Shown: positions 1-64,000 of the stretch, one piece after another
How the letters are laid out: the number at the start of each line of letters is the position of its first letter
Numbering within the stretch: the stretch's first letter is position 1
From: Chromatiales bacterium
Lineage (GTDB): Bacteria > Pseudomonadota > Gammaproteobacteria > Chromatiales > Chromatiaceae
NCBI GenBank assembly: GCA_028280505.1
Contig: JANQLO010000016.1
Coordinates: 1 to 64,000 of the forward strand
Reading direction: 5' to 3'
Length of the DNA stretch: 64,000 nucleotides
Position numbers and translations under genes: made by a program
The notes under the pieces: generated by a model
What the model was told of the DNA's origin: nothing
The model's database searches: none
The model's input: only the letters and a program-made list of their open reading frames with translations

Positions 1-605
1 TAGCGTTACATGTGCAGGGCGGCTTCTTATGGGAAGCGCGTTCGATGCTTGTCTTGCCATGACGCGATGCGTCCTCCCTAACGTTGTCGGTTGTTGATCG
101 GGTACGCGTGTCGTCGATCAACGACGAGCACCCGATCCGGAAGCCGTGGAAAAACTCTCACAACAATACGATACCGACTTTGCGCCAGGTCAAATCAAAC
201 AGTAAGTAATGATACGTTCCCGATCCGATACCTCACGTATCGGAAATCGGCATGCGTCTTTGCTAAGTACGAAACACTGCCATTTCACTTTGCCAACAAA
301 ACGATCCCGGTGCGTGTGGCGTTTTTCGTAAAAGCGTTTCTCGGGTGGATAAAACAAAAGCCGGAGATCAGAAGCGTTCCGAGTCAAACCATCGATGTGG
401 CGACCTCAAGATCTTCATAGCCTTGTGCATTCATCTGCGCAGCCTGTTTTACAAACGGATCACAAGCCGCTTGCCGATTCGTGCAACCCCATGCTTAGTC
501 GGACGGACACCATTGACCCGTAAAGGCCAGGCTGGCATTCACGGTCAGGCAGGCGGGTAGCGAGTGTAGGCCCTTTTTGGCCCACGTGGTTTTTGAACAA
601 TCGAA
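1..605. other. Left-edge intergenic region with a large hairpin
   Basis: No convincing gene was found here. The one clear structure is a hairpin at 96-137: outer arms gatcgggt (96-103) and acccgatc (130-137), inner arms tcgtcg (111-116) and cgacga (122-127), loop atcaa. It has no following T-run, so it is not an obvious intrinsic terminator. Short open stretches exist in several frames but none has a start with a ribosome binding site. Confidence 0.4.
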
Positions 606-1787
606 CTACGGCTGACCGAAGTCGACTACCACATCGCCGGCACCGTCGGCATCGGACTCGTTCGGCTCGAGCGACAGCCCGCTTGACCAACTTTCTTGCG
701 CACTCGCGCTGAGCTTCTTACCGGCGACACTGGTCTTGATTTGGATCTTCACATTGCTCGACGAGTCGGCGAATTCGATGGCGGTCTGCGCAGTAATCCG
801 ACCCTCGTGATACAGGGTCACCAGATGCTGGTCGAACGACTGCATCCCGTACTGGCCACCACGTTCGATCGCATCCTTGATGCTGGCCAGTTCCATTTTC
901 GAAATCAGATCGGCAATGTAACCCGTATTGATCAATACCTCGATCGCCGCAACCTTGCCGCCATCGACCGCCGGCACCAGACGTTGACAGATGATAGCGC
1001 GCAGATTCTGCGATACCCGCTTGGCCTGTGCCTCGATACCCTCCTTGGGGAAGAAGCCGAGAATACGCTCCATCGTGGTGATGGAGTTGTTGGCGTGCAA
1101 GGTAGACAAGGTGAGATGGCCGGTATTGGAGAACTTAAGCGCGAACTCCATGGTCTCCAAATCACGTACCTCACCCATCAGAATCACATCGGGCGCCTCA
1201 CGCAGCGCGGCCTTCATGCCCGTCATGAAGGAATCGGTGTCGGTGCCGACTTCGCGTTGGGCGACAATCGATTTCTTGTGCTCATGCATGTACTCGATCG
1301 GGTCTTCGAGTGTCAGGATATGGCCACCGGTATTGCTGTTTCGATAATCGATCATTGCCGCCAACGAGGTCGATTTGCCGGAACCGGTCGCACCCACTAC
1401 CAGGATCAGGCCGTTACGTTGCATCACCAGTTTCTCCAGCACCTTGGGCAAGCCGAGGCTCTCGATGCTGGGCACGTGGGTATCGATACGGCGCAATACC
1501 AGAGAGGGTTCGCCACGCTGCATAAAAGCGTTGCCACGGAACCGGCCGATCCCCTTGTACGAAAGCGAGAAATCGACCTCGCCATGCTCATCGAAGTGTT
1601 TTTGTTTTTCGTCGTTGAGGATCTCGCGGATCGCGTGCTCTGCATCACCCTGGCGCAGGGTCTCACCCATTTGCGCGAAACCGTTCGGCGTTTTCATGGA
1701 TATCTTGGCACCGGTGTAGAAAAAGACATCGGATGCCTTGTTTTTCACCATGACCTGAAGCACACGCGGGACGTCGATATGCGCCAT
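606..1787 (-). CDS. pilU: PilU-type twitching motility ATPase
   Basis: This is a hexameric secretion-type ATPase of the PilT/PilU family, which powers retraction of type IV pili at the inner membrane on the cytoplasmic side. Visible motifs are Walker A GATGSGKST (residues 132-140), Asp box EDPIEY (about 161), Walker B region VILMGEVRD (201-209) and His box STLHANN (228-233). At 393 aa with a long acidic C-terminal tail it fits PilU better than the shorter PilT (about 345 aa). The start follows AGGAGAGG. No pilT lies next to it in this window, so the PilU assignment rests on length and tail rather than on synteny. Confidence 0.85.
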   Translation of the reverse strand: MAHIDVPRVLQVMVKNKASDVFFYTGAKISMKTPNGFAQMGETLRQGDAEHAIREILNDEKQKHFDEHGEVDFSLSYKGIGRFRGNAFMQRGEPSLVLRRIDTHVPSIESLGLPKVLEKLVMQRNGLILVVGATGSGKSTSLAAMIDYRNSNTGGHILTLEDPIEYMHEHKKSIVAQREVGTDTDSFMTGMKAALREAPDVILMGEVRDLETMEFALKFSNTGHLTLSTLHANNSITTMERILGFFPKEGIEAQAKRVSQNLRAIICQRLVPAVDGGKVAAIEVLINTGYIADLISKMELASIKDAIERGGQYGMQSFDQHLVTLYHEGRITAQTAIEFADSSSNVKIQIKTSVAGKKLSASAQESWSSGLSLEPNESDADGAGDVVVDFGQP

Positions 1788-1966
1788 CTTCGAAACCTCT
1801 CCTGAGTAAAGACGGTGGGATCGCCCCTAGACGTTGACCTATCGTGTCGCGCCGACCCGTGGTCCGAGACTTGCCCTGATATGGCGTTTATCGGTGGCGC
1901 CGCGCAAAACTTGCACGGCTTTGAGGATGTCAGGAACAAAAGCCCCAAGTATTTTTGACGTTCATA

Positions 1967-4717
1967 TCAGAACTTGATGTCGACGCGTGGTTTGGCATCC
2001 GCAACGTTGTCCAGAACCGGTCGACAGGTGCGCAACTGTTGCTTACCGGCGCCCTGTTCACGCATATAGGCCCGAACACTGTCGGCACGGCGTTGGGCGA
2101 GCTCAAGCAGCTCGGGTTCCTGATCGAGATAGACGCCCTTCTTGTCTTTCTTACGTTCGCCATCGACGACGACACCGCACAGGCGAACCGCAAGCTTGGG
2201 CTTCTCGGCAAGCTTGCCTGACAGCTGGCCGAGATAATCGCGTGCGCCACGGTTGAGGTCGACCGAGCCCGCATCGAACAGCGCCGGCTCGAAGGTTACC
2301 TTTAGGGCTTGATCGGCCAACAAGCCACCGACCAGTAACACCGAGCCCAACGGCTGTATCGCCAACGCAGCCGTACCGGCCACCGCCTTCATGATGATCG
2401 GGTTGAGTGCGCCCAGCACGCGAAAGTCTGGGTCGTCGAGATTGCCGTCAACCGGCACTTCGAGCTTGATATTGCCATCACGATCTTCGAGTAAAGCGAT
2501 TGCAGTCGCCAGCGGCGGCCCTTCCTTACCCTCCAGCGCCTCGACTTCGACTTCGATCAATCTCAGCGCATTGCCCATGCGTAACCGGTCGTTTTCGATA
2601 CTGATATCAAAGTCGTTGTCCAACTGTCCGTTGAGAAAGCGATGGCCTAGATCATCGGCGATCAGACCGTTGACCATGGTCAGACCGTACCCCTGTAGAT
2701 GTCCCTTGGCCTTGATGTAGAAATCGTCGGCCAACGGACGAACGTCGCCGTCGATTGCGAATTCGGAAAAACGGTCGGGGCGCAGGGTAACGCCGAATGG
2801 TGTATCGGTATCCGGGGCAGCACTCGATAGCGCACCCATGTGCAGGCGCTCGATCGCAAAGCGCGGCTTACTCATGTCCGGGTTTAGGTAATCGGCCGCG
2901 GTGACGTGGCTATCGCCGGTGACCTGTAAGCTGCCGATCCGCCAGGCAAGAGGCTCGCCAGCGTCGTTTTCCCCCGTGTCGACGGCCACCGCTTGTTCGT
3001 TTTCGGTGTCTGATGCCCCGGTGCCGCCACTCAAGACATGGCGCCATTTGCCCTCACGATCGCGGATTACGCCGGTCTGCAACGAATCGATCACAACCTC
3101 GTCAATGGCAACGCCTCGCTCGACGCTATAACTTCCCTGCCCGAGCCGAACCGAACCGACCGTCAGTGCCGTCTCCGGCAATGTCGATGCCAAATCCAGC
3201 CCTTCCAGACGCAAAACCGCGAAACGGGTTTGCCCGCCGAGTTCGAGTCCTTCGGCCACCACTTCACGCAACCGTAGCGGCCGGCCGATCGCCGGATGTT
3301 CGACTTGCAATCCCCCCAGACCGAACTCACTACCAATCCGGGTTTCATCGCCGGCCAGCAGGCCCTCCGCCGCGACCTCGGCGGTTTTCCAGACAAGCCG
3401 GGCATCGCCACTGTCAAGACGACTTTGTGCGACGCCGATCCGGCCGGACAACCGGCGTGCCAGTTCATTGTCTTCCACCTTTTCCAGACGCAAGGCCTCG
3501 ACTTGAACCCCATCGATGGCCAACGCCAAACTCGCATCATTGTCGCGGAAACTCAACGAATCCGCCGTGGCGTCGGCCGTCAGTCGCGGCAAACCACCGG
3601 TAAGCATCTGTTGCAGCTCTCCTTCGAGTTTCAACGCCGTAAGCACAAACGCCCGACTACTGTCACGCCCGGCCAGGCGATCGGCAGCGAACTCGGTCGC
3701 GGCCAATGCGAGTTCACCGCCCAAGCTGAAGGACAGGCGGCCGTTCAAGATCAAATCCTTTGCCTCGGCACCCTGTTCGGCCGCCTGCCAACGCAAACCC
3801 GCGACACTCAGAGGCTGCTCCAGTACCAAGTCGACGTCCATCGCGGGTCCGGTTTCAAGATCCAGTGCGAATGCCGGCAACGCCAAAACATCCAGTTCAA
3901 ACTGTTGTCCCTCTCCGATAAATGCGAGTGACGGTGCACGCAATGCGCCCTGCAGCGCGAGTGTCGGCGACTGCCAGGAAAAGGTGCCTTCGTAGGCCAA
4001 CTCGCCACCGGTCGACTCGGGCAAACGCGCCAAATGCAATGCCTGGGCCAAATCGAGCGGATCGGTCCTTAATTGTCCATCCACGGCGATTTGACCGGCG
4101 TCGAACGCTATTTCTGCATCGCCTGCCAGCAGGCGACCGTCCCAATGCATACGCCAGCCGACCTCGGTGCTCTGCTGTTCCGCCATGAGTGAGTAAGCAC
4201 CCACTTTCAATAGATCGATATATAATACTGACATCAGCTCACCATCACGGTACTCGATTGCGAAACGCTCGACGGTGGCGGCATCGAGACTCAGGGACGG
4301 CGGCTCCCCGGTATCATCGACAGACTCCTCGCTGCCAAACGCCGGCAAACCGAGATCGAAACCGCCATCGGGTAGACGATCCACCCGAAGATAGGCGTTC
4401 GCAACATCGAGCCTTTCGACATGCAGCCGACCGCTCAATAGGCGCCAGGCACTGATGTCCAACGCCACCCGACCGGCGCGAATCCGTAGTTCGTCATCAC
4501 GCTGCAGCCGAAAGTCCTCGATCTCCAACACGCCGGTCAACAAGTTCAGATGGACTTCGCCGATATAGGTCCCCTGCGGCAGCGCCGGATGCAGGTTTTT
4601 CTCAACCAGATATCGGGTGAGGGCGACACCCGCGAAATGAATCGCCAACAGCAACAAAAACAAGCTGGTCAGGATGACGACAAGGCGGGCAGGCAGACGA
4701 CTGCTGGGTGAGGGCAT
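1967..4717 (-). CDS. AsmA/DUF748-family envelope protein
   Basis: This 916-aa protein has one N-terminal membrane anchor (about residues 10-32) followed by a long beta-rich periplasmic region with the repetitive short-strand texture of AsmA/DUF748 proteins. Members of this superfamily are thought to bridge inner and outer membranes and to affect lipid or outer-membrane homeostasis. Near the C-terminus is a segment rich in Gln, Arg and Asp ending in PRVDIKF, reminiscent of OmpA-like ends. No strong Shine-Dalgarno precedes the ATG. It stands alone on the minus strand, about 180 bp from the pilU start. The family call is confident, a specific role is not. Confidence 0.7.
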   Translation of the reverse strand: MPSPSSRLPARLVVILTSLFLLLLAIHFAGVALTRYLVEKNLHPALPQGTYIGEVHLNLLTGVLEIEDFRLQRDDELRIRAGRVALDISAWRLLSGRLHVERLDVANAYLRVDRLPDGGFDLGLPAFGSEESVDDTGEPPSLSLDAATVERFAIEYRDGELMSVLYIDLLKVGAYSLMAEQQSTEVGWRMHWDGRLLAGDAEIAFDAGQIAVDGQLRTDPLDLAQALHLARLPESTGGELAYEGTFSWQSPTLALQGALRAPSLAFIGEGQQFELDVLALPAFALDLETGPAMDVDLVLEQPLSVAGLRWQAAEQGAEAKDLILNGRLSFSLGGELALAATEFAADRLAGRDSSRAFVLTALKLEGELQQMLTGGLPRLTADATADSLSFRDNDASLALAIDGVQVEALRLEKVEDNELARRLSGRIGVAQSRLDSGDARLVWKTAEVAAEGLLAGDETRIGSEFGLGGLQVEHPAIGRPLRLREVVAEGLELGGQTRFAVLRLEGLDLASTLPETALTVGSVRLGQGSYSVERGVAIDEVVIDSLQTGVIRDREGKWRHVLSGGTGASDTENEQAVAVDTGENDAGEPLAWRIGSLQVTGDSHVTAADYLNPDMSKPRFAIERLHMGALSSAAPDTDTPFGVTLRPDRFSEFAIDGDVRPLADDFYIKAKGHLQGYGLTMVNGLIADDLGHRFLNGQLDNDFDISIENDRLRMGNALRLIEVEVEALEGKEGPPLATAIALLEDRDGNIKLEVPVDGNLDDPDFRVLGALNPIIMKAVAGTAALAIQPLGSVLLVGGLLADQALKVTFEPALFDAGSVDLNRGARDYLGQLSGKLAEKPKLAVRLCGVVVDGERKKDKKGVYLDQEPELLELAQRRADSVRAYMREQGAGKQQLRTCRPVLDNVADAKPRVDIKF

Positions 4718-4963
4718 TTATTCGGTGATTTTGTGGTCGGGTTGAATGGACACTGCGCGTCCATTTCTGATTGGAGCCTGGTGCCGATTCTACCGTTGTC
4801 TCGAAGCCGAGGTGGGAGGAAACCCACAGATCAAACATGGGCTCTTATAAGTAAGTGCCTACTTTTCACCGAAAAGTTATTTAGAAAGGAATCGTTCGGC
4901 CACCGAATCCGCACGAACCGGCCGCCCCGCACGAGCAGGCAGGGCGGCCTCAAAACCCGTCAA

Positions 4964-5803
4964 TCAGACCGAAACCGCCGTTTCGGAACATGGCGCATTA
5001 CTCAAACCCGCCGCCTTACCGGCAAGATCTCGCTTCATTGACTTTTGATGGCTGACGACATCCGACATCGAATCGCGCATGCCTTTGGCGTCGAACAGAT
5101 TCTGCGACCAAAACACCAACGACAACCCAAGCCGACCCGTCATGATCGAATAGATCAATCGCCTACCCCGAAGCGGTCGCCACAACTGACCGGCGGATTG
5201 AACCAGTTGCCGGTAACAATGGGTTTTGAAATTGTTTTTGTCGAGATTGATTTCATCGATGTTCCAATACTGTCCCCAACGTTTGGCGAATCGATGATTG
5301 GGTGACTCCATTCGCTCGGGGCTGAATATGTCCGCAACTTTGCTGCCCGCCACCAAGTCGACGCCGTCACCGTTCACAGCCTCTATCAATTTGATGTAGA
5401 CGTTTCCGAGTTTGGACCCTCGCGTACTCGACGGTTTCGGTTTCAACGGGATGCCGTTCAGCGCCTTGCGCACGGGAATACGGCAAAGCCCGTCGACGGT
5501 TATCGTCTGCTGATGAATCTCACCGGATTTTCGCACTTTGATCTTGAGCGTGACGCGCTTGAGATCCAGATTCGGCGCAGCCCTCAGCGTAAAGAGATAC
5601 ACCGGCGTGTCATCGTCTTCGGTGACGGCAAGAAACCGGGGAAGGTACTCGACGATTCCGCCGAGCGTTTGCCATCCGCTTCGTATCCCGTGGCGCCGCC
5701 AATAGGCATTGTCGGACGTCTCATAAGCGGACAGGAAGAACTTTTTGCTGACATGGTCCGCGGCCTTTTGGGCCGCGCCGAAAGAAAGGTCGAAATGGAT
5801 CAT
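4964..5803 (-). CDS. Uncharacterised 279-aa protein
   Basis: I do not recognise this protein. An upstream in-frame ATG at 5833 exists, but GAGGG sits about 8 bases before the ATG at 5803, so the shorter form is preferred. It has no signal peptide and no clear membrane segment. The N-terminal third contains strand-rich sequence with a basic stretch (LKRVTLKIKVRKSGE), the middle is Lys/Ser rich, and the C-terminal part is basic with Trp and Arg. It lies downstream of the TIR-domain membrane gene on the same strand, but a gap of about 340 bp makes a shared transcript uncertain. An 8-bp GC-rich hairpin (4920-4927 with 4942-4949) lies just past its stop without a T-run. Confidence 0.6.
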   Translation of the reverse strand: MIHFDLSFGAAQKAADHVSKKFFLSAYETSDNAYWRRHGIRSGWQTLGGIVEYLPRFLAVTEDDDTPVYLFTLRAAPNLDLKRVTLKIKVRKSGEIHQQTITVDGLCRIPVRKALNGIPLKPKPSSTRGSKLGNVYIKLIEAVNGDGVDLVAGSKVADIFSPERMESPNHRFAKRWGQYWNIDEINLDKNNFKTHCYRQLVQSAGQLWRPLRGRRLIYSIMTGRLGLSLVFWSQNLFDAKGMRDSMSDVVSHQKSMKRDLAGKAAGLSNAPCSETAVSV

Positions 5804-6141
5804 TTCATTTCCCTCAGGGTGAAGGTTCGGCATTCAAGTCTCGCTGATCTCGAAACCGCATCGGATTGCGTCGCGACGAGATCATTTATGGCATCAGTAT
5901 CGGCAGGTTGGTATCTAACTGGCGTGAATGCCATCACAGCGCTGACAACCTTTCGGTGCGCACTTTGATTAACAAAATAGATTCGGGAAAATCAGAGACC
6001 TTGTTAGCAATGTCTGTGCGACTCCGATCGCTTACCGGTTTATCGCCCGTTTCTACAGAGAGCGTCAAGGGCCTGCTAACGCAATCTCAAGCGCTGGCGC
6101 GAGCCGTTCAAGCTGTTTGCTTACGCATTGCAAAAAGTCCC
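5804..6141. other. Intergenic region, nothing recognised
   Basis: This 338-bp gap separates two minus-strand genes. I see no gene fragment, repeat or clear terminator; it presumably holds the promoter of the downstream 279-aa gene. Confidence 0.4.
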
Positions 6142-7968
6142 CTATAGCCCCTTCAAGGTATCGATCAATCGACCCGTGTCGTAATCCCAACGTGTGTCAC
6201 TGAGTTCCACCGCATTCAGCTCGGATAAGCCTTTGAGTGGCTCCGGGAGATCCTCCGCCGTGGGCATGCTCGCACCGCCCACCAACACCGGATAAACCCG
6301 CTTGCCGCGGGTCAACGCGGTTGCAATCTCGATATGCACAAAATCGGCGGGATCATCGATACGTGCTTGCCCGTCTTCGTTGCGCAACGTCAACCAACGA
6401 TCGCCGATCAATACGATGACGGCATCGACACTATCGAGTGCCTGCTCGATTCTGCGAACGAAATTTTCGCCAGGATCGATGCCGGTAATATCCATGAAAA
6501 CACGCTCCCTGCGAAAGTCGATAACAAGTCGTTCGTGTAGCGAACGGGCATAAGGCGCACTATCGCGTCGTCGATAGCTGATGAATACGCTGATATCACG
6601 CGACCGGTCACTCTGCGGATCGACATCGTCAAGCGCAAGCGTGAGTTCGCCACCGGTATTGACCAGCATGTCGTCAACGTAGCGCAGTGACAACCTGAGC
6701 AAACCGAATGTCGCGAACCGAGCGAGATAGGCCAGTCCGGCGAACAAGACCAACGCCATGACAACCGATACAAGATTATTGATCGGAACCGGCAACAACA
6801 TGGTGAAAAAGATCCAGAACGCGAAGAAGAAAAGCACACCCGCCCGGTTGTCGCCGGTCGGCCAGAACGAGTTCCGCGCGAAAAGCGCAGCGACCATTTG
6901 ATTCGATTCGTCGCGCCCGTTCCTGTCTTGCGGCCACCCCTCGTCGGTAAAGAATTCATGCAGATAGTTGCTGACCGAAAGCTCGATACGTTCACCCCCA
7001 CGACTCGGAACACGCGGCAGCAACTTGATCACACCGGGCAATGCGACCACCGCAAGTGCGACCAGCCAAAACAGCGCCATCAACCACTGACTCGGCACCG
7101 GGAAAAGCTCGCCAAACTCGGGGGCGGCAGGTGGCCAGCTAAGAAAATTGGGTTGCTCGCTCGAGGCGATAATCAATACGCCATAGCGGCTAACGAACAT
7201 GGCCGCGCCGGCAATCATGAGCGCACGCACCTGCGTGTTGAACGCGACATTGGCAATCCGAAAGCCGAAGCAACGATTCACGTCTTTCGGATTGATCTGG
7301 AAAAAACGTGCCGCCTCCCCCACAGGGGCCCAACGACGCTGGTAGACATTACGAACGAAGAAAAGGTTATGCCGAAAATACAGCATGATCGCCAGTATGC
7401 CGAGAAAGACGATACCGAATTGCGCAAGCAGGGCAAAGAATATGAGCAAAAGATTTTCGGCTTTACCGATCGCCGGATCCACCATGAACATGCTGCCCCA
7501 ACTCAGATCTACGGCTTCGCCGCCGAGGTAAGGCGCCAACCAAAACGGCGCATCCGCCAGATGGACGATCAAGGTCAAAACAAACGAAATCATGAGATTC
7601 CATTTCGATAACACACGCTGGCGTAGTGCCTCGTAAACCGTCTGCTTGGCCGCTTCATCCCGAATGAGATCGACAATCGGCGGATGAAACGCCGACGGCC
7701 AAGGCGACCCGACCGGAATCACCTTGAACATAAAAAACCGGAACGCGAGCAACAACGCAGGAAAGAGTATGGCGAGCGTCCACCAATGACTGTCCCAATA
7801 ACCAAGGTAGCCGCCATTGGTGCGGTGAGCACCGATCCAATAAGACAGCAGAATCGGCCAGGCGCCAACCGCGAAGGTGAAAACGTAGTCGACGTATTTG
7901 CGCTGATCTAACAGCCTGGTAATGAACCAGGGCAGGTCGGATGACAACGCTTTCGTTGAGTCGCTCAT
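6142..7968 (-). CDS. Polytopic membrane protein with C-terminal TIR domain
   Basis: The protein is 608 aa from the ATG at 7968 (MSDSTKAL...); an upstream ATG at 8043 adds a low-complexity leader and is less likely. The first 450 residues contain about six to eight hydrophobic membrane segments. Residues 458 to about 590 form a TIR domain: the opening motif DISVFISYRRRD, then RVFMDI, then a central strand AVIVLIGDRWL and a helix with FVHIEIATAL whose Glu sits where NADase TIR domains carry the catalytic Glu. TIR domains of this kind act in prokaryotes as NAD+ hydrolases or signalling modules. The membrane part resembles nothing I can name. A defence or stress-signalling role is inferred. Confidence 0.75.
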   Translation of the reverse strand: MSDSTKALSSDLPWFITRLLDQRKYVDYVFTFAVGAWPILLSYWIGAHRTNGGYLGYWDSHWWTLAILFPALLLAFRFFMFKVIPVGSPWPSAFHPPIVDLIRDEAAKQTVYEALRQRVLSKWNLMISFVLTLIVHLADAPFWLAPYLGGEAVDLSWGSMFMVDPAIGKAENLLLIFFALLAQFGIVFLGILAIMLYFRHNLFFVRNVYQRRWAPVGEAARFFQINPKDVNRCFGFRIANVAFNTQVRALMIAGAAMFVSRYGVLIIASSEQPNFLSWPPAAPEFGELFPVPSQWLMALFWLVALAVVALPGVIKLLPRVPSRGGERIELSVSNYLHEFFTDEGWPQDRNGRDESNQMVAALFARNSFWPTGDNRAGVLFFFAFWIFFTMLLPVPINNLVSVVMALVLFAGLAYLARFATFGLLRLSLRYVDDMLVNTGGELTLALDDVDPQSDRSRDISVFISYRRRDSAPYARSLHERLVIDFRRERVFMDITGIDPGENFVRRIEQALDSVDAVIVLIGDRWLTLRNEDGQARIDDPADFVHIEIATALTRGKRVYPVLVGGASMPTAEDLPEPLKGLSELNAVELSDTRWDYDTGRLIDTLKGL

Positions 7969-8223
7969 TCTCGATTCCCGCGCCTCCGTGCATGGTGGCC
8001 CCGCCGACGGCTGCTGCCTGTCCCGCCATGACGACCGGAGCATACCCGATCATCAACTTTTTGTTGGTTTTGCAATGTCTTTCGCACTGGCCGGCACGTC
8101 TGTCACGACATAAGTCAAGTGCAGCCGTCCGCTCGACCGATAGCATGGCCTTCAAACAGTATCGGGTATAGACCGCCGACGAGATGACAGCCCCGTGGAG
8201 GGCCGCATCCACGGCAACCGCTT

Positions 8224-8841
8224 ATGAATCCGTCGACGATGCCACAAGCTGAAGAAAGCAGCCTTGACCCGGGCGCAACGGAAACCACCGGGCGCATCCC
8301 GGGCAATCGCGGCATCTGGGTCGGCATAGCCTGCATATTCGTCGAATTCGCCGTATTGTTTACCGTGTATTTCGTCGCCAGAGCCCACTTTCCGGAGGCC
8401 TTCCAAACCGGCGCAGAACGCTTGTCGCGGCTCGCGGGAACCATTATCACCCTGGTGATGATAAGCAGCAGCTTCTGCGTTGCCGCATCGGTCATCACCA
8501 TCCGCGCCGGCAAGCGACGACTTTCGCTATATTGGCTGATCGGCAGTTTGATACTGGCACTCGGTTATCCGCTGGCCAAGTATTTCGAAATCGACTGGAA
8601 CCTGGCCCATGGCATCGACGCGCAGGCCGGGGTGTTCGTCGGCGCCTATTACTACCTGACACTAAACCATTTGGTTCACGCGAGTTGGGGCATCCTCGGC
8701 ATGCTCTGGGTGCTGACCCGGCACCTTACCGGGGCTTATTCGACGGAGGATTATGGCGGCCTGGAGGCCTTGGCGAGCTATTGGCATGCAACCGACATTA
8801 TCTGGTTGGTGATTTTTCCTTTCTTTTACGTTTTGGCTTGA
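8224..8841 (+). CDS. Cytochrome c oxidase subunit III-like protein (NorE-like)
   Basis: This 205-aa membrane protein shows the cytochrome-oxidase subunit III pattern: about five hydrophobic helices and the motifs YYYLTLNHLVHASWGILGM and YWHATDIIWLVIFP. Its small size matches the NorE branch, which accompanies nitric oxide reductases or stands alone, rather than full-length CoxC. It is followed after 3 bp by a subunit IV-like gene, so the two are surely co-transcribed. No oxidase or NO-reductase catalytic subunit lies in this window. The start has no close Shine-Dalgarno (GGAGG lies about 22 bases away), so ATG at 8239 is an alternative. Confidence 0.8.
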   Translation: MNPSTMPQAEESSLDPGATETTGRIPGNRGIWVGIACIFVEFAVLFTVYFVARAHFPEAFQTGAERLSRLAGTIITLVMISSSFCVAASVITIRAGKRRLSLYWLIGSLILALGYPLAKYFEIDWNLAHGIDAQAGVFVGAYYYLTLNHLVHASWGILGMLWVLTRHLTGAYSTEDYGGLEALASYWHATDIIWLVIFPFFYVLA

Positions 8842-8844
8842 GTC

Positions 8845-9153
8845 ATGAAAACAGAACGAATCCAGCCTTCGGTCCGTATGGCGCCCTTGATCGCGGCATG
8901 GATCGGCCTAGTGACGCTGACCCTGGTAAGCCTTGCCCTGGGGGAATGGTTTCGCGGTCTGCCGGGGCTACTGTTTCCGGTTGCCGCGATCATATGGCTC
9001 AAGGCCTGGCTGGTTGCGCACTATTTTTTGGAAATGCCGCTGACGCGCACCTTCATCCGCAGGCTGGTCTGGGTCTTCATCGCCTTCTCGCCCATCGCAT
9101 TGGTGATTACCGACCTTTTTGGACGTCAGCTGGCGAAATGGCTGCAAGTTTGA
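8845..9153 (+). CDS. Cytochrome c oxidase subunit IV-like protein (NorF-like)
   Basis: This 102-aa protein has three predicted membrane helices and the composition of the prokaryotic cytochrome oxidase subunit IV / NorF family, including a conserved-looking WLKAWLVAHYFLEMP segment in the second helix. It begins 3 bp after the subunit III-like gene, which supports joint expression and a shared complex. NorF-like proteins are accessory and their biochemical role is poorly defined. Confidence 0.75.
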   Translation: MKTERIQPSVRMAPLIAAWIGLVTLTLVSLALGEWFRGLPGLLFPVAAIIWLKAWLVAHYFLEMPLTRTFIRRLVWVFIAFSPIALVITDLFGRQLAKWLQV

Positions 9154-9231
9154 GCCCGGTATCGTGAATCTTGACGCCAAAATCGGCTTGACGAAAAATC
9201 ACACAAACTTTCTGCTTTTTTGGAGTCGACA

Positions 9232-9486
9232 ATGCCAAGTTACGACTATCGCTGCGAAGCGAACGGCCGTGTGATCGAGGTACGCCATCGTATGAGTGAA
9301 AAACTGGAGACCTGGGGCGAGGTCTGCGAAAAGGCCGGTATCCCCTTGGGCGATACCGCGGGCGATGCACCGGTGGCCCGGCTCATCACCGGCGGCAGCG
9401 TCGTATCCAGTTCCGCATTGTCGAATCCCGATGCGCCCGCCTGCGGAACCGGCGGATGTGGCGGCGGCATATGCGGCCTGAACTGA
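9232..9486 (+). CDS. FmdB-like zinc ribbon protein
   Basis: A small 84-aa protein beginning MPSYDYRCEANG, the signature N-terminus of FmdB-type zinc ribbons, and ending in a Cys/Gly-rich tail (CGTGGCGGGICG). GGAG at 9222-9225 sits at the right distance before the ATG at 9232; an upstream in-frame TTG at 9220 overlaps that ribosome site and is rejected. The N-terminal ribbon lacks the usual close Cys pairs: there is one Cys early and one at VCEKAG, so metal binding may involve the C-terminal Cys cluster. The gene lies 78 bp after the oxidase-like pair and may share its transcript. Function unknown. Confidence 0.75.
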   Translation: MPSYDYRCEANGRVIEVRHRMSEKLETWGEVCEKAGIPLGDTAGDAPVARLITGGSVVSSSALSNPDAPACGTGGCGGGICGLN

Positions 9487-9506
9487 GGCCTGCCAGCACA
9501 CGGGCA

Positions 9507-9546
9507 ACTGCCGTGCCGCCCATCGCGTGACCCGCGGCACGGCAGT
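9507..9546. terminator. Hairpin between convergent genes
   Basis: A perfect 13-bp inverted repeat pairs 9507-9519 (actgccgtgccgc) with 9534-9546 across a 14-nt loop. It sits between the converging zinc-ribbon and AmmeMemoRadiSam radical SAM genes. No T-run follows on either side, so termination is likely but not certain. Confidence 0.6.
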
Positions 9547-9547
9547 C

Positions 9548-10636
9548 TTAGGACCTGATCAGGCCCTCGCGCATCGAAACCGGTAAACGCCTCGGCCCCC
9601 AGTCGCCCGGCCGTGCCTCGAACACCCCGGCAATGTCGTGGCCGCATTCGCCGCAGCGCCCGACATCCAGGCGCCATTCACCCAACTGATACCAATCACG
9701 CTCGATCACGCGTGTGCCGCAACTCGGACAATAGGTGCTGGCCCCGTCGCTGTCGTGCACATTGCCGACGTACACATAATGCAGACCGGCGTTTATCGCA
9801 ATCTGACGAGCCCTGGCGAGGGTCGCCGCGGCGGTTGGCGGTCGGTCGGTCATCTTGTAATCCGGATGAAAGGCCGAAAAATGCAAAGGCACATTCGGAC
9901 CCAGCGTATGCATGAACCACTCGGCGAGCTGGTGAATTTCCTTTTCTCCATCGTTTTTGCCCGGGATCAACAGTGTGGTCACCTCGAGCCAGCAATCGGT
10001 CTCTTGGTGAATGTATGCCAGGGTATCGAGCACCGGCTGTAGATGACCGCCGGTGAGTTTGTGGTAGAAGTCTTCCGTAAAGGCCTTGAGGTCGACGTTG
10101 GCCGCATCCATGTAGGCAAAAAACTCTCGCCTCGGCTCGTCACAAATATAGCCGGCGGTTACGGCAACCGATTTCAAGCCATGCTCACGGCAGGCGATAG
10201 CCGTATCGATGGCGTATTCGAAAAAGATCACGGGATCGTTGTAGGTATAGGCCACGCTGCGGCAACCGAGTCGCCCGGCGGTCGCAGCGATGGTCGCCGG
10301 CGAAGCGCCGGCAGCGAGCGTATCGATTTCGCGCGATTTGCTGATGTCCCAGTTCTGACAGAACTTGCAGGCGAGATTGCAACCGGCGGTACCGAACGAA
10401 AACACCGACGTGCCGGGCAAGAAATGATTGAGCGGCTTTTTTTCGATCGGATCGACACAGAAGCCGCTTGAGCGACCGTAGGTGGTCGATACCATCTGAT
10501 CGCCCTGGCGGGCGCGGACGAAACACAAGCCACGCTGGCCGTCCTTGAGATGGCAATAACGCGGACAAAGATCGCACTGGATGCGCCCATCATTCATCCG
10601 ATGCCAATAACGACCGGGAAACGTGCCATTCGTCAC
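9548..10636 (-). CDS. amrS: AmmeMemoRadiSam system radical SAM enzyme
   Basis: This 362-aa radical SAM protein carries the CxxxCxxC cluster motif (CNLACKFC, residues 86-93) preceded by GTAG. An N-terminal Cys set (C21, C24, C28, C38) and a C-terminal rubredoxin-like knuckle pair (CPSC, CGEC) are typical of the PflA-like AmmeMemoRadiSam enzymes. The start is GTG at 10636 with GGGGGG upstream; a longer ORF reaching 10813 has low-similarity, Arg-rich leader sequence and is rejected. Genes for the partner MEMO-type (AmrB) and AMMECR1-type (AmrA) proteins lie just across a divergent promoter region. The reaction of the system is not established as far as I know. Confidence 0.9.
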   Translation of the reverse strand: MTNGTFPGRYWHRMNDGRIQCDLCPRYCHLKDGQRGLCFVRARQGDQMVSTTYGRSSGFCVDPIEKKPLNHFLPGTSVFSFGTAGCNLACKFCQNWDISKSREIDTLAAGASPATIAATAGRLGCRSVAYTYNDPVIFFEYAIDTAIACREHGLKSVAVTAGYICDEPRREFFAYMDAANVDLKAFTEDFYHKLTGGHLQPVLDTLAYIHQETDCWLEVTTLLIPGKNDGEKEIHQLAEWFMHTLGPNVPLHFSAFHPDYKMTDRPPTAAATLARARQIAINAGLHYVYVGNVHDSDGASTYCPSCGTRVIERDWYQLGEWRLDVGRCGECGHDIAGVFEARPGDWGPRRLPVSMREGLIRS

Positions 10637-11041
10637 GTGCAACCCCCCAATACGCTGTCTCCTGATGACATTATCGTTCACCGTGTTCCCGGCAACACAC
10701 CGTAATCTCGCGGCGGCCGTACCATGCTTGCGCGCCCGGCACGGCCATCCATCGGCAGTGTTGTCTAAGAACGACGAATAGTACAACCGTGCATGCGGGC
10801 TTGATTTATCCACGAGGATGGTTCATTTACATACTTACCCACGTAACGCGCAACGGCGGAATTCCTTATCGATGAGGCCCTTTGCATAAGGCATGACCCA
10901 TCGATCTGGCCAAAGCATAAGTACGTTTTATCCGATTCGGTTTTGTGAAAGATCTGACGCCGCGGCTGGACGTACTTCCTGGAAACACCCAACCCTTTGT
11001 GCGATATCCGGGGTTTGTTCAATTGACGTTAGGTAATCGTG
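10637..11041. other. Divergent promoter region of the AmmeMemoRadiSam genes
   Basis: This 405-bp gap lies between the minus-strand radical SAM gene and the plus-strand AmrB gene, so it must contain both promoters. I could not assign boxes with confidence and see no other gene or repeat. Confidence 0.4.
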
Positions 11042-11824
11042 ATGGATATCAGAGCACCCGTCGTCGCCGGAATGTTCTATCCGGGTACCGAACGCGAACT
11101 GCGGCACGCCGTCGATGGCTATATGGCCGAGGCGACATCGGCCCTGGAGCGCAGGCCGCAGGCACTGATCGTGCCGCACGCCGGTTATCAGTACTCGGGA
11201 CCGGTCGCCGCGAACGCCTATGCCACGCTGCTGCCATGGGTGAACCAGATCACGCGGGTCGCGGTGCTGGCACCATCGCACCGGGTTCCCTTCCGCGGCA
11301 TGGCGATCAACAGCGCAGGGGGGTTTCGCACGCCACTGGGTACGGTAAAGGTCGAGCGCGACACCGTCGACGCGGTCGAGAAACTGCCCGGCGTATCAAC
11401 CCTCGACGCGGCCTTTGCGCAAGAACACGCGATGGAAGTGCAACTGCCTTTCCTGCAATCGATCTTGCCGGACTTCACGCTGGTGCCTTTGATTGTCGGT
11501 GATGCCGACAACAAGGATGTCACGAGGGTCATCGAATACCTGGCCGATGATGGCTTACTTATCGTGGTCAGTTCCGACCTCAGCCATTACCACGATTACC
11601 TGACCTGTCGACTGCGTGACCGCGACACAACGGTCGAGATCGAGCGCCTGCACGCCGACGCCATCGGGCCTTACGATGCCTGCGGTGCTTATCCGATCCG
11701 TGGGTTGCTGACGGTCGCCGCCAAGCACGGTTGGCGGGCGAAAACCCTCGATTTGCGTAACTCGGGCGACACATCGGGTAACAAGTCGCAAGTCGTGGGC
11801 TATGGCGCCTATGCCTTCATCTAA
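11042..11824 (+). CDS. amrB: AmmeMemoRadiSam system protein B (MEMO1 family)
   Basis: This 260-aa protein belongs to the MEMO family, which has an extradiol-dioxygenase-like metal-binding fold. Recognisable are the N-terminal RAPVVAGMFYP, the VPHAGYQYSGP motif with a candidate metal-ligand His, and the SSDLSHYHDY motif later in the chain. The ATG at 11042 (a GTG lies immediately before it) is taken as start. The next gene, encoding the AMMECR1-type partner, begins inside its 3' end, showing translational coupling. Confidence 0.9.
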   Translation: MDIRAPVVAGMFYPGTERELRHAVDGYMAEATSALERRPQALIVPHAGYQYSGPVAANAYATLLPWVNQITRVAVLAPSHRVPFRGMAINSAGGFRTPLGTVKVERDTVDAVEKLPGVSTLDAAFAQEHAMEVQLPFLQSILPDFTLVPLIVGDADNKDVTRVIEYLADDGLLIVVSSDLSHYHDYLTCRLRDRDTTVEIERLHADAIGPYDACGAYPIRGLLTVAAKHGWRAKTLDLRNSGDTSGNKSQVVGYGAYAFI

Positions 11825-12404
11825 GCCCGTCGCAACGCTGGATGTCGAACGGCGCAATACGCTGATCGAGGTCGCGCGGCACTCGATAACACACGGCCTT
11901 GACTACGCGCGCCCGCTAACGATCGACCCCACGACCTACCATCCCGATCTGCAACAGCGACGGGCCAGCTTCGTCACCCTGCACTTGGGCAGACAGCTTC
12001 GTGGCTGTATCGGGCACCTGGAGGCCCTGCGACCGCTGGTCGCCGATGTGGCCGACAATGCCTATGCGGCAGCCTTTCGCGACCCACGTTTTTCACCGCT
12101 GGGCAAAGCCGAGTGGCCACAGGTCAGTTTGTCGCTGTCAATACTGAGCAAACCGCAGCCGATGCACTTCAGCGACGAAGCCGATCTGATCCGACAGCTG
12201 CGACCGGGAGAAGATGGACTGATCTTAGAAGATGGCATGAAACGCGGCACCTTCCTGCCATCGGTCTGGGAAACGCTGAACAACCCGGCGGCCTTCCTGC
12301 GGGAACTTAAACGCAAGGCGGGTCTTGACGCCGAACACTGGACCGAGACACTGAAGGTCTCGCGTTATCACACCGAAAGCTTCGATGAGTCGACCGCAGG
12401 TTGA
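11802..12404 (+). CDS. amrA: AmmeMemoRadiSam system protein A (AMMECR1 family)
   Basis: This 200-aa protein contains the AMMECR1 signature LRGCIGHLEA near residue 65, the stretch NAYAAAFRDPRF and a C-terminal region with FLPSVWE. It overlaps the preceding amrB reading frame by 23 bp; the start may be ATG 11802 or 11811. In the family it is found beside or fused to MEMO-type proteins and the radical SAM enzyme, as here. Its 3' end is 12 bp from the converging diguanylate cyclase gene. Confidence 0.9.
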   Translation: MAPMPSSKPVATLDVERRNTLIEVARHSITHGLDYARPLTIDPTTYHPDLQQRRASFVTLHLGRQLRGCIGHLEALRPLVADVADNAYAAAFRDPRFSPLGKAEWPQVSLSLSILSKPQPMHFSDEADLIRQLRPGEDGLILEDGMKRGTFLPSVWETLNNPAAFLRELKRKAGLDAEHWTETLKVSRYHTESFDESTAG

Positions 12405-12416
12405 CGCTGCATCCAC

Positions 12417-13460
12417 TCAGCCTCGACGACTTTCCCAGGTGACTTGATTGCGCCCGTTCTGCTTCGATTGGTATAGCGCCTGGTCCGCACGAGCTATCAA
12501 AACCTGGGTTGCCTCGGCATCTCTCAACCAAGCGCCGCCGACCGAGGCCGAAACCGACAGGCTCTGGCCATCGGCAATATCCTCCGGCAACCGGATGATG
12601 CTCTGATCGATATGAGCACGGATGTTTTCGGCAACCGCCAGGCAACCGGCGCGCGGGGTATCCAGCAACAACACCGCGAACTCCTCGCCGCCATAGCGCG
12701 CAACCAGGTCACGACCACGCACACTACCCTTTATTTCCGCGGCCACGGCCTGCAACACGCAATCGCCCGCCAAATGGCCGTAAGTATCATTTACCCGCTT
12801 GAATCGGTCGATGTCGACCAGCAATAGGCAGGGCGCATGCGCTTGATCGCTACCGGACTCTGCCAAACCGTCCAGCGTTTCTTGAAAAGCCAGACGATTG
12901 AGCAAACCGGTTAACACATCCGAACGTGCCTCGACCTGCGACACCGCCAACTTGTCGCGAACCTCCTGCATCTCATCGGCCAACCGGGTCATTTTCTGTT
13001 TCAACTCGGCGCCATGATCGAGCGCGGCATTGGTCGCGGAGACCGCACGATCGATCAGACCGTTGAGATCATCTGCCGTCGTTTCACTTTCGAGACACTT
13101 CGCGATGTCGTGCAGTTCGGTGGAAAAGCCGGCATAGTGGCCATCGGCCCGATCGATGTGCGACATCAGTGCGCCGACTAGCTGGCCAAGCGCTGCCTTG
13201 GCGGTCTGGACCTTTTCGGTCCGTTCCGTCAAATAGCGTTCATACAATTCGCGTAACTGGTGCTCGGTAATGCCTTCCGGGCGGCTCAACAATGCGTCCA
13301 TCTCGCGCCGGAGTTCGTGATTCGACTCACTGAGATACTCGTACCAAACGGCATAATTCAAAGGCGTAATCGGAATCTTCATTTCCGACATGCGTGGAAT
13401 CGCCGAGCGTACGATATCCACCGTGTGGTCATAGTTGACGCTCGCTTCGTTTTCCGTCAT
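12417..13460 (-). CDS. GGDEF diguanylate cyclase (cytosolic)
   Basis: This 347-aa enzyme makes cyclic di-GMP from two GTP. The catalytic half has GGEEF at about residues 257-261 and an RxxD inhibitory site (RGRD, 248-251) exactly five residues before it, so product inhibition is expected. The N-terminal half is helical and lacks membrane segments, with a coiled-coil-like stretch (about 145-175) leading into the GGDEF domain. ATG at 13460 follows GAGGGAG at good spacing; the GTG two codons upstream is less likely. Confidence 0.9.
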   Translation of the reverse strand: MTENEASVNYDHTVDIVRSAIPRMSEMKIPITPLNYAVWYEYLSESNHELRREMDALLSRPEGITEHQLRELYERYLTERTEKVQTAKAALGQLVGALMSHIDRADGHYAGFSTELHDIAKCLESETTADDLNGLIDRAVSATNAALDHGAELKQKMTRLADEMQEVRDKLAVSQVEARSDVLTGLLNRLAFQETLDGLAESGSDQAHAPCLLLVDIDRFKRVNDTYGHLAGDCVLQAVAAEIKGSVRGRDLVARYGGEEFAVLLLDTPRAGCLAVAENIRAHIDQSIIRLPEDIADGQSLSVSASVGGAWLRDAEATQVLIARADQALYQSKQNGRNQVTWESRRG

Positions 13461-13781
13461 AGGCACTCTCCCTCACGACTGTCGTTTATTACTTGTTACT
13501 TATATCGATCGCACTCGTGCCCGTGCGATCGTTGGTGGATGGCTCGATGCAACATCATGCGTCACGCACGTGCCCATCCGATGGCGATATGTTTTGATTT
13601 CTTCCTTGAGCATTTGGACGACCGAGTCAAAACCATCCGCGGCGGATGATATCAAGAGCGTTACTGTCCAGGTCGAATACCGCCTGAATATAACGTTAAT
13701 CGATGTTAAGAAGATCGTTAATCACTCATAGTCATTCGGCTTGAAATGCCAAACGAGCAAAAACTGACACGGCGACAAGGA
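13461..13781. other. Intergenic region, nothing recognised
   Basis: About 320 bp upstream of the diguanylate cyclase. It is AT-richer than its surroundings toward 13690-13740 and probably contains that gene's promoter, but no box, repeat or gene fragment could be assigned. Confidence 0.35.
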
Positions 13782-14399
13782 TCAGCCGTTGTCGTCGCCG
13801 GTCTCGAGCGGGGCAAATACCAGGGTACGCATCGCCGCATTAAGGCGCTCTTTGACAGCGGCGTAGTCATCGAACAGGAAAATCACATAGGCGTCGGACA
13901 CCTTGTTGCGATGCAGCGCGAGTAAGAGCCCCTGGCTGTGGTTGCTGGCAAAATCCTCGGTGATATCGAACACCGCCGCCGCCGCCCAATCGGCGTTGAA
14001 CTTTTCCTGAGCCTGATCGGGCGGGTAGGCATTGCTCGGTGCATGCCGGCCACCGGCCAAACGCGACGCTAGGGATTCGAATACCAATGGGAAGATATGA
14101 TTGGGATCGGGCACCGAACCGTGCGGATCATCGTATTCGATTCGCAGTCGTTTGAGCGGTCGCACCGCGACACGAATCTCCAAGTCGCCCTCGGGGCTAC
14201 GTACCGCACGCTCGTAATCGAACACCGGGGTACTTTGTGCCGGCATATCGACAAACCCCGCGGGCGGTTCGAACAAAAGTTCGGCCTCGTTCAACAGGGC
14301 GGTAAAGCGGGCGGTATCGTCCATCGTGTTCGATGAGGCGACGACCGCCTGCGTCACCACCAGAGCCACCACCAAGGGTATTGCCAACCCATGACTCAT
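13782..14399 (-). CDS. Exported protein of unknown function
   Basis: From ATG 14399 the product is 205 aa with a signal peptide (MSHGLAIPLVVALVVTQAVVASS). The ATG overlaps the stop of the upstream TPR lipoprotein gene as ATGA, so the two are translationally coupled. The mature part contains no motif I recognise; it looks like a compact alpha/beta domain ending in an Asp-rich tail. A longer form from 14480 would hide the signal peptide and is rejected. It probably works with the lipoprotein in the envelope. Confidence 0.7.
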   Translation of the reverse strand: MSHGLAIPLVVALVVTQAVVASSNTMDDTARFTALLNEAELLFEPPAGFVDMPAQSTPVFDYERAVRSPEGDLEIRVAVRPLKRLRIEYDDPHGSVPDPNHIFPLVFESLASRLAGGRHAPSNAYPPDQAQEKFNADWAAAAVFDITEDFASNHSQGLLLALHRNKVSDAYVIFLFDDYAAVKERLNAAMRTLVFAPLETGDDNG

Positions 14400-15208
14400 G
14401 AATCTGTCTGCGTCGTATTCGACGCCTCCGTCAGCGCGGTACGCCAGTTTTTTAATAGATCCTCGGCCGTCTGCTTCCATTCGGCGTTTTCGGCAAGTTC
14501 CAGAAAGCGTTCGAGATCGGCCACCGCCTCATCGCCCCGACCCAACTCCCAATAGGTCGAGGCGCGATTGAAATAGGGTGCCGGAGCATGCGGATCGACC
14601 GCGATGCAACGGTCAAAATCGGTCAGGGCCTGATCGAACCGATGCTGGGCATAGTGCAGAGCACCGCGATTGAACAGTGCCGGAACCCAATCCGGTGAAA
14701 TCTCGACCGCACGATTCAAATCCCGCATGGCCTCGTCGTAACGGCCGAAAGCGCGATAAGCCTGTGCCCGATTGACCCGGATCTCGGCATCGTTCGGTGC
14801 CAATTGTGTCGCCTTTTCGAGATCGGCCAGCGCGGCGCTGACCTGTTGCAATTGCAGACGCATGCTGGCCCGCACCGCGTACAACCGCGCTGCTTCCGGA
14901 TACTTGTCGATACCCTCGGCGAGGGTTTTGAACGCGAGTTCGAGACGTCCCTCGCTATCGTGTTGCAAAGCCACCTTGATCAGGCGCTCGGGATCGAGCG
15001 CGGCATGCGGATCCTGTTGCCCGTGCGGTCCGGCAGGCGTGGTCGTTGACGTTGCGGCCGTCTGTGCAGCGACCGTCCGGCTGACCTCGGTTGGTACCGG
15101 CGGTGCGGTGATTGCCGCCTGCTCGATCGGCGGCGGACTGAATTCGCTACAGGCAGCGGTAAACCCTATTACGAAACAGATAAGCGGCAGACGGGATGAA
15201 ACTGTCAT
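14396..15208 (-). CDS. TPR-repeat lipoprotein
   Basis: This 270-aa protein begins with a lipoprotein signal (lipobox FTAAC at residues 16-20), followed by a Pro/Thr/Ala-rich linker and about five tetratricopeptide repeats (for example AEIRVNRAQAYRAFGRYDEAMRDL and the two units after it). It is a predicted envelope scaffold. It lies downstream of the dodecahaem cytochrome gene but is separated from it by a strong terminator, and is translationally coupled to the exported protein downstream. Confidence 0.85.
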   Translation of the reverse strand: MTVSSRLPLICFVIGFTAACSEFSPPPIEQAAITAPPVPTEVSRTVAAQTAATSTTTPAGPHGQQDPHAALDPERLIKVALQHDSEGRLELAFKTLAEGIDKYPEAARLYAVRASMRLQLQQVSAALADLEKATQLAPNDAEIRVNRAQAYRAFGRYDEAMRDLNRAVEISPDWVPALFNRGALHYAQHRFDQALTDFDRCIAVDPHAPAPYFNRASTYWELGRGDEAVADLERFLELAENAEWKQTAEDLLKNWRTALTEASNTTQTDS

Positions 15209-15225
15209 AGCGTTTGATTCGTTGT

Positions 15226-15258
15226 GAAAAGGCGCCCCCGGATAACCGGGGGCGCAAA
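15226..15258 (-). terminator. Intrinsic terminator of the multihaem cytochrome gene
   Basis: Perfect 10-bp GC stem, 15232-15241 with 15246-15255, loop 4 nt. On the minus strand it is followed by CTTTTC. It lies just after the stop of the dodecahaem cytochrome gene. Confidence 0.85.
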
Positions 15259-15268
15259 CGGTTTTTAT

Positions 15269-17650
15269 TTACTTCTTTGTCTCGGCATACGACTTGAGCA
15301 ACCTGTTGAGCATCTCGATGTGCTCCTGGTCGTTCAACGTACCCGGCGTGGATACCTTTTCCCACAACTCGGCATTGGTCATCTCGCGATGGCAGCCGAG
15401 ACACAAGCCCGTGCGTTCCATACCGTCACGCATCTCCTTCGGCAGCGAACGCGATAGCGGCCAGTGGGTACCGACGGTCTGAGTCTGTTGACCATCCTTG
15501 ATGATGGTCGACCAGTCATAGTCCAGATCGGCGATCTTCGGAACCTGGATCTGATGACGGCCCGGGATAACCTGGCCCGTCTTCTGATCGATCAGATCCG
15601 CGACGATATCGACCGGATAACGGGTCTGGAACACACCGCCGGAGATGCCATAGCCCAGGGCCTTCGGATTATCGTGGCAGGACTCGCAGGTCCGCGCCTT
15701 GCGTTGTGCCGAATGCGGCTGAACCGGGGCCATGTCGATTCCGTCCGGGACACGCTCCTGACCCAGTTGTTTCTGCTCGTCGTAGGACTTGGCGAGCTGA
15801 TTCAACGCAATGACTTCATTGTCACGGTCGAACACCGTGTACACGACTTGGCAACCCGGCATCAGCGGCGTCACGCGGCCTTCACCGTTGATCCCCAGGA
15901 CCGGTTCTTCCCAACGCAGGTAGGAGCGGGTTTCGAAAACCTTACCGGGCGATTTCAGACCATGTGTGCCCAAGGGCGACTCGGCGGTCTGTCCGGCCTC
16001 GTCACGCTTGGTTCCACCCGCGAGCCAATCGGTATCCTGATAAGGGACGCCGTTCTTGTCCTTGCCATAGTTGACCTGCACGTGACAACCGTAGCACTGC
16101 GGTACCCAGGAGGCATGACAGGCATAACATTCGAGGCTGTCGTTATGCTTTTTCACCGCATTCATGGCGACCATGGCATCCGGCGACTTCCAGTTGTTGT
16201 CGATCTTCAACTGCTTGAGCAACGGCACTTCGAAGTCGACACCGGTTGCCGAGTGCATGATCACCTTTTTGCCATCTTTAACGACGTTACCGAACGGGTT
16301 GCCGCGCGCAGTCTTCAGATAGCCCTCACGCTTGGCGTAGGCGGTCGCGAATGCCGCGGTTTCGGTCTGCAGTTTATCGGTCAGCCCTCTTGGGGTCTGA
16401 GGCAAATCCTTGGCGAACTCTTCCGAGTAACCCAGCGGCAATTCCCAAGGGAATTCGTCGGTGGTGCCATGACAATCCTGACACTCGACCTCGACCTGGG
16501 CCAAGGTGGTACCGAAAATGTTGCCGTCACCGTGCATATCGATCGTCGTATGACAGTCCTGACACAGCAATCCACCTTTCGGATTCTCCGGACGCGAATC
16601 GATCTGGTGATGCAAATCGTCGGAGATGAACAGGTACTTCTTGGTATGTAACCCAGGCTGTTTACCGCCTTTGGCGTTGAAAGGCGAACCATAGGGGAAC
16701 TCCATCAGGCCCTGATAGGTAACGCCGATACGCTTGCCGCGATTGTGGCAGGAATTGCAGGTCTCCACCGGGATACCGGAGTACTCGACGTCGCCGTGCT
16801 TGACCTTGGTCTTGCGCGTCGCTTGGATCTTATGCGTGAGCATATGACCTTTTTCGGTTTTGTCGATGGTCGGATCCTTGCCCTCGTAGTAACCCTCGTT
16901 GCCATAGGGGATATGGCAGGACGAGCAACCCATGCCGCGGTAGTCACCGCGCTTTTCACGCCCCTTGATGCCAACGTGGCAACGTTGGCACTGCTGGCGT
17001 TGATAGGTAAAACCGGCCAGCTTGGGGTCTTTTTCGATCTCCTCCACCGAAGGCTGCGGCACCTGGGTCAGTTCGGTCGGGAACTGTTCCTTATGCGCGG
17101 CAACCATAGCCTTCATGTATTCCTTGTATTCGTCGGTACCGACCTGCGGCACCTGGCCGTCGGTATCCTTCACATCATAGTTGCCCCAAGGCACCTTGTG
17201 ATTCTGCACCTCGGGGATACCCCAGGTATGCAGATTGCCCTGGATCTTGCCGGCCTCGGTGTTCATCAAAGAACGCTCGACCCGGTAGGCATAACCGACG
17301 TGGCATTGACCGCAGGTTTTGTCCGCGATCCAGACCGAACCCGGGTCCGGGTAGAAGGTCTTCGGTCCGTTACCGTCTTTGAGGGCCTTAGGCGCGCCTT
17401 TGTGGGCCGTCTCCACCGTGGTCCCGGTCGGATCACCGCCGTGACATGTCACACAGCCTTCCGGATCACCGTTGGCCGCACCTATCGCTTTGATCTGCAG
17501 CATCATCGCGGACGCATCGTCACGGATGTCCTCAACCCCGTCATGGCAGGCCAAACACCCGGCCTTCCCCGATGACGCGGTCTTCGCGACCGACCCGTAA
17601 CTTGCGCCGGCAATCAGCAGCAATGCCAATAGCGCGAGTACTTTTTTCAT
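15269..17650 (-). CDS. Periplasmic dodecahaem c-type cytochrome
   Basis: This 793-aa exported protein (signal peptide about residues 1-19) contains twelve CxxCH haem-binding motifs: CLACH, CVTCH, CGQCH, CQRCH, CSSCH, CNSCH, CQDCH twice, CYACH, CYGCH, CESCH and CLGCH. There is no membrane helix after the signal, so it is periplasmic or secreted. The start follows GGGGAG. I cannot tie it to a named enzyme such as hydroxylamine oxidoreductase or octahaem nitrite/tetrathionate reductase. It may be a periplasmic electron carrier or a reductase for a sulfur or nitrogen compound. An FNR/CRP-like palindrome lies 107 bp upstream, and a strong terminator follows it. Confidence 0.85.
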   Translation of the reverse strand: MKKVLALLALLLIAGASYGSVAKTASSGKAGCLACHDGVEDIRDDASAMMLQIKAIGAANGDPEGCVTCHGGDPTGTTVETAHKGAPKALKDGNGPKTFYPDPGSVWIADKTCGQCHVGYAYRVERSLMNTEAGKIQGNLHTWGIPEVQNHKVPWGNYDVKDTDGQVPQVGTDEYKEYMKAMVAAHKEQFPTELTQVPQPSVEEIEKDPKLAGFTYQRQQCQRCHVGIKGREKRGDYRGMGCSSCHIPYGNEGYYEGKDPTIDKTEKGHMLTHKIQATRKTKVKHGDVEYSGIPVETCNSCHNRGKRIGVTYQGLMEFPYGSPFNAKGGKQPGLHTKKYLFISDDLHHQIDSRPENPKGGLLCQDCHTTIDMHGDGNIFGTTLAQVEVECQDCHGTTDEFPWELPLGYSEEFAKDLPQTPRGLTDKLQTETAAFATAYAKREGYLKTARGNPFGNVVKDGKKVIMHSATGVDFEVPLLKQLKIDNNWKSPDAMVAMNAVKKHNDSLECYACHASWVPQCYGCHVQVNYGKDKNGVPYQDTDWLAGGTKRDEAGQTAESPLGTHGLKSPGKVFETRSYLRWEEPVLGINGEGRVTPLMPGCQVVYTVFDRDNEVIALNQLAKSYDEQKQLGQERVPDGIDMAPVQPHSAQRKARTCESCHDNPKALGYGISGGVFQTRYPVDIVADLIDQKTGQVIPGRHQIQVPKIADLDYDWSTIIKDGQQTQTVGTHWPLSRSLPKEMRDGMERTGLCLGCHREMTNAELWEKVSTPGTLNDQEHIEMLNRLLKSYAETKK

Positions 17651-18095
17651 CGTGTTTCTCCCCTTGGCGCATCGATCACGCCGACCCGTTCGACGTTTTC
17701 GAATTCAACGGAAGAAACGCACATCCCATGCCGTAAAAAATCGGCGGTGCAGGTTACTTGACTTCAATCAAATCGGCCAAAAACAAAACCCTAAATTCAA
17801 AAGGTTATAACTTTTGGGAATGCGAGGTGGGCAGTCACAAACCGCCTTGGATGTGATGGATTAGCAGAACAAGTCGTTCAAATCCGCAGGCACCGAACCT
17901 TGTTGTTGAACGAATTGTTCAACCGAACCGGGCAATCGCCAATACCCATGAATATCCTTCCTAATACGTCTGCAAGGCCTGATGATGGTCTTCTTTCGGT
18001 AGCAAAATCGTCATAAAACACTTTCCCGGCTATGCTGTCTGACAACGGAAGCGTATATACAACGGCCATACATCGACGAGGAAAAACCAACCATC
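17651..18095. other. Divergent intergenic region
   Basis: 445 bp between the minus-strand cytochrome gene and the plus-strand symporter gene. It holds an FNR/CRP-like palindrome (separate entry) and AT-rich sequence at 17770-17820. No gene or repeat was recognised. Confidence 0.5.
17758..17771. promoter_or_regulatory. FNR/CRP-family binding site upstream of the cytochrome gene
   Basis: The sequence TTGACTTCAATCAA differs at one base from the FNR consensus TTGAT-N4-ATCAA. Its centre is about 114 bp upstream of the dodecahaem cytochrome start, in a typical position for activation if transcription starts 60-80 bp before the gene. It suggests control by oxygen or redox state. It is some 330 bp from the symporter start on the other side. 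Confidence 0.55.
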
Positions 18096-19913
18096 ATGGC
18101 TGCATTGATCTCCCAGCTCAGCGTTCGCAACGGAATCATTCTGATGCTCGGGCTGCTCTCGGCATTGTTCGCGTTGCCGGCTCTGGCCCACGGGGATGCC
18201 GAACAGGTCATGGCCTGGGGTCAGATGGGCATGCAGTTGTTCGGCGGCCTGGCGCTGTTTTTGTTCGGCATGGAACAAATGGCGGACGCGCTCAAGGCGG
18301 TTGCCGGCGCGCGTATGAAGTCCATACTGGCGAAACTCACGTCGAATCGGGTCATGGGCGCGATCACCGGCGCCTTCGTTACCGCGGTGATACAGTCTTC
18401 CTCGGTTACCACGGTCCTGGTGGTCGGCTTTATCTCCGCCGGCCTGATGACGCTCTCGCAATCCGTCGGCGTCATCATGGGTGCCAATGTCGGGACCACC
18501 GTTACCGCGCAGATCGTCGCCTTCAAGATCACCAAGGCGGCATTGCTCATGATCGGCATCGGTTTCGGCATGATGTTCATGTCGAAGCACGAGAAAATAA
18601 AGCAGTACGGCACCATGCTGATGGGCTTGGGCCTGGTGTTCTTCGGCATGAGCGTCATGAGCGACGCCATGAAGCCTCTGCGTAGCTACCAGCCGTTCCT
18701 CGACCTGATGGTACAAATGGACAACCCCTTGGTCGGGATCGCCGTCGCTGCCGCGTTTACCGCCTTGGTTCAATCATCGTCGGCGACCACCGGCATTGTC
18801 ATCGTCATGGCCAGCCAGGGTTTCATTTCCTTACCGGCCGGCATCGCACTGGCCTTCGGCGCGAACGTCGGCACCTGTGTCACCGCAATGCTTGCGTCCA
18901 TCGGTAAACCCCGCGAGGCCGTGCGCGCTGCCGCCGTGCATGTCCTGTTCAATATCGCCGGGGTCTTGGTATGGTTTCTGTTCATCCCCCAACTGGCCCA
19001 GATCGTCACTGCAATCTCACCGGCTTACCCCGAGTTATCGGGCCTCGACCGGCTTGCCGCCGAAACCCCGAGACAGATTGCCAATGCACACACTATTTTC
19101 AATATCGCCAACACCGTGATGTTTCTCGGCCTGACCACGCAGATGGCACGCCTGGTCGAACGCCTTATTCCCGACAAACCCTTCGAGACCGAGATTCTCT
19201 CGGTCACCGCACGCTACCTGGAACCCGAGTTGCTGCGTACGCCGGCGCTGGCGCTGGACCGGGTACGCATGGAAGTTCAACACATGGGTCAGGTGGTCCA
19301 AGACATGCTCGAAGACATCATGCCGGCGATTCTGACCGGCAACAAATCGACTCTGAAACGCATTCGCGCCAGGGATGACGAGGTCGACATTCTCTACGCC
19401 CAGATACTCGATTACATGGGCCAGATCAGCAAGGGCACCATGACCGAGGCACAAACCGACGAGTTTCTCGAATTGATGACCGCGTTAGGTGATTTGGAAA
19501 ACATCGGCGATACCATCGAGACCAATCTGGTCGACCTCGGCAACAGTCGCATCGACGCGGGCGTCTCCATTAGTCAACCCACACGCGAGGTGCTGAGCAA
19601 TTTTCACAAGGTCATCAAAACGGCGACCACAAACGCCATTCAGGCCGTCGCCCAAAACAATCAGGATGCGGCCACAGCGGTGTTGGAAATGAAAAGCAAC
19701 ATCGACGATCTCGCCGACTCCGCGGCCGTTCATCAGGCCACCCGGCTGGTCGCCCAGGAGCCCAATCGCATTCCCGCCTACACCATCGAAATCGACATCA
19801 TCGAAAAACAAAAACGGATCTATTACTTCGCCCGACGTATGGCCAAGAGCGTCACGATACTCGAAGAACCGAACGAGCTGGAGAGCGCCCCTGCGGCCGG
19901 ATCCGCCGACTGA
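18096..19913 (+). CDS. Na+/phosphate symporter with PhoU-like tail
   Basis: This 605-aa protein belongs to the Na/Pi cotransporter (NptA/YjbB) family. Two inverted-repeat halves each carry the hallmark QSSS motif (QSSSVTTVLVVGF near residue 92; QSSSATTGIVIVM near 227). About eight to ten membrane helices are followed by a cytosolic PhoU-like helical domain (about residues 370-580), which senses phosphate-pathway signals in relatives. Upstream GAGGAAAA is rather far from the ATG. It likely imports phosphate with sodium at the inner membrane. Confidence 0.9.
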   Translation: MAALISQLSVRNGIILMLGLLSALFALPALAHGDAEQVMAWGQMGMQLFGGLALFLFGMEQMADALKAVAGARMKSILAKLTSNRVMGAITGAFVTAVIQSSSVTTVLVVGFISAGLMTLSQSVGVIMGANVGTTVTAQIVAFKITKAALLMIGIGFGMMFMSKHEKIKQYGTMLMGLGLVFFGMSVMSDAMKPLRSYQPFLDLMVQMDNPLVGIAVAAAFTALVQSSSATTGIVIVMASQGFISLPAGIALAFGANVGTCVTAMLASIGKPREAVRAAAVHVLFNIAGVLVWFLFIPQLAQIVTAISPAYPELSGLDRLAAETPRQIANAHTIFNIANTVMFLGLTTQMARLVERLIPDKPFETEILSVTARYLEPELLRTPALALDRVRMEVQHMGQVVQDMLEDIMPAILTGNKSTLKRIRARDDEVDILYAQILDYMGQISKGTMTEAQTDEFLELMTALGDLENIGDTIETNLVDLGNSRIDAGVSISQPTREVLSNFHKVIKTATTNAIQAVAQNNQDAATAVLEMKSNIDDLADSAAVHQATRLVAQEPNRIPAYTIEIDIIEKQKRIYYFARRMAKSVTILEEPNELESAPAAGSAD

Positions 19914-20033
19914 TGCCGCACGGGATTCTTCACGAAGGCGGTGTAATCGAACGTTAATAATAAGGTCATATATTTATAGCAGAATTGTCATTAAATCGTA
20001 TCGATCCGCTTCCCGACCGGCAGGGATAAGACG

Positions 20034-20288
20034 ATGGAAATGGCAAAAATACTTACCGGACTATGGACCCGCGATTCGTCCAGGACTCTCCAGAACCACG
20101 CCCGATGCCACAAGATCGACGAACTGCTGGAAAAGCTGCAACAAAAACAAGAAAGGCTCGAACGAAAATTGGCGCACGAACACCGCCACACCACCCGTCG
20201 TCAACTGAAACTCGCTATCGCGGTCGTTAGCCTGCAACGCAAGAAAGGGCTCGCACGACGTATGGAGCTGCTGAGCGATACCGAATGA
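20034..20288 (+). CDS. Small basic coiled-coil protein
   Basis: An 84-aa, strongly charged protein with a predicted coiled coil around HKIDELLEKLQQKQERLERKLAHEHRH and a basic C-terminal helix. AGGGA precedes the ATG at about 9 bp. It has no membrane segment. It sits 120 bp after the symporter gene and converges on the NtrC-type regulator gene. I do not recognise a family; a small nucleic-acid or protein-binding factor is possible. Confidence 0.6.
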   Translation: MEMAKILTGLWTRDSSRTLQNHARCHKIDELLEKLQQKQERLERKLAHEHRHTTRRQLKLAIAVVSLQRKKGLARRMELLSDTE

Positions 20289-20317
20289 ACTATCCGGCCA
20301 GCATTCGGCTTTGACAA

Positions 20318-21697
20318 TCAGTTTTCGCCATTGTCTTCCGCAACACCTTGCGGCGGCACGATGCCGTAGTCGCGCATCATTCGCCGCAAACGCGGGCGCG
20401 ATATACCGAGGATCTCGCAGGCCTCGCCGCGGTGCCAGTGAGTCGCCCGCAACACCCGGGCGACATGATTACGCTCCATCTCGGCCAGGCTGCCCAAACC
20501 GGCCGTCGCGGTGGGCGTCGACGCAGCGCTTTGGCCATTGAGGACTTGCAATTCCGGTGGCAACAGATCGAGCGTCAGCGCATGGCCGGCAGACAAGGCG
20601 ACTGCCTTGAGCAATACGTTTTCCAATTCGCGCACATTGCCGGGCCAACGGTAATCGGCAAAACAATCGAACACGGCCTGATCGATATGGGTGATGGCGC
20701 TGCGCAATTCCTTATTGATCCTCGCGAGTAAGGTCTGAACCAGATCTTCGAGATCTTCGGGGCGTTCACGCAACGGCGGTAAATGCACGTTGACGACCTG
20801 CAGACGATAGTACAGATCCTCGCGAAACAGCCCCTGCGCTACCCGCTGATCCAGCGCGACATTGGTCGCCGCAATGATCCGGGCGTCGGCGTGCGAGGGG
20901 CTCTTGGCGCCGAGCGGGGTGAACTCCTTGTATTGCAATACCCTAAGCAACTTGGCCTGCATTGCCGGCGACATCTCGCCGACCTCATCGAGGAAAATGG
21001 TACCGCCCTCGGCCAACGCGAACTTGCCCGGCTGGCGTCCGACCGCACCGGTGAAGGCTCCCTTCTCATGCCCGAACAAATCAGATTCCAACAGGCTCTC
21101 GACCACCGCGGCGCAATTGACCGCGACGAAAGGGCCATCGGCATGTGCGCTGGCATTGTGAATCGCGCGCGCCACCAGCTCCTTACCGGTTCCGCTTTCG
21201 CCGCTGATCAATACCGTGGTGTTGCTACGCGCGACCAGGCCGATGGTCTTGAACACCTCCTTCATCGCCCGGCTGCGGCCAACCATCTGGAAACGCCCGC
21301 CGGCACTGTCGTTGGTCGGCACCAATTGGTCGGCGCCATCCGCACCGAGTAGACGCGCTACGGCGGCATCCAACTCGTCGATATCGACCGGTTTGTGGAT
21401 GTAGTCCTCTGCGCCTTGCTGCATGGCCTCGATGGTCGTATCCATGTCGTGGAAGGCGGTGATCATGATCACATGCGGTGATGGCTGTAACGCCTTCAGG
21501 TCTGGCAGGAGTTCGAGTCCGGACCGACCCGGCATGCGTATGTCCAAAATCACCAGCTGCGGATGAAGCGCAGTCGCAGCGGCCAATCCGCCTCCGGCAT
21601 CGTGTGCCACCGTGGTGTCGAACCCCTGTGCACGCAAATGCAACTGTAACGTGCGGGCACTGGCCTGATCGTCGTCGACTACCAGGATGCGGCTCAT
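20318..21697 (-). CDS. NtrC-family sigma-54-dependent response regulator
   Basis: This 459-aa regulator has a receiver domain (phospho-acceptor D52 in VILDIRMPG), a central AAA+ domain with GESGTGKE and the sigma-54 contact loop GAFTGA, and a C-terminal Fis-type helix-turn-helix ([20 protein letters not shown]). When phosphorylated such proteins activate sigma-54 promoters. Its ATG overlaps the stop of the upstream sensor kinase gene (ATGA), so the two form a coupled two-component pair. Target genes are unknown. Confidence 0.95.
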
Positions 21698-24300
21698 TGG
21701 GCGGCCCCCACCACAGCCTGGTCTTCGTGTCCCGGCGGCGCGGCGGCATTTGCCGGCGTCAAAGGCAACGTCAGTACGGCGCAGGTACCTTGCGGCGAGT
21801 TCGCGCGCAATTCGATTTCCCCACCATGTAAATCGACGATCTGGCGCACGATTGCCAGACCGAGGCCGGTACCTTTGGTGCGCGTCGTGAAAAAGGGCTC
21901 GAACAGCCGTTCACGCACCCCGGGTTCGATGCCGTCGCCATTGTCGCAAACCTGGATGCAGATCTGTCGACCGGCGGCGGTGAGTTCGACATCCGCGCTC
22001 AACATGACCCGACGTTCGCCGACCGGCCGCGCCGCAGCGGCTTGCAAGGCATTGACCAGCAGATTGGACAACAACTGGCGCAACTTGGAGGCGTCGCCGG
22101 GAAAAGTCGGCAGGCCCGGCGGACAGCTGGCCGCCACCTCGGCTTCGTACTCCGAAATGCGACGGCGCACGGTACCGATAACCCCATCGAGCAGCTTGTC
22201 GGCATCCAACCAAACGGTTTTGAGTTCACCCGGCCGCGCATAGGTCAACATATCGGTAATGATGTCCTCCATATAGCGGATCTGTTCCTGGCCGATCTCG
22301 GTCAACTCACGCGCCTCGGCATTGGCCGCCTGTTTGCCCAGAATCTGTACCGCCATTTTGACCGACGACAGGGGATTGCGCAGATCGTGCGCCAACATGG
22401 TCGCCATCTGGCCCATGGCCGCCAGCGCCTGTGCCCGGGCAAGTTCCTGATTGCGGGCATCGACCTCCTGTTGCAAACGTCTGCGCTCGGTAATGTCTTC
22501 CTTGACTGCGAGGAAATGGGTGATTTGCCCGTCGGTATCGCGCAGCGCCGATATCACCGCGGCCTCCCAATAGAGCGAGCCATCCTTGCGCCGATTGTGA
22601 AACTCGCCGCGCCATTCGCCACCATGTTTCAAGGCGTCCCAAAGGCGCTGGTACTCGCTCAGCGGCGTCTCTCCGGATTTCAACACTCTCGGATTGCGTC
22701 CCCTTACCTCATCGAACCGGTAACCGGTGACCTCGGTGAACTTGCGGTTCACATACTCGATATGCCCCGCTCGGTCGGTAATCTGTACGATCGCCGGGCT
22801 CTGCTCGACCGCCTGCGACAGCTTGTGGATTTCGTTTTCAACCCGGCGGCGCTCGGTGATGTCTTCACCAATCGCCGTCAGACCAACGATGCTACCCTGA
22901 GCATCGCGTGCCAGGGTGTTGTTCCACGCGACCAGGCGGCGCTCACCCGTACGCGTAACCACCTCGCCCTCGAACTCCGGTGGAAACTCCTCGAAACGCA
23001 GGCGATCCAACACCGCACAGGTGGCCTCGCGTTGATCGGTCGGCACGAAACGCTCGACCCAGTCGCTACCGATGACCTCGTCGCGCCGCCAACCGGTGAG
23101 ATCGAGCAGATAATGATTACAGAAGGTCAGTCGGCCTTCGAGATCGACCATCAATGCGACAAGACCGATATCCTCGAGCGTCTGCCGGAATCGCCGTTCA
23201 TAAGCGCGCTGCGACTCGGCCGCGCGACGATGCGCCGTGGCACTGGCCAACAGCCATGACAGACCGGCAAGCAACGCCAACACACCGAGATAAAGCCCGG
23301 CATGACGCGCGATGAACCTGCCGATACCCAACGACGCGGCATCCAAACGCACATGCGATATCACCTTCCAGGCCTCGCGTTGCATCCCCGGCACACGACC
23401 CGGCGACAGCGCATCGGCTGCCTGGCTGGCCGGCCAGATCGTGGCGAAGGTAAACAGGCCATTGGCATCGACGAATTGACCGGCACTTTCGTCTTGGATG
23501 TGCCGCCAAGTGTTGCCATACCGCCGTCCGAAGTTATCTTCGCGACCGAACATGAAACCCCAGGCCTCGTTCGGACGCGGGCTGCTCAACCAGTAACCGT
23601 CACCATTGACCAATTGGACATGATCGGCAATGTTTGCAGCCGCCTGGCGAAAACGCTCGAGCAAACGTTCGCCAAGATAGTTCAACACCACCAGGCCCTG
23701 ACGTCGGCCTTTGCCGTCAAACACAGGTGTGGCAAAGCGCAGCATGGGCTTGATCGGCTGCTCGACGACGCCGTCCTCCACATTCAAATCCAAAGGTGAC
23801 AGATAAACCTGACCGGCGGCCAACCGATTTCCGCGCTCGACGTAGTAACGACCCGATTTGTCCTGCAGACGGCGACTGTCGACCAATTCGGGTTCACCAT
23901 CGCCCATATTGACCCGGACCACCTCGAAGCCGCGGTGATCGAGAAAACGGATTTGATCGTACAGGCCCTTTTCGCGCGCGAAGGTAAGAAACACCTCGGC
24001 CAGAAAACGCCGTCGCCCCTCGGCGACCGCCGGATCGAAACTCATACTCTCCACAAGACGGCCGAGGAACAACAAATCGGTGGTGACCGAAGCGATATCG
24101 GCAACCAGGGCACGCCGCGCCAGTTCGACATTCAAAGTCTCTCGGGTATCGCGCAGGGTCCCCTCGGCACGATAATCGACATAGAAATGCACCAGCACCA
24201 CCGCACCCAGCAACATCGCCAGGGCAATGAACAGACCGATGAACATCGGCCAGGTCCCCGAGCGTCGAATTGACTTAATCTCAGCGGTCATCGATGGCAT
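21694..24300 (-). CDS. PAS-domain membrane sensor histidine kinase
   Basis: This 868-aa sensor has an N-terminal membrane helix (about 17-40), a periplasmic sensory region of about 270 residues resembling a double-Cache fold, a second helix near 330-350, two PAS/PAC domains (about 370-490 and 495-610), then a HisKA box ([10 protein letters not shown]) and a HATPase domain with a [10 protein letters not shown]-box. It autophosphorylates on the H-box His and passes phosphate to the coupled NtrC-type regulator. ATG 24300 and ATG 24291 are both possible starts. Confidence 0.93.
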
Positions 24301-24506
24301 ATCCGGGCAATGAACCGGGGTGAGGCGCGACGCGCCGTGGGCTGCAGAATACTCACCACGGAGGGGCTTTAAGGCCTACAGCGACCGAATCCTGCGTCAG
24401 GACACTAGCACAATCGAGTACGAACTGCCGGTGACGGCCGTGTCGAGCGAACACGCGACGCGAATGCCGACGGCCTGAAACCGGCGATGCGGGAAACTAA
24501 GCGGCG

Positions 24507-24537
24507 AAAAGGGCCGACACCGCAAGGTGCCGGCCAA
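24507..24537 (-). terminator. Terminator of the P-type ATPase gene
   Basis: Stem 24512-24521 with 24526-24535 (10 positions, one A-C mismatch) and a gcaa loop. On the minus strand it is followed by CTTTTC. It lies 10 bp past the ATPase stop. Confidence 0.75.
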
Positions 24538-24545
24538 GATGGCGT

Positions 24546-27287
24546 TTAATGTCGACTTGTCGCGCCCGTGCGCACCTTGGCGACGCGGCTGGCATCACGC
24601 CGGCGCCAGGCCTTTTCGCTCTCGACCGCGAGGAACACCAACACCCCGACCATCAGCGCCCAAGCCCAGGCGAGGCTGTCGGTTGCCGCGGTGCCGAACA
24701 GCGTATTCATCGGCCCCCAGTAGGTGAACGTCAACTGCAGCACCAAGACAACACCAATCGAGCCGTAGACCCAACGGTTGCCACCGAGATTCTCCTTCAG
24801 CCAGGCTGCCGACAGGTCATGGCGAACACTCAGCAGATAGAAGATCTGGCCCATGACCAACGCATTTACCGCGGCGGTCCGCGAGGCCTCCAGCGCCTCA
24901 CCGCGCGCCAACTCCCACAGGAAGACCCCGACCGTGCCGACGATCAGTACGCTCGACACCAAAGCGATACGCCATAGCAGAAAACCGTCGAGGATCGGCG
25001 CCGAGGCATTGCGCGGCGGTCGCCGCATGATTTGCCGTTCCGGTGGCTCGAAGGCCAGGGTGAGGGCCAGGGTGACCGCAGTCACCATGTTCACCCAAAG
25101 TATCTGCACCGGTGTAATCGGCAACATCAATCCAAACAGGATCGCGGCAACGATGACACCCGCCTGCGCACCATTGGTCGGCAAAATGAACTGTATCGAT
25201 TTGCGCAGGTTCTGGTAGACCGTACGGCCCTCCTTTACGGCGCGGGCAATGGAGGCAAAGTTGTCGTCGGCGAGCACCATTTCGGATGACTGCTTGGCGA
25301 CCTCGGTGCCCTTGATGCCCATCGCCGTGCCGACATCGGCGCGCTTGAGCGCCGGTGCGTCGTTCACGCCATCACCGGTCATGGCGACCAACTCGCCGCG
25401 CGCCTGCAAGGCCGTTACCAGACGAAGCTTCTGCTCGGGACTGGTGCGGGCGAACACATCGACATCGCCGACCGCCGCCTGCAAGGCCACATCGTCCATC
25501 GCATCGAGGTCGGCGCCAGTGAGTACGTCACGACCGTTACCGATACCGATTTGCGCGGCTATCGCACGTGCCGTCAGCGCATGGTCGCCGGTAATCATTT
25601 TCACCCTGATACCCGCGCTATGACAGACCTCAACCGCCTCGATGGCCTCGTCGCGCGGCGGATCGATAATACCGACGATACCCAACAATACGAGTTGATC
25701 GGCCACGTCGTCATGATCCAACTCCCGCGCAACCGGCGGACCCTGTTTGGTCGCTATCGCCAACGTCCGCATACCCTCGGCAGCCAGATGTTCGACCGCC
25801 TGATTCCAGCGCCCGGCGTCGATCGGGACATCGGACACACCCTGGCGTGAGCTGGCACAACGCGGGATCACGACCTCGGGAGCGCCTTTGACCACCACAA
25901 ACGACGCATCGTCATTGTCATGCCGTGTCGCCATGTAACGGTAGGCAGGATCGAATGGGATCACGCCGCGTCTCGGGTAGGTGGAGCGGATATCGGTACT
26001 ATTGAAACCGGCACGTGCGGCGAGAGTCACCAAGGCACCCTCGGTAGGGTCACCTTCGGCACGCCAGATACCGTCAGCCTCGTTGATCTCGGCATCGCTG
26101 CACAACAAAGCCGCGCGAGCCAGCGCCTCGACATCCCGCTTGGCGGCGGTACTGCCATCGGCACGTTCGAGCTTGCCATCGGGCGCGTAGCCGACACCGC
26201 TGACATTGGTCAGCCCGCGCTCGGTGACCACGGCCTGCACCATCATTTCGTTGCGGGTCAAGGTGCCGGTTTTGTCCGAGCAAATCGTACTGATGGCACC
26301 CAGGGTCTCGACCGCCGGCAAGCGGCGAATAATGGCATTTCGCTTGGCCATGCGTTGTACGCCAATCGCCAGAGTGATGGTGACGATCGCCGGCAAGCCC
26401 TCGGGGATTGCCGCAACCGCAAGCCCGACAGTCGCCATGAACAATTCGACCAAGCTGTGTCCGGGGGTGTCCGGCGTCATGGCACCGAATGCAAAGGTCG
26501 CGGCGGCCACCGTAAGGATTGCGACCGTGAGCCAGCGGCCAAATTGATCGAGCTGTCGGGTCAACGGCGTAACCAAGGTCTGTACCTCGGTGAGCATCGC
26601 ATTGATGCGGCCGAGCTCGGTCCCCATGCCCGTCGCGACGACCAAGCCTGTCGCTTGGCCACCGGTCACGAAGGTACCGGAATAGGCCATGCATTTACGA
26701 TCGCCGAGTAGGGCATCCGCCGCGACCGCATCGACCGATTTGGACGCCGGCACGGACTCACCCGTCAGCATCGCCTCGTCGATCTGCAAGCGTGTCGCAT
26801 CGATCAAACGCAAATCGGCGGGGACCTTGTCGCCCGCCTCCATCAAAACGATGTCGCCGGGCACCAGGTCTTCGGCAGCGATGGTTTCACGTTGCCCGTT
26901 ACGCACCACAGCAGCGCTCGGCGACAGCATGTTCGCCACGGCCTCAAGCGCGCGCTCGGCCTTACCCTCTTGCAGAAAACCGACAATGGCATTGATGATC
27001 ACCACGCCGATGATGACCGCGGTGTCGACCAACATGTCTAACAAAGCGGTCATCAGCGCGGCGGACAGCAGCACATAAACCAGTACATTATGGAACTGCA
27101 ACAGGAAGCGCATGACAGGGCCGCGTCGTCGCGGTGGGTCAAGCCTGTTAGGGCCGTGTTGCGCCAGTCGTTCGGTGGCTTGATCCGGGTCAAGCCCGGC
27201 CTTTGAGGTATCTAATCTTTCGAGACAGGCCTGCGCACTGTCACCATGCCAATTCTCGGGTTCGCTTTGTTTGTCTGAGCTGTCCAC
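24546..27287 (-). CDS. P2-type cation-transporting ATPase
   Basis: This 913-aa pump has the phosphorylation motif DKTGTLTRNE, the actuator motif LTGES, the P2 transmembrane motif AIPEGLPA in helix 4, the nucleotide motif KGAPE and the hinge TGDGVNDAPALK, with about ten membrane helices. The sequence fits the P2A/PMCA-like group that exports Ca2+ or other cations from bacteria; the ion cannot be fixed from sequence. The start is GTG 27287 after AAGGGGAT, since the ORF upstream of that to 27359 has no ribosome site. Confidence 0.92.
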   Translation of the reverse strand: MDSSDKQSEPENWHGDSAQACLERLDTSKAGLDPDQATERLAQHGPNRLDPPRRRGPVMRFLLQFHNVLVYVLLSAALMTALLDMLVDTAVIIGVVIINAIVGFLQEGKAERALEAVANMLSPSAAVVRNGQRETIAAEDLVPGDIVLMEAGDKVPADLRLIDATRLQIDEAMLTGESVPASKSVDAVAADALLGDRKCMAYSGTFVTGGQATGLVVATGMGTELGRINAMLTEVQTLVTPLTRQLDQFGRWLTVAILTVAAATFAFGAMTPDTPGHSLVELFMATVGLAVAAIPEGLPAIVTITLAIGVQRMAKRNAIIRRLPAVETLGAISTICSDKTGTLTRNEMMVQAVVTERGLTNVSGVGYAPDGKLERADGSTAAKRDVEALARAALLCSDAEINEADGIWRAEGDPTEGALVTLAARAGFNSTDIRSTYPRRGVIPFDPAYRYMATRHDNDDASFVVVKGAPEVVIPRCASSRQGVSDVPIDAGRWNQAVEHLAAEGMRTLAIATKQGPPVARELDHDDVADQLVLLGIVGIIDPPRDEAIEAVEVCHSAGIRVKMITGDHALTARAIAAQIGIGNGRDVLTGADLDAMDDVALQAAVGDVDVFARTSPEQKLRLVTALQARGELVAMTGDGVNDAPALKRADVGTAMGIKGTEVAKQSSEMVLADDNFASIARAVKEGRTVYQNLRKSIQFILPTNGAQAGVIVAAILFGLMLPITPVQILWVNMVTAVTLALTLAFEPPERQIMRRPPRNASAPILDGFLLWRIALVSSVLIVGTVGVFLWELARGEALEASRTAAVNALVMGQIFYLLSVRHDLSAAWLKENLGGNRWVYGSIGVVLVLQLTFTYWGPMNTLFGTAATDSLAWAWALMVGVLVFLAVESEKAWRRRDASRVAKVRTGATSRH

Positions 27288-27554
27288 ATTAATCCCCTTA
27301 CACGCATGGGTGTTTGTTGGATAGGATCGACCGTTCGTCACAGTCCCTGTGACTTTCAAAACAGGTGCGAGGTCAGTGCGGAAGGTTCGGAATATGGACA
27401 GCCGACTAGCGGATTTGCCGAACCACGTAATCTGTGGGTATTGTTTCTGCGAACGCTTGTTTAGGCAATGCTGTACAAACCGAGCAGGCGCCCCGCCGCC
27501 AACATCGCTCGCGTTTCGTTCACGACGATTAAACCCGTTGGACCCGGACCGCGT

Positions 27555-30500
27555 TCATTCGGGTTTTTCAGCCAGTTCCCGATCCAACCGTCGGGTCAGA
27601 CGCAACGGTGAACCGGTTCGCCGTGCCAATAGATCGTAAGCCACCGGCACGATAAACAAAGTAAACAGCGTCGCGGCCAACACACCGGCCAGAATGACCG
27701 TACCCATGACCGCACGCGTCTCCGAACCGGCACCTGACGACAGCAACAACGGCAAGGAACCGGCGGCGGTCGTAATACCGGTCATTACGATCGGACGGAA
27801 ACGCACCTCGGTTGCCTCGAGCAAAGCCGCGTGAAACTCGCGCCCTGCATCTCGCAACTGATTGGCGAACTCGACGATCAAAATACCGTTCTTGGCCGCG
27901 AGACCGACCAGCATAATCAAACCGATCTGACTGTAGAGATTGAGCGTCTTGTCGGTGAGATAGAGCCCGAGTAACGCCCCGGCGATCGCCAACGGTACGG
28001 TCAGCATAATCACGAACGGATGCACCCAACTCTCGAACTGTGCGGCGAGTATGAGATAGACCACCAATACACCGAGCACGAATACGAACACGATGGAGTC
28101 GCCGGCCGACTTGAAGTCTTGCGACTGTCCTTTGTAATCGATAATCACCTTGCCCGGCAGATGCTCACGCACCAGGCCTTCAAGGTAATTCAACGCCTGA
28201 CCGAGCGACAACCCATCGGCAAGATTGGCCTCCAGCGTGATCGAACGTACCCGGTTGTAACGATTGAGCCGAATGGAATCGGCAACCTCTTCGAGATACA
28301 CCAGGTTCGCCAATGGAATCAACGTATCGGTGCGTTGCGAACGTACGTAGATGTTGGACAGATCGGTCGGCGTGCGTTGGACATCGCGCTCACCTTCCAG
28401 AATGACATCGTACTCCTCACCGTCTTCGATATAGGTCGTGACCTGGCGCGAACCGAGCATGGTCTCCAAAGTACGTCCGATCTCACCGATGGTCACCCCG
28501 AGATCGGCGGCGCGATCATAATCGATGATCACCTGAAGCTGTGGCTTGGTCTCTTTGTAATCCCAATCGAGGCCTTCCAGACCCGGGTTGGATGCCTGGA
28601 TCTTTTCGACCAATACATCGCGCCATTGCGCCAGTTCCTCATAGGTACCGCCGCCGATGACGAACTGCACCGGTTTTTGAATACGCGCACCAAAACCCTG
28701 CCGCATGACCGGAAAGGCGCGCACACCGGGCAGGTCGCCCAGACGACTGCGTACGTCGGCCATGATGTCCCAGGCGGAACGGCGCTCGTCCCAATCCGAC
28801 AAGACATTGATGACGATACCGCTGTTGAAGATTTCGAAATTACTGAATGCACGTGGCGCCCGCACCAATAGACGCGTCACTTCACCGGACTCGACCAAAG
28901 GCGTCAAACGACGCTCGATCTCATCCATATAGTCCTTCATATAGTCGTAAGTTGCGCCCTCAGGACCATTCACGATAACGAAAAAGGCCCCACGGTCTTC
29001 CTTCGGCGCATATTCGCTTGGGGTTTTTTCCAACAACCAGTAGCTGCCGCCAAAGATACCGAGAAAGATCACGCCAACCACCCACTTGTGTCGCAATGCG
29101 CCACGCAACAACCATTCGTATCCGTCTCGAATCCGACCGAATCCGGCATCGATCGCGCGCATGAGGGAATGTTTCCCCGCATCTTTGGGCAAGACCTGCG
29201 ACGCCAGCATCGGCGACAAGGACAAGGCAACGAAACTCGAAAATGCCACCGCCGCGGCCATGGTCAACGCGAACTCGGAAAAGAGCCGCCCGACATCGCC
29301 TTGCAGAAAGGCGATGGGCACAAACACCGAAACCAACACGACGGTGGTCGCGATCACTGCGAAGGCGACCTGGCGCGCACCGCGAAACGCGGCGACCAAA
29401 CGACTCTCGCCATAGAGTTCCATACGGCGGTGGATGTTTTCCAACACAACAATGGCATCGTCGACCACCAACCCGATCGCCAGTACCAGGGCAAGCAGGG
29501 TCAGGATATTGATGGAGAAACCCAGTATCCAAAGCATCAGGAAGGTCGCGATCAACGAGACCGGCACCGTGACCGCCGGCACCAACATCGCACGCGCACT
29601 GCCCAGGAAGACGAAAATCACGCTGATCACCAGCAAAATGGCGATACCCAGCGTTTTGTAAACCTCGGCAATGGCACCCTTGACGAATACCGAGGTGTCG
29701 TAACTTTGTTTGATCTCCATGCCATCCGGCAGATTGGCGTTAATGCGTGCCGTCTCGGCTTTGGCTAGATCGGCCACCGCGATGGTATTTGCCGTCGACT
29801 GCTTGATAATGCCGATACCGACCATGGGCACCCCGTTACCACGAAAAAAGGTGCGATCTTCTTCAGCGCCTTTTTCGACCCGCGCGACATCACCCAGACG
29901 TACCAGATAACCGTCGTCACCGCGCGCCAACACCAGCCGGGCGAAATCATCGGGCGCGAGGAAGCTGCGTGCGACCCGCACGGTAAACTGGCGATCGACG
30001 GAATCCAGGCTGCCGGCCGGCAGCTCCAGGTTCTCGGCACGCAGCGCATCGCTGACGTCGCTCACCGCCAGCCCTCTCGCCGCCAGCGCGTTGCGGTCGA
30101 GCCAGATGCGCATGGCGAAGGTCTGACCGCCGCCGACCCGCACGCGCGCGACCCCATCGAGCACGGAGAAACGATCGACCAGGTAGCGCCTCGCGTAATC
30201 CGACAATTCGGGTACCGTCATGCGATCGCTGACCAAATTCAGCCACATGATGACGTCTTCGTTGCTGTCGACCTTCTGGATCTCCGGCGGGTCGGCCTCG
30301 TCGGGCAGGTCGTCCAATATCGTCGACACACGGTCGCGGATATCGTTGGCCGCGCCATCGACGTCACGGTCGATATTGAACTCGACGGTGATGACCGAGC
30401 GACCGTCCTCGCTTTGCGATTCGATAAAGCGGATGCCTTCGACACCGGCGATACGATCTTCGATCAGTTGGGTGATCCGGGTCTCGACCACGTTCGCCGC

Positions 30501-30662
30501 GGCGCCAGGATAAATGGTCTCGACCGAAACCACGGGCGAATCGATATCGGGATACTCACGCAATGGCAGTCGATCGAAGGCCACCAGGCCGAAGGCAATC
30601 AACAGCAACGACAATACCGACGCGAATACCGGCCGCTTGACCGACACATCGGACAGAATCAT
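27555..30662 (-). CDS. RND efflux permease (HAE1/AcrB family)
   Basis: This 1035-aa inner-membrane pump has the classical RND plan: helix 1, large periplasmic loop, helices 2-6, second periplasmic loop and helices 8-12. Typical motifs include VDDAIVVLENIHRRME near residue 400 and PLAIAGALLGL late in the chain. It drives proton-coupled efflux with an adaptor and an outer-membrane channel. Its ATG overlaps the adaptor stop (ATGA), so the two are translationally coupled. No TolC-like gene or regulator lies nearby. Confidence 0.95.
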   Translation of the reverse strand: MILSDVSVKRPVFASVLSLLLIAFGLVAFDRLPLREYPDIDSPVVSVETIYPGAAANVVETRITQLIEDRIAGVEGIRFIESQSEDGRSVITVEFNIDRDVDGAANDIRDRVSTILDDLPDEADPPEIQKVDSNEDVIMWLNLVSDRMTVPELSDYARRYLVDRFSVLDGVARVRVGGGQTFAMRIWLDRNALAARGLAVSDVSDALRAENLELPAGSLDSVDRQFTVRVARSFLAPDDFARLVLARGDDGYLVRLGDVARVEKGAEEDRTFFRGNGVPMVGIGIIKQSTANTIAVADLAKAETARINANLPDGMEIKQSYDTSVFVKGAIAEVYKTLGIAILLVISVIFVFLGSARAMLVPAVTVPVSLIATFLMLWILGFSINILTLLALVLAIGLVVDDAIVVLENIHRRMELYGESRLVAAFRGARQVAFAVIATTVVLVSVFVPIAFLQGDVGRLFSEFALTMAAAVAFSSFVALSLSPMLASQVLPKDAGKHSLMRAIDAGFGRIRDGYEWLLRGALRHKWVVGVIFLGIFGGSYWLLEKTPSEYAPKEDRGAFFVIVNGPEGATYDYMKDYMDEIERRLTPLVESGEVTRLLVRAPRAFSNFEIFNSGIVINVLSDWDERRSAWDIMADVRSRLGDLPGVRAFPVMRQGFGARIQKPVQFVIGGGTYEELAQWRDVLVEKIQASNPGLEGLDWDYKETKPQLQVIIDYDRAADLGVTIGEIGRTLETMLGSRQVTTYIEDGEEYDVILEGERDVQRTPTDLSNIYVRSQRTDTLIPLANLVYLEEVADSIRLNRYNRVRSITLEANLADGLSLGQALNYLEGLVREHLPGKVIIDYKGQSQDFKSAGDSIVFVFVLGVLVVYLILAAQFESWVHPFVIMLTVPLAIAGALLGLYLTDKTLNLYSQIGLIMLVGLAAKNGILIVEFANQLRDAGREFHAALLEATEVRFRPIVMTGITTAAGSLPLLLSSGAGSETRAVMGTVILAGVLAATLFTLFIVPVAYDLLARRTGSPLRLTRRLDRELAEKPE

Positions 30663-31786
30663 CGGCCGGCGTCCCCGGCCGCGGCCTTCTTCCGATCGCC
30701 CAGCATTTCTTCGAGCGTAAGACGGCCGTCATCGATGGCCTGTACGGCTACCGGCTGGCCCGGGCGGGCACGCAGCGTTCCGTCGGTGATGACCAACTCA
30801 CCGATCGACAAGCCGTCGAGAACCTCGACCTCACCCGGCCGACGCGATCCGATCTTGATCGGACGCCGTTCGGCCTTGTGGCCACCACCTTCCGGCGCCG
30901 CAACCAACACGAACTGCTCGCGGCCGAGTGGCATCAATGCGGATTCCGGAATAACCAGGACATCACGCGGGTTCTTGCGTAACGCCACCTGCATCAACAT
31001 ACCGGGCTTCAGCAGACGTTCTTCGTTCGGCAACAGCACCCGCACCAAGAGCGAGCGGCTGACCGGATCGACCCGACTGTCGATACTACGTACCTTGCCG
31101 CGGAATTCCCGTTCGGGATAAGCGCGGCTGCGCGCAACCATCGGCAGGCCGGGTTTCAGGCTGGACAGATAGACGTTCGGCACCGACAAATCCAGCTTCA
31201 TTACCGAATCGTCATCCAATGTCGTGATCAAATCACCCGGCTCGACCAGGGCACCGACGCTAATGTTGCGCAAACCGAGCACACCAGAGAAGGGCGCCTT
31301 GATCAGCCGATCGGACAATCGTGACTCGATCGCGGACAGTCGTGCACGCGCGGTGTCTTGTTCACGCCGACGCTCGTCCAACAACGACTTTGCCGCCGTG
31401 CCCTGCGACGCCAATGACTGCACCCTGCGATATTGGCGCTGGGCCTCTTCGACCAGGGCCCGGGCCTCTTTCAGCTGAGCATCTTCCTCGGTACTGGTCA
31501 TTTCGACCAATAAATCGCCCTGAGCAACGCGGTCACCGTCGTCAAAATGCAAGGCGCTGACCTTTTCGGTGACCGATGCGGTCAGGGTCACCGATTCGTT
31601 GGCGCGCAAGGTACCCAATGCTTCGATACGGTCTTCGAAGCGATCGATTTTGGCCTCGGCGGCAAACACCGGCGTTGGCGTTGGCGCGGCAAATACCCCA
31701 TGCACCGAAATCAAAAACAGCAACAACACGAGAACGAAGCCCGTTCCGAACGGGCGAGCGGCATTGGACATGATCAGCGACAGCAT
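30659..31786 (-). CDS. RND periplasmic adaptor (membrane fusion protein)
   Basis: From ATG 31786 the product is 375 aa, with a signal/anchor segment (SNAARPFGTGFVLVLLLFLISVHG), a lipoyl half-motif, an alpha-hairpin with long coiled coil (EDAQLKEARALVEEAQRQYRR onward), a second lipoyl half and beta-barrel domains. This is the HlyD/AcrA plan. The longer ORF to 31870 hides the signal and is unlikely; ATG 31771 is another option. It bridges the RND pump and outer membrane. Confidence 0.92.
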   Translation of the reverse strand: MLSLIMSNAARPFGTGFVLVLLLFLISVHGVFAAPTPTPVFAAEAKIDRFEDRIEALGTLRANESVTLTASVTEKVSALHFDDGDRVAQGDLLVEMTSTEEDAQLKEARALVEEAQRQYRRVQSLASQGTAAKSLLDERRREQDTARARLSAIESRLSDRLIKAPFSGVLGLRNISVGALVEPGDLITTLDDDSVMKLDLSVPNVYLSSLKPGLPMVARSRAYPEREFRGKVRSIDSRVDPVSRSLLVRVLLPNEERLLKPGMLMQVALRKNPRDVLVIPESALMPLGREQFVLVAAPEGGGHKAERRPIKIGSRRPGEVEVLDGLSIGELVITDGTLRARPGQPVAVQAIDDGRLTLEEMLGDRKKAAAGDAGR

Positions 31787-31972
31787 ATGGGGAATGGTGG
31801 TCCCTAAGACCTCGCTATGGCGAATTGATTCCGCTCGATACCGCGCGCGGCAAGCGAATCCTCGCAGCAACGACTTTGCCGCGAGAACGCTAGCAAATTA
31901 CGGCATCGACGATCGACTATGCTGGGTGGGTCGATTCGCCGGCCGACAACGCCGCTGCCTGGAGAAAAGCTC

Positions 31973-32644
31973 ATGTTACGTTCCTTCGCCTGCATGCTGG
32001 CCATGTTCCTCGCCTTTGTCGCGCCAGCCGAGCAAAGCGTCAACCCCGGAATCAATCGGGCTTACGAGAACGCGGACTTCGACCGATGGCAGGGAATCTT
32101 CGAACGCGACGGGCGCGAGGTGTGGGACCGGCGCGACGATATCATTCGCCATCTGCGATTGCGGCCCGGACAGCGCATTGCCGATGTCGGCGCCGGTACC
32201 GGGTTCTTCAGCATGCTAATGGCCGAGGCCGTCGGGCCCGAAGGACGGGTCTATGCGGTCGATATCACGCCGAGCTTCGTCGCCGAAACCGAACAACGAG
32301 CCAAAAATCAGGGTTTGAACCATGTCGTCGGGATAGTCAACGACCCGCACAGTACGCGATTACCCGTCGATAGCGTCGATCTGGTTTTCATCAGTGACAC
32401 CTATCATCACTTCGAATACCCGCAATCGACGCTGCGCAGCATCTATGAAGCGCTGACGCCGGCCGGTGACTTGGTTGTCATCGATTTCATACGCATCCCC
32501 GGATTCAGCAGTCCCTGGGTGCTTAACCACGTAAGAGCCGGCGAACCGGAGGTGATCGCCGAGATCGAGGCGGCCGGATTTTCCCTGGTCGAACGACTGG
32601 ATTTCATGCGAACTCAGTACTACCTTCGTTTCAGTAAACGCTAA
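31973..32644 (+). CDS. Exported class I SAM-dependent methyltransferase
   Basis: This 223-aa protein combines a signal peptide (MLRSFACMLAMFLAFVAPAEQ) with a full Rossmann methyltransferase domain: motif I ADVGAGTGFFS, motif II VYAVDIT, and a later YHHFEYP region. GGAG about 8 bp upstream fixes the ATG at 31973. It is divergent from the RND adaptor gene. A methyltransferase outside the cytoplasm lacks an obvious supply of SAM, although such signal-bearing homologues are known in Proteobacteria. The substrate is unknown. Confidence 0.8.
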   Translation: MLRSFACMLAMFLAFVAPAEQSVNPGINRAYENADFDRWQGIFERDGREVWDRRDDIIRHLRLRPGQRIADVGAGTGFFSMLMAEAVGPEGRVYAVDITPSFVAETEQRAKNQGLNHVVGIVNDPHSTRLPVDSVDLVFISDTYHHFEYPQSTLRSIYEALTPAGDLVVIDFIRIPGFSSPWVLNHVRAGEPEVIAEIEAAGFSLVERLDFMRTQYYLRFSKR

Positions 32645-32932
32645 AGCGGTACGCCAAAGGCCTCTCGACGCACGAAAGGCCAAATTATTCCCAATCCGTT
32701 GTCACTTTGCGTTGATGGAAAATCGAATGGTGACATAGGCCTAGAGTAGTTTAAGCTTGGGTTCCGCTGTGTGCGGAGGAAGTGGGCGGAACGGGAGCGT
32801 CGGGCAGGCGCACCGACATCGGTCCGCCTGACTTCATCGCTCTCTCGCGGCAAATTAGAACATTAACAAAATGTGCAGCAGCACTGCTCATTGAACACCA
32901 CAACAAAACAACCTTGCGAGGTGGAGGTCCAT

Positions 32933-33775
32933 ATGTTGAGAAGAACCCTATTTGCATTGCCGATGGCACTCGCCTTAGGGACGACGGCGAGCGCAGAGTC
33001 GGATAAGGCACCGGAAGATGTGCTCAACGAGTTGATCAACAAGGTCGACTCTAAATATCTCACCCAGAGTGAGCAAAACATCATGATGATGCCCGACAAC
33101 CCGGCTTATTGGACGGTGGACGAAGGCGAAGAACTTTTTAGCGAACCACGCGGCCCGAAGAACGCGTCGCTGGAGACCTGCGACTTCGGCAAAGGCCCGG
33201 GAGTGCTTGACGGCGCCTATACCGAAATGCCGCGCTTTTTCGCCGACACCGGCAAGGTCATGGACCTTGAAACCCGGCTGATCCATTGCATGATGACCAT
33301 CCAGGGCTTTACCAAAGACGATGCGCCGGTGAAAAAACGCCACGGCTCCGGTTCCGACATGATGAAGCTGCAGACCTACATCGCCAGCAAATCGAACGGA
33401 CAACCGTGGAATCCACCGATGGATCACCCGCTGGAGCGCGCCATGCGTGACGCCGGCAAGGAACTGTTCTATCGCCGCGCGGGCAGCTTCGACTTCAGCT
33501 GCAAGACTTGCCACGGGGCAACGGGTAAGCGCATTCGCGCCTCCGTGCTGCCCAGCGTGGAATTCCCCGAAGAATGGACCAAGGCCATCTCCTGGCCGGC
33601 CTATCGTGTCGGACATCAGAACGTACGCAGCAGTCAGCACCGCGTTCGCGGTTGCTACTGGCAAATGCGTCAGGGTCTGGTCAAGCCCGGTTCCGATGCC
33701 TCGATCGCATTGATCTCCTTCTGGACCGATGCTGCCCGCGGGCAGCCTGCGATCCTGCCGGACATGAAGCGCTGA
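32933..33775 (+). CDS. soxA: Sulfur oxidation cytochrome SoxA
   Basis: This 280-aa periplasmic protein (signal peptide about 1-21) is the larger subunit of the SoxAX cytochrome that attaches thiosulfate to the SoxYZ carrier. One CxxCH haem motif is present (CKTCH, 190-194), and the active-site Cys that forms a persulfide is in HRVRGCYWQMR (C241). C83 and C119 in the N-terminal half replace a second haem site and may form a disulfide, which makes this the single-haem SoxA type. The start follows GGTGGAGG. soxX follows 27 bp downstream. Confidence 0.95.
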   Translation: MLRRTLFALPMALALGTTASAESDKAPEDVLNELINKVDSKYLTQSEQNIMMMPDNPAYWTVDEGEELFSEPRGPKNASLETCDFGKGPGVLDGAYTEMPRFFADTGKVMDLETRLIHCMMTIQGFTKDDAPVKKRHGSGSDMMKLQTYIASKSNGQPWNPPMDHPLERAMRDAGKELFYRRAGSFDFSCKTCHGATGKRIRASVLPSVEFPEEWTKAISWPAYRVGHQNVRSSQHRVRGCYWQMRQGLVKPGSDASIALISFWTDAARGQPAILPDMKR

Positions 33776-33802
33776 TCATCGACAGATTGAGGAGAAAAAC
33801 AC

Positions 33803-34501
33803 ATGACGAAACACAAGCACATCTTGACTCACGGCCTGGCGGCGATCGCTCTGACCTTGGGCACCTATTCGGCCGCCGTATCGGCTGAGGACTACACGAA
33901 AATGACGCCGAAGGCCCTGGCCGAACACCTGATCTTCAAGGCCGGTGGCTTCAAGTTGGACGAGGCGACCCAGGAAGGCACCACGGTCACCGAACGGCAA
34001 ACCCAAGACGGCATCCAGAAAGCCTGCTCGGCTCTGGGTAGCAAAACCATCGACGGCGACACGGCGGCCAAGGTCAATGCCATGGCGCGTAAATCCATCG
34101 TCAAACCGGATGGCGGCATCAAGCTCGGCGATTGGAAGAAAGGTCAGGCGCTGGCGCGTTCGGGCTTCGGCTTCCGTGTCGGTCACAGGGACGACGACCA
34201 CAGCAAGCGCGAGCCGGGCGGCAACTGTTATGCCTGCCACCAGCTGGACCCCAACGAAATCGCGTTCGGCACCCTGGGGCCGAGCCTAGCCGCCTACGGC
34301 AAAACCCGTGGGACCAGTGAAGCGATGCTCAATTACGCCTATGAGGTGATCTACAACCCACATTCGTACTTCCCCTGTACTTATATGCCGCGGTTCGGTC
34401 ACAACAAAGTGTTGACCCAAGAGCAGATCAGCCACGTCATGGCCTATCTGTTCGATCCGGAATCCCCGGTTAATCAGGAACTCAAACCACAGTCCTGGTG
34501 A
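33803..34501 (+). CDS. soxX: Sulfur oxidation cytochrome SoxX
   Basis: This 232-aa periplasmic monohaem cytochrome (signal peptide about 1-28) has CYACH at 142-146, the LGPSLAAYGKTRG stretch, and the axial-Met region CTYMPRFGHNKVLT near the C-terminus, all SoxX hallmarks. GAGGAG precedes the ATG. An extra segment of about 80 residues between signal and haem domain makes it longer than classical SoxX. Gene order soxA-soxX without soxYZ, soxB or soxK nearby shows that the sox genes are dispersed in this genome. Confidence 0.95.
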   Translation: MTKHKHILTHGLAAIALTLGTYSAAVSAEDYTKMTPKALAEHLIFKAGGFKLDEATQEGTTVTERQTQDGIQKACSALGSKTIDGDTAAKVNAMARKSIVKPDGGIKLGDWKKGQALARSGFGFRVGHRDDDHSKREPGGNCYACHQLDPNEIAFGTLGPSLAAYGKTRGTSEAMLNYAYEVIYNPHSYFPCTYMPRFGHNKVLTQEQISHVMAYLFDPESPVNQELKPQSW

Positions 34502-34507
34502 GATTAT

Positions 34508-34536
34508 TCGGCCCGCATCATGCGGGCCGATTTCTT
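34508..34536 (+). terminator. Terminator after soxX
   Basis: A 10-bp stem (34508-34517 with 34521-34530) with a 3-nt tca loop is followed by tttcttt. It sits 7 bp past the soxX stop and just before the converging chemoreceptor gene. Confidence 0.85.
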
Positions 34537-34559
34537 TGTGGCCTTGCAAGCCGTGACGG

Positions 34560-36230
34560 TCAATCACTCTCGCAACGATAACCGACTCTGAAGCCTCCCC
34601 AATGCCGGCCCTTCACCCGGATTGGCGCCGACATGTCGTGCATGATTTCGCCAGTATCCCGTTTGTAGGTTTGTAACAGGAAGGGCTCGATGTTGGCCCC
34701 GCAACGACTGCCGGTTCGATCGTTGAAGATACGCTTGGTACGGTTGTTGGCGAGATCCTTCTCGTAATCACCGGTCAAGGGCTTGCTGTAGCGCTTGTTG
34801 TGGGTCGGGAAGTAACCGTTGTTGTCGACGGCACCGGCATACAACACATGGGTATGCTTATCCAGGATGGGTTCCTGAATCGGTGGCAATACCTGATCGG
34901 TGAACTTGTCGAAACGAGTACTGTGTTTCGGCGGATCGGTATCGGCAATTGGCTGGTAGTCGCGATCCATCAGGTCGTCGAGCGTGACTCTGCCTGTATC
35001 GACCGCCGACTCGAATGCCTGGCCGATCCGCGCCGCGGCCTCTTGTGCGATATGGCGCGCGCGATCATGCATCGTGTCCAATTCGAACGCCGCGGTCGCC
35101 TTGTATTCATCCTCCGCCGTGTCGGCCAGGAACAGCGCACCTTCCGAAACTTGCTGAACCTCCTGTTCGGTTACCTCCAAAGCGGTCTCGATATCGGTCA
35201 ACGCCCCGGAGATCTCGTCGATCGACAAGACATGCGATTGCACGGCCTGGGCGATACGGGTGATCTCTGTTTTCGAGTCCTCCGACAGGCTATGGATGTT
35301 CTCCAAGGTGCGGCCCACACCCTCGGTCTCATCCACCACATCTTCGACCACTTCGACCAGCTGGCCCATCTTGGTCGCCGATTGATTGATCTGCTGATAG
35401 ATGTTGCGAAGCTGGTCACCGATATCGCGTGTCGCATCCGTCGTCTTGCTGGCTAGCTGGCGCACCTCATCGGCGACCACGGCAAAGCCACGTCCGTTTT
35501 CGCCGGCACGCGCCGCCTCGATCGCGGCATTCAATGCCAACAGATTGGTCTGTCCGGCAACCTGATCGATAACCTGCGTAATATTCTGGATCTCTTCCGA
35601 GCGGGCCTGCAATTCACGCAACGAAGCGGCACTCAACTCGGTCTCGTCGCGTACCGCGCGAATGCGATCGATTGTGCTGCTCACCGCCTGCTGACCGGTA
35701 CGACTCGCATCCCGTGTTGCCCCTGCCGCAGCCTCTGCCTGGTCGGCACTGCCCGACATCTCATTCGTGGTCTCGGCGATCGCCTGCGAGGTCGCACCGA
35801 TGTTGCGTATGTGCTCGACTTGCTCGGTCAGTTTGTGCTTCAAAGTATCTGCGGAGAACGACAGCTTGGCTGACGCGATCGCCATGGTACCGCCGCGCTC
35901 GGCAATCGAACGCGCCGTATCGACGAGCGACCGCTGCATATCGCTCACGGCCTCCGACAAGGTTCGCAGGAGCGGATGCTTCAAGGCCACCTGGTTTACA
36001 TCGACCTTGTGTAACTCGCCACGGTCGGCACTGCCTTTGATCACGGCGACGAATCGCTCCAGCGGGCGCTGCAAAACGAGATAGGTAATCAAGCCACCGG
36101 GTGCCATCGCACTCAAACCGACCGCGGTTGCGACCAGGGCGTCGGGTAATCGATCGACCGTTAGCCAATGTACGAGTACTGCAGTGACAACACCCAAGAC
36201 CAGGGTGGCGGTATAGAGTATTAACTGCAT
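34560..36230 (-). CDS. Methyl-accepting chemotaxis protein with C-terminal sensor domain
   Basis: This 556-aa receptor has two closely spaced N-terminal membrane helices (about 1-23 and 30-55) with almost no periplasmic loop, a HAMP-like linker, and the conserved signalling hairpin ([16 protein letters not shown], about residues 230-250). After the coiled coil comes a C-terminal domain of about 115 residues with [24 protein letters not shown] and FNDRTG, resembling a Cache/PAS-like module placed in the cytoplasm. It therefore probably senses an internal or redox signal rather than a periplasmic ligand. Confidence 0.9.
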
Positions 36231-36539
36231 ATCGGCACCGTCTTTTCTGAAATCAGTAAAGCTCTAACGGCATACAAGGCAACAGCCTTGAGAACTAATG
36301 AAAAGGGCATATGCTACAATTCGTAGCCAATCATCGTAAGCCCGGGATTTCGCTGGACTGATGGATGTCGGATTCGTCGCCGCGATCGAGAACAAAAATC
36401 CTTAGCGACGCCATTCCGACAACCGAATTGTGTTCGAAAACACCGCCAAGCCATTCAAGCTCGACAAATAACAGCCGAAAGCTTTGCGTATCCGGCCGAA
36501 CAAAAAAACATTCCCTCGGCCGGATCAAAAGGATAAAAA
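36231..36539. other. Divergent promoter region of chemoreceptor and TonB receptor
   Basis: 309 bp. It contains an extended -10 candidate facing the TonB-dependent receptor (separate entry). No gene fragment or repeat was seen. Confidence 0.4.
36312..36320 (+). promoter_or_regulatory. Extended -10 promoter candidate for the TonB receptor
   Basis: TG at 36312-36313 followed by TACAAT at 36315-36320 forms an extended -10 element. TTGAGA at 36288-36293 is a possible but widely spaced -35. It lies about 220 bp before the receptor ATG, giving a long leader if used. Confidence 0.35.
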
Positions 36540-38549
36540 ATGACCGAGACCGCCCCGCCGAGGGGGCACGCGACCGGCGCTCCCAACGGCCTCTATCGTC
36601 ATCGCGCACTGGGATTGTGTGCCGCCGTGCTTTTTGCACATACGTTGTACGCCAGCGAACCACAGACCATCGACGACCTCAAAGCCTTGAGCATTACCGG
36701 GCTGTTCGATGTGCCGGTGACATCCGTCTCGCGTCAGCCACAAAAACTCTCGAACGCCGCCGCTGCATTGTTCGTCATCACGCGTGAAGACATACGGCGT
36801 GCCGGTGTCACCTCGGTACCGGAACTGCTACGAATGGTGCCCGGGATACAGGTGGCGCGTATCGATGCCAACAAATGGGCAATCTCGGCCCGCGGTTTCA
36901 ACGGCCGATACAGCAACAAGCTATTGGTACAAAAGGACGGCCGCACGCTGTACTCGCCGCTGTATTCCGGCGTGTACTGGGACGTGCAAGATACCCTGCT
37001 GGACGATATCGAGCGCATCGAAGTCATTCGCGGCCCCGGTGCAACCTTATGGGGTGCCAATGCGGTCAATGGCGTCATCAACATCATTACACGTTCGGCA
37101 CACGATACCGACGGCGGTCTGCTGTCGTTGAGTGCGGGTAACGAAGAGCACGGCGCCATCGGTTTTCGCTATGGCGGCGCACTGGGAGGCAAGGGTTCCT
37201 ATCGTGTTTATGCCAAGGGTTTCGAACGTGACGAAGGGCGCTTCTTTTCCGGTGACGGCGCAAACGATGACTGGCGCAACCGACAGATCGGTTTTCGTAC
37301 CGATACCGATCTGGGCCCACATGACCGTCTCACGATACAAGGTGATTATTACGACGGTAGCGCGGGGGCCACCATATTGGAGGGCACGACACATAGTATG
37401 GTGGACTCCGAGACATCGGGCGGCAATCTACTGTTGCACTGGGTCCGTGAACTGGAAGACGACGCCGGTATCGAACTCAAGGCCTACGTCGACCATACCG
37501 ACCGCGACAATTGGACTCTGCGAGAACGCAGAGACACCTACGACCTGGACGTTCTTCATTACTTCCGCTTCAAACAACACCACAAACTCATCTGGGGTGC
37601 CGCCATACGTCACACGAAGGACCACATCAGTCCGGTAGCCAACAGCGTGTTACGGTTCGATCCGGAGGACCGTGAGAACACCACCGTCAGCGGCTTCGTT
37701 CAAGACAATATCGAGGTCATCGAAGACACCTTGCACCTGATCATCGGTACCAAGGTGGAACATAACGACCACACCGGCTGGGAATTTCAACCCAATGTCC
37801 GCGGGCTATGGAACCTCGACCAAAACACGACCGTTTGGGCGGCGATCTCGCGCGCGGTACGCACACCTTCTCGCGTCGAATCCGATGTGATCATCACGAC
37901 ACCCGGCACCCTGGTCGTCGGCAATGACGATACCGAAAGCGAACGCCTGACCGCCTTCGAACTCGGGCTGCGTCTGCAACCGATAGACGACCTGTCGATC
38001 GATCTTGCCGCCTTTCACAATGACTACGATCGATTGAGTACGTCCGAACGGGTCAGCCCGCCGGGGCCGCCACCCCTGATGTTCATGCTCGACAATCGCA
38101 TGCGGGGGAAGAGCTACGGCATCGAGTTGGCCGCCAACTGGGACGTGTCGGACGACTGGCGTCTCAAACTGGCCTACAGCGGCCTTGCGGTCGACCTGGA
38201 CATCGACGACGACAGTACCGATACCTCCGCCGAACGTGTCGACAATCAAACGCCCCGGCACCAATTCAACCTGCGCTCCCTATTCAACCTTCGACACGAT
38301 CTGGAACTCGACACCACGCTGTTCTTCGTCGACAAGCTGCGGAATACCGACGTCCCGTCATATCTTCGGCTCGATGTCAGATTGGGCTGGATAGTCTCTC
38401 GCGATATCGAACTCAGCCTGTCGGGCCAGAACCTTTTGGATAACGCACACCCTGAGTTCATCGAATTCTCGGGCAACTCGGCAACAACCGGCCTACGCTC
38501 GACCCAGGCCGAACGTAGCGTACTCCTGCAGACCAAGTGGCGTTTCTGA
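36540..38549 (+). CDS. TonB-dependent outer-membrane receptor
   Basis: This 669-aa protein has a signal region ending near YASEPQ, a plug domain (VFVITREDIRRAGVTSVPELLR, then IEVIRGPGATLWGANAVNGVINIITR, both hallmark plug sequences) and a 22-strand barrel ending in Phe (LLQTKWRF). AAAGGA precedes the ATG. The short size and sequence LSITGLFDVPVTSVSRQPQKLS resemble the vitamin B12/siderophore-type receptors of unknown ligand. No TonB/ExbBD genes are adjacent. Confidence 0.92.
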   Translation: MTETAPPRGHATGAPNGLYRHRALGLCAAVLFAHTLYASEPQTIDDLKALSITGLFDVPVTSVSRQPQKLSNAAAALFVITREDIRRAGVTSVPELLRMVPGIQVARIDANKWAISARGFNGRYSNKLLVQKDGRTLYSPLYSGVYWDVQDTLLDDIERIEVIRGPGATLWGANAVNGVINIITRSAHDTDGGLLSLSAGNEEHGAIGFRYGGALGGKGSYRVYAKGFERDEGRFFSGDGANDDWRNRQIGFRTDTDLGPHDRLTIQGDYYDGSAGATILEGTTHSMVDSETSGGNLLLHWVRELEDDAGIELKAYVDHTDRDNWTLRERRDTYDLDVLHYFRFKQHHKLIWGAAIRHTKDHISPVANSVLRFDPEDRENTTVSGFVQDNIEVIEDTLHLIIGTKVEHNDHTGWEFQPNVRGLWNLDQNTTVWAAISRAVRTPSRVESDVIITTPGTLVVGNDDTESERLTAFELGLRLQPIDDLSIDLAAFHNDYDRLSTSERVSPPGPPPLMFMLDNRMRGKSYGIELAANWDVSDDWRLKLAYSGLAVDLDIDDDSTDTSAERVDNQTPRHQFNLRSLFNLRHDLELDTTLFFVDKLRNTDVPSYLRLDVRLGWIVSRDIELSLSGQNLLDNAHPEFIEFSGNSATTGLRSTQAERSVLLQTKWRF

Positions 38550-38571
38550 ATCGAGCCGCGATCACCGATAA

Positions 38572-39024
38572 CTAGCAAGCCGCTTGCGTCTTGCCCAATC
38601 GACGGGATAAACGCACGCCATCACGCAGATTCAGTATCAACAAGGTGATATTGATTGCGCCCGCCAGCAATTCCAATGATTGAACCGCATAAAACCATAG
38701 GTCCAACTCACCGGCAGCCGCCTTGAATGCCAGGAAGAATGCAGCCGGTAAGAGAATAAAAACACCGTTGGCGGCAATGACCGGCATGCGCCGGCGCTTC
38801 ACATCGACCAGCCGGCCTCGGCGGTGCTTCGATAACACGACACCCGAGACACCCGTCACGATCAGCGCCGGTATCAGCAGGATAAAACCCCAGGGGATCG
38901 CCATTTTGACCGTAACGACCGTGGCGGGTTGGCCGGTGAGTTCGACAAATACGGTCGAAACCCAGAAAACCAATACCGTGATCAGTGCGACCCCGCCCGC
39001 AATTGGATGAATGATCTTGAGCAT
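38572..39024 (-). CDS. Small four-helix membrane protein
   Basis: This 150-aa protein has four hydrophobic helices and a basic loop (LSKHRRGRLVDVKRRRM) between the second and third. I do not recognise a named family; short four-helix relatives occur next to transcriptional regulators. It is transcribed divergently from the MarR-family gene across a 96-bp region with two operator-like palindromes, so the MarR protein probably controls it. Confidence 0.7.
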   Translation of the reverse strand: MLKIIHPIAGGVALITVLVFWVSTVFVELTGQPATVVTVKMAIPWGFILLIPALIVTGVSGVVLSKHRRGRLVDVKRRRMPVIAANGVFILLPAAFFLAFKAAAGELDLWFYAVQSLELLAGAINITLLILNLRDGVRLSRRLGKTQAAC

Positions 39025-39053
39025 CGTTCAGTCCCGTCCAAAAAACATCGTAA

Positions 39054-39069
39054 GCTATATATTTATAGC
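39054..39069. promoter_or_regulatory. Palindromic operator 1 (MarR type)
   Basis: Perfect inverted repeat gctata-tatt-tatagc in the 96-bp divergent region between the small membrane protein and the MarR gene. Its centre is 33 bp (about three helical turns) from the second palindrome. MarR proteins typically bind such sites and repress both genes. Confidence 0.5.
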
Positions 39070-39088
39070 GTAGGCCATACATAAAAAC

Positions 39089-39100
39089 ATAGCAAGCTAT
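39089..39100. promoter_or_regulatory. Palindromic operator 2 (MarR type)
   Basis: Perfect inverted repeat atagc-aa-gctat. It shares the gcta/tagc core with operator 1 and overlaps the expected -35 region of the MarR gene promoter, fitting autorepression. Confidence 0.5.
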
Positions 39101-39105
39101 TTAGA

Positions 39106-39114
39106 TGCTACTAT
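39106..39114 (+). promoter_or_regulatory. Extended -10 of the MarR gene, probably leaderless
   Basis: TG (39106-39107) plus TACTAT (39109-39114) forms an extended -10 six bases before the MarR ATG at 39121. There is no Shine-Dalgarno, so the transcript would start at or next to the start codon. Confidence 0.45.
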
Positions 39115-39120
39115 TCGACC

Positions 39121-39564
39121 ATGGCGTTCGAACGAAACGAATCCGCAGGTTACCTTGTGAATCAACTGGCGCGTCTTTTTGCGCGCGAACTCCAGGATCG
39201 AATACAGCCGCTTGGTCTGACGACAGGCGTTTTTCCGGCGTTACTGCTGCTGTGGGAGAAAGACGGCGCGACTCAGCGTGAACTGGTCGAACAGCTGGAG
39301 ATCGAACAACCCACCATGGCGAACACGCTTACCCGCATGGAGCGCGACGGCTTGATCGTACGTAAGAAAGACCCTAACGATGGGCGCGCGCAGCGTATCT
39401 GGCTGACAGAGAAGGCGCGCGCTTTGCACAGTCCGGCGACCGCGGCGGCCGAAGGCATCAATAGCAACGCGCTGGCCACGCTGTCCAAAACGGAACGGCA
39501 AGCGTTCTTCAAGATCTTGCGTAAAATCATCGACGGTTTGAAGATCGCAACCGAATCGCCGTAG
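39121..39564 (+). CDS. MarR-family transcriptional regulator
   Basis: This 147-aa protein has the MarR winged-helix plan: N-terminal dimerisation helix, a recognition region TQRELVEQLEIEQPTMANTLTRMERDGLI and the wing RKKDPNDGRAQRIWLTEKA with the typical Asp-x-Arg pair. It likely represses itself and the divergent small membrane protein through two palindromes in the shared promoter. Its effector ligand is unknown. Confidence 0.92.
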   Translation: MAFERNESAGYLVNQLARLFARELQDRIQPLGLTTGVFPALLLLWEKDGATQRELVEQLEIEQPTMANTLTRMERDGLIVRKKDPNDGRAQRIWLTEKARALHSPATAAAEGINSNALATLSKTERQAFFKILRKIIDGLKIATESP

Positions 39565-40035
39565 CCTGGGAAACCGGCGACTTTTGCCGGAACGTTTCGC
39601 AATCAACACCCGTCGCCGCCGAGGCAATAAAAGCGCTCGTGCGCTTCGCTCACGTACAGGTCCCCTCTCGGTCATCGCCACCCGAAACGGTTGCCATTAA
39701 TAAGCCTTTAGTTCTTGTTGCAAAAGCCGATAGTAAAGCATGCATCGGATTTCATCAGGGCTTGCTGACAGGAATGGAAAACGTTCTCCGGCAACGTGCT
39801 CTGACCGAGCTGAACTTAACGGAAGGCCGGTCCATCAATGCCAATCGGGCATCGAGCAATGACGGCCGAGCCCGGAAACGGCAAATGCGTCTTCACAATT
39901 GAACCTGCTTTGCATCGCTCACCTTAAAGGACAAAAGGACAGCTAAACATCAAGCGTTGCCGCACGGACTTCTTCGCGGCTTATTCAACACCGTTTGTAG
40001 ACCCGGCATTTGGCGAGTAGTGATCAGTAACAACG
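39565..40035. other. Intergenic region, nothing recognised
   Basis: 471 bp between the MarR gene and the barrel candidate. An 87-codon open frame (39639-39902) has no ribosome site or familiar sequence and is not accepted as a gene. No repeats were seen. Confidence 0.35.
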
Positions 40036-41274
40036 ATGGACCTTCATTCACGCGCTAAAGACATCTTTGTTTCCTTTACGATGGCTATCTCACTTCTGTT
40101 CGCAGCCAACGTATTCTCGAAAGATGGTTCATCGATCGGCGTATTCGCCAAAACACGCCAGGACATCGATTATCGGCTCAATACGTTGGGAATCTCCGCG
40201 TCGCTGATAACGTCTGCCGGGCTTTTTCAATGTAAGCCCGGTGTGCTTCGTGGTGAAACCAGAATCGATTCATTCAACAACATCTTTGGAATAGGCGACG
40301 TACGGAATGCCGAATGGAAAAGCTTCTCGGCACGCGATATCGAATGCCGCTACGGCGCAAAGTGGAACGCTGCCGGGGGAACCGTCAAGGCCGGTTTCGG
40401 CGTTCGCGACTATCGAGGCAACACCGCCGACGAGCCCGGAGGCAAGGACATCAGTATCAAAGGGGCCGGTGCAATACTCGATTACGATGGCACCGACGTC
40501 GATGCGAGGCTGGACTGGCAGCGGGAAATCCACGACTACACCCTCAGAAACCGGGCCTCGCTTGCAAACTATGACAGCCTCGTCGATGCGACCGAAGATA
40601 CCTACGTCGCGTCAACGACATACAAAAGACTCTATTTTCATGCCGAACATGTCAGTGGTAATAAAGACAACGTCTATACCATATCGCTTTTTCCATCCAA
40701 TAGATTCCGTTATGCCCATACCGATGTCGCGCTCGGCACCCGATTCACACCACAGGGAAATGGTTTAACGCTAGTCGCACCGATATTCGGCGAAGGATCT
40801 TATCGTGGCTCTTTCAATCCGCTCAGAGGCGAAACCGGTTTGAAAGGCGTCAAACTCGCAGGGCGAGTCGATGCGTTTGAGATCGATTTCGATGTTGTTC
40901 GGCATAGCGGTGAAGGGGACCGGCCCTATCTACCGGCAACGAATCTGCTTACCGAAAAGAAGACCACGACAACCGTTTCCTTGGGCGTTAGAAGAAACGA
41001 CTGGCGCGTCGAGCTGGAGAACGCCAAATCCAATCACTCGGCCGATGCAACCATAGCCAGTCTCGTCTATGCAACGATACTGGGCGGCTATGGGCCTTTC
41101 AATAACAAGCGCATAGAAGACAAATGGTCACTATCGGCTTCATTCCCTTTGATGAAAAAACTGAGAGCGGAACTTTCTCTGTATTACACCGACCGACACG
41201 ATCGGCAGTACAACCACCCCGAACACAAGTACAACGAGAAGGGTGGATTCCTGCTGTTGAAGTACAGCGAGTAA
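40036..41274 (+). CDS. Probable outer-membrane beta-barrel protein
   Basis: This 412-aa protein starts with a signal-like segment (FVSFTMAISLLFAANVFS) and continues as short alternating amphipathic strands rich in Tyr, Asp, Arg and Gly, ending near-terminally in GGFLLLKYSE. That pattern suggests an outer-membrane barrel of about 16 strands. I recognise no specific family. The coding strand is somewhat AT-richer than neighbours and lacks a clear Shine-Dalgarno. It could be a porin-like or surface protein. Confidence 0.6.
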   Translation: MDLHSRAKDIFVSFTMAISLLFAANVFSKDGSSIGVFAKTRQDIDYRLNTLGISASLITSAGLFQCKPGVLRGETRIDSFNNIFGIGDVRNAEWKSFSARDIECRYGAKWNAAGGTVKAGFGVRDYRGNTADEPGGKDISIKGAGAILDYDGTDVDARLDWQREIHDYTLRNRASLANYDSLVDATEDTYVASTTYKRLYFHAEHVSGNKDNVYTISLFPSNRFRYAHTDVALGTRFTPQGNGLTLVAPIFGEGSYRGSFNPLRGETGLKGVKLAGRVDAFEIDFDVVRHSGEGDRPYLPATNLLTEKKTTTTVSLGVRRNDWRVELENAKSNHSADATIASLVYATILGGYGPFNNKRIEDKWSLSASFPLMKKLRAELSLYYTDRHDRQYNHPEHKYNEKGGFLLLKYSE

Positions 41275-41420
41275 TCGTGATTCGACAGACACAGGCGGTT
41301 TAGCGCAAGCCGCTCATCCGGAACAAATGAAACGACGCCTTAGAGACCGTTCGACAACAGGCCGTCGTAGGAGCTGAGCGGTGAAAAAAGGTACGGTTTG
41401 CGAAAAACCACAAGAACCGA

Positions 41421-42593
41421 TCAAGCCGATTCCGGCATCGATACATCCGCAACTTCAACACGGTTGCGGCCATTCGTTTTGGCCCGATAGAGCGCCTCAT
41501 CGGCCGTGGCGATCATGGCGTCCGGCGTTTGCGAGGAGACGAGTCGCTCGGTGCTGTAGAGACCGATGCTGATAGTGACTTTGATCTCCTGACCGTCGAC
41601 AGTCACCGGCTCTGAGTCCAATGTCCGACGTAACTCTTCCGCAACACGTATCGCCCCGGCGATTGGCGTACCGGGCAACACGGCGAGGAACTCCTCCCCG
41701 CCGATTCGGCCGACAATGTCATTGTTACGAAGACGTCGTTGAATAGTCGTGGCCACGTGTTGCAAAACCGTATCACCCACTTGATGGCCGAACCGGTCGT
41801 TGACCTGTTTGAAGAAGTCCACGTCTATGATCATGAGGCTCAACGACTGTCCTGCCGACTCCGCTATCGAGCACAGCTTATCCATGGCATCAAACAGCGC
41901 ACGTCGATTGGCCAACCCGGTCAAGGGGTCCTCCAGGGCAATACGACGATTTTGCTCGGCACTCTGCTCCACCGTCTTCAATACAAAACCGAAAGCGAGG
42001 AAAAACATGCCCAGGTAGTTGATCATGTAGAACACGGTGTTCAACGAATCCCGCGATTGGAACGGAGACACCTCATGCCAGCCGACCAAAAGCGCCAGTG
42101 CACGGTAGGCCATCGCCGACATTCCGACAACGAGCGTCATGGCCATGATTATGCGCCCACGTCCAACGATGAGGTTGCCGGATCGCAGAAGCACCCAGAG
42201 AATCAGGGCAATTTGATAACACAGGATAAACGAAGCGACGATCAACCTCGACTCACGATCATCAAGCAGCACCACGCTGACGATCAGCATCAAGATGACC
42301 GGTGTGATATAGAGCGCGGGCGCGACACGGCTACGACGAGAACTGAGAACCGCCAGCAGAATCAGCGTCAGCGTCAGCGAACCCAGCATGTTGCCGAATC
42401 CGACGGCCAAAACATCCGGTATCTTTCCCCGTGCCCCAAGTACCAGGTAATAGCCACTATTGGCAACCAGCCCCCAGGCAAGCTGCTTCAGGCCAGGGAT
42501 GGATTGGCGCAGGGCCACGGCCATCACCGCCATGGTCATCGCAATATTGGTGACGACACTGACAACGTAGAGGGTAGGGATATCGAGCGTCAT
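41421..42593 (-). CDS. Membrane-bound GGDEF diguanylate cyclase
   Basis: This 390-aa protein has six or seven membrane helices in residues 1-208, then a GGDEF domain with GGEEF at 298-302 and an RxxD inhibitory site (RNND, 289-292) five residues before it. It should make cyclic di-GMP under product control. The membrane part resembles an integral sensor of unknown ligand. It is the second diguanylate cyclase of the window and stands alone. Confidence 0.9.
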   Translation of the reverse strand: MTLDIPTLYVVSVVTNIAMTMAVMAVALRQSIPGLKQLAWGLVANSGYYLVLGARGKIPDVLAVGFGNMLGSLTLTLILLAVLSSRRSRVAPALYITPVILMLIVSVVLLDDRESRLIVASFILCYQIALILWVLLRSGNLIVGRGRIIMAMTLVVGMSAMAYRALALLVGWHEVSPFQSRDSLNTVFYMINYLGMFFLAFGFVLKTVEQSAEQNRRIALEDPLTGLANRRALFDAMDKLCSIAESAGQSLSLMIIDVDFFKQVNDRFGHQVGDTVLQHVATTIQRRLRNNDIVGRIGGEEFLAVLPGTPIAGAIRVAEELRRTLDSEPVTVDGQEIKVTISIGLYSTERLVSSQTPDAMIATADEALYRAKTNGRNRVEVADVSMPESA

Positions 42594-42793
42594 GCGAGGA
42601 CCTACAACTCCAAGCGCGCTTGAATCGAACGCAATTCGAGATGGATGCGCTTCCGTCGCGTCACGTCATCATATACCTAACGAACAGTTGTCGGACAGGA
42701 AAAGTGCACCCAGCCATGGGCGCATTCGCAAGACAGGCCGATTCGCCAACGTACGGCGCTGAACCGCTTACAAATTTCCGGTCCGACGTACTG

Positions 42794-43510
42794 TCAGAGC
42801 CTGAAGTATTGCGGCGGCTCCAGCGTGGCCTCCCCTTCCATTTCACCGTTTATCTCTTCGGTTTTGGCGTAAGAGCCCGGATTGTAATGATTGGGTGGGT
42901 GATTCAATTTAAGCCAGCCCATCTTCTGGTATGTGTTAGCGACCATTTGGGCACAGAATGAATTCATCATACCGCTATCGATATCTGCCTGCCCCTCCAC
43001 CCAGTGCATAAACTCTTGTTTTGTGGGAGGGAAGGGAGTGCCGTCGTACTCGTACATCACCGACCAAAGCTTCTTTTCGTCGACATCGACACCCCGCAGT
43101 CTCGCGACGGCGAAACGGTAGGTCGACCCATCGGGTGACGGGTAGAACTGGTCCAGTTTGGAAACGTAATCCTTGAGCACCAAAAGATGGGTACCGGGAT
43201 GATCCGGGTTCGATTCTTTGTGAATCTGATCCTCGAGTTTGTCTACGGTATCTGCGGTCCACAGGTAGAGTCGGGGATCGCCATGAAATCGGACGATCAT
43301 CGCCGAATGGCTGAAATCCGTACGATCGACCTCTTCAATAAGCCGGCTCTCTGCGGCGGTACCGCTACACAGCAAAACAGACCCACAAGTAATGGTATCC
43401 GCTATTTCGTCGAGCGTTTTGAGATTTGCCGGATCGTAGCCTGCCGGCGTCTTATGCCGTTTAACCGCAAACTCTTCCGCCTCATCCAGAACTGTCTTCA
43501 TAATCCCCAT
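42794..43510 (-). CDS. Permuted papain-like (YiiX/NlpC-P60 type) hydrolase
   Basis: The product is 238 aa from ATG 43510, which has TGGGGG upstream; the ORF to 43573 is longer but unsupported. The order is circularly permuted as in YaeF/YiiX proteins: GSVLLCSG, then the catalytic His in FSHSAMIVRF (about residue 68), and the catalytic Cys late in NSFCAQMVANTYQKMGW (about residue 186). Such enzymes cleave amide bonds in peptides, lipids or cell wall. No signal peptide is visible. It lies 143 bp after a class 3 lipase gene on the same strand. Confidence 0.75.
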   Translation of the reverse strand: MGIMKTVLDEAEEFAVKRHKTPAGYDPANLKTLDEIADTITCGSVLLCSGTAAESRLIEEVDRTDFSHSAMIVRFHGDPRLYLWTADTVDKLEDQIHKESNPDHPGTHLLVLKDYVSKLDQFYPSPDGSTYRFAVARLRGVDVDEKKLWSVMYEYDGTPFPPTKQEFMHWVEGQADIDSGMMNSFCAQMVANTYQKMGWLKLNHPPNHYNPGSYAKTEEINGEMEGEATLEPPQYFRL

Positions 43511-43653
43511 ATCGTGCCCCCAAAGTTCGCGTGACTGTCGGTTCCCACCGGTCCAACACGCTGACCGATGCAATCAACCCCGAACAAGTAACGGCCGGCA
43601 AAATATAGACATTAATTCGATTTCGAGTTGTCGACCGACGAAGGTTGTTTATT

Positions 43654-44556
43654 CTATGCGTCGGGATGCTCGGAACAGATCGGTGCCTTCCCTTGTGGCA
43701 CCACGAGGCGCTTGGCGGAACAGACGCCTTCGCCATTCTCTCCCGCGCAGGTAATTACCGCCTGGTAATTGATACTGGAATGACTCGCCATAAAGTCTTT
43801 CTTGCCCAGTATGTCCGTACTGTAGAAAGCGATGAGATAAACCGACGGCGTGTGCTCGAACCCGAGCTCCGCAGGAGGAAGGTGGGGCACCGCGTCGTGC
43901 TTGTTCTGTACCCGTAGTATTGAGCAAGGGCAACGCTGTTCGACGAAATCGACATAGGCGCCATTGCCTACTCGGGGAGACGCGAAGTTGATACTTTCCA
44001 TTGCAATGGTAGGCCTGGAGAGCGCGAGATCCAGCACGAACAGTTGGCTCAGCGCCGCTCCCAGGCTATGGCCCGTGATGTAGACTTCATTGATGGGCCT
44101 TGTGGAGGCCTGGTACTTGTCAACCAAGGCGAAAAGCTGGTGTTGCATAGAGGCAACGTCGCCATCATCGACCTTATAGATGTCATTAAAGCCGGACTCG
44201 ACCCGCACATCGGCGGGCACCCCGACAGCCGCATCAAAGGGCGTAAACGCCTGCGGTTCGACACCGCAATCATCGAGCATATCGAGAAAACTGTCGGTCC
44301 CCCGAAACGCGAAGATGTAACGCCATGGCGGCGTCTTAGAGCAAAAAACCAAACCGAAAGGCTCGACCGTCTTATGGCGCCCAAAAACGGCATCGACGCC
44401 AGTCCAAGAATCCACGAGTTCAAATCCGGCTGGCGGCACCACCTGAGAGGTCGGCGCACGCTTACCGAGAAAGGCGTTGTAGGCCTGAATGCAACACTCG
44501 ATACAGAGCTTGACCCGGTCAGCATTGACTTTACGGATATCAGCGACGCAAACCAT
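43654..44556 (-). CDS. Class 3 lipase (alpha/beta hydrolase)
   Basis: The product is 300 aa from ATG 44556 (GGAAA upstream); ATG 44634 is an alternative with poor spacing. It shows the lipase class 3 pattern: FAFRGTDSFLDMLDD, the nucleophile elbow GHSLGA (Ser about 164), INFASPRVGN with the expected downstream Asp region, and a His near the C-terminal HSSINYQ. No signal peptide is seen, so the enzyme is cytosolic or exported by a dedicated machine. It precedes the permuted papain-like gene, suggesting a two-hydrolase unit. Confidence 0.85.
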   Translation of the reverse strand: MVCVADIRKVNADRVKLCIECCIQAYNAFLGKRAPTSQVVPPAGFELVDSWTGVDAVFGRHKTVEPFGLVFCSKTPPWRYIFAFRGTDSFLDMLDDCGVEPQAFTPFDAAVGVPADVRVESGFNDIYKVDDGDVASMQHQLFALVDKYQASTRPINEVYITGHSLGAALSQLFVLDLALSRPTIAMESINFASPRVGNGAYVDFVEQRCPCSILRVQNKHDAVPHLPPAELGFEHTPSVYLIAFYSTDILGKKDFMASHSSINYQAVITCAGENGEGVCSAKRLVVPQGKAPICSEHPDA

Positions 44557-45127
44557 CGATTTTCCGACTTTTAAAGAAAGCCTATCGTCCTGCGCAGACA
44601 AATGCGCAATAGCGGTCGATGCGGCCTCCCACATCTCTCTGTTTTGGTAATGGGCGGTTGTTTGGCGTACCTAATTCGAATTGTCAGTATAGTTTGCTGA
44701 ACGAACATCGGGAAAAACGACAGCCCGAGCACAAGACCAGGGTAAACACGGTCGAACGACGCTGTCATCCAATGCATAAGTGCCCATTGCGCCGATATGT
44801 TCCGAGCCGGGATAGTAATGATCGGCGTTCCTAATCAGCGCGAAATCGTGCGGCAAACCCCATAGTAAGCTCGAAATGCGGGCAAGCTACAGCGAACATC
44901 CGCTTGTTTGTGGTGTCGTCAAGTCATTTTTTTCGGAAAAACAATATCTTGTATGGCCATCACTTTGAACCCACCGGCCTTATCTGTTAGGGTCTGCCTC
45001 CCGTTGCAAACAACGACAACCGAATCCGCAATGGACAACCGGAGCCCGGCTACAGCTGAACACGGCTCCAGCAACACCGATTTTGGCCCGGCCATTCCGC
45101 CGGGGCAATTTGATCAGAGAGGTCAGC
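44557..45127. other. Divergent intergenic region, nothing recognised
   Basis: 571 bp between the minus-strand lipase gene and the plus-strand aminomutase-like gene. Short open frames lack ribosome sites and family resemblance. It marks the left side of the accessory region together with 42620-42793. Confidence 0.35.
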
Positions 45128-46516
45128 ATGTCCGCGATTACACCGATCCGACAACAAGACAACGCTGCCCATAGCGGCTCTGCATTCACGCCACGCCGCT
45201 TCAAGGTCTATACCCAACGGGACCTGGAACGCATCGAACAGCTCAAGGTGCTGACGGCAGAAACCCGCTTCGAGATGCAGGTAGTGGCCTCCGTGCTTCC
45301 GTTCCGCGTCAACGCCTACGTCATTGAGGAGCTCATCGACTGGTCTCGCGTGCCGGACGATCCAATCTTTCAGCTCACCTTTCCTCAGCGAGACATGCTC
45401 GAGCCCGCACTGTACGAGCGCATGGCCGACGCGCATCGCCAAGGTCTGCCGAAGGACGCATTGCAGTCCCTGGCCAAGGCATTGCGCGCCGAACTCAATC
45501 CGCATCCGGCGGGCCAGATGCAATTGAACATCCCGACCGACACCGCCGGTGAGATCATCAACGGCCTACAACACAAATACCGCGAAACCGTGCTGTTCTT
45601 TCCGAGCCAGGGCCAGACCTGCCACAGCTACTGCACCTTTTGTTTTCGCTGGGCACAGTTCGTCGGCGACAAAGCGCTGCGTATGGCATCGACCGAGGTA
45701 CAGCGCTTACACGCCTACCTGCGTGAACACACCGAGGTCAGTGATTTGCTCATCACCGGCGGCGATCCCATGGTGATGAAGACCAAACACCTGGTCAGTT
45801 ACCTCGAACCCTTGCTCGAATCCGAATTCGACCACATTCAAACGATTCGTATCGGTACCAAGGCGCTGACGTTTTGGCCGCACCGTTTCGTCACCGACGA
45901 CGATGCCGACGAGCTGATCGACCTTCTTTCACGGCTAGCCGACGCAGGTAAACATGTCGCGATCATGGCGCACTACAACCACTGGCGTGAACTCGACACC
46001 GACATCGCCCGGCAGGCCATCCTGCGCCTGCGCGAGGCGGGCACGACGATCCGCTCCCAAGGCCCACTGCTGGCCCATATCAACGATAACGCCGACGACT
46101 GGGCACGTTTGTGGAAAACCCAGGTCAAGCTCGGCATTGTTCCGTATTACATGTTCGTCGAACGCGATACCGGTGCACGCCATTATTTCGAGGTGCCACT
46201 GGCGCGCGCCTGGAAGATCTACCGGGATGCCATGCAACAGGTTTCGGGTATCGGACGCACTGCACGGGGCCCCAGCATGAGCGCCGCACCCGGCAAGGTC
46301 GAGATCCAAGGCGTTACCGAAATCGACGGAGAAAAGGTTTTCGTGCTGCGCTTCATTCAAGGCCGTAACCCCGATTGGGTACAGCGGCCCTTTTTCGCCA
46401 AGTATGACGAACAGGCGACGTGGCTCGACCAGTTGGAACCGGCATTCGGGGAACAGGCCTTTTTCTTTGAGTCCGAGTTTGCCGAGATGCGCGGCATAAC
46501 CGATGGATCACGGTGA
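45128..46516 (+). CDS. Lysine 2,3-aminomutase-like radical SAM protein
   Basis: The product is 462 aa from ATG 45128 (AGAGAGG upstream). The radical SAM cluster motif is CHSYCTFC (Cys about 165, 169, 172). KamA/EpmB features follow: LLITGGDPMVM, RIGTKALTFWPHRF and a late APGKVEI containing a Lys that may hold pyridoxal phosphate. The family moves the amino group of lysine between carbons 2 and 3, either to free lysine or on elongation factor P, and also includes paralogues of other substrate. With no epmA-like gene beside it, the substrate is open. Confidence 0.85.
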   Translation: MSAITPIRQQDNAAHSGSAFTPRRFKVYTQRDLERIEQLKVLTAETRFEMQVVASVLPFRVNAYVIEELIDWSRVPDDPIFQLTFPQRDMLEPALYERMADAHRQGLPKDALQSLAKALRAELNPHPAGQMQLNIPTDTAGEIINGLQHKYRETVLFFPSQGQTCHSYCTFCFRWAQFVGDKALRMASTEVQRLHAYLREHTEVSDLLITGGDPMVMKTKHLVSYLEPLLESEFDHIQTIRIGTKALTFWPHRFVTDDDADELIDLLSRLADAGKHVAIMAHYNHWRELDTDIARQAILRLREAGTTIRSQGPLLAHINDNADDWARLWKTQVKLGIVPYYMFVERDTGARHYFEVPLARAWKIYRDAMQQVSGIGRTARGPSMSAAPGKVEIQGVTEIDGEKVFVLRFIQGRNPDWVQRPFFAKYDEQATWLDQLEPAFGEQAFFFESEFAEMRGITDGSR

Positions 46517-46604
46517 GACAAGGCCGGTCGACCAACGTCGTTGGTGCAAGACTCTTTCTGCAAAAACGCGCGTCGGTGAGCACAAACGAACGCCAAGACC
46601 GATT

Positions 46605-47420
46605 TCAATCCGATTGTGTCAATCCGGCCAACACCGCCTCGATCGCGTGCACGATCTCTTTGGACTTTCGGGAATCCGATACATGGCGGTGGGGTGAAGC
46701 GAAACGCCCCGAATCATTGTCGAAATACTGGCCGGAAGCGGTTTCGAATTCATCCGAAAGCGCCGAACGGATCAGTACTTTCGCACCGACGCGGATATCG
46801 CCGCCGGCCACGCCAAAGCCTTCTTTTACCATCTTGGTACCGAGCAGGGACCCCGGATTGACGGCGACAATGATCGGTCCATTTTCCTTGAGCGACAACG
46901 CCATGTCGCGAGACCACGCCGTCAGCGCCAGTTTGCTTTGCGCATAGGCTTCCATGTCGGATAAACGACCTTGCCCGGCCAGGGCCTTTATGTCGACCGG
47001 CGACTGTGCCGCGGAAGACAGATTGACCACCCGTCCGGAAGAACCGAGCAACGGCAGAAGTCGCTGGGTTAGCAGGTAAGGTGCCATCGTATTGACCGCA
47101 AACCGCACATCCAGCCCATCGCGCGTTCTGACGTCGGACGTTTTGTAAACGCCCGCATTGTTGATCAGCACATCGAGTTTGGCATGCTTTTGCGCCACGG
47201 CATCTGCAAACTTCTCGACATCGGCCATGCGTGAAAGATCCGCCATGTAACTTTCGATTTGCCCGGAGCCGGGCAATGCGGACAGTATCTTTTCCGCTTC
47301 TTTCAGCTTCGACGGATTACGGCCATGCAACAACACCCGGTGGCCTTGAGCAACCAGCATCTTGGCCGTTTCACGCCCGATGCCGTCGGTCGAGCCGGTA
47401 ATCAGAATGATCTTGGGCAT
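46605..47420 (-). CDS. Short-chain dehydrogenase/reductase
   Basis: This 271-aa SDR starts at ATG 47420 after GGAGGGAT. It has the NAD(P) motif TGSTDGIG at the N-terminus, NNAG near residue 85, and the active-site YAQSK, matching retinol-dehydrogenase-like members. The substrate cannot be read from sequence. The upstream extension to 47534 lacks support. Confidence 0.9.
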   Translation of the reverse strand: MPKIILITGSTDGIGRETAKMLVAQGHRVLLHGRNPSKLKEAEKILSALPGSGQIESYMADLSRMADVEKFADAVAQKHAKLDVLINNAGVYKTSDVRTRDGLDVRFAVNTMAPYLLTQRLLPLLGSSGRVVNLSSAAQSPVDIKALAGQGRLSDMEAYAQSKLALTAWSRDMALSLKENGPIIVAVNPGSLLGTKMVKEGFGVAGGDIRVGAKVLIRSALSDEFETASGQYFDNDSGRFASPHRHVSDSRKSKEIVHAIEAVLAGLTQSD

Positions 47421-47627
47421 GGTCTTATCCCTCCTGTTCAGTAAAGTCCGGCTCGGAAAAACACGGCAGGATGTCATCGGCCGAGTGTTCCAGAGTTCGT
47501 AGAGATCATTCAGGCTGGCCCGATTATGCCGCACGGCACGACCGCATAAACGTCACGGCTTCGCCTGTTGCTGATTCAGGCCATCATTCTGGCTAATCAA
47601 ATCCTGAAAATGCATACCCCGTGGGAT

Positions 47628-47990
47628 TCAATCGCCGAGGAAGAATGGGCTGATAGAGAGGTAGAGAATCAAACCGGCAACCAGTGTATACAGAACCACC
47701 TGAACCGGTTTTTCGAGCAGGTTCTGAAGAAAGGTCCTGTGCTGTCCGGCACGGCGAAGTCTTTCGTATTCCGCGCGTTTCTCACGGAAGCGATTTTTCT
47801 GGTAATCGTCCAGTAACGCCTTGGCACGATCGTACTCACGCTCGTCATTCAGCCAGATACCTGGTGCCGAGATACCCCAAGGTCCGGCCTGCGTCTCGTA
47901 GAAATCGATCCGGTGTTCTTGCAGCAGGCTCCGGATTTCCTCGATTTCGTCGTCGGGCGCGTAGCGCAGCTTGATGAGCAGTTTCGACAT
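47628..47990 (-). CDS. DUF6164-like small membrane-anchored protein
   Basis: This 120-aa protein begins MSKLLIKLRYAPDDE, with GPWGISAPGIWL and a C-terminal transmembrane segment (VVLYTLVAGLILYLSISPFFLG). It resembles the proteobacterial DUF6164 family, which has a ferredoxin-like N-terminal domain of unknown function. It lies 200 bp from the SDR gene on the same strand. Confidence 0.75.
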   Translation of the reverse strand: MSKLLIKLRYAPDDEIEEIRSLLQEHRIDFYETQAGPWGISAPGIWLNDEREYDRAKALLDDYQKNRFREKRAEYERLRRAGQHRTFLQNLLEKPVQVVLYTLVAGLILYLSISPFFLGD

Positions 47991-48072
47991 GTTTCGTTGG
48001 GGCGCCTATTGCGTGATCTCGGATTTGGCCACATTCCGAAAGTTTGAAACAGATGCCGAAGGCATTCTCAAG

Positions 48073-48093
48073 CGGTGAACCGCCCGTTCACCG
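48073..48093. other. Perfect 8-bp hairpin
   Basis: cggtgaac (48073-48080) pairs with gttcaccg (48086-48093) around a 5-nt loop. It lies at the left border of the accessory block, next to the larger repeat at 48116. Confidence 0.35.
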
Positions 48094-48115
48094 GAGTATC
48101 TCGCTAAACATTAAC

Positions 48116-48165
48116 GACGGACACCGTTCCCGCGCAACACATGTTGAACGGGAATAAAGTCCGTC
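48116..48165. repeat. Inverted-repeat element, left border copy
   Basis: Left arm gacggacaccgttcccg (48116-48132) and right arm cgggaataaagtccgtc (48149-48165) form an imperfect hairpin with a 16-nt loop. The right arm recurs as a perfect 17-bp inverted copy at 53958-53974. The family is unidentified; it may be the end of a mobile element or a palindromic intergenic repeat. Confidence 0.6.
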
Positions 48166-48195
48166 TTACCCCATTTGCCTAAATCACTGATTCAC

Positions 48196-48677
48196 TTAAC
48201 GACCAATCCTCGTGTGAAAGTCCGCCAACCACTCCGTAAGCGCGGGTTTACCGTCGACCTTGTTGTCATTGGCAAGACCTGTGCAGCGTCATAACCATTG
48301 TCCCTCAGATTGCAGAAGATCTTTCTCCGCCTGAAGTAGAGACCAATCTTAGTGAAGACCCTCCATCGATCCACGCGCCGTCGTAAACAGATCGGCAGTG
48401 GGCTGGTCTGGACGAGACAGACTCTGCAGCACGGCAGGATCGGACAGTTCGTGGGCAACCTCGTTGAGCATCCCGAAACTTTCAAAACTGCCGGTGTGGC
48501 GACGCCGGTACTCGGCAGCGGCAGCAACGCACGCGGCTAGGCGCCCGCCGAGGTGCCGCCGATGCCGACCAGATAAAACTTCTGGGCAATCTCTTGAATC
48601 ACCGATGGATAGAGTATTTCGCTGATGATGCCGCCCTTCATCACCGGATCACAGCATCGGTCTTTTGAGTCGCTCAT
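48196..48677 (-). pseudogene. Frameshifted patatin-like phospholipase remnant
   Basis: A good start (GGAGGG, ATG at 48677) opens a patatin-like sequence: CDPVMKGGIISEILYPSVIQE, then GIGGTSAGA with the nucleophile Ser. A TAG at 48537-48539 ends that frame, but the homologous sequence continues in another frame (AACVAAAAEYRRRHTGSFES and on to LSRPDQPTADLF, stop at 48349-48351), and again in a third frame (TGLANDNKVDGKPALTEWLADF, ending at 48196). At least two frameshifts and probably a deletion have destroyed it. It belongs to a different patatin subfamily from the intact gene at 51035. Confidence 0.75.
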
Positions 48678-48849
48678 GTTACCCTCCAAGCGGGTCTGAA
48701 ATTCCTCTTGCTACTCAGTCCTGATCAAAACAAAGCGTAAGACCATCATCCTCTTCCAGTCGGTTTTGTACTCGAACTATGCTCGCTTGCGTGCCCAAAA
48801 TGAGCTGCAGTGGTGCTCTGGATACTCGGAGCATTCCATTTGTATCGGA

Positions 48850-50037
48850 TTACCTGGGCCTCACCACACAAAAAGCGCCGGCGTTTTGCGGCCCAAGCTC
48901 ATCAAATCGGCAAACAACTTTTTGCGATAAATCCGCGTCGGCGCTTCCACCATGAACTACGTTGTCGCCTGCAATATCGTATTGGGCTTTGCCGTCAGTG
49001 GTTAGCTTAATGTTGCCGATAGATAGTCCGTTGTTGCTCGAGCAACCCGTTCGTACGCAACCGATTTCTCCATCCTCTGTTTGGTACAAATACTCCAATG
49101 GGGGGGCTTTCACACATTCAGGCCGCTGACTCCCCAGTAAAACCGTGTCCACAACGTCTTCTCTAGGATGCATGTATCGTTTGTTTTTCAAACCCACGCT
49201 GATAATTCCTACCTGAGGACGCATGTAATTGTAATAGGCTGCAGAGGTACTGCTTTCACTACCGTGATGGGCGATATGTAAGACATCAACCCCGTGTTCG
49301 ACCGTTATCAAACCTTCACGAATCAGCGCGAGCGCGACACGTGTTTGAATGTCTCTCTGTCGAGTTTCGTGACGGGTACAATCTTCCGGCCCGGAACCCA
49401 GGTCCCCGTCGAGCAGGAAATGAAAGTGGCCGTAGCGAATCAGTAAGACGACGGAGCGGTCGTTTTCATTCGGTACAGCAATCGGCACCCGTTCACCGAT
49501 GATTCGTCCATTGGCCGCAACCACAATCGCTTCGGCCCCTTCTCCGAGATTGATCGATAGCCCGACTGGGATTGAACGCACGGCGCCCGCCAACGTCAGC
49601 TCGGCCGGTTTCAACCAGTTCCTGATCATTGATCTAGAAGGGCGTTTAGTACTTCCAGAATCATAATTTGCAACTGTTATGTCATAGCCCGCTTCGATAA
49701 CTGCGCGATATCCCATGTAATGATCTTTATCGCGATGACTGACAATCGAGTAGTGGATGTTGTCAGAAGGTCCGAGACCTACCTTGTCACGCAGATACGG
49801 GACAATATCTCGATCACCGTTCACCGCACCAAAATCGTAGAGTATTCGTGTCCCATTTGGACCAACGATGAGATTGGCGCCACCCTGTCCGACGTTGATG
49901 TAATGCACCTCAAGCCTTCCAACATCAGCGAAAGCCAGGTTCGACATCCCGAACACAGTAAACGCCACTATTAGTTGACTCAAAAACTCCGGCCAAGGAA
50001 TTGACATTAAGCGAGGAAGCATCATTAGCAACGCCAC
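48850..50037 (-). CDS. Exported ComEC-like metallo-beta-lactamase-fold hydrolase
   Basis: This 395-aa protein has an N-terminal signal/anchor (FLSQLIVAFTVFGMSNLAFA), then VHYINVGQGGANLIV, the metal-binding SHRDKDHYMGY (HxDxDH type), a LLDGDLGS region and IAHHGSESS, which is the competence-ComEC type of MBL fold. This fold commonly cleaves nucleic acids or phosphodiesters. Its GTG start overlaps the stop of the upstream membrane gene by one base (TAGTG); ATG 50025, 50022 or 50007 are alternatives. It is the last gene of the patatin operon. Confidence 0.8.
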   Translation of the reverse strand: MALLMMLPRLMSIPWPEFLSQLIVAFTVFGMSNLAFADVGRLEVHYINVGQGGANLIVGPNGTRILYDFGAVNGDRDIVPYLRDKVGLGPSDNIHYSIVSHRDKDHYMGYRAVIEAGYDITVANYDSGSTKRPSRSMIRNWLKPAELTLAGAVRSIPVGLSINLGEGAEAIVVAANGRIIGERVPIAVPNENDRSVVLLIRYGHFHFLLDGDLGSGPEDCTRHETRQRDIQTRVALALIREGLITVEHGVDVLHIAHHGSESSTSAAYYNYMRPQVGIISVGLKNKRYMHPREDVVDTVLLGSQRPECVKAPPLEYLYQTEDGEIGCVRTGCSSNNGLSIGNIKLTTDGKAQYDIAGDNVVHGGSADADLSQKVVCRFDELGPQNAGAFCVVRPR

Positions 50038-51008
50038 TATGAGAACTTTTGACCATACCTTTGAAGCAAATCCGCAATCACTTCTTTACGTTTAGGATCC
50101 TCAACACTTAACGGATCGGCCAGTTCTTCATTTAGAAAACTAAATACTGGGTTTACTTCGCTTTTTCCCCTTCGCAGTGAGCCCAAGTCAAACTTCTCGA
50201 CAAGCACATGAACGAGCTTTTCGAGCGCGCCGTAGACGAGTTTGACACTCAGACCAACCAGAAACGCTACCGCTTTGTAATCTAGTGGCAGATGATCTTC
50301 CGAAAATAGCGCCGGATCGAACAGATACAATACGACTGCGGCAAGAACGGCGCCGAGAACGACTCGCAAATACAATCCGTGCAACCGCGTGCTATCGAAT
50401 GCGCGATGCTGCGCATAATCGTAGAGCGCTTTAAGCAGATACACGCAGGAACCCAATCCGCCCCATATAAAGGGCATCAGATGCAATAACAAATGCTCAT
50501 GGGCGTCCGAGAGCCAAAGATGCCAACCCTCTTCAGGTGTCGGTTGTTCGGAAAGCCAACTGCCAAGCATCTCATTCGCAATAGCGACGGAAAGCAAAAG
50601 TACTGTTAATAGAATCAAATCCCAAATATGTTGGTTGGCTTTTCTGGTTTCTAGAAGCGTACGACCATTGATCTCGAAACCGTCAGTATTTGATGCTTTG
50701 ATGAGATGTGAATAAAGTTCGAGCACTTCGGCTTCCAATTTTGACGTCTCTTCCCCATCCCGATCCTTATTGTTGGCTTCGTATTTGTTCATTGCTTGAG
50801 AAAGCAAGGTGAGTGTCGACCTTTCTTGCGAGTTAAAAGCCGGATCGATCCCCCTCTCGCTCGCGTAGCGAATTAGCGCATTGACCTCCGTGCTCGAAAC
50901 GCGTTGAGTGATATCGATGTACTCATGATTCCTTCTTCCCTGGAACATCTGCAATATTCTGCGGAACACCCCCATGTGCGAGTTCTCCATTTGGTTGTAT
51001 TGATTCAC
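50037..51008 (-). CDS. Membrane protein of the patatin operon
   Basis: This 323-aa protein has a charged N-terminal cytosolic part (about 1-125, helical) and about four membrane helices (WDLILLTVLLLSVAIANEM, LMPFIWGGLGSCVYLLKAL, YLRVVLGAVLAAVVLYLF, VAFLVGLSVKLVYGALEKLV), then a cytosolic tail. I recognise no family. It is translationally coupled to the MBL gene and lies 26 bp after the patatin gene. The low GC content marks it as acquired. Confidence 0.7.
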   Translation of the reverse strand: MNQYNQMENSHMGVFRRILQMFQGRRNHEYIDITQRVSSTEVNALIRYASERGIDPAFNSQERSTLTLLSQAMNKYEANNKDRDGEETSKLEAEVLELYSHLIKASNTDGFEINGRTLLETRKANQHIWDLILLTVLLLSVAIANEMLGSWLSEQPTPEEGWHLWLSDAHEHLLLHLMPFIWGGLGSCVYLLKALYDYAQHRAFDSTRLHGLYLRVVLGAVLAAVVLYLFDPALFSEDHLPLDYKAVAFLVGLSVKLVYGALEKLVHVLVEKFDLGSLRRGKSEVNPVFSFLNEELADPLSVEDPKRKEVIADLLQRYGQKFS

Positions 51009-51034
51009 TTGTTAAATCATCTTGTTTAGAGAAG

Positions 51035-52150
51035 CTAAAACGGAAAGTCCGGAATAGGCCAGCGACCGGGGCCGGGATCATCGTCAAGCACATGTTTTCG
51101 CATGGCGGCGTCCGTCAGCGCGTATCCCCAGTTGATTAAGTGGCCCTGCTCCTCGGGAGAAAACGCGTTTAACCGGGTTCGAACAGTCTGCATCGAACGC
51201 GTAAGATCACTGTCCCTGACCATCGTGCTCTCTAATGCATAATGATCGATTTTTGTAGTGATGCCCCAGTAAGCGCCTCTGCATTCGCCGGACAAATAGT
51301 CGGCTATTAACTGTCGTTTACGTAGGGATCGTGCCTGCTCGGTCAAGATATCGACCGTACGCATTGTCTGTTTTCCCCAAAGACTCGACGGATCATCTTC
51401 CGGAAAACTGGGCGCGCCCGCATCTGCAACCAGTACCGTCTGATATCGGCGCCATACGTTTTCCAATCCCATGTTGTCGTATACACCTCCGTCACTGAGA
51501 ACCAGGCGTTTTCGCATGTTCTCGCGTGAGTACAAGTAGGCACCTGGCGATGCTTTCCATTTCTCGGGATCCAGTTTGAAAATCGCAGGAGACAGAACAG
51601 GCGGGAAAGCGCTAGATGCTCCAACAGCGCGTGCAATCGAGATTGTCGGATCAGGAAACTGTCCAAGTTTATAGTCAGCCAAATAGGGCTTGGAGAAACG
51701 GACGCTCGAGGTCGTCTGGAGGCTCGTCGCATAAATGACGAACCGCGGCCCCTCTTCGTCATTGGGGAGATCTTGCAGGGTGGCGCCGTGATACAAATGT
51801 TTGTCGTAACGACCTGCGACGATGTCGTTGATGTTTTTACCGAAGTGCAGAATTCCAGCGATGCCCGAAGAGACATCGATGTTTCGACCACAGAAGTCGC
51901 GGATTGGCGCGGCAATCTCATCCTCAAAGTTTGACGCCACGCCATTTGCATCGAATTTAAGGCATTTCCACTTTGTGCCCAAAAGGCCCGCCGTGATGCT
52001 GCCACCAGATACACTGGTTACGCGCTTAAGCTTAGGAAACCAGCCCAATTCGTTTAAACGCCAAAGACTGCCTAGCATATAAAGCGCTGCCCGAAATCCT
52101 CCTCCGGATAACGCTAAACCTACCCCTGGCTCTCGGTCCTTTCCGTGCAC
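51035..52150 (-). CDS. Patatin-like phospholipase
   Basis: This 371-aa hydrolase has the oxyanion loop SGGGFRAA (15-22), the nucleophile elbow SVSGGS (Ser48), and the catalytic Asp in SDGGVYDNMG. Patatins cleave acyl chains from membrane lipids, and several act as membrane-destroying effectors in bacterial defence systems. The start is GTG 52150 after GGACGG. It opens a three-gene operon with a membrane protein and an exported MBL hydrolase. No nucleotide cyclase or other sensor is encoded nearby, so the trigger, if any, is unknown. Confidence 0.88.
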   Translation of the reverse strand: MHGKDREPGVGLALSGGGFRAALYMLGSLWRLNELGWFPKLKRVTSVSGGSITAGLLGTKWKCLKFDANGVASNFEDEIAAPIRDFCGRNIDVSSGIAGILHFGKNINDIVAGRYDKHLYHGATLQDLPNDEEGPRFVIYATSLQTTSSVRFSKPYLADYKLGQFPDPTISIARAVGASSAFPPVLSPAIFKLDPEKWKASPGAYLYSRENMRKRLVLSDGGVYDNMGLENVWRRYQTVLVADAGAPSFPEDDPSSLWGKQTMRTVDILTEQARSLRKRQLIADYLSGECRGAYWGITTKIDHYALESTMVRDSDLTRSMQTVRTRLNAFSPEEQGHLINWGYALTDAAMRKHVLDDDPGPGRWPIPDFPF

Positions 52151-52209
52151 GATATCCGTCCTTACGTATTTTTATCTCCTTCCGTGGCAGAACATTTAGC
52201 ACAAGAATG

Positions 52210-52237
52210 TTGTTCCCGCCATTAAAGCGGCGAACAA
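52210..52237 (-). other. Leader hairpin of the patatin operon
   Basis: ttgttc-ccgc (52210-52219) pairs with gcgg-c-gaacaa (52227-52237), one bulge. It lies 60-90 bp upstream of the patatin start and could be an operator or an mRNA leader structure. Confidence 0.35.
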
Positions 52238-52774
52238 GCATCTCCATGCTCACCGATGGACGTCGTTTTTGACAACACCAAGAAATATAACCTGAGGCAT
52301 CAAATCAGCAGATCCGAAATATAGCTTAGGCAAATATATGAGTTTTCTAATGAATCCGTACGGACGGCAATTTCACTTAAATGGCACGACCATCAAGGCG
52401 CTGAGTTGTCGTGCCGAAACCATACTTTTACGGCGTATCGCTAGACGATTTGATGCGAGAGGTTTTTGAGGAGCTGACACTTCACGGTCAAAGAGTCAAA
52501 GCTACAAAAGGGACAACTCGGAGCTAACTAGTGTATTACTCGAGCTTGAAACCCTCGAGCACGCCCCAGTCGTACAGAGACGCGAGGAAAACCCTTTAAT
52601 TATTATCTCAAGAAATAGCGAAAAAGAAGTTATCTATGGCGTCTATAGGCCTAGACCGTTTGATTGGAAAGATGAGGATCAGTTTTTCGAATGCTGGGAA
52701 CTGCTAAAGAAGTGTATTGACCCAGAGAAAACCTGCACATGCTAGTTTCGCCATAGTATTGGAGAGCGAACGGT

Positions 52775-53083
52775 ATGAGTACGGAACCGGAGATCAAGCG
52801 TTGGACAGCGAAACGTAAAGCTGCGCTGATCAGAGAAATCTACAAGGGCCAAACGACGGTACCGGAGGCGGCCAGGCAGCATGACCTGACACCTTCAGAG
52901 ATCGAGGGTTGGATAGAGGAGGCAGAAGCGGGCATTGAGAACGCCCTGCAGGCGAATCCGCGTGATGTAGCCGAGCAATACGAGCAGAAGCTCAAGGAGC
53001 TCCACGAGGCCTATGGCGAGGCAATGTTGGAGAACAAAGCGCTAAAAAAGCTGCACCGCCATCTCGGCCTGGACGAGGACTGA
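52775..53083 (+). CDS. IS3-family transposase OrfA
   Basis: This 102-aa protein has a helix-turn-helix (VPEAARQHDLTPSEIEGWIEE) and a C-terminal coiled coil (EQYEQKLKELHEAYGEAMLEN). It binds IS ends. The run AAAAAAG at 53044-53050 near its 3' end is in the right frame to shift ribosomes by -1 into OrfB, as in other IS3 elements. Confidence 0.85.
   Translation: MSTEPEIKRWTAKRKAALIREIYKGQTTVPEAARQHDLTPSEIEGWIEEAEAGIENALQANPRDVAEQYEQKLKELHEAYGEAMLENKALKKLHRHLGLDED
53044..53050 (+). promoter_or_regulatory. Slippery heptamer for -1 frameshifting
   Basis: The heptamer A AAA AAG lies in the OrfA frame, 33 bp before the OrfA stop. The OrfB frame is open back through it, so the OrfAB fusion transposase can be made. 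Confidence 0.6.
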
Positions 53084-53103
53084 TAAGGTCAATTCAAGCG
53101 GAG

Positions 53104-53805
53104 ATGGCGGAAGCCGGTACGCCGGTCAGCATCGAGAAACTGTGCCGCTGGTTTGGCGTATCGCGTCGGACGTATTACTACAAGCCGGTGAGGTCTCCAC
53201 CCAAAGTGAATGACGTACTGGCACGGCGGATCAAGGGATTGATCGAAGAGATGCCGACAGCGGGCTACCGAACGGTTGCTTGGCTGCTGGGGCTGAACAA
53301 AAACACGGTGCAGCGCATATTCCAGCTTAAGGGCTGGCAAGTCCGGCGAAGACCTGCGGGGAAGCGGCCCAGGGCGCCGAGCATGCCATCGGTAGCGGAA
53401 CGGCCGGATGAGCGATGGTCGACGGATATGGCTCGGGTCTGGTGTGGCGAGCGGGATCGCTGGGCAGCGCTGATCAATCGATTTGGGGCATTAGCGCGCC
53501 TTGCACAACCGCTGAGCCTGCGGAGCGACAATGGTTTGGTTTTCTGTTCTATCCGCTTCAGCGGCACGGTGCGGCGTTACGGAATCACACAGGAGTTTAT
53601 CCAGCCACATACGCCGCAGCAGAACGGTATGGTTGAGCGGCTGATACGGACGATCAAGGAGCAATGTATCTGGCTTCATCGATTCAACTCAATCGACGAA
53701 GCGAATCAAGTATTGGGGAGATGGATCGATTGGTACAACCAGCATCGTCCCCATCAGGCACTCGGGATGAAGACGCCTCGAGAGGTTTATCAACTAGCAG
53801 CCTAG
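53104..53805 (+). pseudogene. IS3-family transposase OrfB with internal deletion
   Basis: 233 aa from the first ATG. The DDE retroviral-type integrase core is recognisable: D108 (STDMARVWCG), D142 (RSDNGLVF) and E178 (GMVERL), with the standard 35 residues between the last two. Only 33 residues separate D108 and D142, where IS3 OrfB proteins usually have about 60 to 75. The missing part is the beta-strand/helix segment after WAAL, so about 100-120 bp were deleted in frame. The enzyme is probably inactive. Confidence 0.75.
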
Positions 53806-53957
53806 CTGTGGAGAATTCGCTGGGTCAATACAGAAGAGCCGTTATTCAACTGTTTAACGCCAAAAATTTAGCTCAGGGCCAGGACAGGATCATACCGATG
53901 TTCCGTGCATATGTTCCCTACGGTCGGAACCCTTTCTGACGTACCTCGAATATTCGT

Positions 53958-54004
53958 GACGGACTTTATTCCCGCACAATTGACGGAAACTAATAAAGTC
54001 TGTC
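53958..54004. repeat. Inverted-repeat element, right border copy
   Basis: gacggactttatt (53958-53970) pairs with aataaagtctgtc (53992-54004), 13 bp with one mismatch. The first 17 bases, 53958-53974, are the perfect reverse complement of 48149-48165. A second small hairpin, ggttag...ctaacc, follows immediately. Confidence 0.6.
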
Positions 54005-54064
54005 GGTTAGGGAAGAACTAACCTATTGATTCAACGTGGGCTCCGTTTTCTGCACCTTCTCTTG

Positions 54065-54178
54065 TAAAGTCAGTCGGGCATACGCCATTACTGGCTTACA
54101 AACACAACACTACCAATAAAGTCTGTCGAGCCATCCATTTCCCAAATAAGGGTGAGGTGTGCAGGTACCTAATAAAGT
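54065..54178. repeat. Degenerate copies of the AATAAAGTCTGTC repeat
   Basis: Further copies of the repeat core occur at 54065-54077 (taaagtcagtcgg), 54115-54127 (aataaagtctgtc, exact) and partly at 54171-54178 (aataaagt). They fill the region between the IS-split pseudogene and the DUF2235 gene. Confidence 0.5.
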
Positions 54179-54237
54179 GTTCCTGAGGTACGGGTGCCCA
54201 ATCGTCGATAGCCTAGGGTGCATAAACTGTTCTTACG

Positions 54238-55461
54238 TCACTTATTACGCAGTTGTTCGACCTTATTTAGGGTCACCATGTCCAGCAACATATCGAATCG
54301 GGCGTTGGCCGCTAAGAACCGCATCAGGTTTGGCGGTTCGTAGGGTTGGGACTCACTCCTGCCGTTACCGGTATCGACCAGTGCCGAATCAGCAGCCAGG
54401 CGTTCGAAGGTCGAAGTAGCCACGGTGAGGTTGGACGACTCCGTGAAATGCGCAAACTCGCGTTCACCGTGCCGGCCGTTGAAGAACGAGAGTGGCTGGC
54501 GCAGTCGGTACATCAGGTTGCGCCTGTTGCTCAATGGACCCAACGCATTCGAGCGGAAAAAGCCCAGGTATTTCCCGTCCAGTTCCAGGCCCTCAGCGGA
54601 TGCAGCATCCACGATCCAGTTCAACGCCCCGTTGGCAAGGTCGTCACGGATGCGTCCTCCTCCGACGTTGCCATGCCCCCCAGGGAACAGCGCCTGAATC
54701 ATATCGTTCGCTGTATTGCCCCCGGTCCAGACCTCGGCTCGGAAATCCTTGCGCAGTTCATCGAGCGCGATGGCATGACGGGCAACGTCGACACACTCCG
54801 GCAACAGGGGGCTCACCAGGAAGTACTTTTCACTGGACGAGGTCCGCTCGTCGGACGCCAACCGCGGCCCCAGTGACATGACCGTATCCCACAGCCCGAG
54901 GACCCGGATACGCAATTTGCGGAAAGGCTTCAGCGCTTGCTGATTCGACCCCTGGGTTTCAATCCTGTTTTTCAGTTGGATGAAGGCCTCAGGGTCGCCC
55001 TGCGATTCCAGGTAGTGCCGATAGAACTCGGGAACATAGTAGATATCGCCTTTAACCGGGACCCCGTGCATCCAGTCGATGAACTTGCACAAGGCCTGCG
55101 CCTGTGCGGCGCCGCGACTGTAGCCGAACAGGTACACGCTGTCGCCGTCCTCGAAGTTGTGGGCGAGAAAACGATAGGCATCGTCCACGTTACCCTCGAA
55201 ACCCGCACCCCAGGCACCGCCCAGCTTGCTGTCGAACCAACGCAGCACACCGTTAGTGTAGCCCGGATACTCCGCCATCGCGCCCACGCCAGTATCGTAG
55301 TAGACGACCTGTGCCATTCCATCCGAAGCGCGGGACGTCACCCCACGTGCCACCTTGAGCACATTGGTCGGCCGAAAGACCTTGGAGCCATCCGAGCGCT
55401 CCTGTTCCTGTGATGGCGTATTCCAGGTGCCATCCAGACAGATAACGAGCCGCTTGTTCAT
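54238..55461 (-). CDS. DUF2235 (Tle1-like) alpha/beta hydrolase
   Basis: This 407-aa protein starts RLVICLDGTWN, the N-terminal signature of DUF2235/Tle1-like hydrolases, and has the nucleophile elbow FGYSRGA (Ser115) after DGDSVYL. Relatives include phospholipase effectors of type VI secretion. There is no signal peptide. It is the last gene of a four-gene operon with caspase-like, unknown and MBL genes, 33 bp after the MBL stop. Membrane damage upon activation is a reasonable inference, not shown. Confidence 0.85.
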   Translation of the reverse strand: MNKRLVICLDGTWNTPSQEQERSDGSKVFRPTNVLKVARGVTSRASDGMAQVVYYDTGVGAMAEYPGYTNGVLRWFDSKLGGAWGAGFEGNVDDAYRFLAHNFEDGDSVYLFGYSRGAAQAQALCKFIDWMHGVPVKGDIYYVPEFYRHYLESQGDPEAFIQLKNRIETQGSNQQALKPFRKLRIRVLGLWDTVMSLGPRLASDERTSSSEKYFLVSPLLPECVDVARHAIALDELRKDFRAEVWTGGNTANDMIQALFPGGHGNVGGGRIRDDLANGALNWIVDAASAEGLELDGKYLGFFRSNALGPLSNRRNLMYRLRQPLSFFNGRHGEREFAHFTESSNLTVATSTFERLAADSALVDTGNGRSESQPYEPPNLMRFLAANARFDMLLDMVTLNKVEQLRNK

Positions 55462-55494
55462 TATTGATCTGATCCGTTTCAGCGTGGGTGGATG

Positions 55495-56556
55495 TCACAC
55501 CGTCCAGGTGATGAAACCGTTGTGTTCAGGGTAGTGGGTCTTGTACCCAAAACGCCGCTTCCAGTGGCGGTTGTCCCAAACCTCGGTCTCGGGTGAACGA
55601 TAGTTGAAGTGCAGGTTCACATTGTCGCCGCCATACTTGACGATGCGCGCGATAGCGACACCCGTGGGATGATCGAAATAGGAACCGTTGGTCGATACCA
55701 GGTAATGATCGCAATCGATGCGTTGCAACAGTTCCTTAGAAACGTTGTGGCTGCTTCCATGGTGCGGCAGCTTGAACGCATCGAGCTTCAGGCGTTCGGC
55801 ACTATCCCCCATATAGTCGTCCAGCCCGGCAATCAGCCTGTCGACGTGGGCATCACCCGCCAGCAGAACACACCTCTCATCCACCTCCAACAGGAAAGCA
55901 ATGCTGGAACCATTTGCCGGTGAATGATCGTCTTCAAACGGCTCTTCAGCGGCATTGTCGATATTGAAACCGAGGCGCTCCCAGCCTTCCGGTGGATCAG
56001 GGGTCTCGGTTCCCGGCGACATCCCAGCCTTGCGGCATTCACGTTTCCACTTGGATATCAGGTCTTCGAGTTTTTCACGATCGGGTGACAGCAATACGAT
56101 GCGCGCGCCACCGTTCAACACATGAATATTGTCTTCACCGACTTCCACCGCCTTGCCGTCGAAACGACGGTTCCAGCGCCAATTGCCGGCCAAGATCCGG
56201 TCGGCCCACTCTTCTCCCTGGCGCGCCCCCAGATGCTCATATTCCGGTGCTGTCTCGTAATTCGCAGGCACATACACGCGCTTGCCTTCGAGATGATCGA
56301 AGCAGTTGTACCAGATCTCGCGGCACTGCATCTGGAAGCCCGCGCCCTCAGTAAGCTTCAGCAGGCCCTCGATGTGATCGCGGTCGACATGTGAGGTAAC
56401 CAGCAACTCGAGCGGCTGTTCGAGTGCATCGAGCTTGTCCTTCAGCGCCGGTGCGGTTGCCGCTCTGCCACCATCGATGAGCATGGAATGCTCACCCCAG
56501 GTGACCCACAGGGCATCGCCCTCGCGCGCCGGCAACATTTCGATGGAGAGGCTCAT
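55495..56556 (-). CDS. ComEC-type MBL-fold hydrolase of the caspase operon
   Basis: This 353-aa cytosolic protein has LLVTSHVDRDHIEGL (metal ligands H56, D58, D60, H61), LLAGDAHVD, KLPHHGSSHN and YLVSTNGSYFDHPT, the arrangement of ComEC-like MBL domains. The fold often acts on nucleic acids or nucleotides. Its ATG shares one base with the stop of the upstream unknown gene (TGATG), so translation is coupled. A zinc-dependent nuclease or phosphodiesterase role is inferred. Confidence 0.85.
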   Translation of the reverse strand: MSLSIEMLPAREGDALWVTWGEHSMLIDGGRAATAPALKDKLDALEQPLELLVTSHVDRDHIEGLLKLTEGAGFQMQCREIWYNCFDHLEGKRVYVPANYETAPEYEHLGARQGEEWADRILAGNWRWNRRFDGKAVEVGEDNIHVLNGGARIVLLSPDREKLEDLISKWKRECRKAGMSPGTETPDPPEGWERLGFNIDNAAEEPFEDDHSPANGSSIAFLLEVDERCVLLAGDAHVDRLIAGLDDYMGDSAERLKLDAFKLPHHGSSHNVSKELLQRIDCDHYLVSTNGSYFDHPTGVAIARIVKYGGDNVNLHFNYRSPETEVWDNRHWKRRFGYKTHYPEHNGFITWTV

Positions 56557-57917
56557 CAGCCCACTGAGACACGCTCGGGTGTTCTTTCCACGATCCGCTC
56601 GCGGCGCAAGTCGATAGTGGTGAAAGTCTGCTGCATATCGGTTCGCCAGGCCGTTGTCTGTACCTGTTTCAAAAGTTCTGCCAGTTCTCCACTGTCATCT
56701 TCACCGGCATGCAGCACCAGGAGATCACGCAGCCAACTCAGCCCCAGGGAGAAATACGGTACACCCCGGGCGCCTGCTTTCTTCAATGCCTCACGCGCCT
56801 TATCCAGATCGTCGTCGCTCTCCGCCAAATGGGTTTTCAACCACGCATACTGGATAGCGCCATCCGGCAACCACTCCATCCAGTTCATCAGGTTGTAGAT
56901 CCAGTCCTGCCAGGGCCCCGACTCTGGATTGTCCGACAGCATGACGTATGCCCCGGCTGCTGCGCCCAAGGGGTTGGACATCTTTTCAAACAGCATCATC
57001 CGGGCAGATTCAAACAAATGGGCAGAAGCGGCGATGTCGCCGCTGGTAAGGTAGGCGAGTGCCGAGCCCACCAGCCGGTCTCTGATCGCCACGGAAATTC
57101 CGACTTCTCCGGTACCGCCTTTCTCGACCACCAGTTCACAAGGAGCTTCGCCGCTGTGGTCCACTTGAGGCCATGGCACGGGCAGACTGACCATGCGCTC
57201 GCCGGAATTCGACTTCACGACGACGAACCGGCGCGAGCCCAGGTCACCGTATTCCGATTCAAACCTGTAGAGCTCGTATCGTTCGTCCTGTATCTCCGGC
57301 TCGATCGGATGCCCGGAAATATCCATTGCCTGTGAACCAGTGTTGCTGGAAATCACACGCTGCAAGGTTGCCCAGGTCTTGCCACCGGTCCCGAGTGGGG
57401 ATGCAGAGGGTTCAAGGGTAAACACCTCCACGCTGTCGACGCGCTCCAACAGCCCACTATCTTCGGCAAAGGGCTCCACCCATGATTGCTGCGTCGCACG
57501 TTTACCGCCGAACTGGCGGGCGGCACTGCTCATCATCTTCCTGTCCTGCAGTTGGCTCCGCCGCTCATCGGTGCGGTAATCGACGCTGCCCTGGAAGGCG
57601 TGCCACATCATCCAGTCGTGCGGCGATTGCGCTTCGGAGCGGATCTCGACCGTCTCGTCCTCTGCACCCAATTCGACGTCCTGGGTAAAGACTTCACCGT
57701 TCGGCAGTCGTGCCCGAACAAGATAATGCCCGTCTTCAAGATGAATGTGTTCGGAGCGGTCCCAATCGCCCGACAGGATCAGGTTTTCCCGCACCATTTC
57801 CAGGTGCCCTTTACCGGTGCTGTTCTCTGGATCATTGACCTTCATCACGTCTAGGACGATGGCATTGTTGCCAACTTCGTCGAGCATCGCGGTATACGAA
57901 AGCTTGAGTGTGCTCAT
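56556..57917 (-). CDS. Uncharacterised protein of the caspase operon
   Basis: The product is 453 aa from ATG 57917, which lies 5 bp after the caspase stop (a TTG at 57926 overlaps that stop). I do not recognise it. Residues 1-80 look like a beta-sandwich (GHYLVRARLPNGEVF and around), 80-270 mix strands and loops with GERMVSLPVPWP, and 280-430 are helical, TPR-like (ASAHLFESARMMLF, AWLKTHLAESDDDLDKAREALKKAGARG). No catalytic motif or membrane helix is visible. Its place between protease and MBL suggests a sensor, scaffold or protease substrate. Confidence 0.7.
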   Translation of the reverse strand: MSTLKLSYTAMLDEVGNNAIVLDVMKVNDPENSTGKGHLEMVRENLILSGDWDRSEHIHLEDGHYLVRARLPNGEVFTQDVELGAEDETVEIRSEAQSPHDWMMWHAFQGSVDYRTDERRSQLQDRKMMSSAARQFGGKRATQQSWVEPFAEDSGLLERVDSVEVFTLEPSASPLGTGGKTWATLQRVISSNTGSQAMDISGHPIEPEIQDERYELYRFESEYGDLGSRRFVVVKSNSGERMVSLPVPWPQVDHSGEAPCELVVEKGGTGEVGISVAIRDRLVGSALAYLTSGDIAASAHLFESARMMLFEKMSNPLGAAAGAYVMLSDNPESGPWQDWIYNLMNWMEWLPDGAIQYAWLKTHLAESDDDLDKAREALKKAGARGVPYFSLGLSWLRDLLVLHAGEDDSGELAELLKQVQTTAWRTDMQQTFTTIDLRRERIVERTPERVSVG

Positions 57918-57922
57918 GTCGA

Positions 57923-59056
57923 TCAAACCGCCTTCAAGGGAATCTTGATATAGGGTGGCACGATGGTTCGTCGTGCAGCGACCTGCGCATACTCCGGCGA
58001 CTCCGCAAAAAACTTGTAGGTGTCGGATTTAAGCAACAGTTCCCAAGTACTGTCTTCAGGTGGACGCCGCTCTATCTCCTGTCCCTCGAGGGCGTACCAC
58101 ATCTCCGCACCCTGCTGGAAATCGTCGGGTTCACACCTGACGTACACCGGCACTTCCGGCTCCTGTTCCAGGTAATGTAGGGCAAACGGCGCCATGTTGT
58201 CGCCCGGCGGCACCTGGGCACGAGGTTGCCCGGTGCGATTCAGCCCGGTCGAAATCGACAACTGCAGTTCGTTGGTGAACACCCGCCAGTCACCATCCCT
58301 GGATGACGCACCGCCTCCCTTGAGGCCATCGATCAGGGCCTTGGTGAACAGGCTCGGCTGATCCACCCGGGCGAACGCAGCCTCGCCAGACAGGGTTGCA
58401 TAGAACACCGGCGCCAGCCTGGAACGGCCCTGCTGGGTGCGCACCTGCGGCCGGATGATTGGCCTGCCGGCGGTTCCCCAGCTTTCTATCAGCGAATCGC
58501 TGGACAGGCGGCAAGCATCGACAAAGTAGGCCTGCTGTTTCGCCGCACACCGGTCCATGCCCATGTGGAAAAGTTTGAAGTTGATTGCCTGGTCGAAAGG
58601 GTCGTTTCTGTTGGAACCGTAGTCCTCGCACAGCAATGCAACATCCGGCCCTTGCGAGATGCCATGACCACAGAAGAAGAACAGCAGCAGATTGTCCTCG
58701 TTCTGATCGCCTGCATCCTTCCAGTCGGCCACCACATCCTCGACGTTGGAAAAGGTGGCGGTGTCGACCTCGGCCGGTGCTGGAACCGTTAATCGGTCGT
58801 TGTCGATCTGCCTGTCATCAGCGGAAAGCAGCAGGCGTAGGCTGGCCAACGGCTTGTCGGGATTCCTATAGCTTTTCAACAACCATTCGGTAATGCTGCG
58901 TGCGGAAATGGGCGGCGAGGTCAGCTGCCCCATGCCGTCACAATCGCTCACCGGCATCGGATCCGTACCACCCAGCAGGTACGGGTAATTACCCACCCCA
59001 ATCACTAATGCGTGAGTAACCGGACCCGCCTGCGGCTTATCGTAGATCAGCGTCAT
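57923..59056 (-). CDS. Caspase-like (C14 family) protease
   Basis: This 377-aa protein has the caspase/metacaspase p20 plan: HALVIGVGNYPYL at the N-terminus, the catalytic His in FFFCGHG (H131) and the catalytic Cys in YFVDACR (C182). No prodomain or EAD is present, and the C-terminal region (about 270-377) is unrelated to p20. Such proteases cut after specific residues and act in bacterial cell-suicide defence. It is the first gene of the four-gene operon. A partner that activates it is not obvious. Confidence 0.88.
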   Translation of the reverse strand: MTLIYDKPQAGPVTHALVIGVGNYPYLLGGTDPMPVSDCDGMGQLTSPPISARSITEWLLKSYRNPDKPLASLRLLLSADDRQIDNDRLTVPAPAEVDTATFSNVEDVVADWKDAGDQNEDNLLLFFFCGHGISQGPDVALLCEDYGSNRNDPFDQAINFKLFHMGMDRCAAKQQAYFVDACRLSSDSLIESWGTAGRPIIRPQVRTQQGRSRLAPVFYATLSGEAAFARVDQPSLFTKALIDGLKGGGASSRDGDWRVFTNELQLSISTGLNRTGQPRAQVPPGDNMAPFALHYLEQEPEVPVYVRCEPDDFQQGAEMWYALEGQEIERRPPEDSTWELLLKSDTYKFFAESPEYAQVAARRTIVPPYIKIPLKAV

Positions 59057-59363
59057 GAATCAGTCACCAACATCCATTGTCGCAACGAAATCTCTGCCTA
59101 AGGAATTAAAGCAATAATGCACTGCCTCCTCAAGCGAAGTTGGTCAGAAAATCACTGACGACCTGGACCGGGAAACGGGGGCCTCTCAATACAAGGAAAT
59201 CCCACATCTCGCATGGCTCAGTTTACAGGGGTACGGTCAACCCGACTCTTTCAGTACGCCGCTCGCTTGCACCGATAGATCGAATTCCGAGACAACGGCC
59301 ATCCTCCTACAATTCAGTGGCATAATCTCACCGTAATGGAATAAAGCTTTCAAAAGGATTGAT
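59057..59363. other. Divergent promoter region
   Basis: 307 bp between the caspase operon (minus) and the PRTase/ATPase operon (plus). It must hold both promoters. No repeat or gene was recognised. Confidence 0.4.
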
Positions 59364-60263
59364 GTGAATATTCCTGACGATGCCGAACAGTTCATTGAGT
59401 CGGTATTGAATACTACAAAGCAATTAATTGAACTTGGCTTCTGGGATGTCGAGCGTTCCCGTCTGGACAGCTGGTGGAAACAGTTTTGTGGCGTTGAAGA
59501 GGAATTTTTTGCAGCATGCCTACTTGATAGAGTGATTTTCCGCTCACGGCCTCAATTCGAAGCGGCGCTCCGATCCCTGTTCCGAAGTAATCTGAATAGG
59601 TCAATATTTAAGGACAAACACGACGGTTATCTCGTCGACACCCTGTCAAGCCGCTCGAACGAACCGAAAATCAGACTGGTACCGGTGATCTGTGAGTCCG
59701 ATCCACCGACAAAATCTGGCCCTCTGGTAATTAGGCGTCTTCAAAGAATCTTGCGCTTGAATCCCAAATGGATGTGTTGGCCTTGGCAGGCTTCGGATGC
59801 GGTAGAAAAAGAGGGGGTTGATACTGTCATCTTTGTAGATGACTTCTTGGGCTCGGGTGGGCAGTTTAAGACCTTTTTCGATCAGTGGCAGTTTGGCGAA
59901 CCGGGCATGAGCAAAGTCAGGTTCTTCTACGCACCGGTAGTTGCGCATGAAAAGGGAATTGACCACCTATCGACTGAGTTACCAAGACTCAGAATCGCTT
60001 ACATCGAAAGTCTGGGCTCTCGCCAACAGTTTTTCAGTGACGAAACTTGGGACGACATGTCACATGGCTCGGTAACCGCCCTTGATGCGAAAAACTGGTA
60101 CCTGGAATTCGCTAGAAAACGCAAAATTGCCGGGAGAAAAATCGACCCTCTCGGCTATGAGAAACTTGAATTGACCTACGGGTTCAGTCACTCCACGCCG
60201 AATAATTCGCTGCCAATCCTCTGGTCCACCAGCGCGAATTGGAATCCGTTACTGGAGCGATAG
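59364..60263 (+). CDS. Phosphoribosyltransferase-like protein (PRTase-CE type)
   Basis: This 299-aa protein has a PRPP-binding-loop-like motif VIFVDDFLGSGGQF (about 155-168) preceded by a strand (VRLVPVICE type), as in type I phosphoribosyltransferases. The rest does not match purine or pyrimidine salvage enzymes. It resembles the PRTase-like proteins that occur in prokaryotic conflict systems together with AAA+ ATPases. GTG start after AAAGGA. The ATPase gene begins 2 bp past its stop. A catalytic role on nucleotides is possible but unproven. Confidence 0.7.
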   Translation: MNIPDDAEQFIESVLNTTKQLIELGFWDVERSRLDSWWKQFCGVEEEFFAACLLDRVIFRSRPQFEAALRSLFRSNLNRSIFKDKHDGYLVDTLSSRSNEPKIRLVPVICESDPPTKSGPLVIRRLQRILRLNPKWMCWPWQASDAVEKEGVDTVIFVDDFLGSGGQFKTFFDQWQFGEPGMSKVRFFYAPVVAHEKGIDHLSTELPRLRIAYIESLGSRQQFFSDETWDDMSHGSVTALDAKNWYLEFARKRKIAGRKIDPLGYEKLELTYGFSHSTPNNSLPILWSTSANWNPLLER

Positions 60264-60265
60264 AA

Positions 60266-62242
60266 ATGAATCACGAACTTCCAGAAGTATTTTCAAAGAA
60301 CCGCAGCGAAGAAAGCTATGAAGACAATTGGTCCGAGTTTCTCGTTCCTCCGTTTCTGGAAAATTTGCAGATTAAGTCGCAGTCTAAGGCGCTAGTAATT
60401 GTCGGTGGCCGTGGCTGCGGCAAAACCACCTTACTCAGGTACTTCTCGCATGCCACCCAGTTTTCGCCAAAACGACGTGAACTGCCTGAAGAGGCCTTAA
60501 GCCATATCGGCTTGTATTGGCGTGCCGATACCAACTTCCTCAACGCCTTTGTTGGCAGTGGCCAAGACGCTAGAACATGGCGATCTGCTTTTGAACACGT
60601 ACTAGCCTGCGATATCGGATTAGAACTGCTCCAAAGCCTACTTAACTTAAACTGTACTCAAGAACGAGTAGAAAAGTACGGAGGATTGGAAGCACTAGAT
60701 CTGAGCGACGTACAAGATTTTGATGAATCCTTAGGCGCTACTCTTCCTGATTTGAAGCGTAGCTTGGAATCTGCAGGCAGGAAGCTATCTACTTGGATAA
60801 ATAACTTAGACCGCGTTGAAAAGCCCCGTTTTCTTCCTCTCAATCAATTCTTGGACACAATAGTAACCGCGGTTTGTGCGCAGCTTCCGTACCTTGCTGA
60901 TACCAGCTTTGCTGTGTTCTTTGACGAATACGAGAACTTGAGAAAAGAGCAGCAGCAATACATCAATGGGCTGCTCAAGCACGGAAAGCCTCCTTTGCTC
61001 TTCAATATCGCCATGAAACGCAATGGCTTCCATACGTGGGAAACGCTTGGCCCCGAGTCCATACAACTGACTTCTGACTATAGAATCATCGACCTTGAAG
61101 ATGAAACGAGCAACAACGACTTTGAACTGTTCGCGGCAGAACTGCTTTTCTTCCGTCTAGCGGAACATAATCCGTCCCTACTATCGGAACTGCCGATAGT
61201 TCCGAATCATCTGCGTGACGTTACTAAGATTGATTCAAGATATAAGAACCTTGAATACAGGAATCGGGTGGTTGGTGCTGCAAAGAGCCTTCTACCTCGT
61301 GTATCCCCAAAAGCTGCAGCAGCCGAAATCTTCAGTGACAACAAATTAAAGCAGAAACTCACTCTACGAATAGAAAATGCCCTTCGGCTGCGTGAGTCAG
61401 ATATTCCTGTCGAAAGCTTTCTAGACGAAAAGCATTCAGATGTTTCTGTCGTAATATCGGCACTTTTGTATCGCCCCCGGGAATCTCCCCCCAAACTACT
61501 GGCGGATTTTAGTGACATACAGAAGGGCCAAACGAATCGCCTAACTGATGAAGTTCTGCTATCCACCAATCTATTTGGCTGTGTTAACGCCATTTATCTC
61601 GACGCCAATAGAGATTCCATACTGTTCTCTGGGTTCAAATCGCTGACATTGATCGCCAGGGAGAATGTTCGCCATCTACTTGAGTTGATACATCGAGTTT
61701 TCAAAGCCTACAGCAGCAAATACGAGTATGAAGGCTTACCGAAAGTCCCTCCCGAATTACAAGCAAAAGCAGTGAGACAGGCGAGCGAACAAATCTTGAG
61801 TGATGTTAGTGGCGGCTGCGGAAAATACGGCCCTCAATTACAGAACCTCGCTAGAAGCCTTGGTTCTATATTCCGAGAACTCCACAGAAGCCAAAAACAA
61901 AGTGAACCAGAAACTAATCATTTCACGCTTTCAGGTGGAGAGCTTGATAGCAACATGGCCACCTATTTGGCAGAAGCTGAAAAATGGTCAGTCCTTTACA
62001 GGGCGAAGGAAACAAAAATGAAGTCGACTGGCGCAATGGATGCAGACCTCATTTTGAATCCTGTATTCTCGCCGTTTTTTCAAATCTCGTATCGGAAAAG
62101 ACGCAGCACGGCATTTACAGCAAGTGATCTACTTTGCATGCTCGAAGGAGACCAGGCTACTAGAGACAGCTTGGTCCGAAAGCTGACGAAAAGAAGCCCA
62201 AGCGATACCCTTCATCTCGACTTATTTGATGAGTCGAACTAA
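60266..62242 (+). CDS. ORC/CDC6-like AAA+ ATPase
   Basis: The product is 658 aa from ATG 60266, 2 bp after the previous stop with GGAG upstream. Walker A is GGRGCGKTT (47-55) and Walker B is FFDEYEN (220 onward), followed by sensor-like NIAMKRNGFHTW. The N-terminal AAA+ module resembles the ORC/CDC6-like ATPases found in prokaryotic defence loci. The long C-terminal part (about 320-658) is helical with no motif I know. It likely uses ATP to sense or act on DNA or a partner. Its stop shares a base with the next start (TAATG). Confidence 0.75.
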   Translation: MNHELPEVFSKNRSEESYEDNWSEFLVPPFLENLQIKSQSKALVIVGGRGCGKTTLLRYFSHATQFSPKRRELPEEALSHIGLYWRADTNFLNAFVGSGQDARTWRSAFEHVLACDIGLELLQSLLNLNCTQERVEKYGGLEALDLSDVQDFDESLGATLPDLKRSLESAGRKLSTWINNLDRVEKPRFLPLNQFLDTIVTAVCAQLPYLADTSFAVFFDEYENLRKEQQQYINGLLKHGKPPLLFNIAMKRNGFHTWETLGPESIQLTSDYRIIDLEDETSNNDFELFAAELLFFRLAEHNPSLLSELPIVPNHLRDVTKIDSRYKNLEYRNRVVGAAKSLLPRVSPKAAAAEIFSDNKLKQKLTLRIENALRLRESDIPVESFLDEKHSDVSVVISALLYRPRESPPKLLADFSDIQKGQTNRLTDEVLLSTNLFGCVNAIYLDANRDSILFSGFKSLTLIARENVRHLLELIHRVFKAYSSKYEYEGLPKVPPELQAKAVRQASEQILSDVSGGCGKYGPQLQNLARSLGSIFRELHRSQKQSEPETNHFTLSGGELDSNMATYLAEAEKWSVLYRAKETKMKSTGAMDADLILNPVFSPFFQISYRKRRSTAFTASDLLCMLEGDQATRDSLVRKLTKRSPSDTLHLDLFDESN

Positions 62243-63171
62243 TGCCAAAGCCGCGCTTCAAATTCTATTCGAACAAATATGAAACTCCACCAGCTTGTTT
62301 AGGCGGATGTGATACTGCGTTTGTAGGAAAGGCTGTTGATGACCGAGGGAAAGCATCCATTGCCGCTCTAACAGCATCTTCTAGCACCATTTGCAGTGTC
62401 GAATTTGAACCAGAAGATCAAAACCTACGTGTTGATGGTATTAACACTACACCTGAACGCATTGCTGAACAGTTCGAAGGCAAGACTCGAATTGTTCTTG
62501 ATGCAACCACTTTAGGTTTGGGCGAAGTGTTGCACATCTTGATGTCAATTAGACTAGCGGATAGTGGTTCGGTTGAATTCCTCTACGCTGAGCCTAAGTC
62601 CTACACGCGAAACATCAATTCTGAAGAAAGCAATTCCAGCCAGAAGAAGTACGACCTAACTAGAAATCGCGAATTCATTGCGATTAACGGCTTTAATTCG
62701 GTGTACAAAGGTAATTCTGAAGCTGCGCATGTCATATTTTTGGGTTTTGAAGCATCACGCGTCGTCAATGCGCTGACCCAGCGCGACATTAACCCTGAGA
62801 ATTATCAAATACTACCTGTGATAGGCGTGCCGGCTTTCCAAGCAGGATGGGAACTCAATAGTATCAAGCCACACCTGTCTTTTTTCGAAGATCAAAAAAT
62901 CAGCCAATCAATGATCAGTTATTGCCCCGCTGATTCGGTTAAGGAGGCCTACTTCACCCTTTGGGAATTGTACGAACGACTTCGCAACCGGCGGAGATTG
63001 TTTTACGTTTCTCCGCTCGGCACAAAGCCGCATACTATCGCCACGACGTTGTTTTTACTTGAGACTAAAGGAGACATCTGGACTACATCGCTGTACTACG
63101 ATCACCCTCAACGGGTAGACGAACGCTCAACGGGACAATCCACTTGGCATCATGTAAAGGTCGAGTTCTGA
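62242..63171 (+). CDS. Third protein of the PRTase/ATPase operon
   Basis: This 309-aa protein is translationally coupled to the ATPase (TAATG). I do not recognise it. It looks alpha/beta, with Rossmann-like strands (TRIVLDATTLGLGEVLHIL, VEFLYAEP) and two Cys close together near the start (ACLGGC). No catalytic motif or membrane segment is obvious. It ends 11 bp from the converging methyltransferase gene. A regulatory or effector role in the triad is likely. Confidence 0.65.
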   Translation: MPKPRFKFYSNKYETPPACLGGCDTAFVGKAVDDRGKASIAALTASSSTICSVEFEPEDQNLRVDGINTTPERIAEQFEGKTRIVLDATTLGLGEVLHILMSIRLADSGSVEFLYAEPKSYTRNINSEESNSSQKKYDLTRNREFIAINGFNSVYKGNSEAAHVIFLGFEASRVVNALTQRDINPENYQILPVIGVPAFQAGWELNSIKPHLSFFEDQKISQSMISYCPADSVKEAYFTLWELYERLRNRRRLFYVSPLGTKPHTIATTLFLLETKGDIWTTSLYYDHPQRVDERSTGQSTWHHVKVEF

Positions 63172-63181
63172 AGGTATTCTC

Positions 63182-64000
63182 CTACCCGATGACCGGCATG
63201 TTTAGCAGTGTCTTAATTGGCAGGTGCTTCGCGCAACTTCCGGCAGCATTTGCCATACGCCACTCGGTACCAAACGAACTGTTAAGAGTTTTCCACACCT
63301 TTGATCTTGTCCGGCCTTTCACCGACAAGCGATACACACAGTCAGTAAATAGCCCCGTGCCGTTTTCAACTTGAGCCTGTTTGTCCAAACAGCGAGACCC
63401 TACTCTAGGGATGAGAATATCCCCAGCGACAGCCACATGGCAACTGTCTAACACTTTGCCACCCAAAATCACTTGATTTCTATTATCGGGGAAATCTGTC
63501 GTGTGAAACGCAGAAACGCCTTGATCCTTAAACTCTTTCTGCGTCTTACTCCCTCGATTAATGGCCACTCCTACGGATCCAAGAGTCTTTAAGGACTTTG
63601 CCGAAACCCCTAGGCGCTTAAGGGCCAAGTGATAATCAATGTCTAATGATTGGACAGCATCCAAAGCAGATACGACGATTTCGGTCGTTACCTCCCCTTC
63701 GCTTGACGCTTTTCTCAACAGTACGTTCCGCTTTCGATTCAAGGCGCGCTCGCCGGAGATTAAGTACGCATTTACCTCTGCATTTTTGAAGGTCAGCGGG
63801 GAAAGCTGCGTCACACACAATCCCCTCATTTCTGAAACCAAGCGCTTCCTCAACTCTCGATAACAGGGGTTGCTAATCAGAGGGGCCGCAACAATGAATC
63901 CCAAACCAGTTCCCTTAGAGGCCAACTCCCAAGCGCGCGCAAGGAATGCAGCATCACGTCTGATCCATTTTCCTTCGAAGGGAATACCCAGCCCAGTGTT
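63182..64000 (-). CDS. N6 DNA methyltransferase with target-recognition domain (partial, runs off the edge)
   Basis: Only the C-terminal 272 or so residues are in the window; the frame stays open to base 64000, and the sequence upstream of the first TTG (NTGLGIPFEGKWIRRDAAFLA) continues the protein. The visible part has helical catalytic-domain sequence (WELASKGTGLGFIVAAPLISN, then LSPLTFKNAEVNAYLI) and a C-terminal HsdS-like target-recognition region (VAVAGDILIPRVGSRCLD, CVYRLSV, and Trp-rich end). This matches a single-chain methyltransferase as in type I or IIG restriction systems. It is opposite to the PRTase operon. Confidence 0.7.
   Translation of the reverse strand, partial: NTGLGIPFEGKWIRRDAAFLARAWELASKGTGLGFIVAAPLISNPCYRELRKRLVSEMRGLCVTQLSPLTFKNAEVNAYLISGERALNRKRNVLLRKASSEGEVTTEIVVSALDAVQSLDIDYHLALKRLGVSAKSLKTLGSVGVAINRGSKTQKEFKDQGVSAFHTTDFPDNRNQVILGGKVLDSCHVAVAGDILIPRVGSRCLDKQAQVENGTGLFTDCVYRLSVKGRTRSKVWKTLNSSFGTEWRMANAAGSCAKHLPIKTLLNMPVIG

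What the first reader, a model, noticed from the sequence alone, without database searches (positions are those of the whole stretch)
54238..59056. Four-gene caspase / unknown / MBL / Tle1-like operon, a candidate undescribed conflict system
Seen: four minus-strand genes with spacing or overlap typical of one translationally coupled unit (stop-ATG gap of 5 bp, then TGATG, then 33 bp). Catalytic residues of the caspase (H131, C182), MBL (HxDxDH) and DUF2235 hydrolase (GYSRG) are intact. Known: caspase-like proteases act in bacterial suicide-type defence, DUF2235/Tle1 proteins are phospholipase effectors, and MBL folds can be nucleases. Inference: the protease may activate the lipase or the MBL, with the 453-aa unknown protein as sensor or substrate. 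I know of no named system with this exact set.
Basis: partly seen in the sequence, partly recalled or inferred. Interest (0 to 1): 0.85.

Follow-up and report, generated by a model that had tools for sequence, protein, structure and literature searches.

The report
Caspase–nuclease defence operon with added lipase
This looks like a bacterial suicide-type anti-virus gene set of a recently published kind (a caspase-like protease that switches on a DNA-cutting enzyme), here joined by a lipid-cutting enzyme that recurs beside such protease–nuclease pairs and may be a second weapon.

Summary
The four minus-strand genes are real, intact and spaced like an operon. The first three match caspase-nuclease (canu) loci published in November 2025 (PMC12799240): caspase, a beta-sandwich/TPR-like protein, and an MBL pro-nuclease. 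So the core is not undescribed. Two points go beyond what I found in print. (1) In 45 canu nucleases both gating segments carry an E-x-[F/L/M]-G-like site, and the residue before the glycine is the same at both sites in 39 of 45 (shuffles: mean 18, maximum 30 in 20,000), as expected if one protease cuts both. (2) A lipase gene (DUF2235 or patatin) lies beside 12 of 39 canu loci and 8 of 41 other loci of this nuclease, always within 3.4 kb. The window's DUF2235 falls in a 100/100 clade of 11, ten beside this nuclease (seven of the ten from one group of close relatives). DUF2235 plus canu recurs in four other loci of separate lineages. The window lipase lacks the nuclease-type cut site, so activation of the lipase by cutting is not supported. 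Best reading: a dual-effector canu variant. Function is inferred; nothing was tested at the bench.

The parts
57923..59056 (-). Caspase-family protease (CanA-like), 377 aa; catalytic H131 (58664-58666) and C182 (58511-58513)
   Evidence: ORF; PF00656 8.9e-10; PADLOC caspase 3.5e-12; H and C each conserved in 42 of 43 canu caspases
56556..57917 (-). CanB-like protein, 453 aa from ATG: N-terminal beta-sandwich (about 1-98), middle beta part, C-terminal TPR-like helical part (about 280-430)
55495..56556 (-). MBL-fold pro-nuclease (CanC-like), 353 aa, HxDxDH at 56-61
56227..56241 (-). Predicted gating/cut site 1 in the MBL, Y-E-H-L-G (residues 106-110)
55969..55983 (-). Predicted gating/cut site 2 in the MBL, W-E-R-L-G (residues 192-196)
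54238..55461 (-). DUF2235/Tle1-like alpha/beta-hydrolase, 407 aa; S115 (55117-55119), D192 (54886-54888), H263 (54673-54675); candidate second effector
   Evidence: PF09994 1.5e-61; tree; solved Tle1 relatives; residues
51035..52150 (-). Patatin-like phospholipase of a subfamily that sits beside protease-MBL pairs elsewhere; membership in this operon doubtful (2 kb and an IS3-type element away, GC 0.50 against 0.57-0.59)
   Evidence: PF01734 1.2e-14

Best explanation
A canu-type abortive-infection operon with two effectors. Shown here by sequence: a caspase, a beta-sandwich/TPR-like partner and an MBL nuclease with two E-x-[FLM]-G sites in segments that an ungated ComEC-like MBL lacks, plus a DUF2235 lipase with its catalytic residues intact. 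Inferred from the published canu system: the CanA-CanB pair responds to infection, the caspase cuts the MBL at the glycine of both loops, and the freed DNase destroys DNA. Inferred here: the DUF2235 protein is a phospholipase that strikes the cell's own membrane on the same trigger, so the cell is hit at DNA and membrane; it is probably turned on by contact with the activated complex or by membrane recruitment, not by cutting at the nuclease-type site.
For: Core: same gene order and parts as published KaeCanABC; caspase-CanB-MBL in 38 of 39 CanB loci. Cut sites, 45 canu MBLs: P4 is E at both sites in 42 and E/D in 3; P1 is G at both in 40; P2 is identical between sites in 39, against a shuffled mean of 18.0 and maximum of 30 in 20,000; simulation on the tree reached 39 matches in 0 of 300 runs at each of the two rates that give about 9.8 and 11.8 changes (observed 9 and 12), and in 2 of 300 at 7.2 changes. 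The span between HxDxDH and the next conserved block is 160 aa here and 92 aa in the ComEC-like MBL at 48850-50037. Lipase: 20 of 80 nuclease loci have a DUF2235 or patatin gene in the fetched flanks, all 20 within 3.4 kb of the nuclease, 18 on its strand (crude probability 3e-6). In L033 and L034 patatin, caspase, CanB and MBL overlap by 4-8 bases end to end, with start codons picked by script. DUF2235 + canu: window, L024 (Cellvibrionales MAG), L031 (Alteromonas, same order as the window), L084 (Acidobacteria MAG; 1.1 kb gap to the caspase), L145 (Bradyrhizobium plasmid). DUF2235 + MBL with other proteases: S8 in Miltoncostaea, CHAT/TPR-S in L054. Tree: window DUF2235 in a 100/100 clade of 11, ten MBL-linked.
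Against: 27 of 39 canu loci show no DUF2235 or patatin in the fetched flanks (some are cut by contig ends), so a lipase is not required. The window DUF2235 has no [ED]-x-[FLM]-G; over lipases of canu loci the motif count is 5 against 2.5 expected in 4 DUF2235 (three of the five in L084) and 8 against 6.7 in 10 patatin hits, six of these at the patatin D-N-[LM]-G motif: a link between caspase and lipase was looked for and not found in the window. Seven of the ten linked members of the DUF2235 clade come from closely related genomes. The sign test on independent pairs of the tree cannot reach 0.05 for want of pairs. No sigma-70-like promoter was found. My lipase profiles were grown from the window's own lipases and may miss distant ones.
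Confidence: 0.62

Rival explanations
1. The canu core works alone; the lipase is a passenger, for example a separate defence or toxin gene that often lands in the same islands.
For: 27 of 39 canu loci lack it; its position varies (upstream, downstream, divergent in L133); 28 of 29 non-window DUF2235 loci returned by the class-wide search have no MBL in the roughly 1.5 kb held on each side.
Against: All 20 lipases lie next to the cassette, none farther out in the flanks; 4-base overlaps through four genes in L033; the linked DUF2235s cluster on the tree (4 changes against a shuffled mean of 13.0, though near-copies help this); 7 of 8 non-window relatives of the window patatin in the order sit beside this nuclease.
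Confidence: 0.22
2. The lipase is a zymogen that the caspase cuts and activates, like the nuclease.
For: Passages of PMC13236601 say phospholipases or endonucleases replace gasdermin in other CARD-NLR systems, where the effector is activated by proteolysis. DUF2235 of L024 and L031 both have E-K-L-G at about the same aligned place. The window's DUF2235 clade has longer loops between conserved blocks.
Against: No [ED]-x-[FLM]-G in the window DUF2235; the E-K-L-G of L024 and L031 does not match the P2 residues of their own nucleases (F/M and F/F); one of the extra loops is also seen by eye in L087, a DUF2235 on the opposite strand to the MBL.
Confidence: 0.12
3. The DUF2235 gene is a type VI secretion effector of the Tle1 kind, aimed at other cells, and unrelated to canu.
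For: Pfam names the family after Tle1; solved relatives are named Tle1 or type VI secretion proteins.
Against: No secretion gene is among the family hits of the ten window proteins scanned; nearest relatives sit beside protease-MBL genes. I did not scan all of the window's genes or the genome for a T6SS.
Confidence: 0.04

Closest known systems
Canu (caspase-nuclease), KaeCanABC; Tuck et al. 2025, PMC12799240
   Same: Gene order caspase, CanB, MBL nuclease; conserved glycine in two gating segments; Ig-like and TPR folds described for canu loci; defence-island setting.
   Different: A DUF2235 lipase gene follows. In the paper's main text 'lipase' and 'DUF' begin no word and 'phospholipase' counts 0; [quoted passage not shown]
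AVAST type 1 (Avs1a-Avs1b), Hachiman HamMAB, Lamassu and DRT nuclease-protease pairs (as described in PMC12799240)
   Same: Homologous MBL pro-nuclease paired with a protease.
   Different: Trypsin-like protease fused to a defence enzyme; there the cuts follow isoleucine (shown for HamM), not glycine; here a separate caspase.
Caspase with alpha/beta-hydrolase pairing in VMAP ternary systems (Kaur et al. 2020, PMC7159879; passages seen)
   Same: A caspase domain with a neighbouring alpha/beta-hydrolase gene.
   Different: Those systems centre on MoxR-vWA-VMAP genes; 'MBL' and 'metallo-beta-lactamase' are absent from that text.
Tle1-like (DUF2235) phospholipases
   Same: Catalytic domain and conserved catalytic blocks.
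   Different: Short stand-alone form beside a protease and a nuclease; no secretion context seen among the neighbours scanned.

Membership tests
canu (CanABC) | Caspase gene upstream of an MBL nuclease gene in one locus | tested here: met
canu (CanABC) | Catalytic residues of caspase and MBL intact | tested here: met
canu (CanABC) | Two insertions with conserved glycine in the nuclease | tested here: met
   By sequence only: both sites present in the window; G at both in 40 of 45; 160 against 92 residues in one ComEC-like MBL
canu (CanABC) | The insertions block the active site | not tested
canu (CanABC) | CanB between them, forming a complex with CanA | tested here: inconclusive
   A middle protein is present and recurs; KaeCanB itself was not at hand for comparison; no complex was modelled
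canu (CanABC) | Ig-like domain at the C-terminus of the caspase | not tested
   The caspase was not modelled
canu (CanABC) | Phage defence, and nuclease activated by CanAB | not testable with these tools
   Needs bench work
AVAST type 1 | Avs1a above its NCBIfam cut-off, with trypsin-like and STAND partners | tested here: not met
   230 bits against a cut-off of 420; caspase instead of trypsin and no STAND hit among the four operon proteins
Tle1-like DUF2235 family | PF09994 domain with catalytic Ser, Asp and His blocks | tested here: met
T6SS effector | Secretion genes or adaptor beside the gene | tested here: inconclusive
   None among the ten neighbouring proteins scanned; the rest of the genome was not searched for a T6SS

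The most novel reading that the evidence does not exclude
Protease-gated MBL nucleases form a wider family of dual-effector suicide systems in which a lipase (DUF2235, apparently recruited more than once, or patatin) is a regular second effector across caspase, CHAT-type and S8 proteases, so that one trigger destroys both DNA and membrane; and each caspase's recognition of its nuclease is written in two matched E-x-[F/L/M]-G sites.
Probability: 0.4. Interest if true: 0.75.

Novelty: new variant of a known kind. Interest (0 to 1): 0.58.

Why it matters
If right, canu is one member of a broader group that couples a gated nuclease to a lipase, a bacterial parallel to cell death that attacks genome and membrane together. 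The matched cut sites give a testable code for which protease cuts which nuclease, and the lipase link gives a way to find further systems with other proteases.

Tried and rejected
Read as AVAST type 1: rejected, partner genes differ and the Avs1a score is far below its cut-off. Lipase cut by the caspase at the nuclease-type site: looked for, none in the window lipase. Patatin at 51035-52150 as part of this operon: doubtful; its subfamily is linked to this nuclease elsewhere, but here it is 2 kb away beyond an IS3-type element, in DNA of lower GC, and its neighbours differ (the 323-aa protein has one relative in the other 194 genomes searched and none on plasmids). Viral contigs: 50 stretches matched a pattern, none encodes a relative of the MBL. 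Solved structures by sequence: none for the window caspase at E up to 0.1; one weak match (8ah9, E 0.013) for the CanB profile. An extra loop in the DUF2235 clade was considered as a gating insertion and not claimed. A caspase column (235, Ser/Thr) tracks P2 across loci, but the window looks like an exception and no tree correction was made. A phylum-wide search with the CanB profile found it in 4 of 398 genomes, so the system is rare in that sample.

Papers: the listings showed no paper that, by title or start of abstract, joins DUF2235 or patatin to canu. Most listed papers were not opened (PMC11090510 and PMC10910872, which hold several of the terms, among them), and the library holds only open-licence PubMed Central text. 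Of PMC12799240 I read parts 1, 2, 3 and 6 of 6 and passages; of PMC7159879, PMC8195603, PMC3482391 and PMC13236601 passages only.

Limits: the genome scan returned the best 80 of 237 relatives, ranked by likeness to the window. Of 51 plasmid records with an MBL match I opened 14, chosen by hand, plus the record of the top DUF2235 hit, also one of the 51. Six of the 14 show the caspase-CanB-MBL set by profile or annotation (L133, L144, L145, L148, L149, L150): one with DUF2235 (L145), one with a divergent patatin (L133), one with a divergent gene annotated alpha/beta hydrolase (L144), three with none. Rows dropped: L144 and the second MBL of L065 from the cut-site count; four identical DUF2235 rows from the tree. 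In that tree one row (L135_4136) counts as linked only by distance. The CHAT domain was scanned in L054 only; the like-placed ORFs in L134-L140 were not scanned.
Full report
What is there. Four intact minus-strand genes at 54238-59056: caspase (377 aa), a 453-aa protein, an MBL-fold protein (353 aa) and a DUF2235/Tle1-like hydrolase (407 aa), with 5 bp, TGATG and 33 bp between them. Catalytic residues are intact. GC of the four genes is 0.573-0.59, like window bases 1-48000 (0.574), while the stretches on both sides are poorer in GC (0.457-0.511).

The core matches canu. A 2025 paper (PMC12799240) describes caspase-nuclease loci: CanA caspase, CanB, and CanC, an MBL pro-nuclease predicted to be held shut by two insertions with conserved glycines; KaeCanABC protects against phage T4, and a CanA-CanB complex turns CanC into a potent nuclease. 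The window's first three genes follow this plan. Their MBL is closest to PADLOC LmuA, Avs1a and RTasMBL models, that is, to nucleases of the systems that paper unites.

How common is the core? A scan of the species-genome collection with an alignment of seven such MBLs gave 237 relatives, of which the best 80 were returned. With profiles grown from the window proteins, 39 of 80 have a CanB homologue next to the MBL; 38 of those have the caspase too, and the 39th starts at a contig end. In L093 and L098 the caspase and CanB matches lie in one ORF. In less selected samples it is rare: the CanB protein was found in 10 of 195 genomes of the order and the CanB profile in 4 of 398 of the phylum, own genome included.

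The cut sites. The window MBL has Y-E-H-L-G and W-E-R-L-G within a span of 160 residues between two conserved blocks; the same span is 92 residues in the ComEC-like MBL at 48850-50037. In 45 canu MBLs (39 genome loci, 5 plasmids, the window) P4 is E/E in 42 and E/D in 3; P1 is G/G in 40; P2 is identical at the two sites in 39 (F/F 22, L/L 11, M/M 6) against a shuffled mean of 18.0 and maximum of 30 in 20,000. Related sequences inflate such counts. On a tree built without these columns only five well-supported independent pairs exist for F and five for L, and three for M; the second site never went the other way for F or L and on average in 0.1 pairs for M, but the sign test cannot reach 0.05 with so few. 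Simulated independent sites matched in 39 or more in 0 of 300 runs at each of the rates giving 9.8 and 11.8 changes (observed 9 and 12) and in 2 of 300 at 7.2; at rates far too slow for the data such matching is common. The [ED]-x-[FLM]-G motif is enriched in 44 MBL-profile hits of these loci (89 against 29.3 expected) and scarce in CanB (11 against 25.2 in 40). The paper reported conserved glycines; the E-x-[FLM]-G form and the matching of the two sites come from this work, as far as the text I read shows (its sequence logos were not visible to me).

The lipase. In the 80 loci, 20 have a DUF2235 or patatin gene in the fetched flanks, and all 20 lie within 3.4 kb of the MBL, 18 on its strand: canu 12 of 39 (9 patatin, one of them on the other strand; 3 DUF2235), other 8 of 41 (5 DUF2235, one on the other strand; 3 patatin). 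About 53% of flank DNA lies within 4.7 kb of the MBL, the reach that holds such a gene, so all 20 by chance has a crude probability of 3e-6; related loci (L054, L064, L069) make the true figure weaker. In L033 and L034 patatin, caspase, CanB and MBL overlap by 4-8 bases throughout, with start codons picked by script. DUF2235 with the full canu core: window, L024, L031 (same order as the window), L084 (1.1 kb gap to the caspase) and a Bradyrhizobium plasmid (L145; 8-bp gap from DUF2235 to caspase, IS5 genes upstream, IetS and IetA on the other strand downstream). DUF2235 with the MBL but another protease: S8 on a Miltoncostaea plasmid; CHAT with TPR-S in L054, with a like-placed, unscanned ORF in the related loci L134-L140; a CHAT match below its cut-off in L046.

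Is the lipase link special? PF09994 is present in 50 of 195 genomes of the order. A class-wide search found relatives of the window DUF2235 in 30 of 369 genomes, own included; of the 29 non-window loci returned only one, also the best scoring, had the MBL in the 1.5 kb or less held on each side. On a tree of 47 DUF2235 proteins the window sits in a 100/100 clade of 11, ten linked to the MBL, seven of these from one group of related genomes; the exception (L104) showed no such gene in the 12.9 kb around it by its ORF list. The MBL-linked label needs at least 4 changes (3 forced by well-supported branches) against a shuffled mean of 13.0; a second linked group (L046, L084, L145) suggests more than one recruitment, but the count cannot tell gain from loss. 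For the window's patatin, 9 of 195 genomes of the order have a match at E up to 1e-20, own included; of the 8 others, 3 are patatin-caspase-CanB-MBL, 4 are patatin-large ORF-MBL and 1 has no MBL in the 12 kb fetched. The large ORFs are unidentified: that of L161 has no PADLOC match, and similar-sized ORFs in L100 and L046 show only matches to C25 and CHAT proteases below the cut-offs.

How it may work. By analogy with KaeCanABC, CanA-CanB responds to infection, the caspase cuts both loops of the MBL and DNA is destroyed. The DUF2235 enzyme would then add a membrane blow. I looked for the nuclease-type cut site in the lipases: the window's has none, and the counts in others are 5 against 2.5 expected (4 DUF2235) and 8 against 6.7 (10 patatin hits). 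L024 and L031 share an E-K-L-G, but its P2 does not match their own nucleases. So I do not propose that the caspase activates the lipase in that way. Recruitment by the activated complex, or membrane contact, is a guess. Parallels: passages of PMC13236601 state that phospholipases or endonucleases replace gasdermin in other CARD-NLR systems, and PMC7159879 notes a constant alpha/beta-hydrolase neighbour of VMAP caspases.

Verdict. The lipase partnership and the paired cut sites are the new points. Function of the window operon is inferred throughout.

Noticed in passing
window 59364-63171 (+): Three-gene set PRTase-CE (2.3e-50), ORC-CDC6-like ATPase (4.9e-99) and CARF6 protein (PADLOC 4e-94), divergent from the caspase and of lower GC: probably a second conflict system.
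   Followed up: partly
window 48850-52150 (-): Patatin, a 323-aa protein with apparent membrane helices (by eye) found in only one other of 195 genomes, and a ComEC-like MBL with a signal-peptide-like start (by eye) and a short span between conserved blocks.
   Followed up: partly
window 52775-53805 (+): IS3-type transposase pair between the DUF2235 and patatin genes; the second ORF (233 aa) looks short, perhaps a remnant (family and usual length recalled, not searched).
   Followed up: no
canu caspases, column of window residue S235: Ser where the nuclease P2 is F (22 of 22), mostly Thr where it is L or M (13 of 15): candidate specificity residue; only loci with equal P2 at both sites counted, not tree-corrected, and the window (Ser with L) seems an exception.
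   Followed up: no
L065 (Dawidia soli) 7400-13566: Caspase-CanB-MBL followed by patatin and a second MBL.
   Followed up: no
L049 and L088: A second, 620-aa protein with a caspase-profile match directly upstream of the canu caspase.
   Followed up: no
L168 (Enterobacter plasmid) and L169 (Shewanella plasmid): A relative of the MBL heads a set annotated in Shewanella as an ABC-three component system with an AAA ATPase; a similar four-ORF layout, all annotated hypothetical, in Enterobacter.
   Followed up: no
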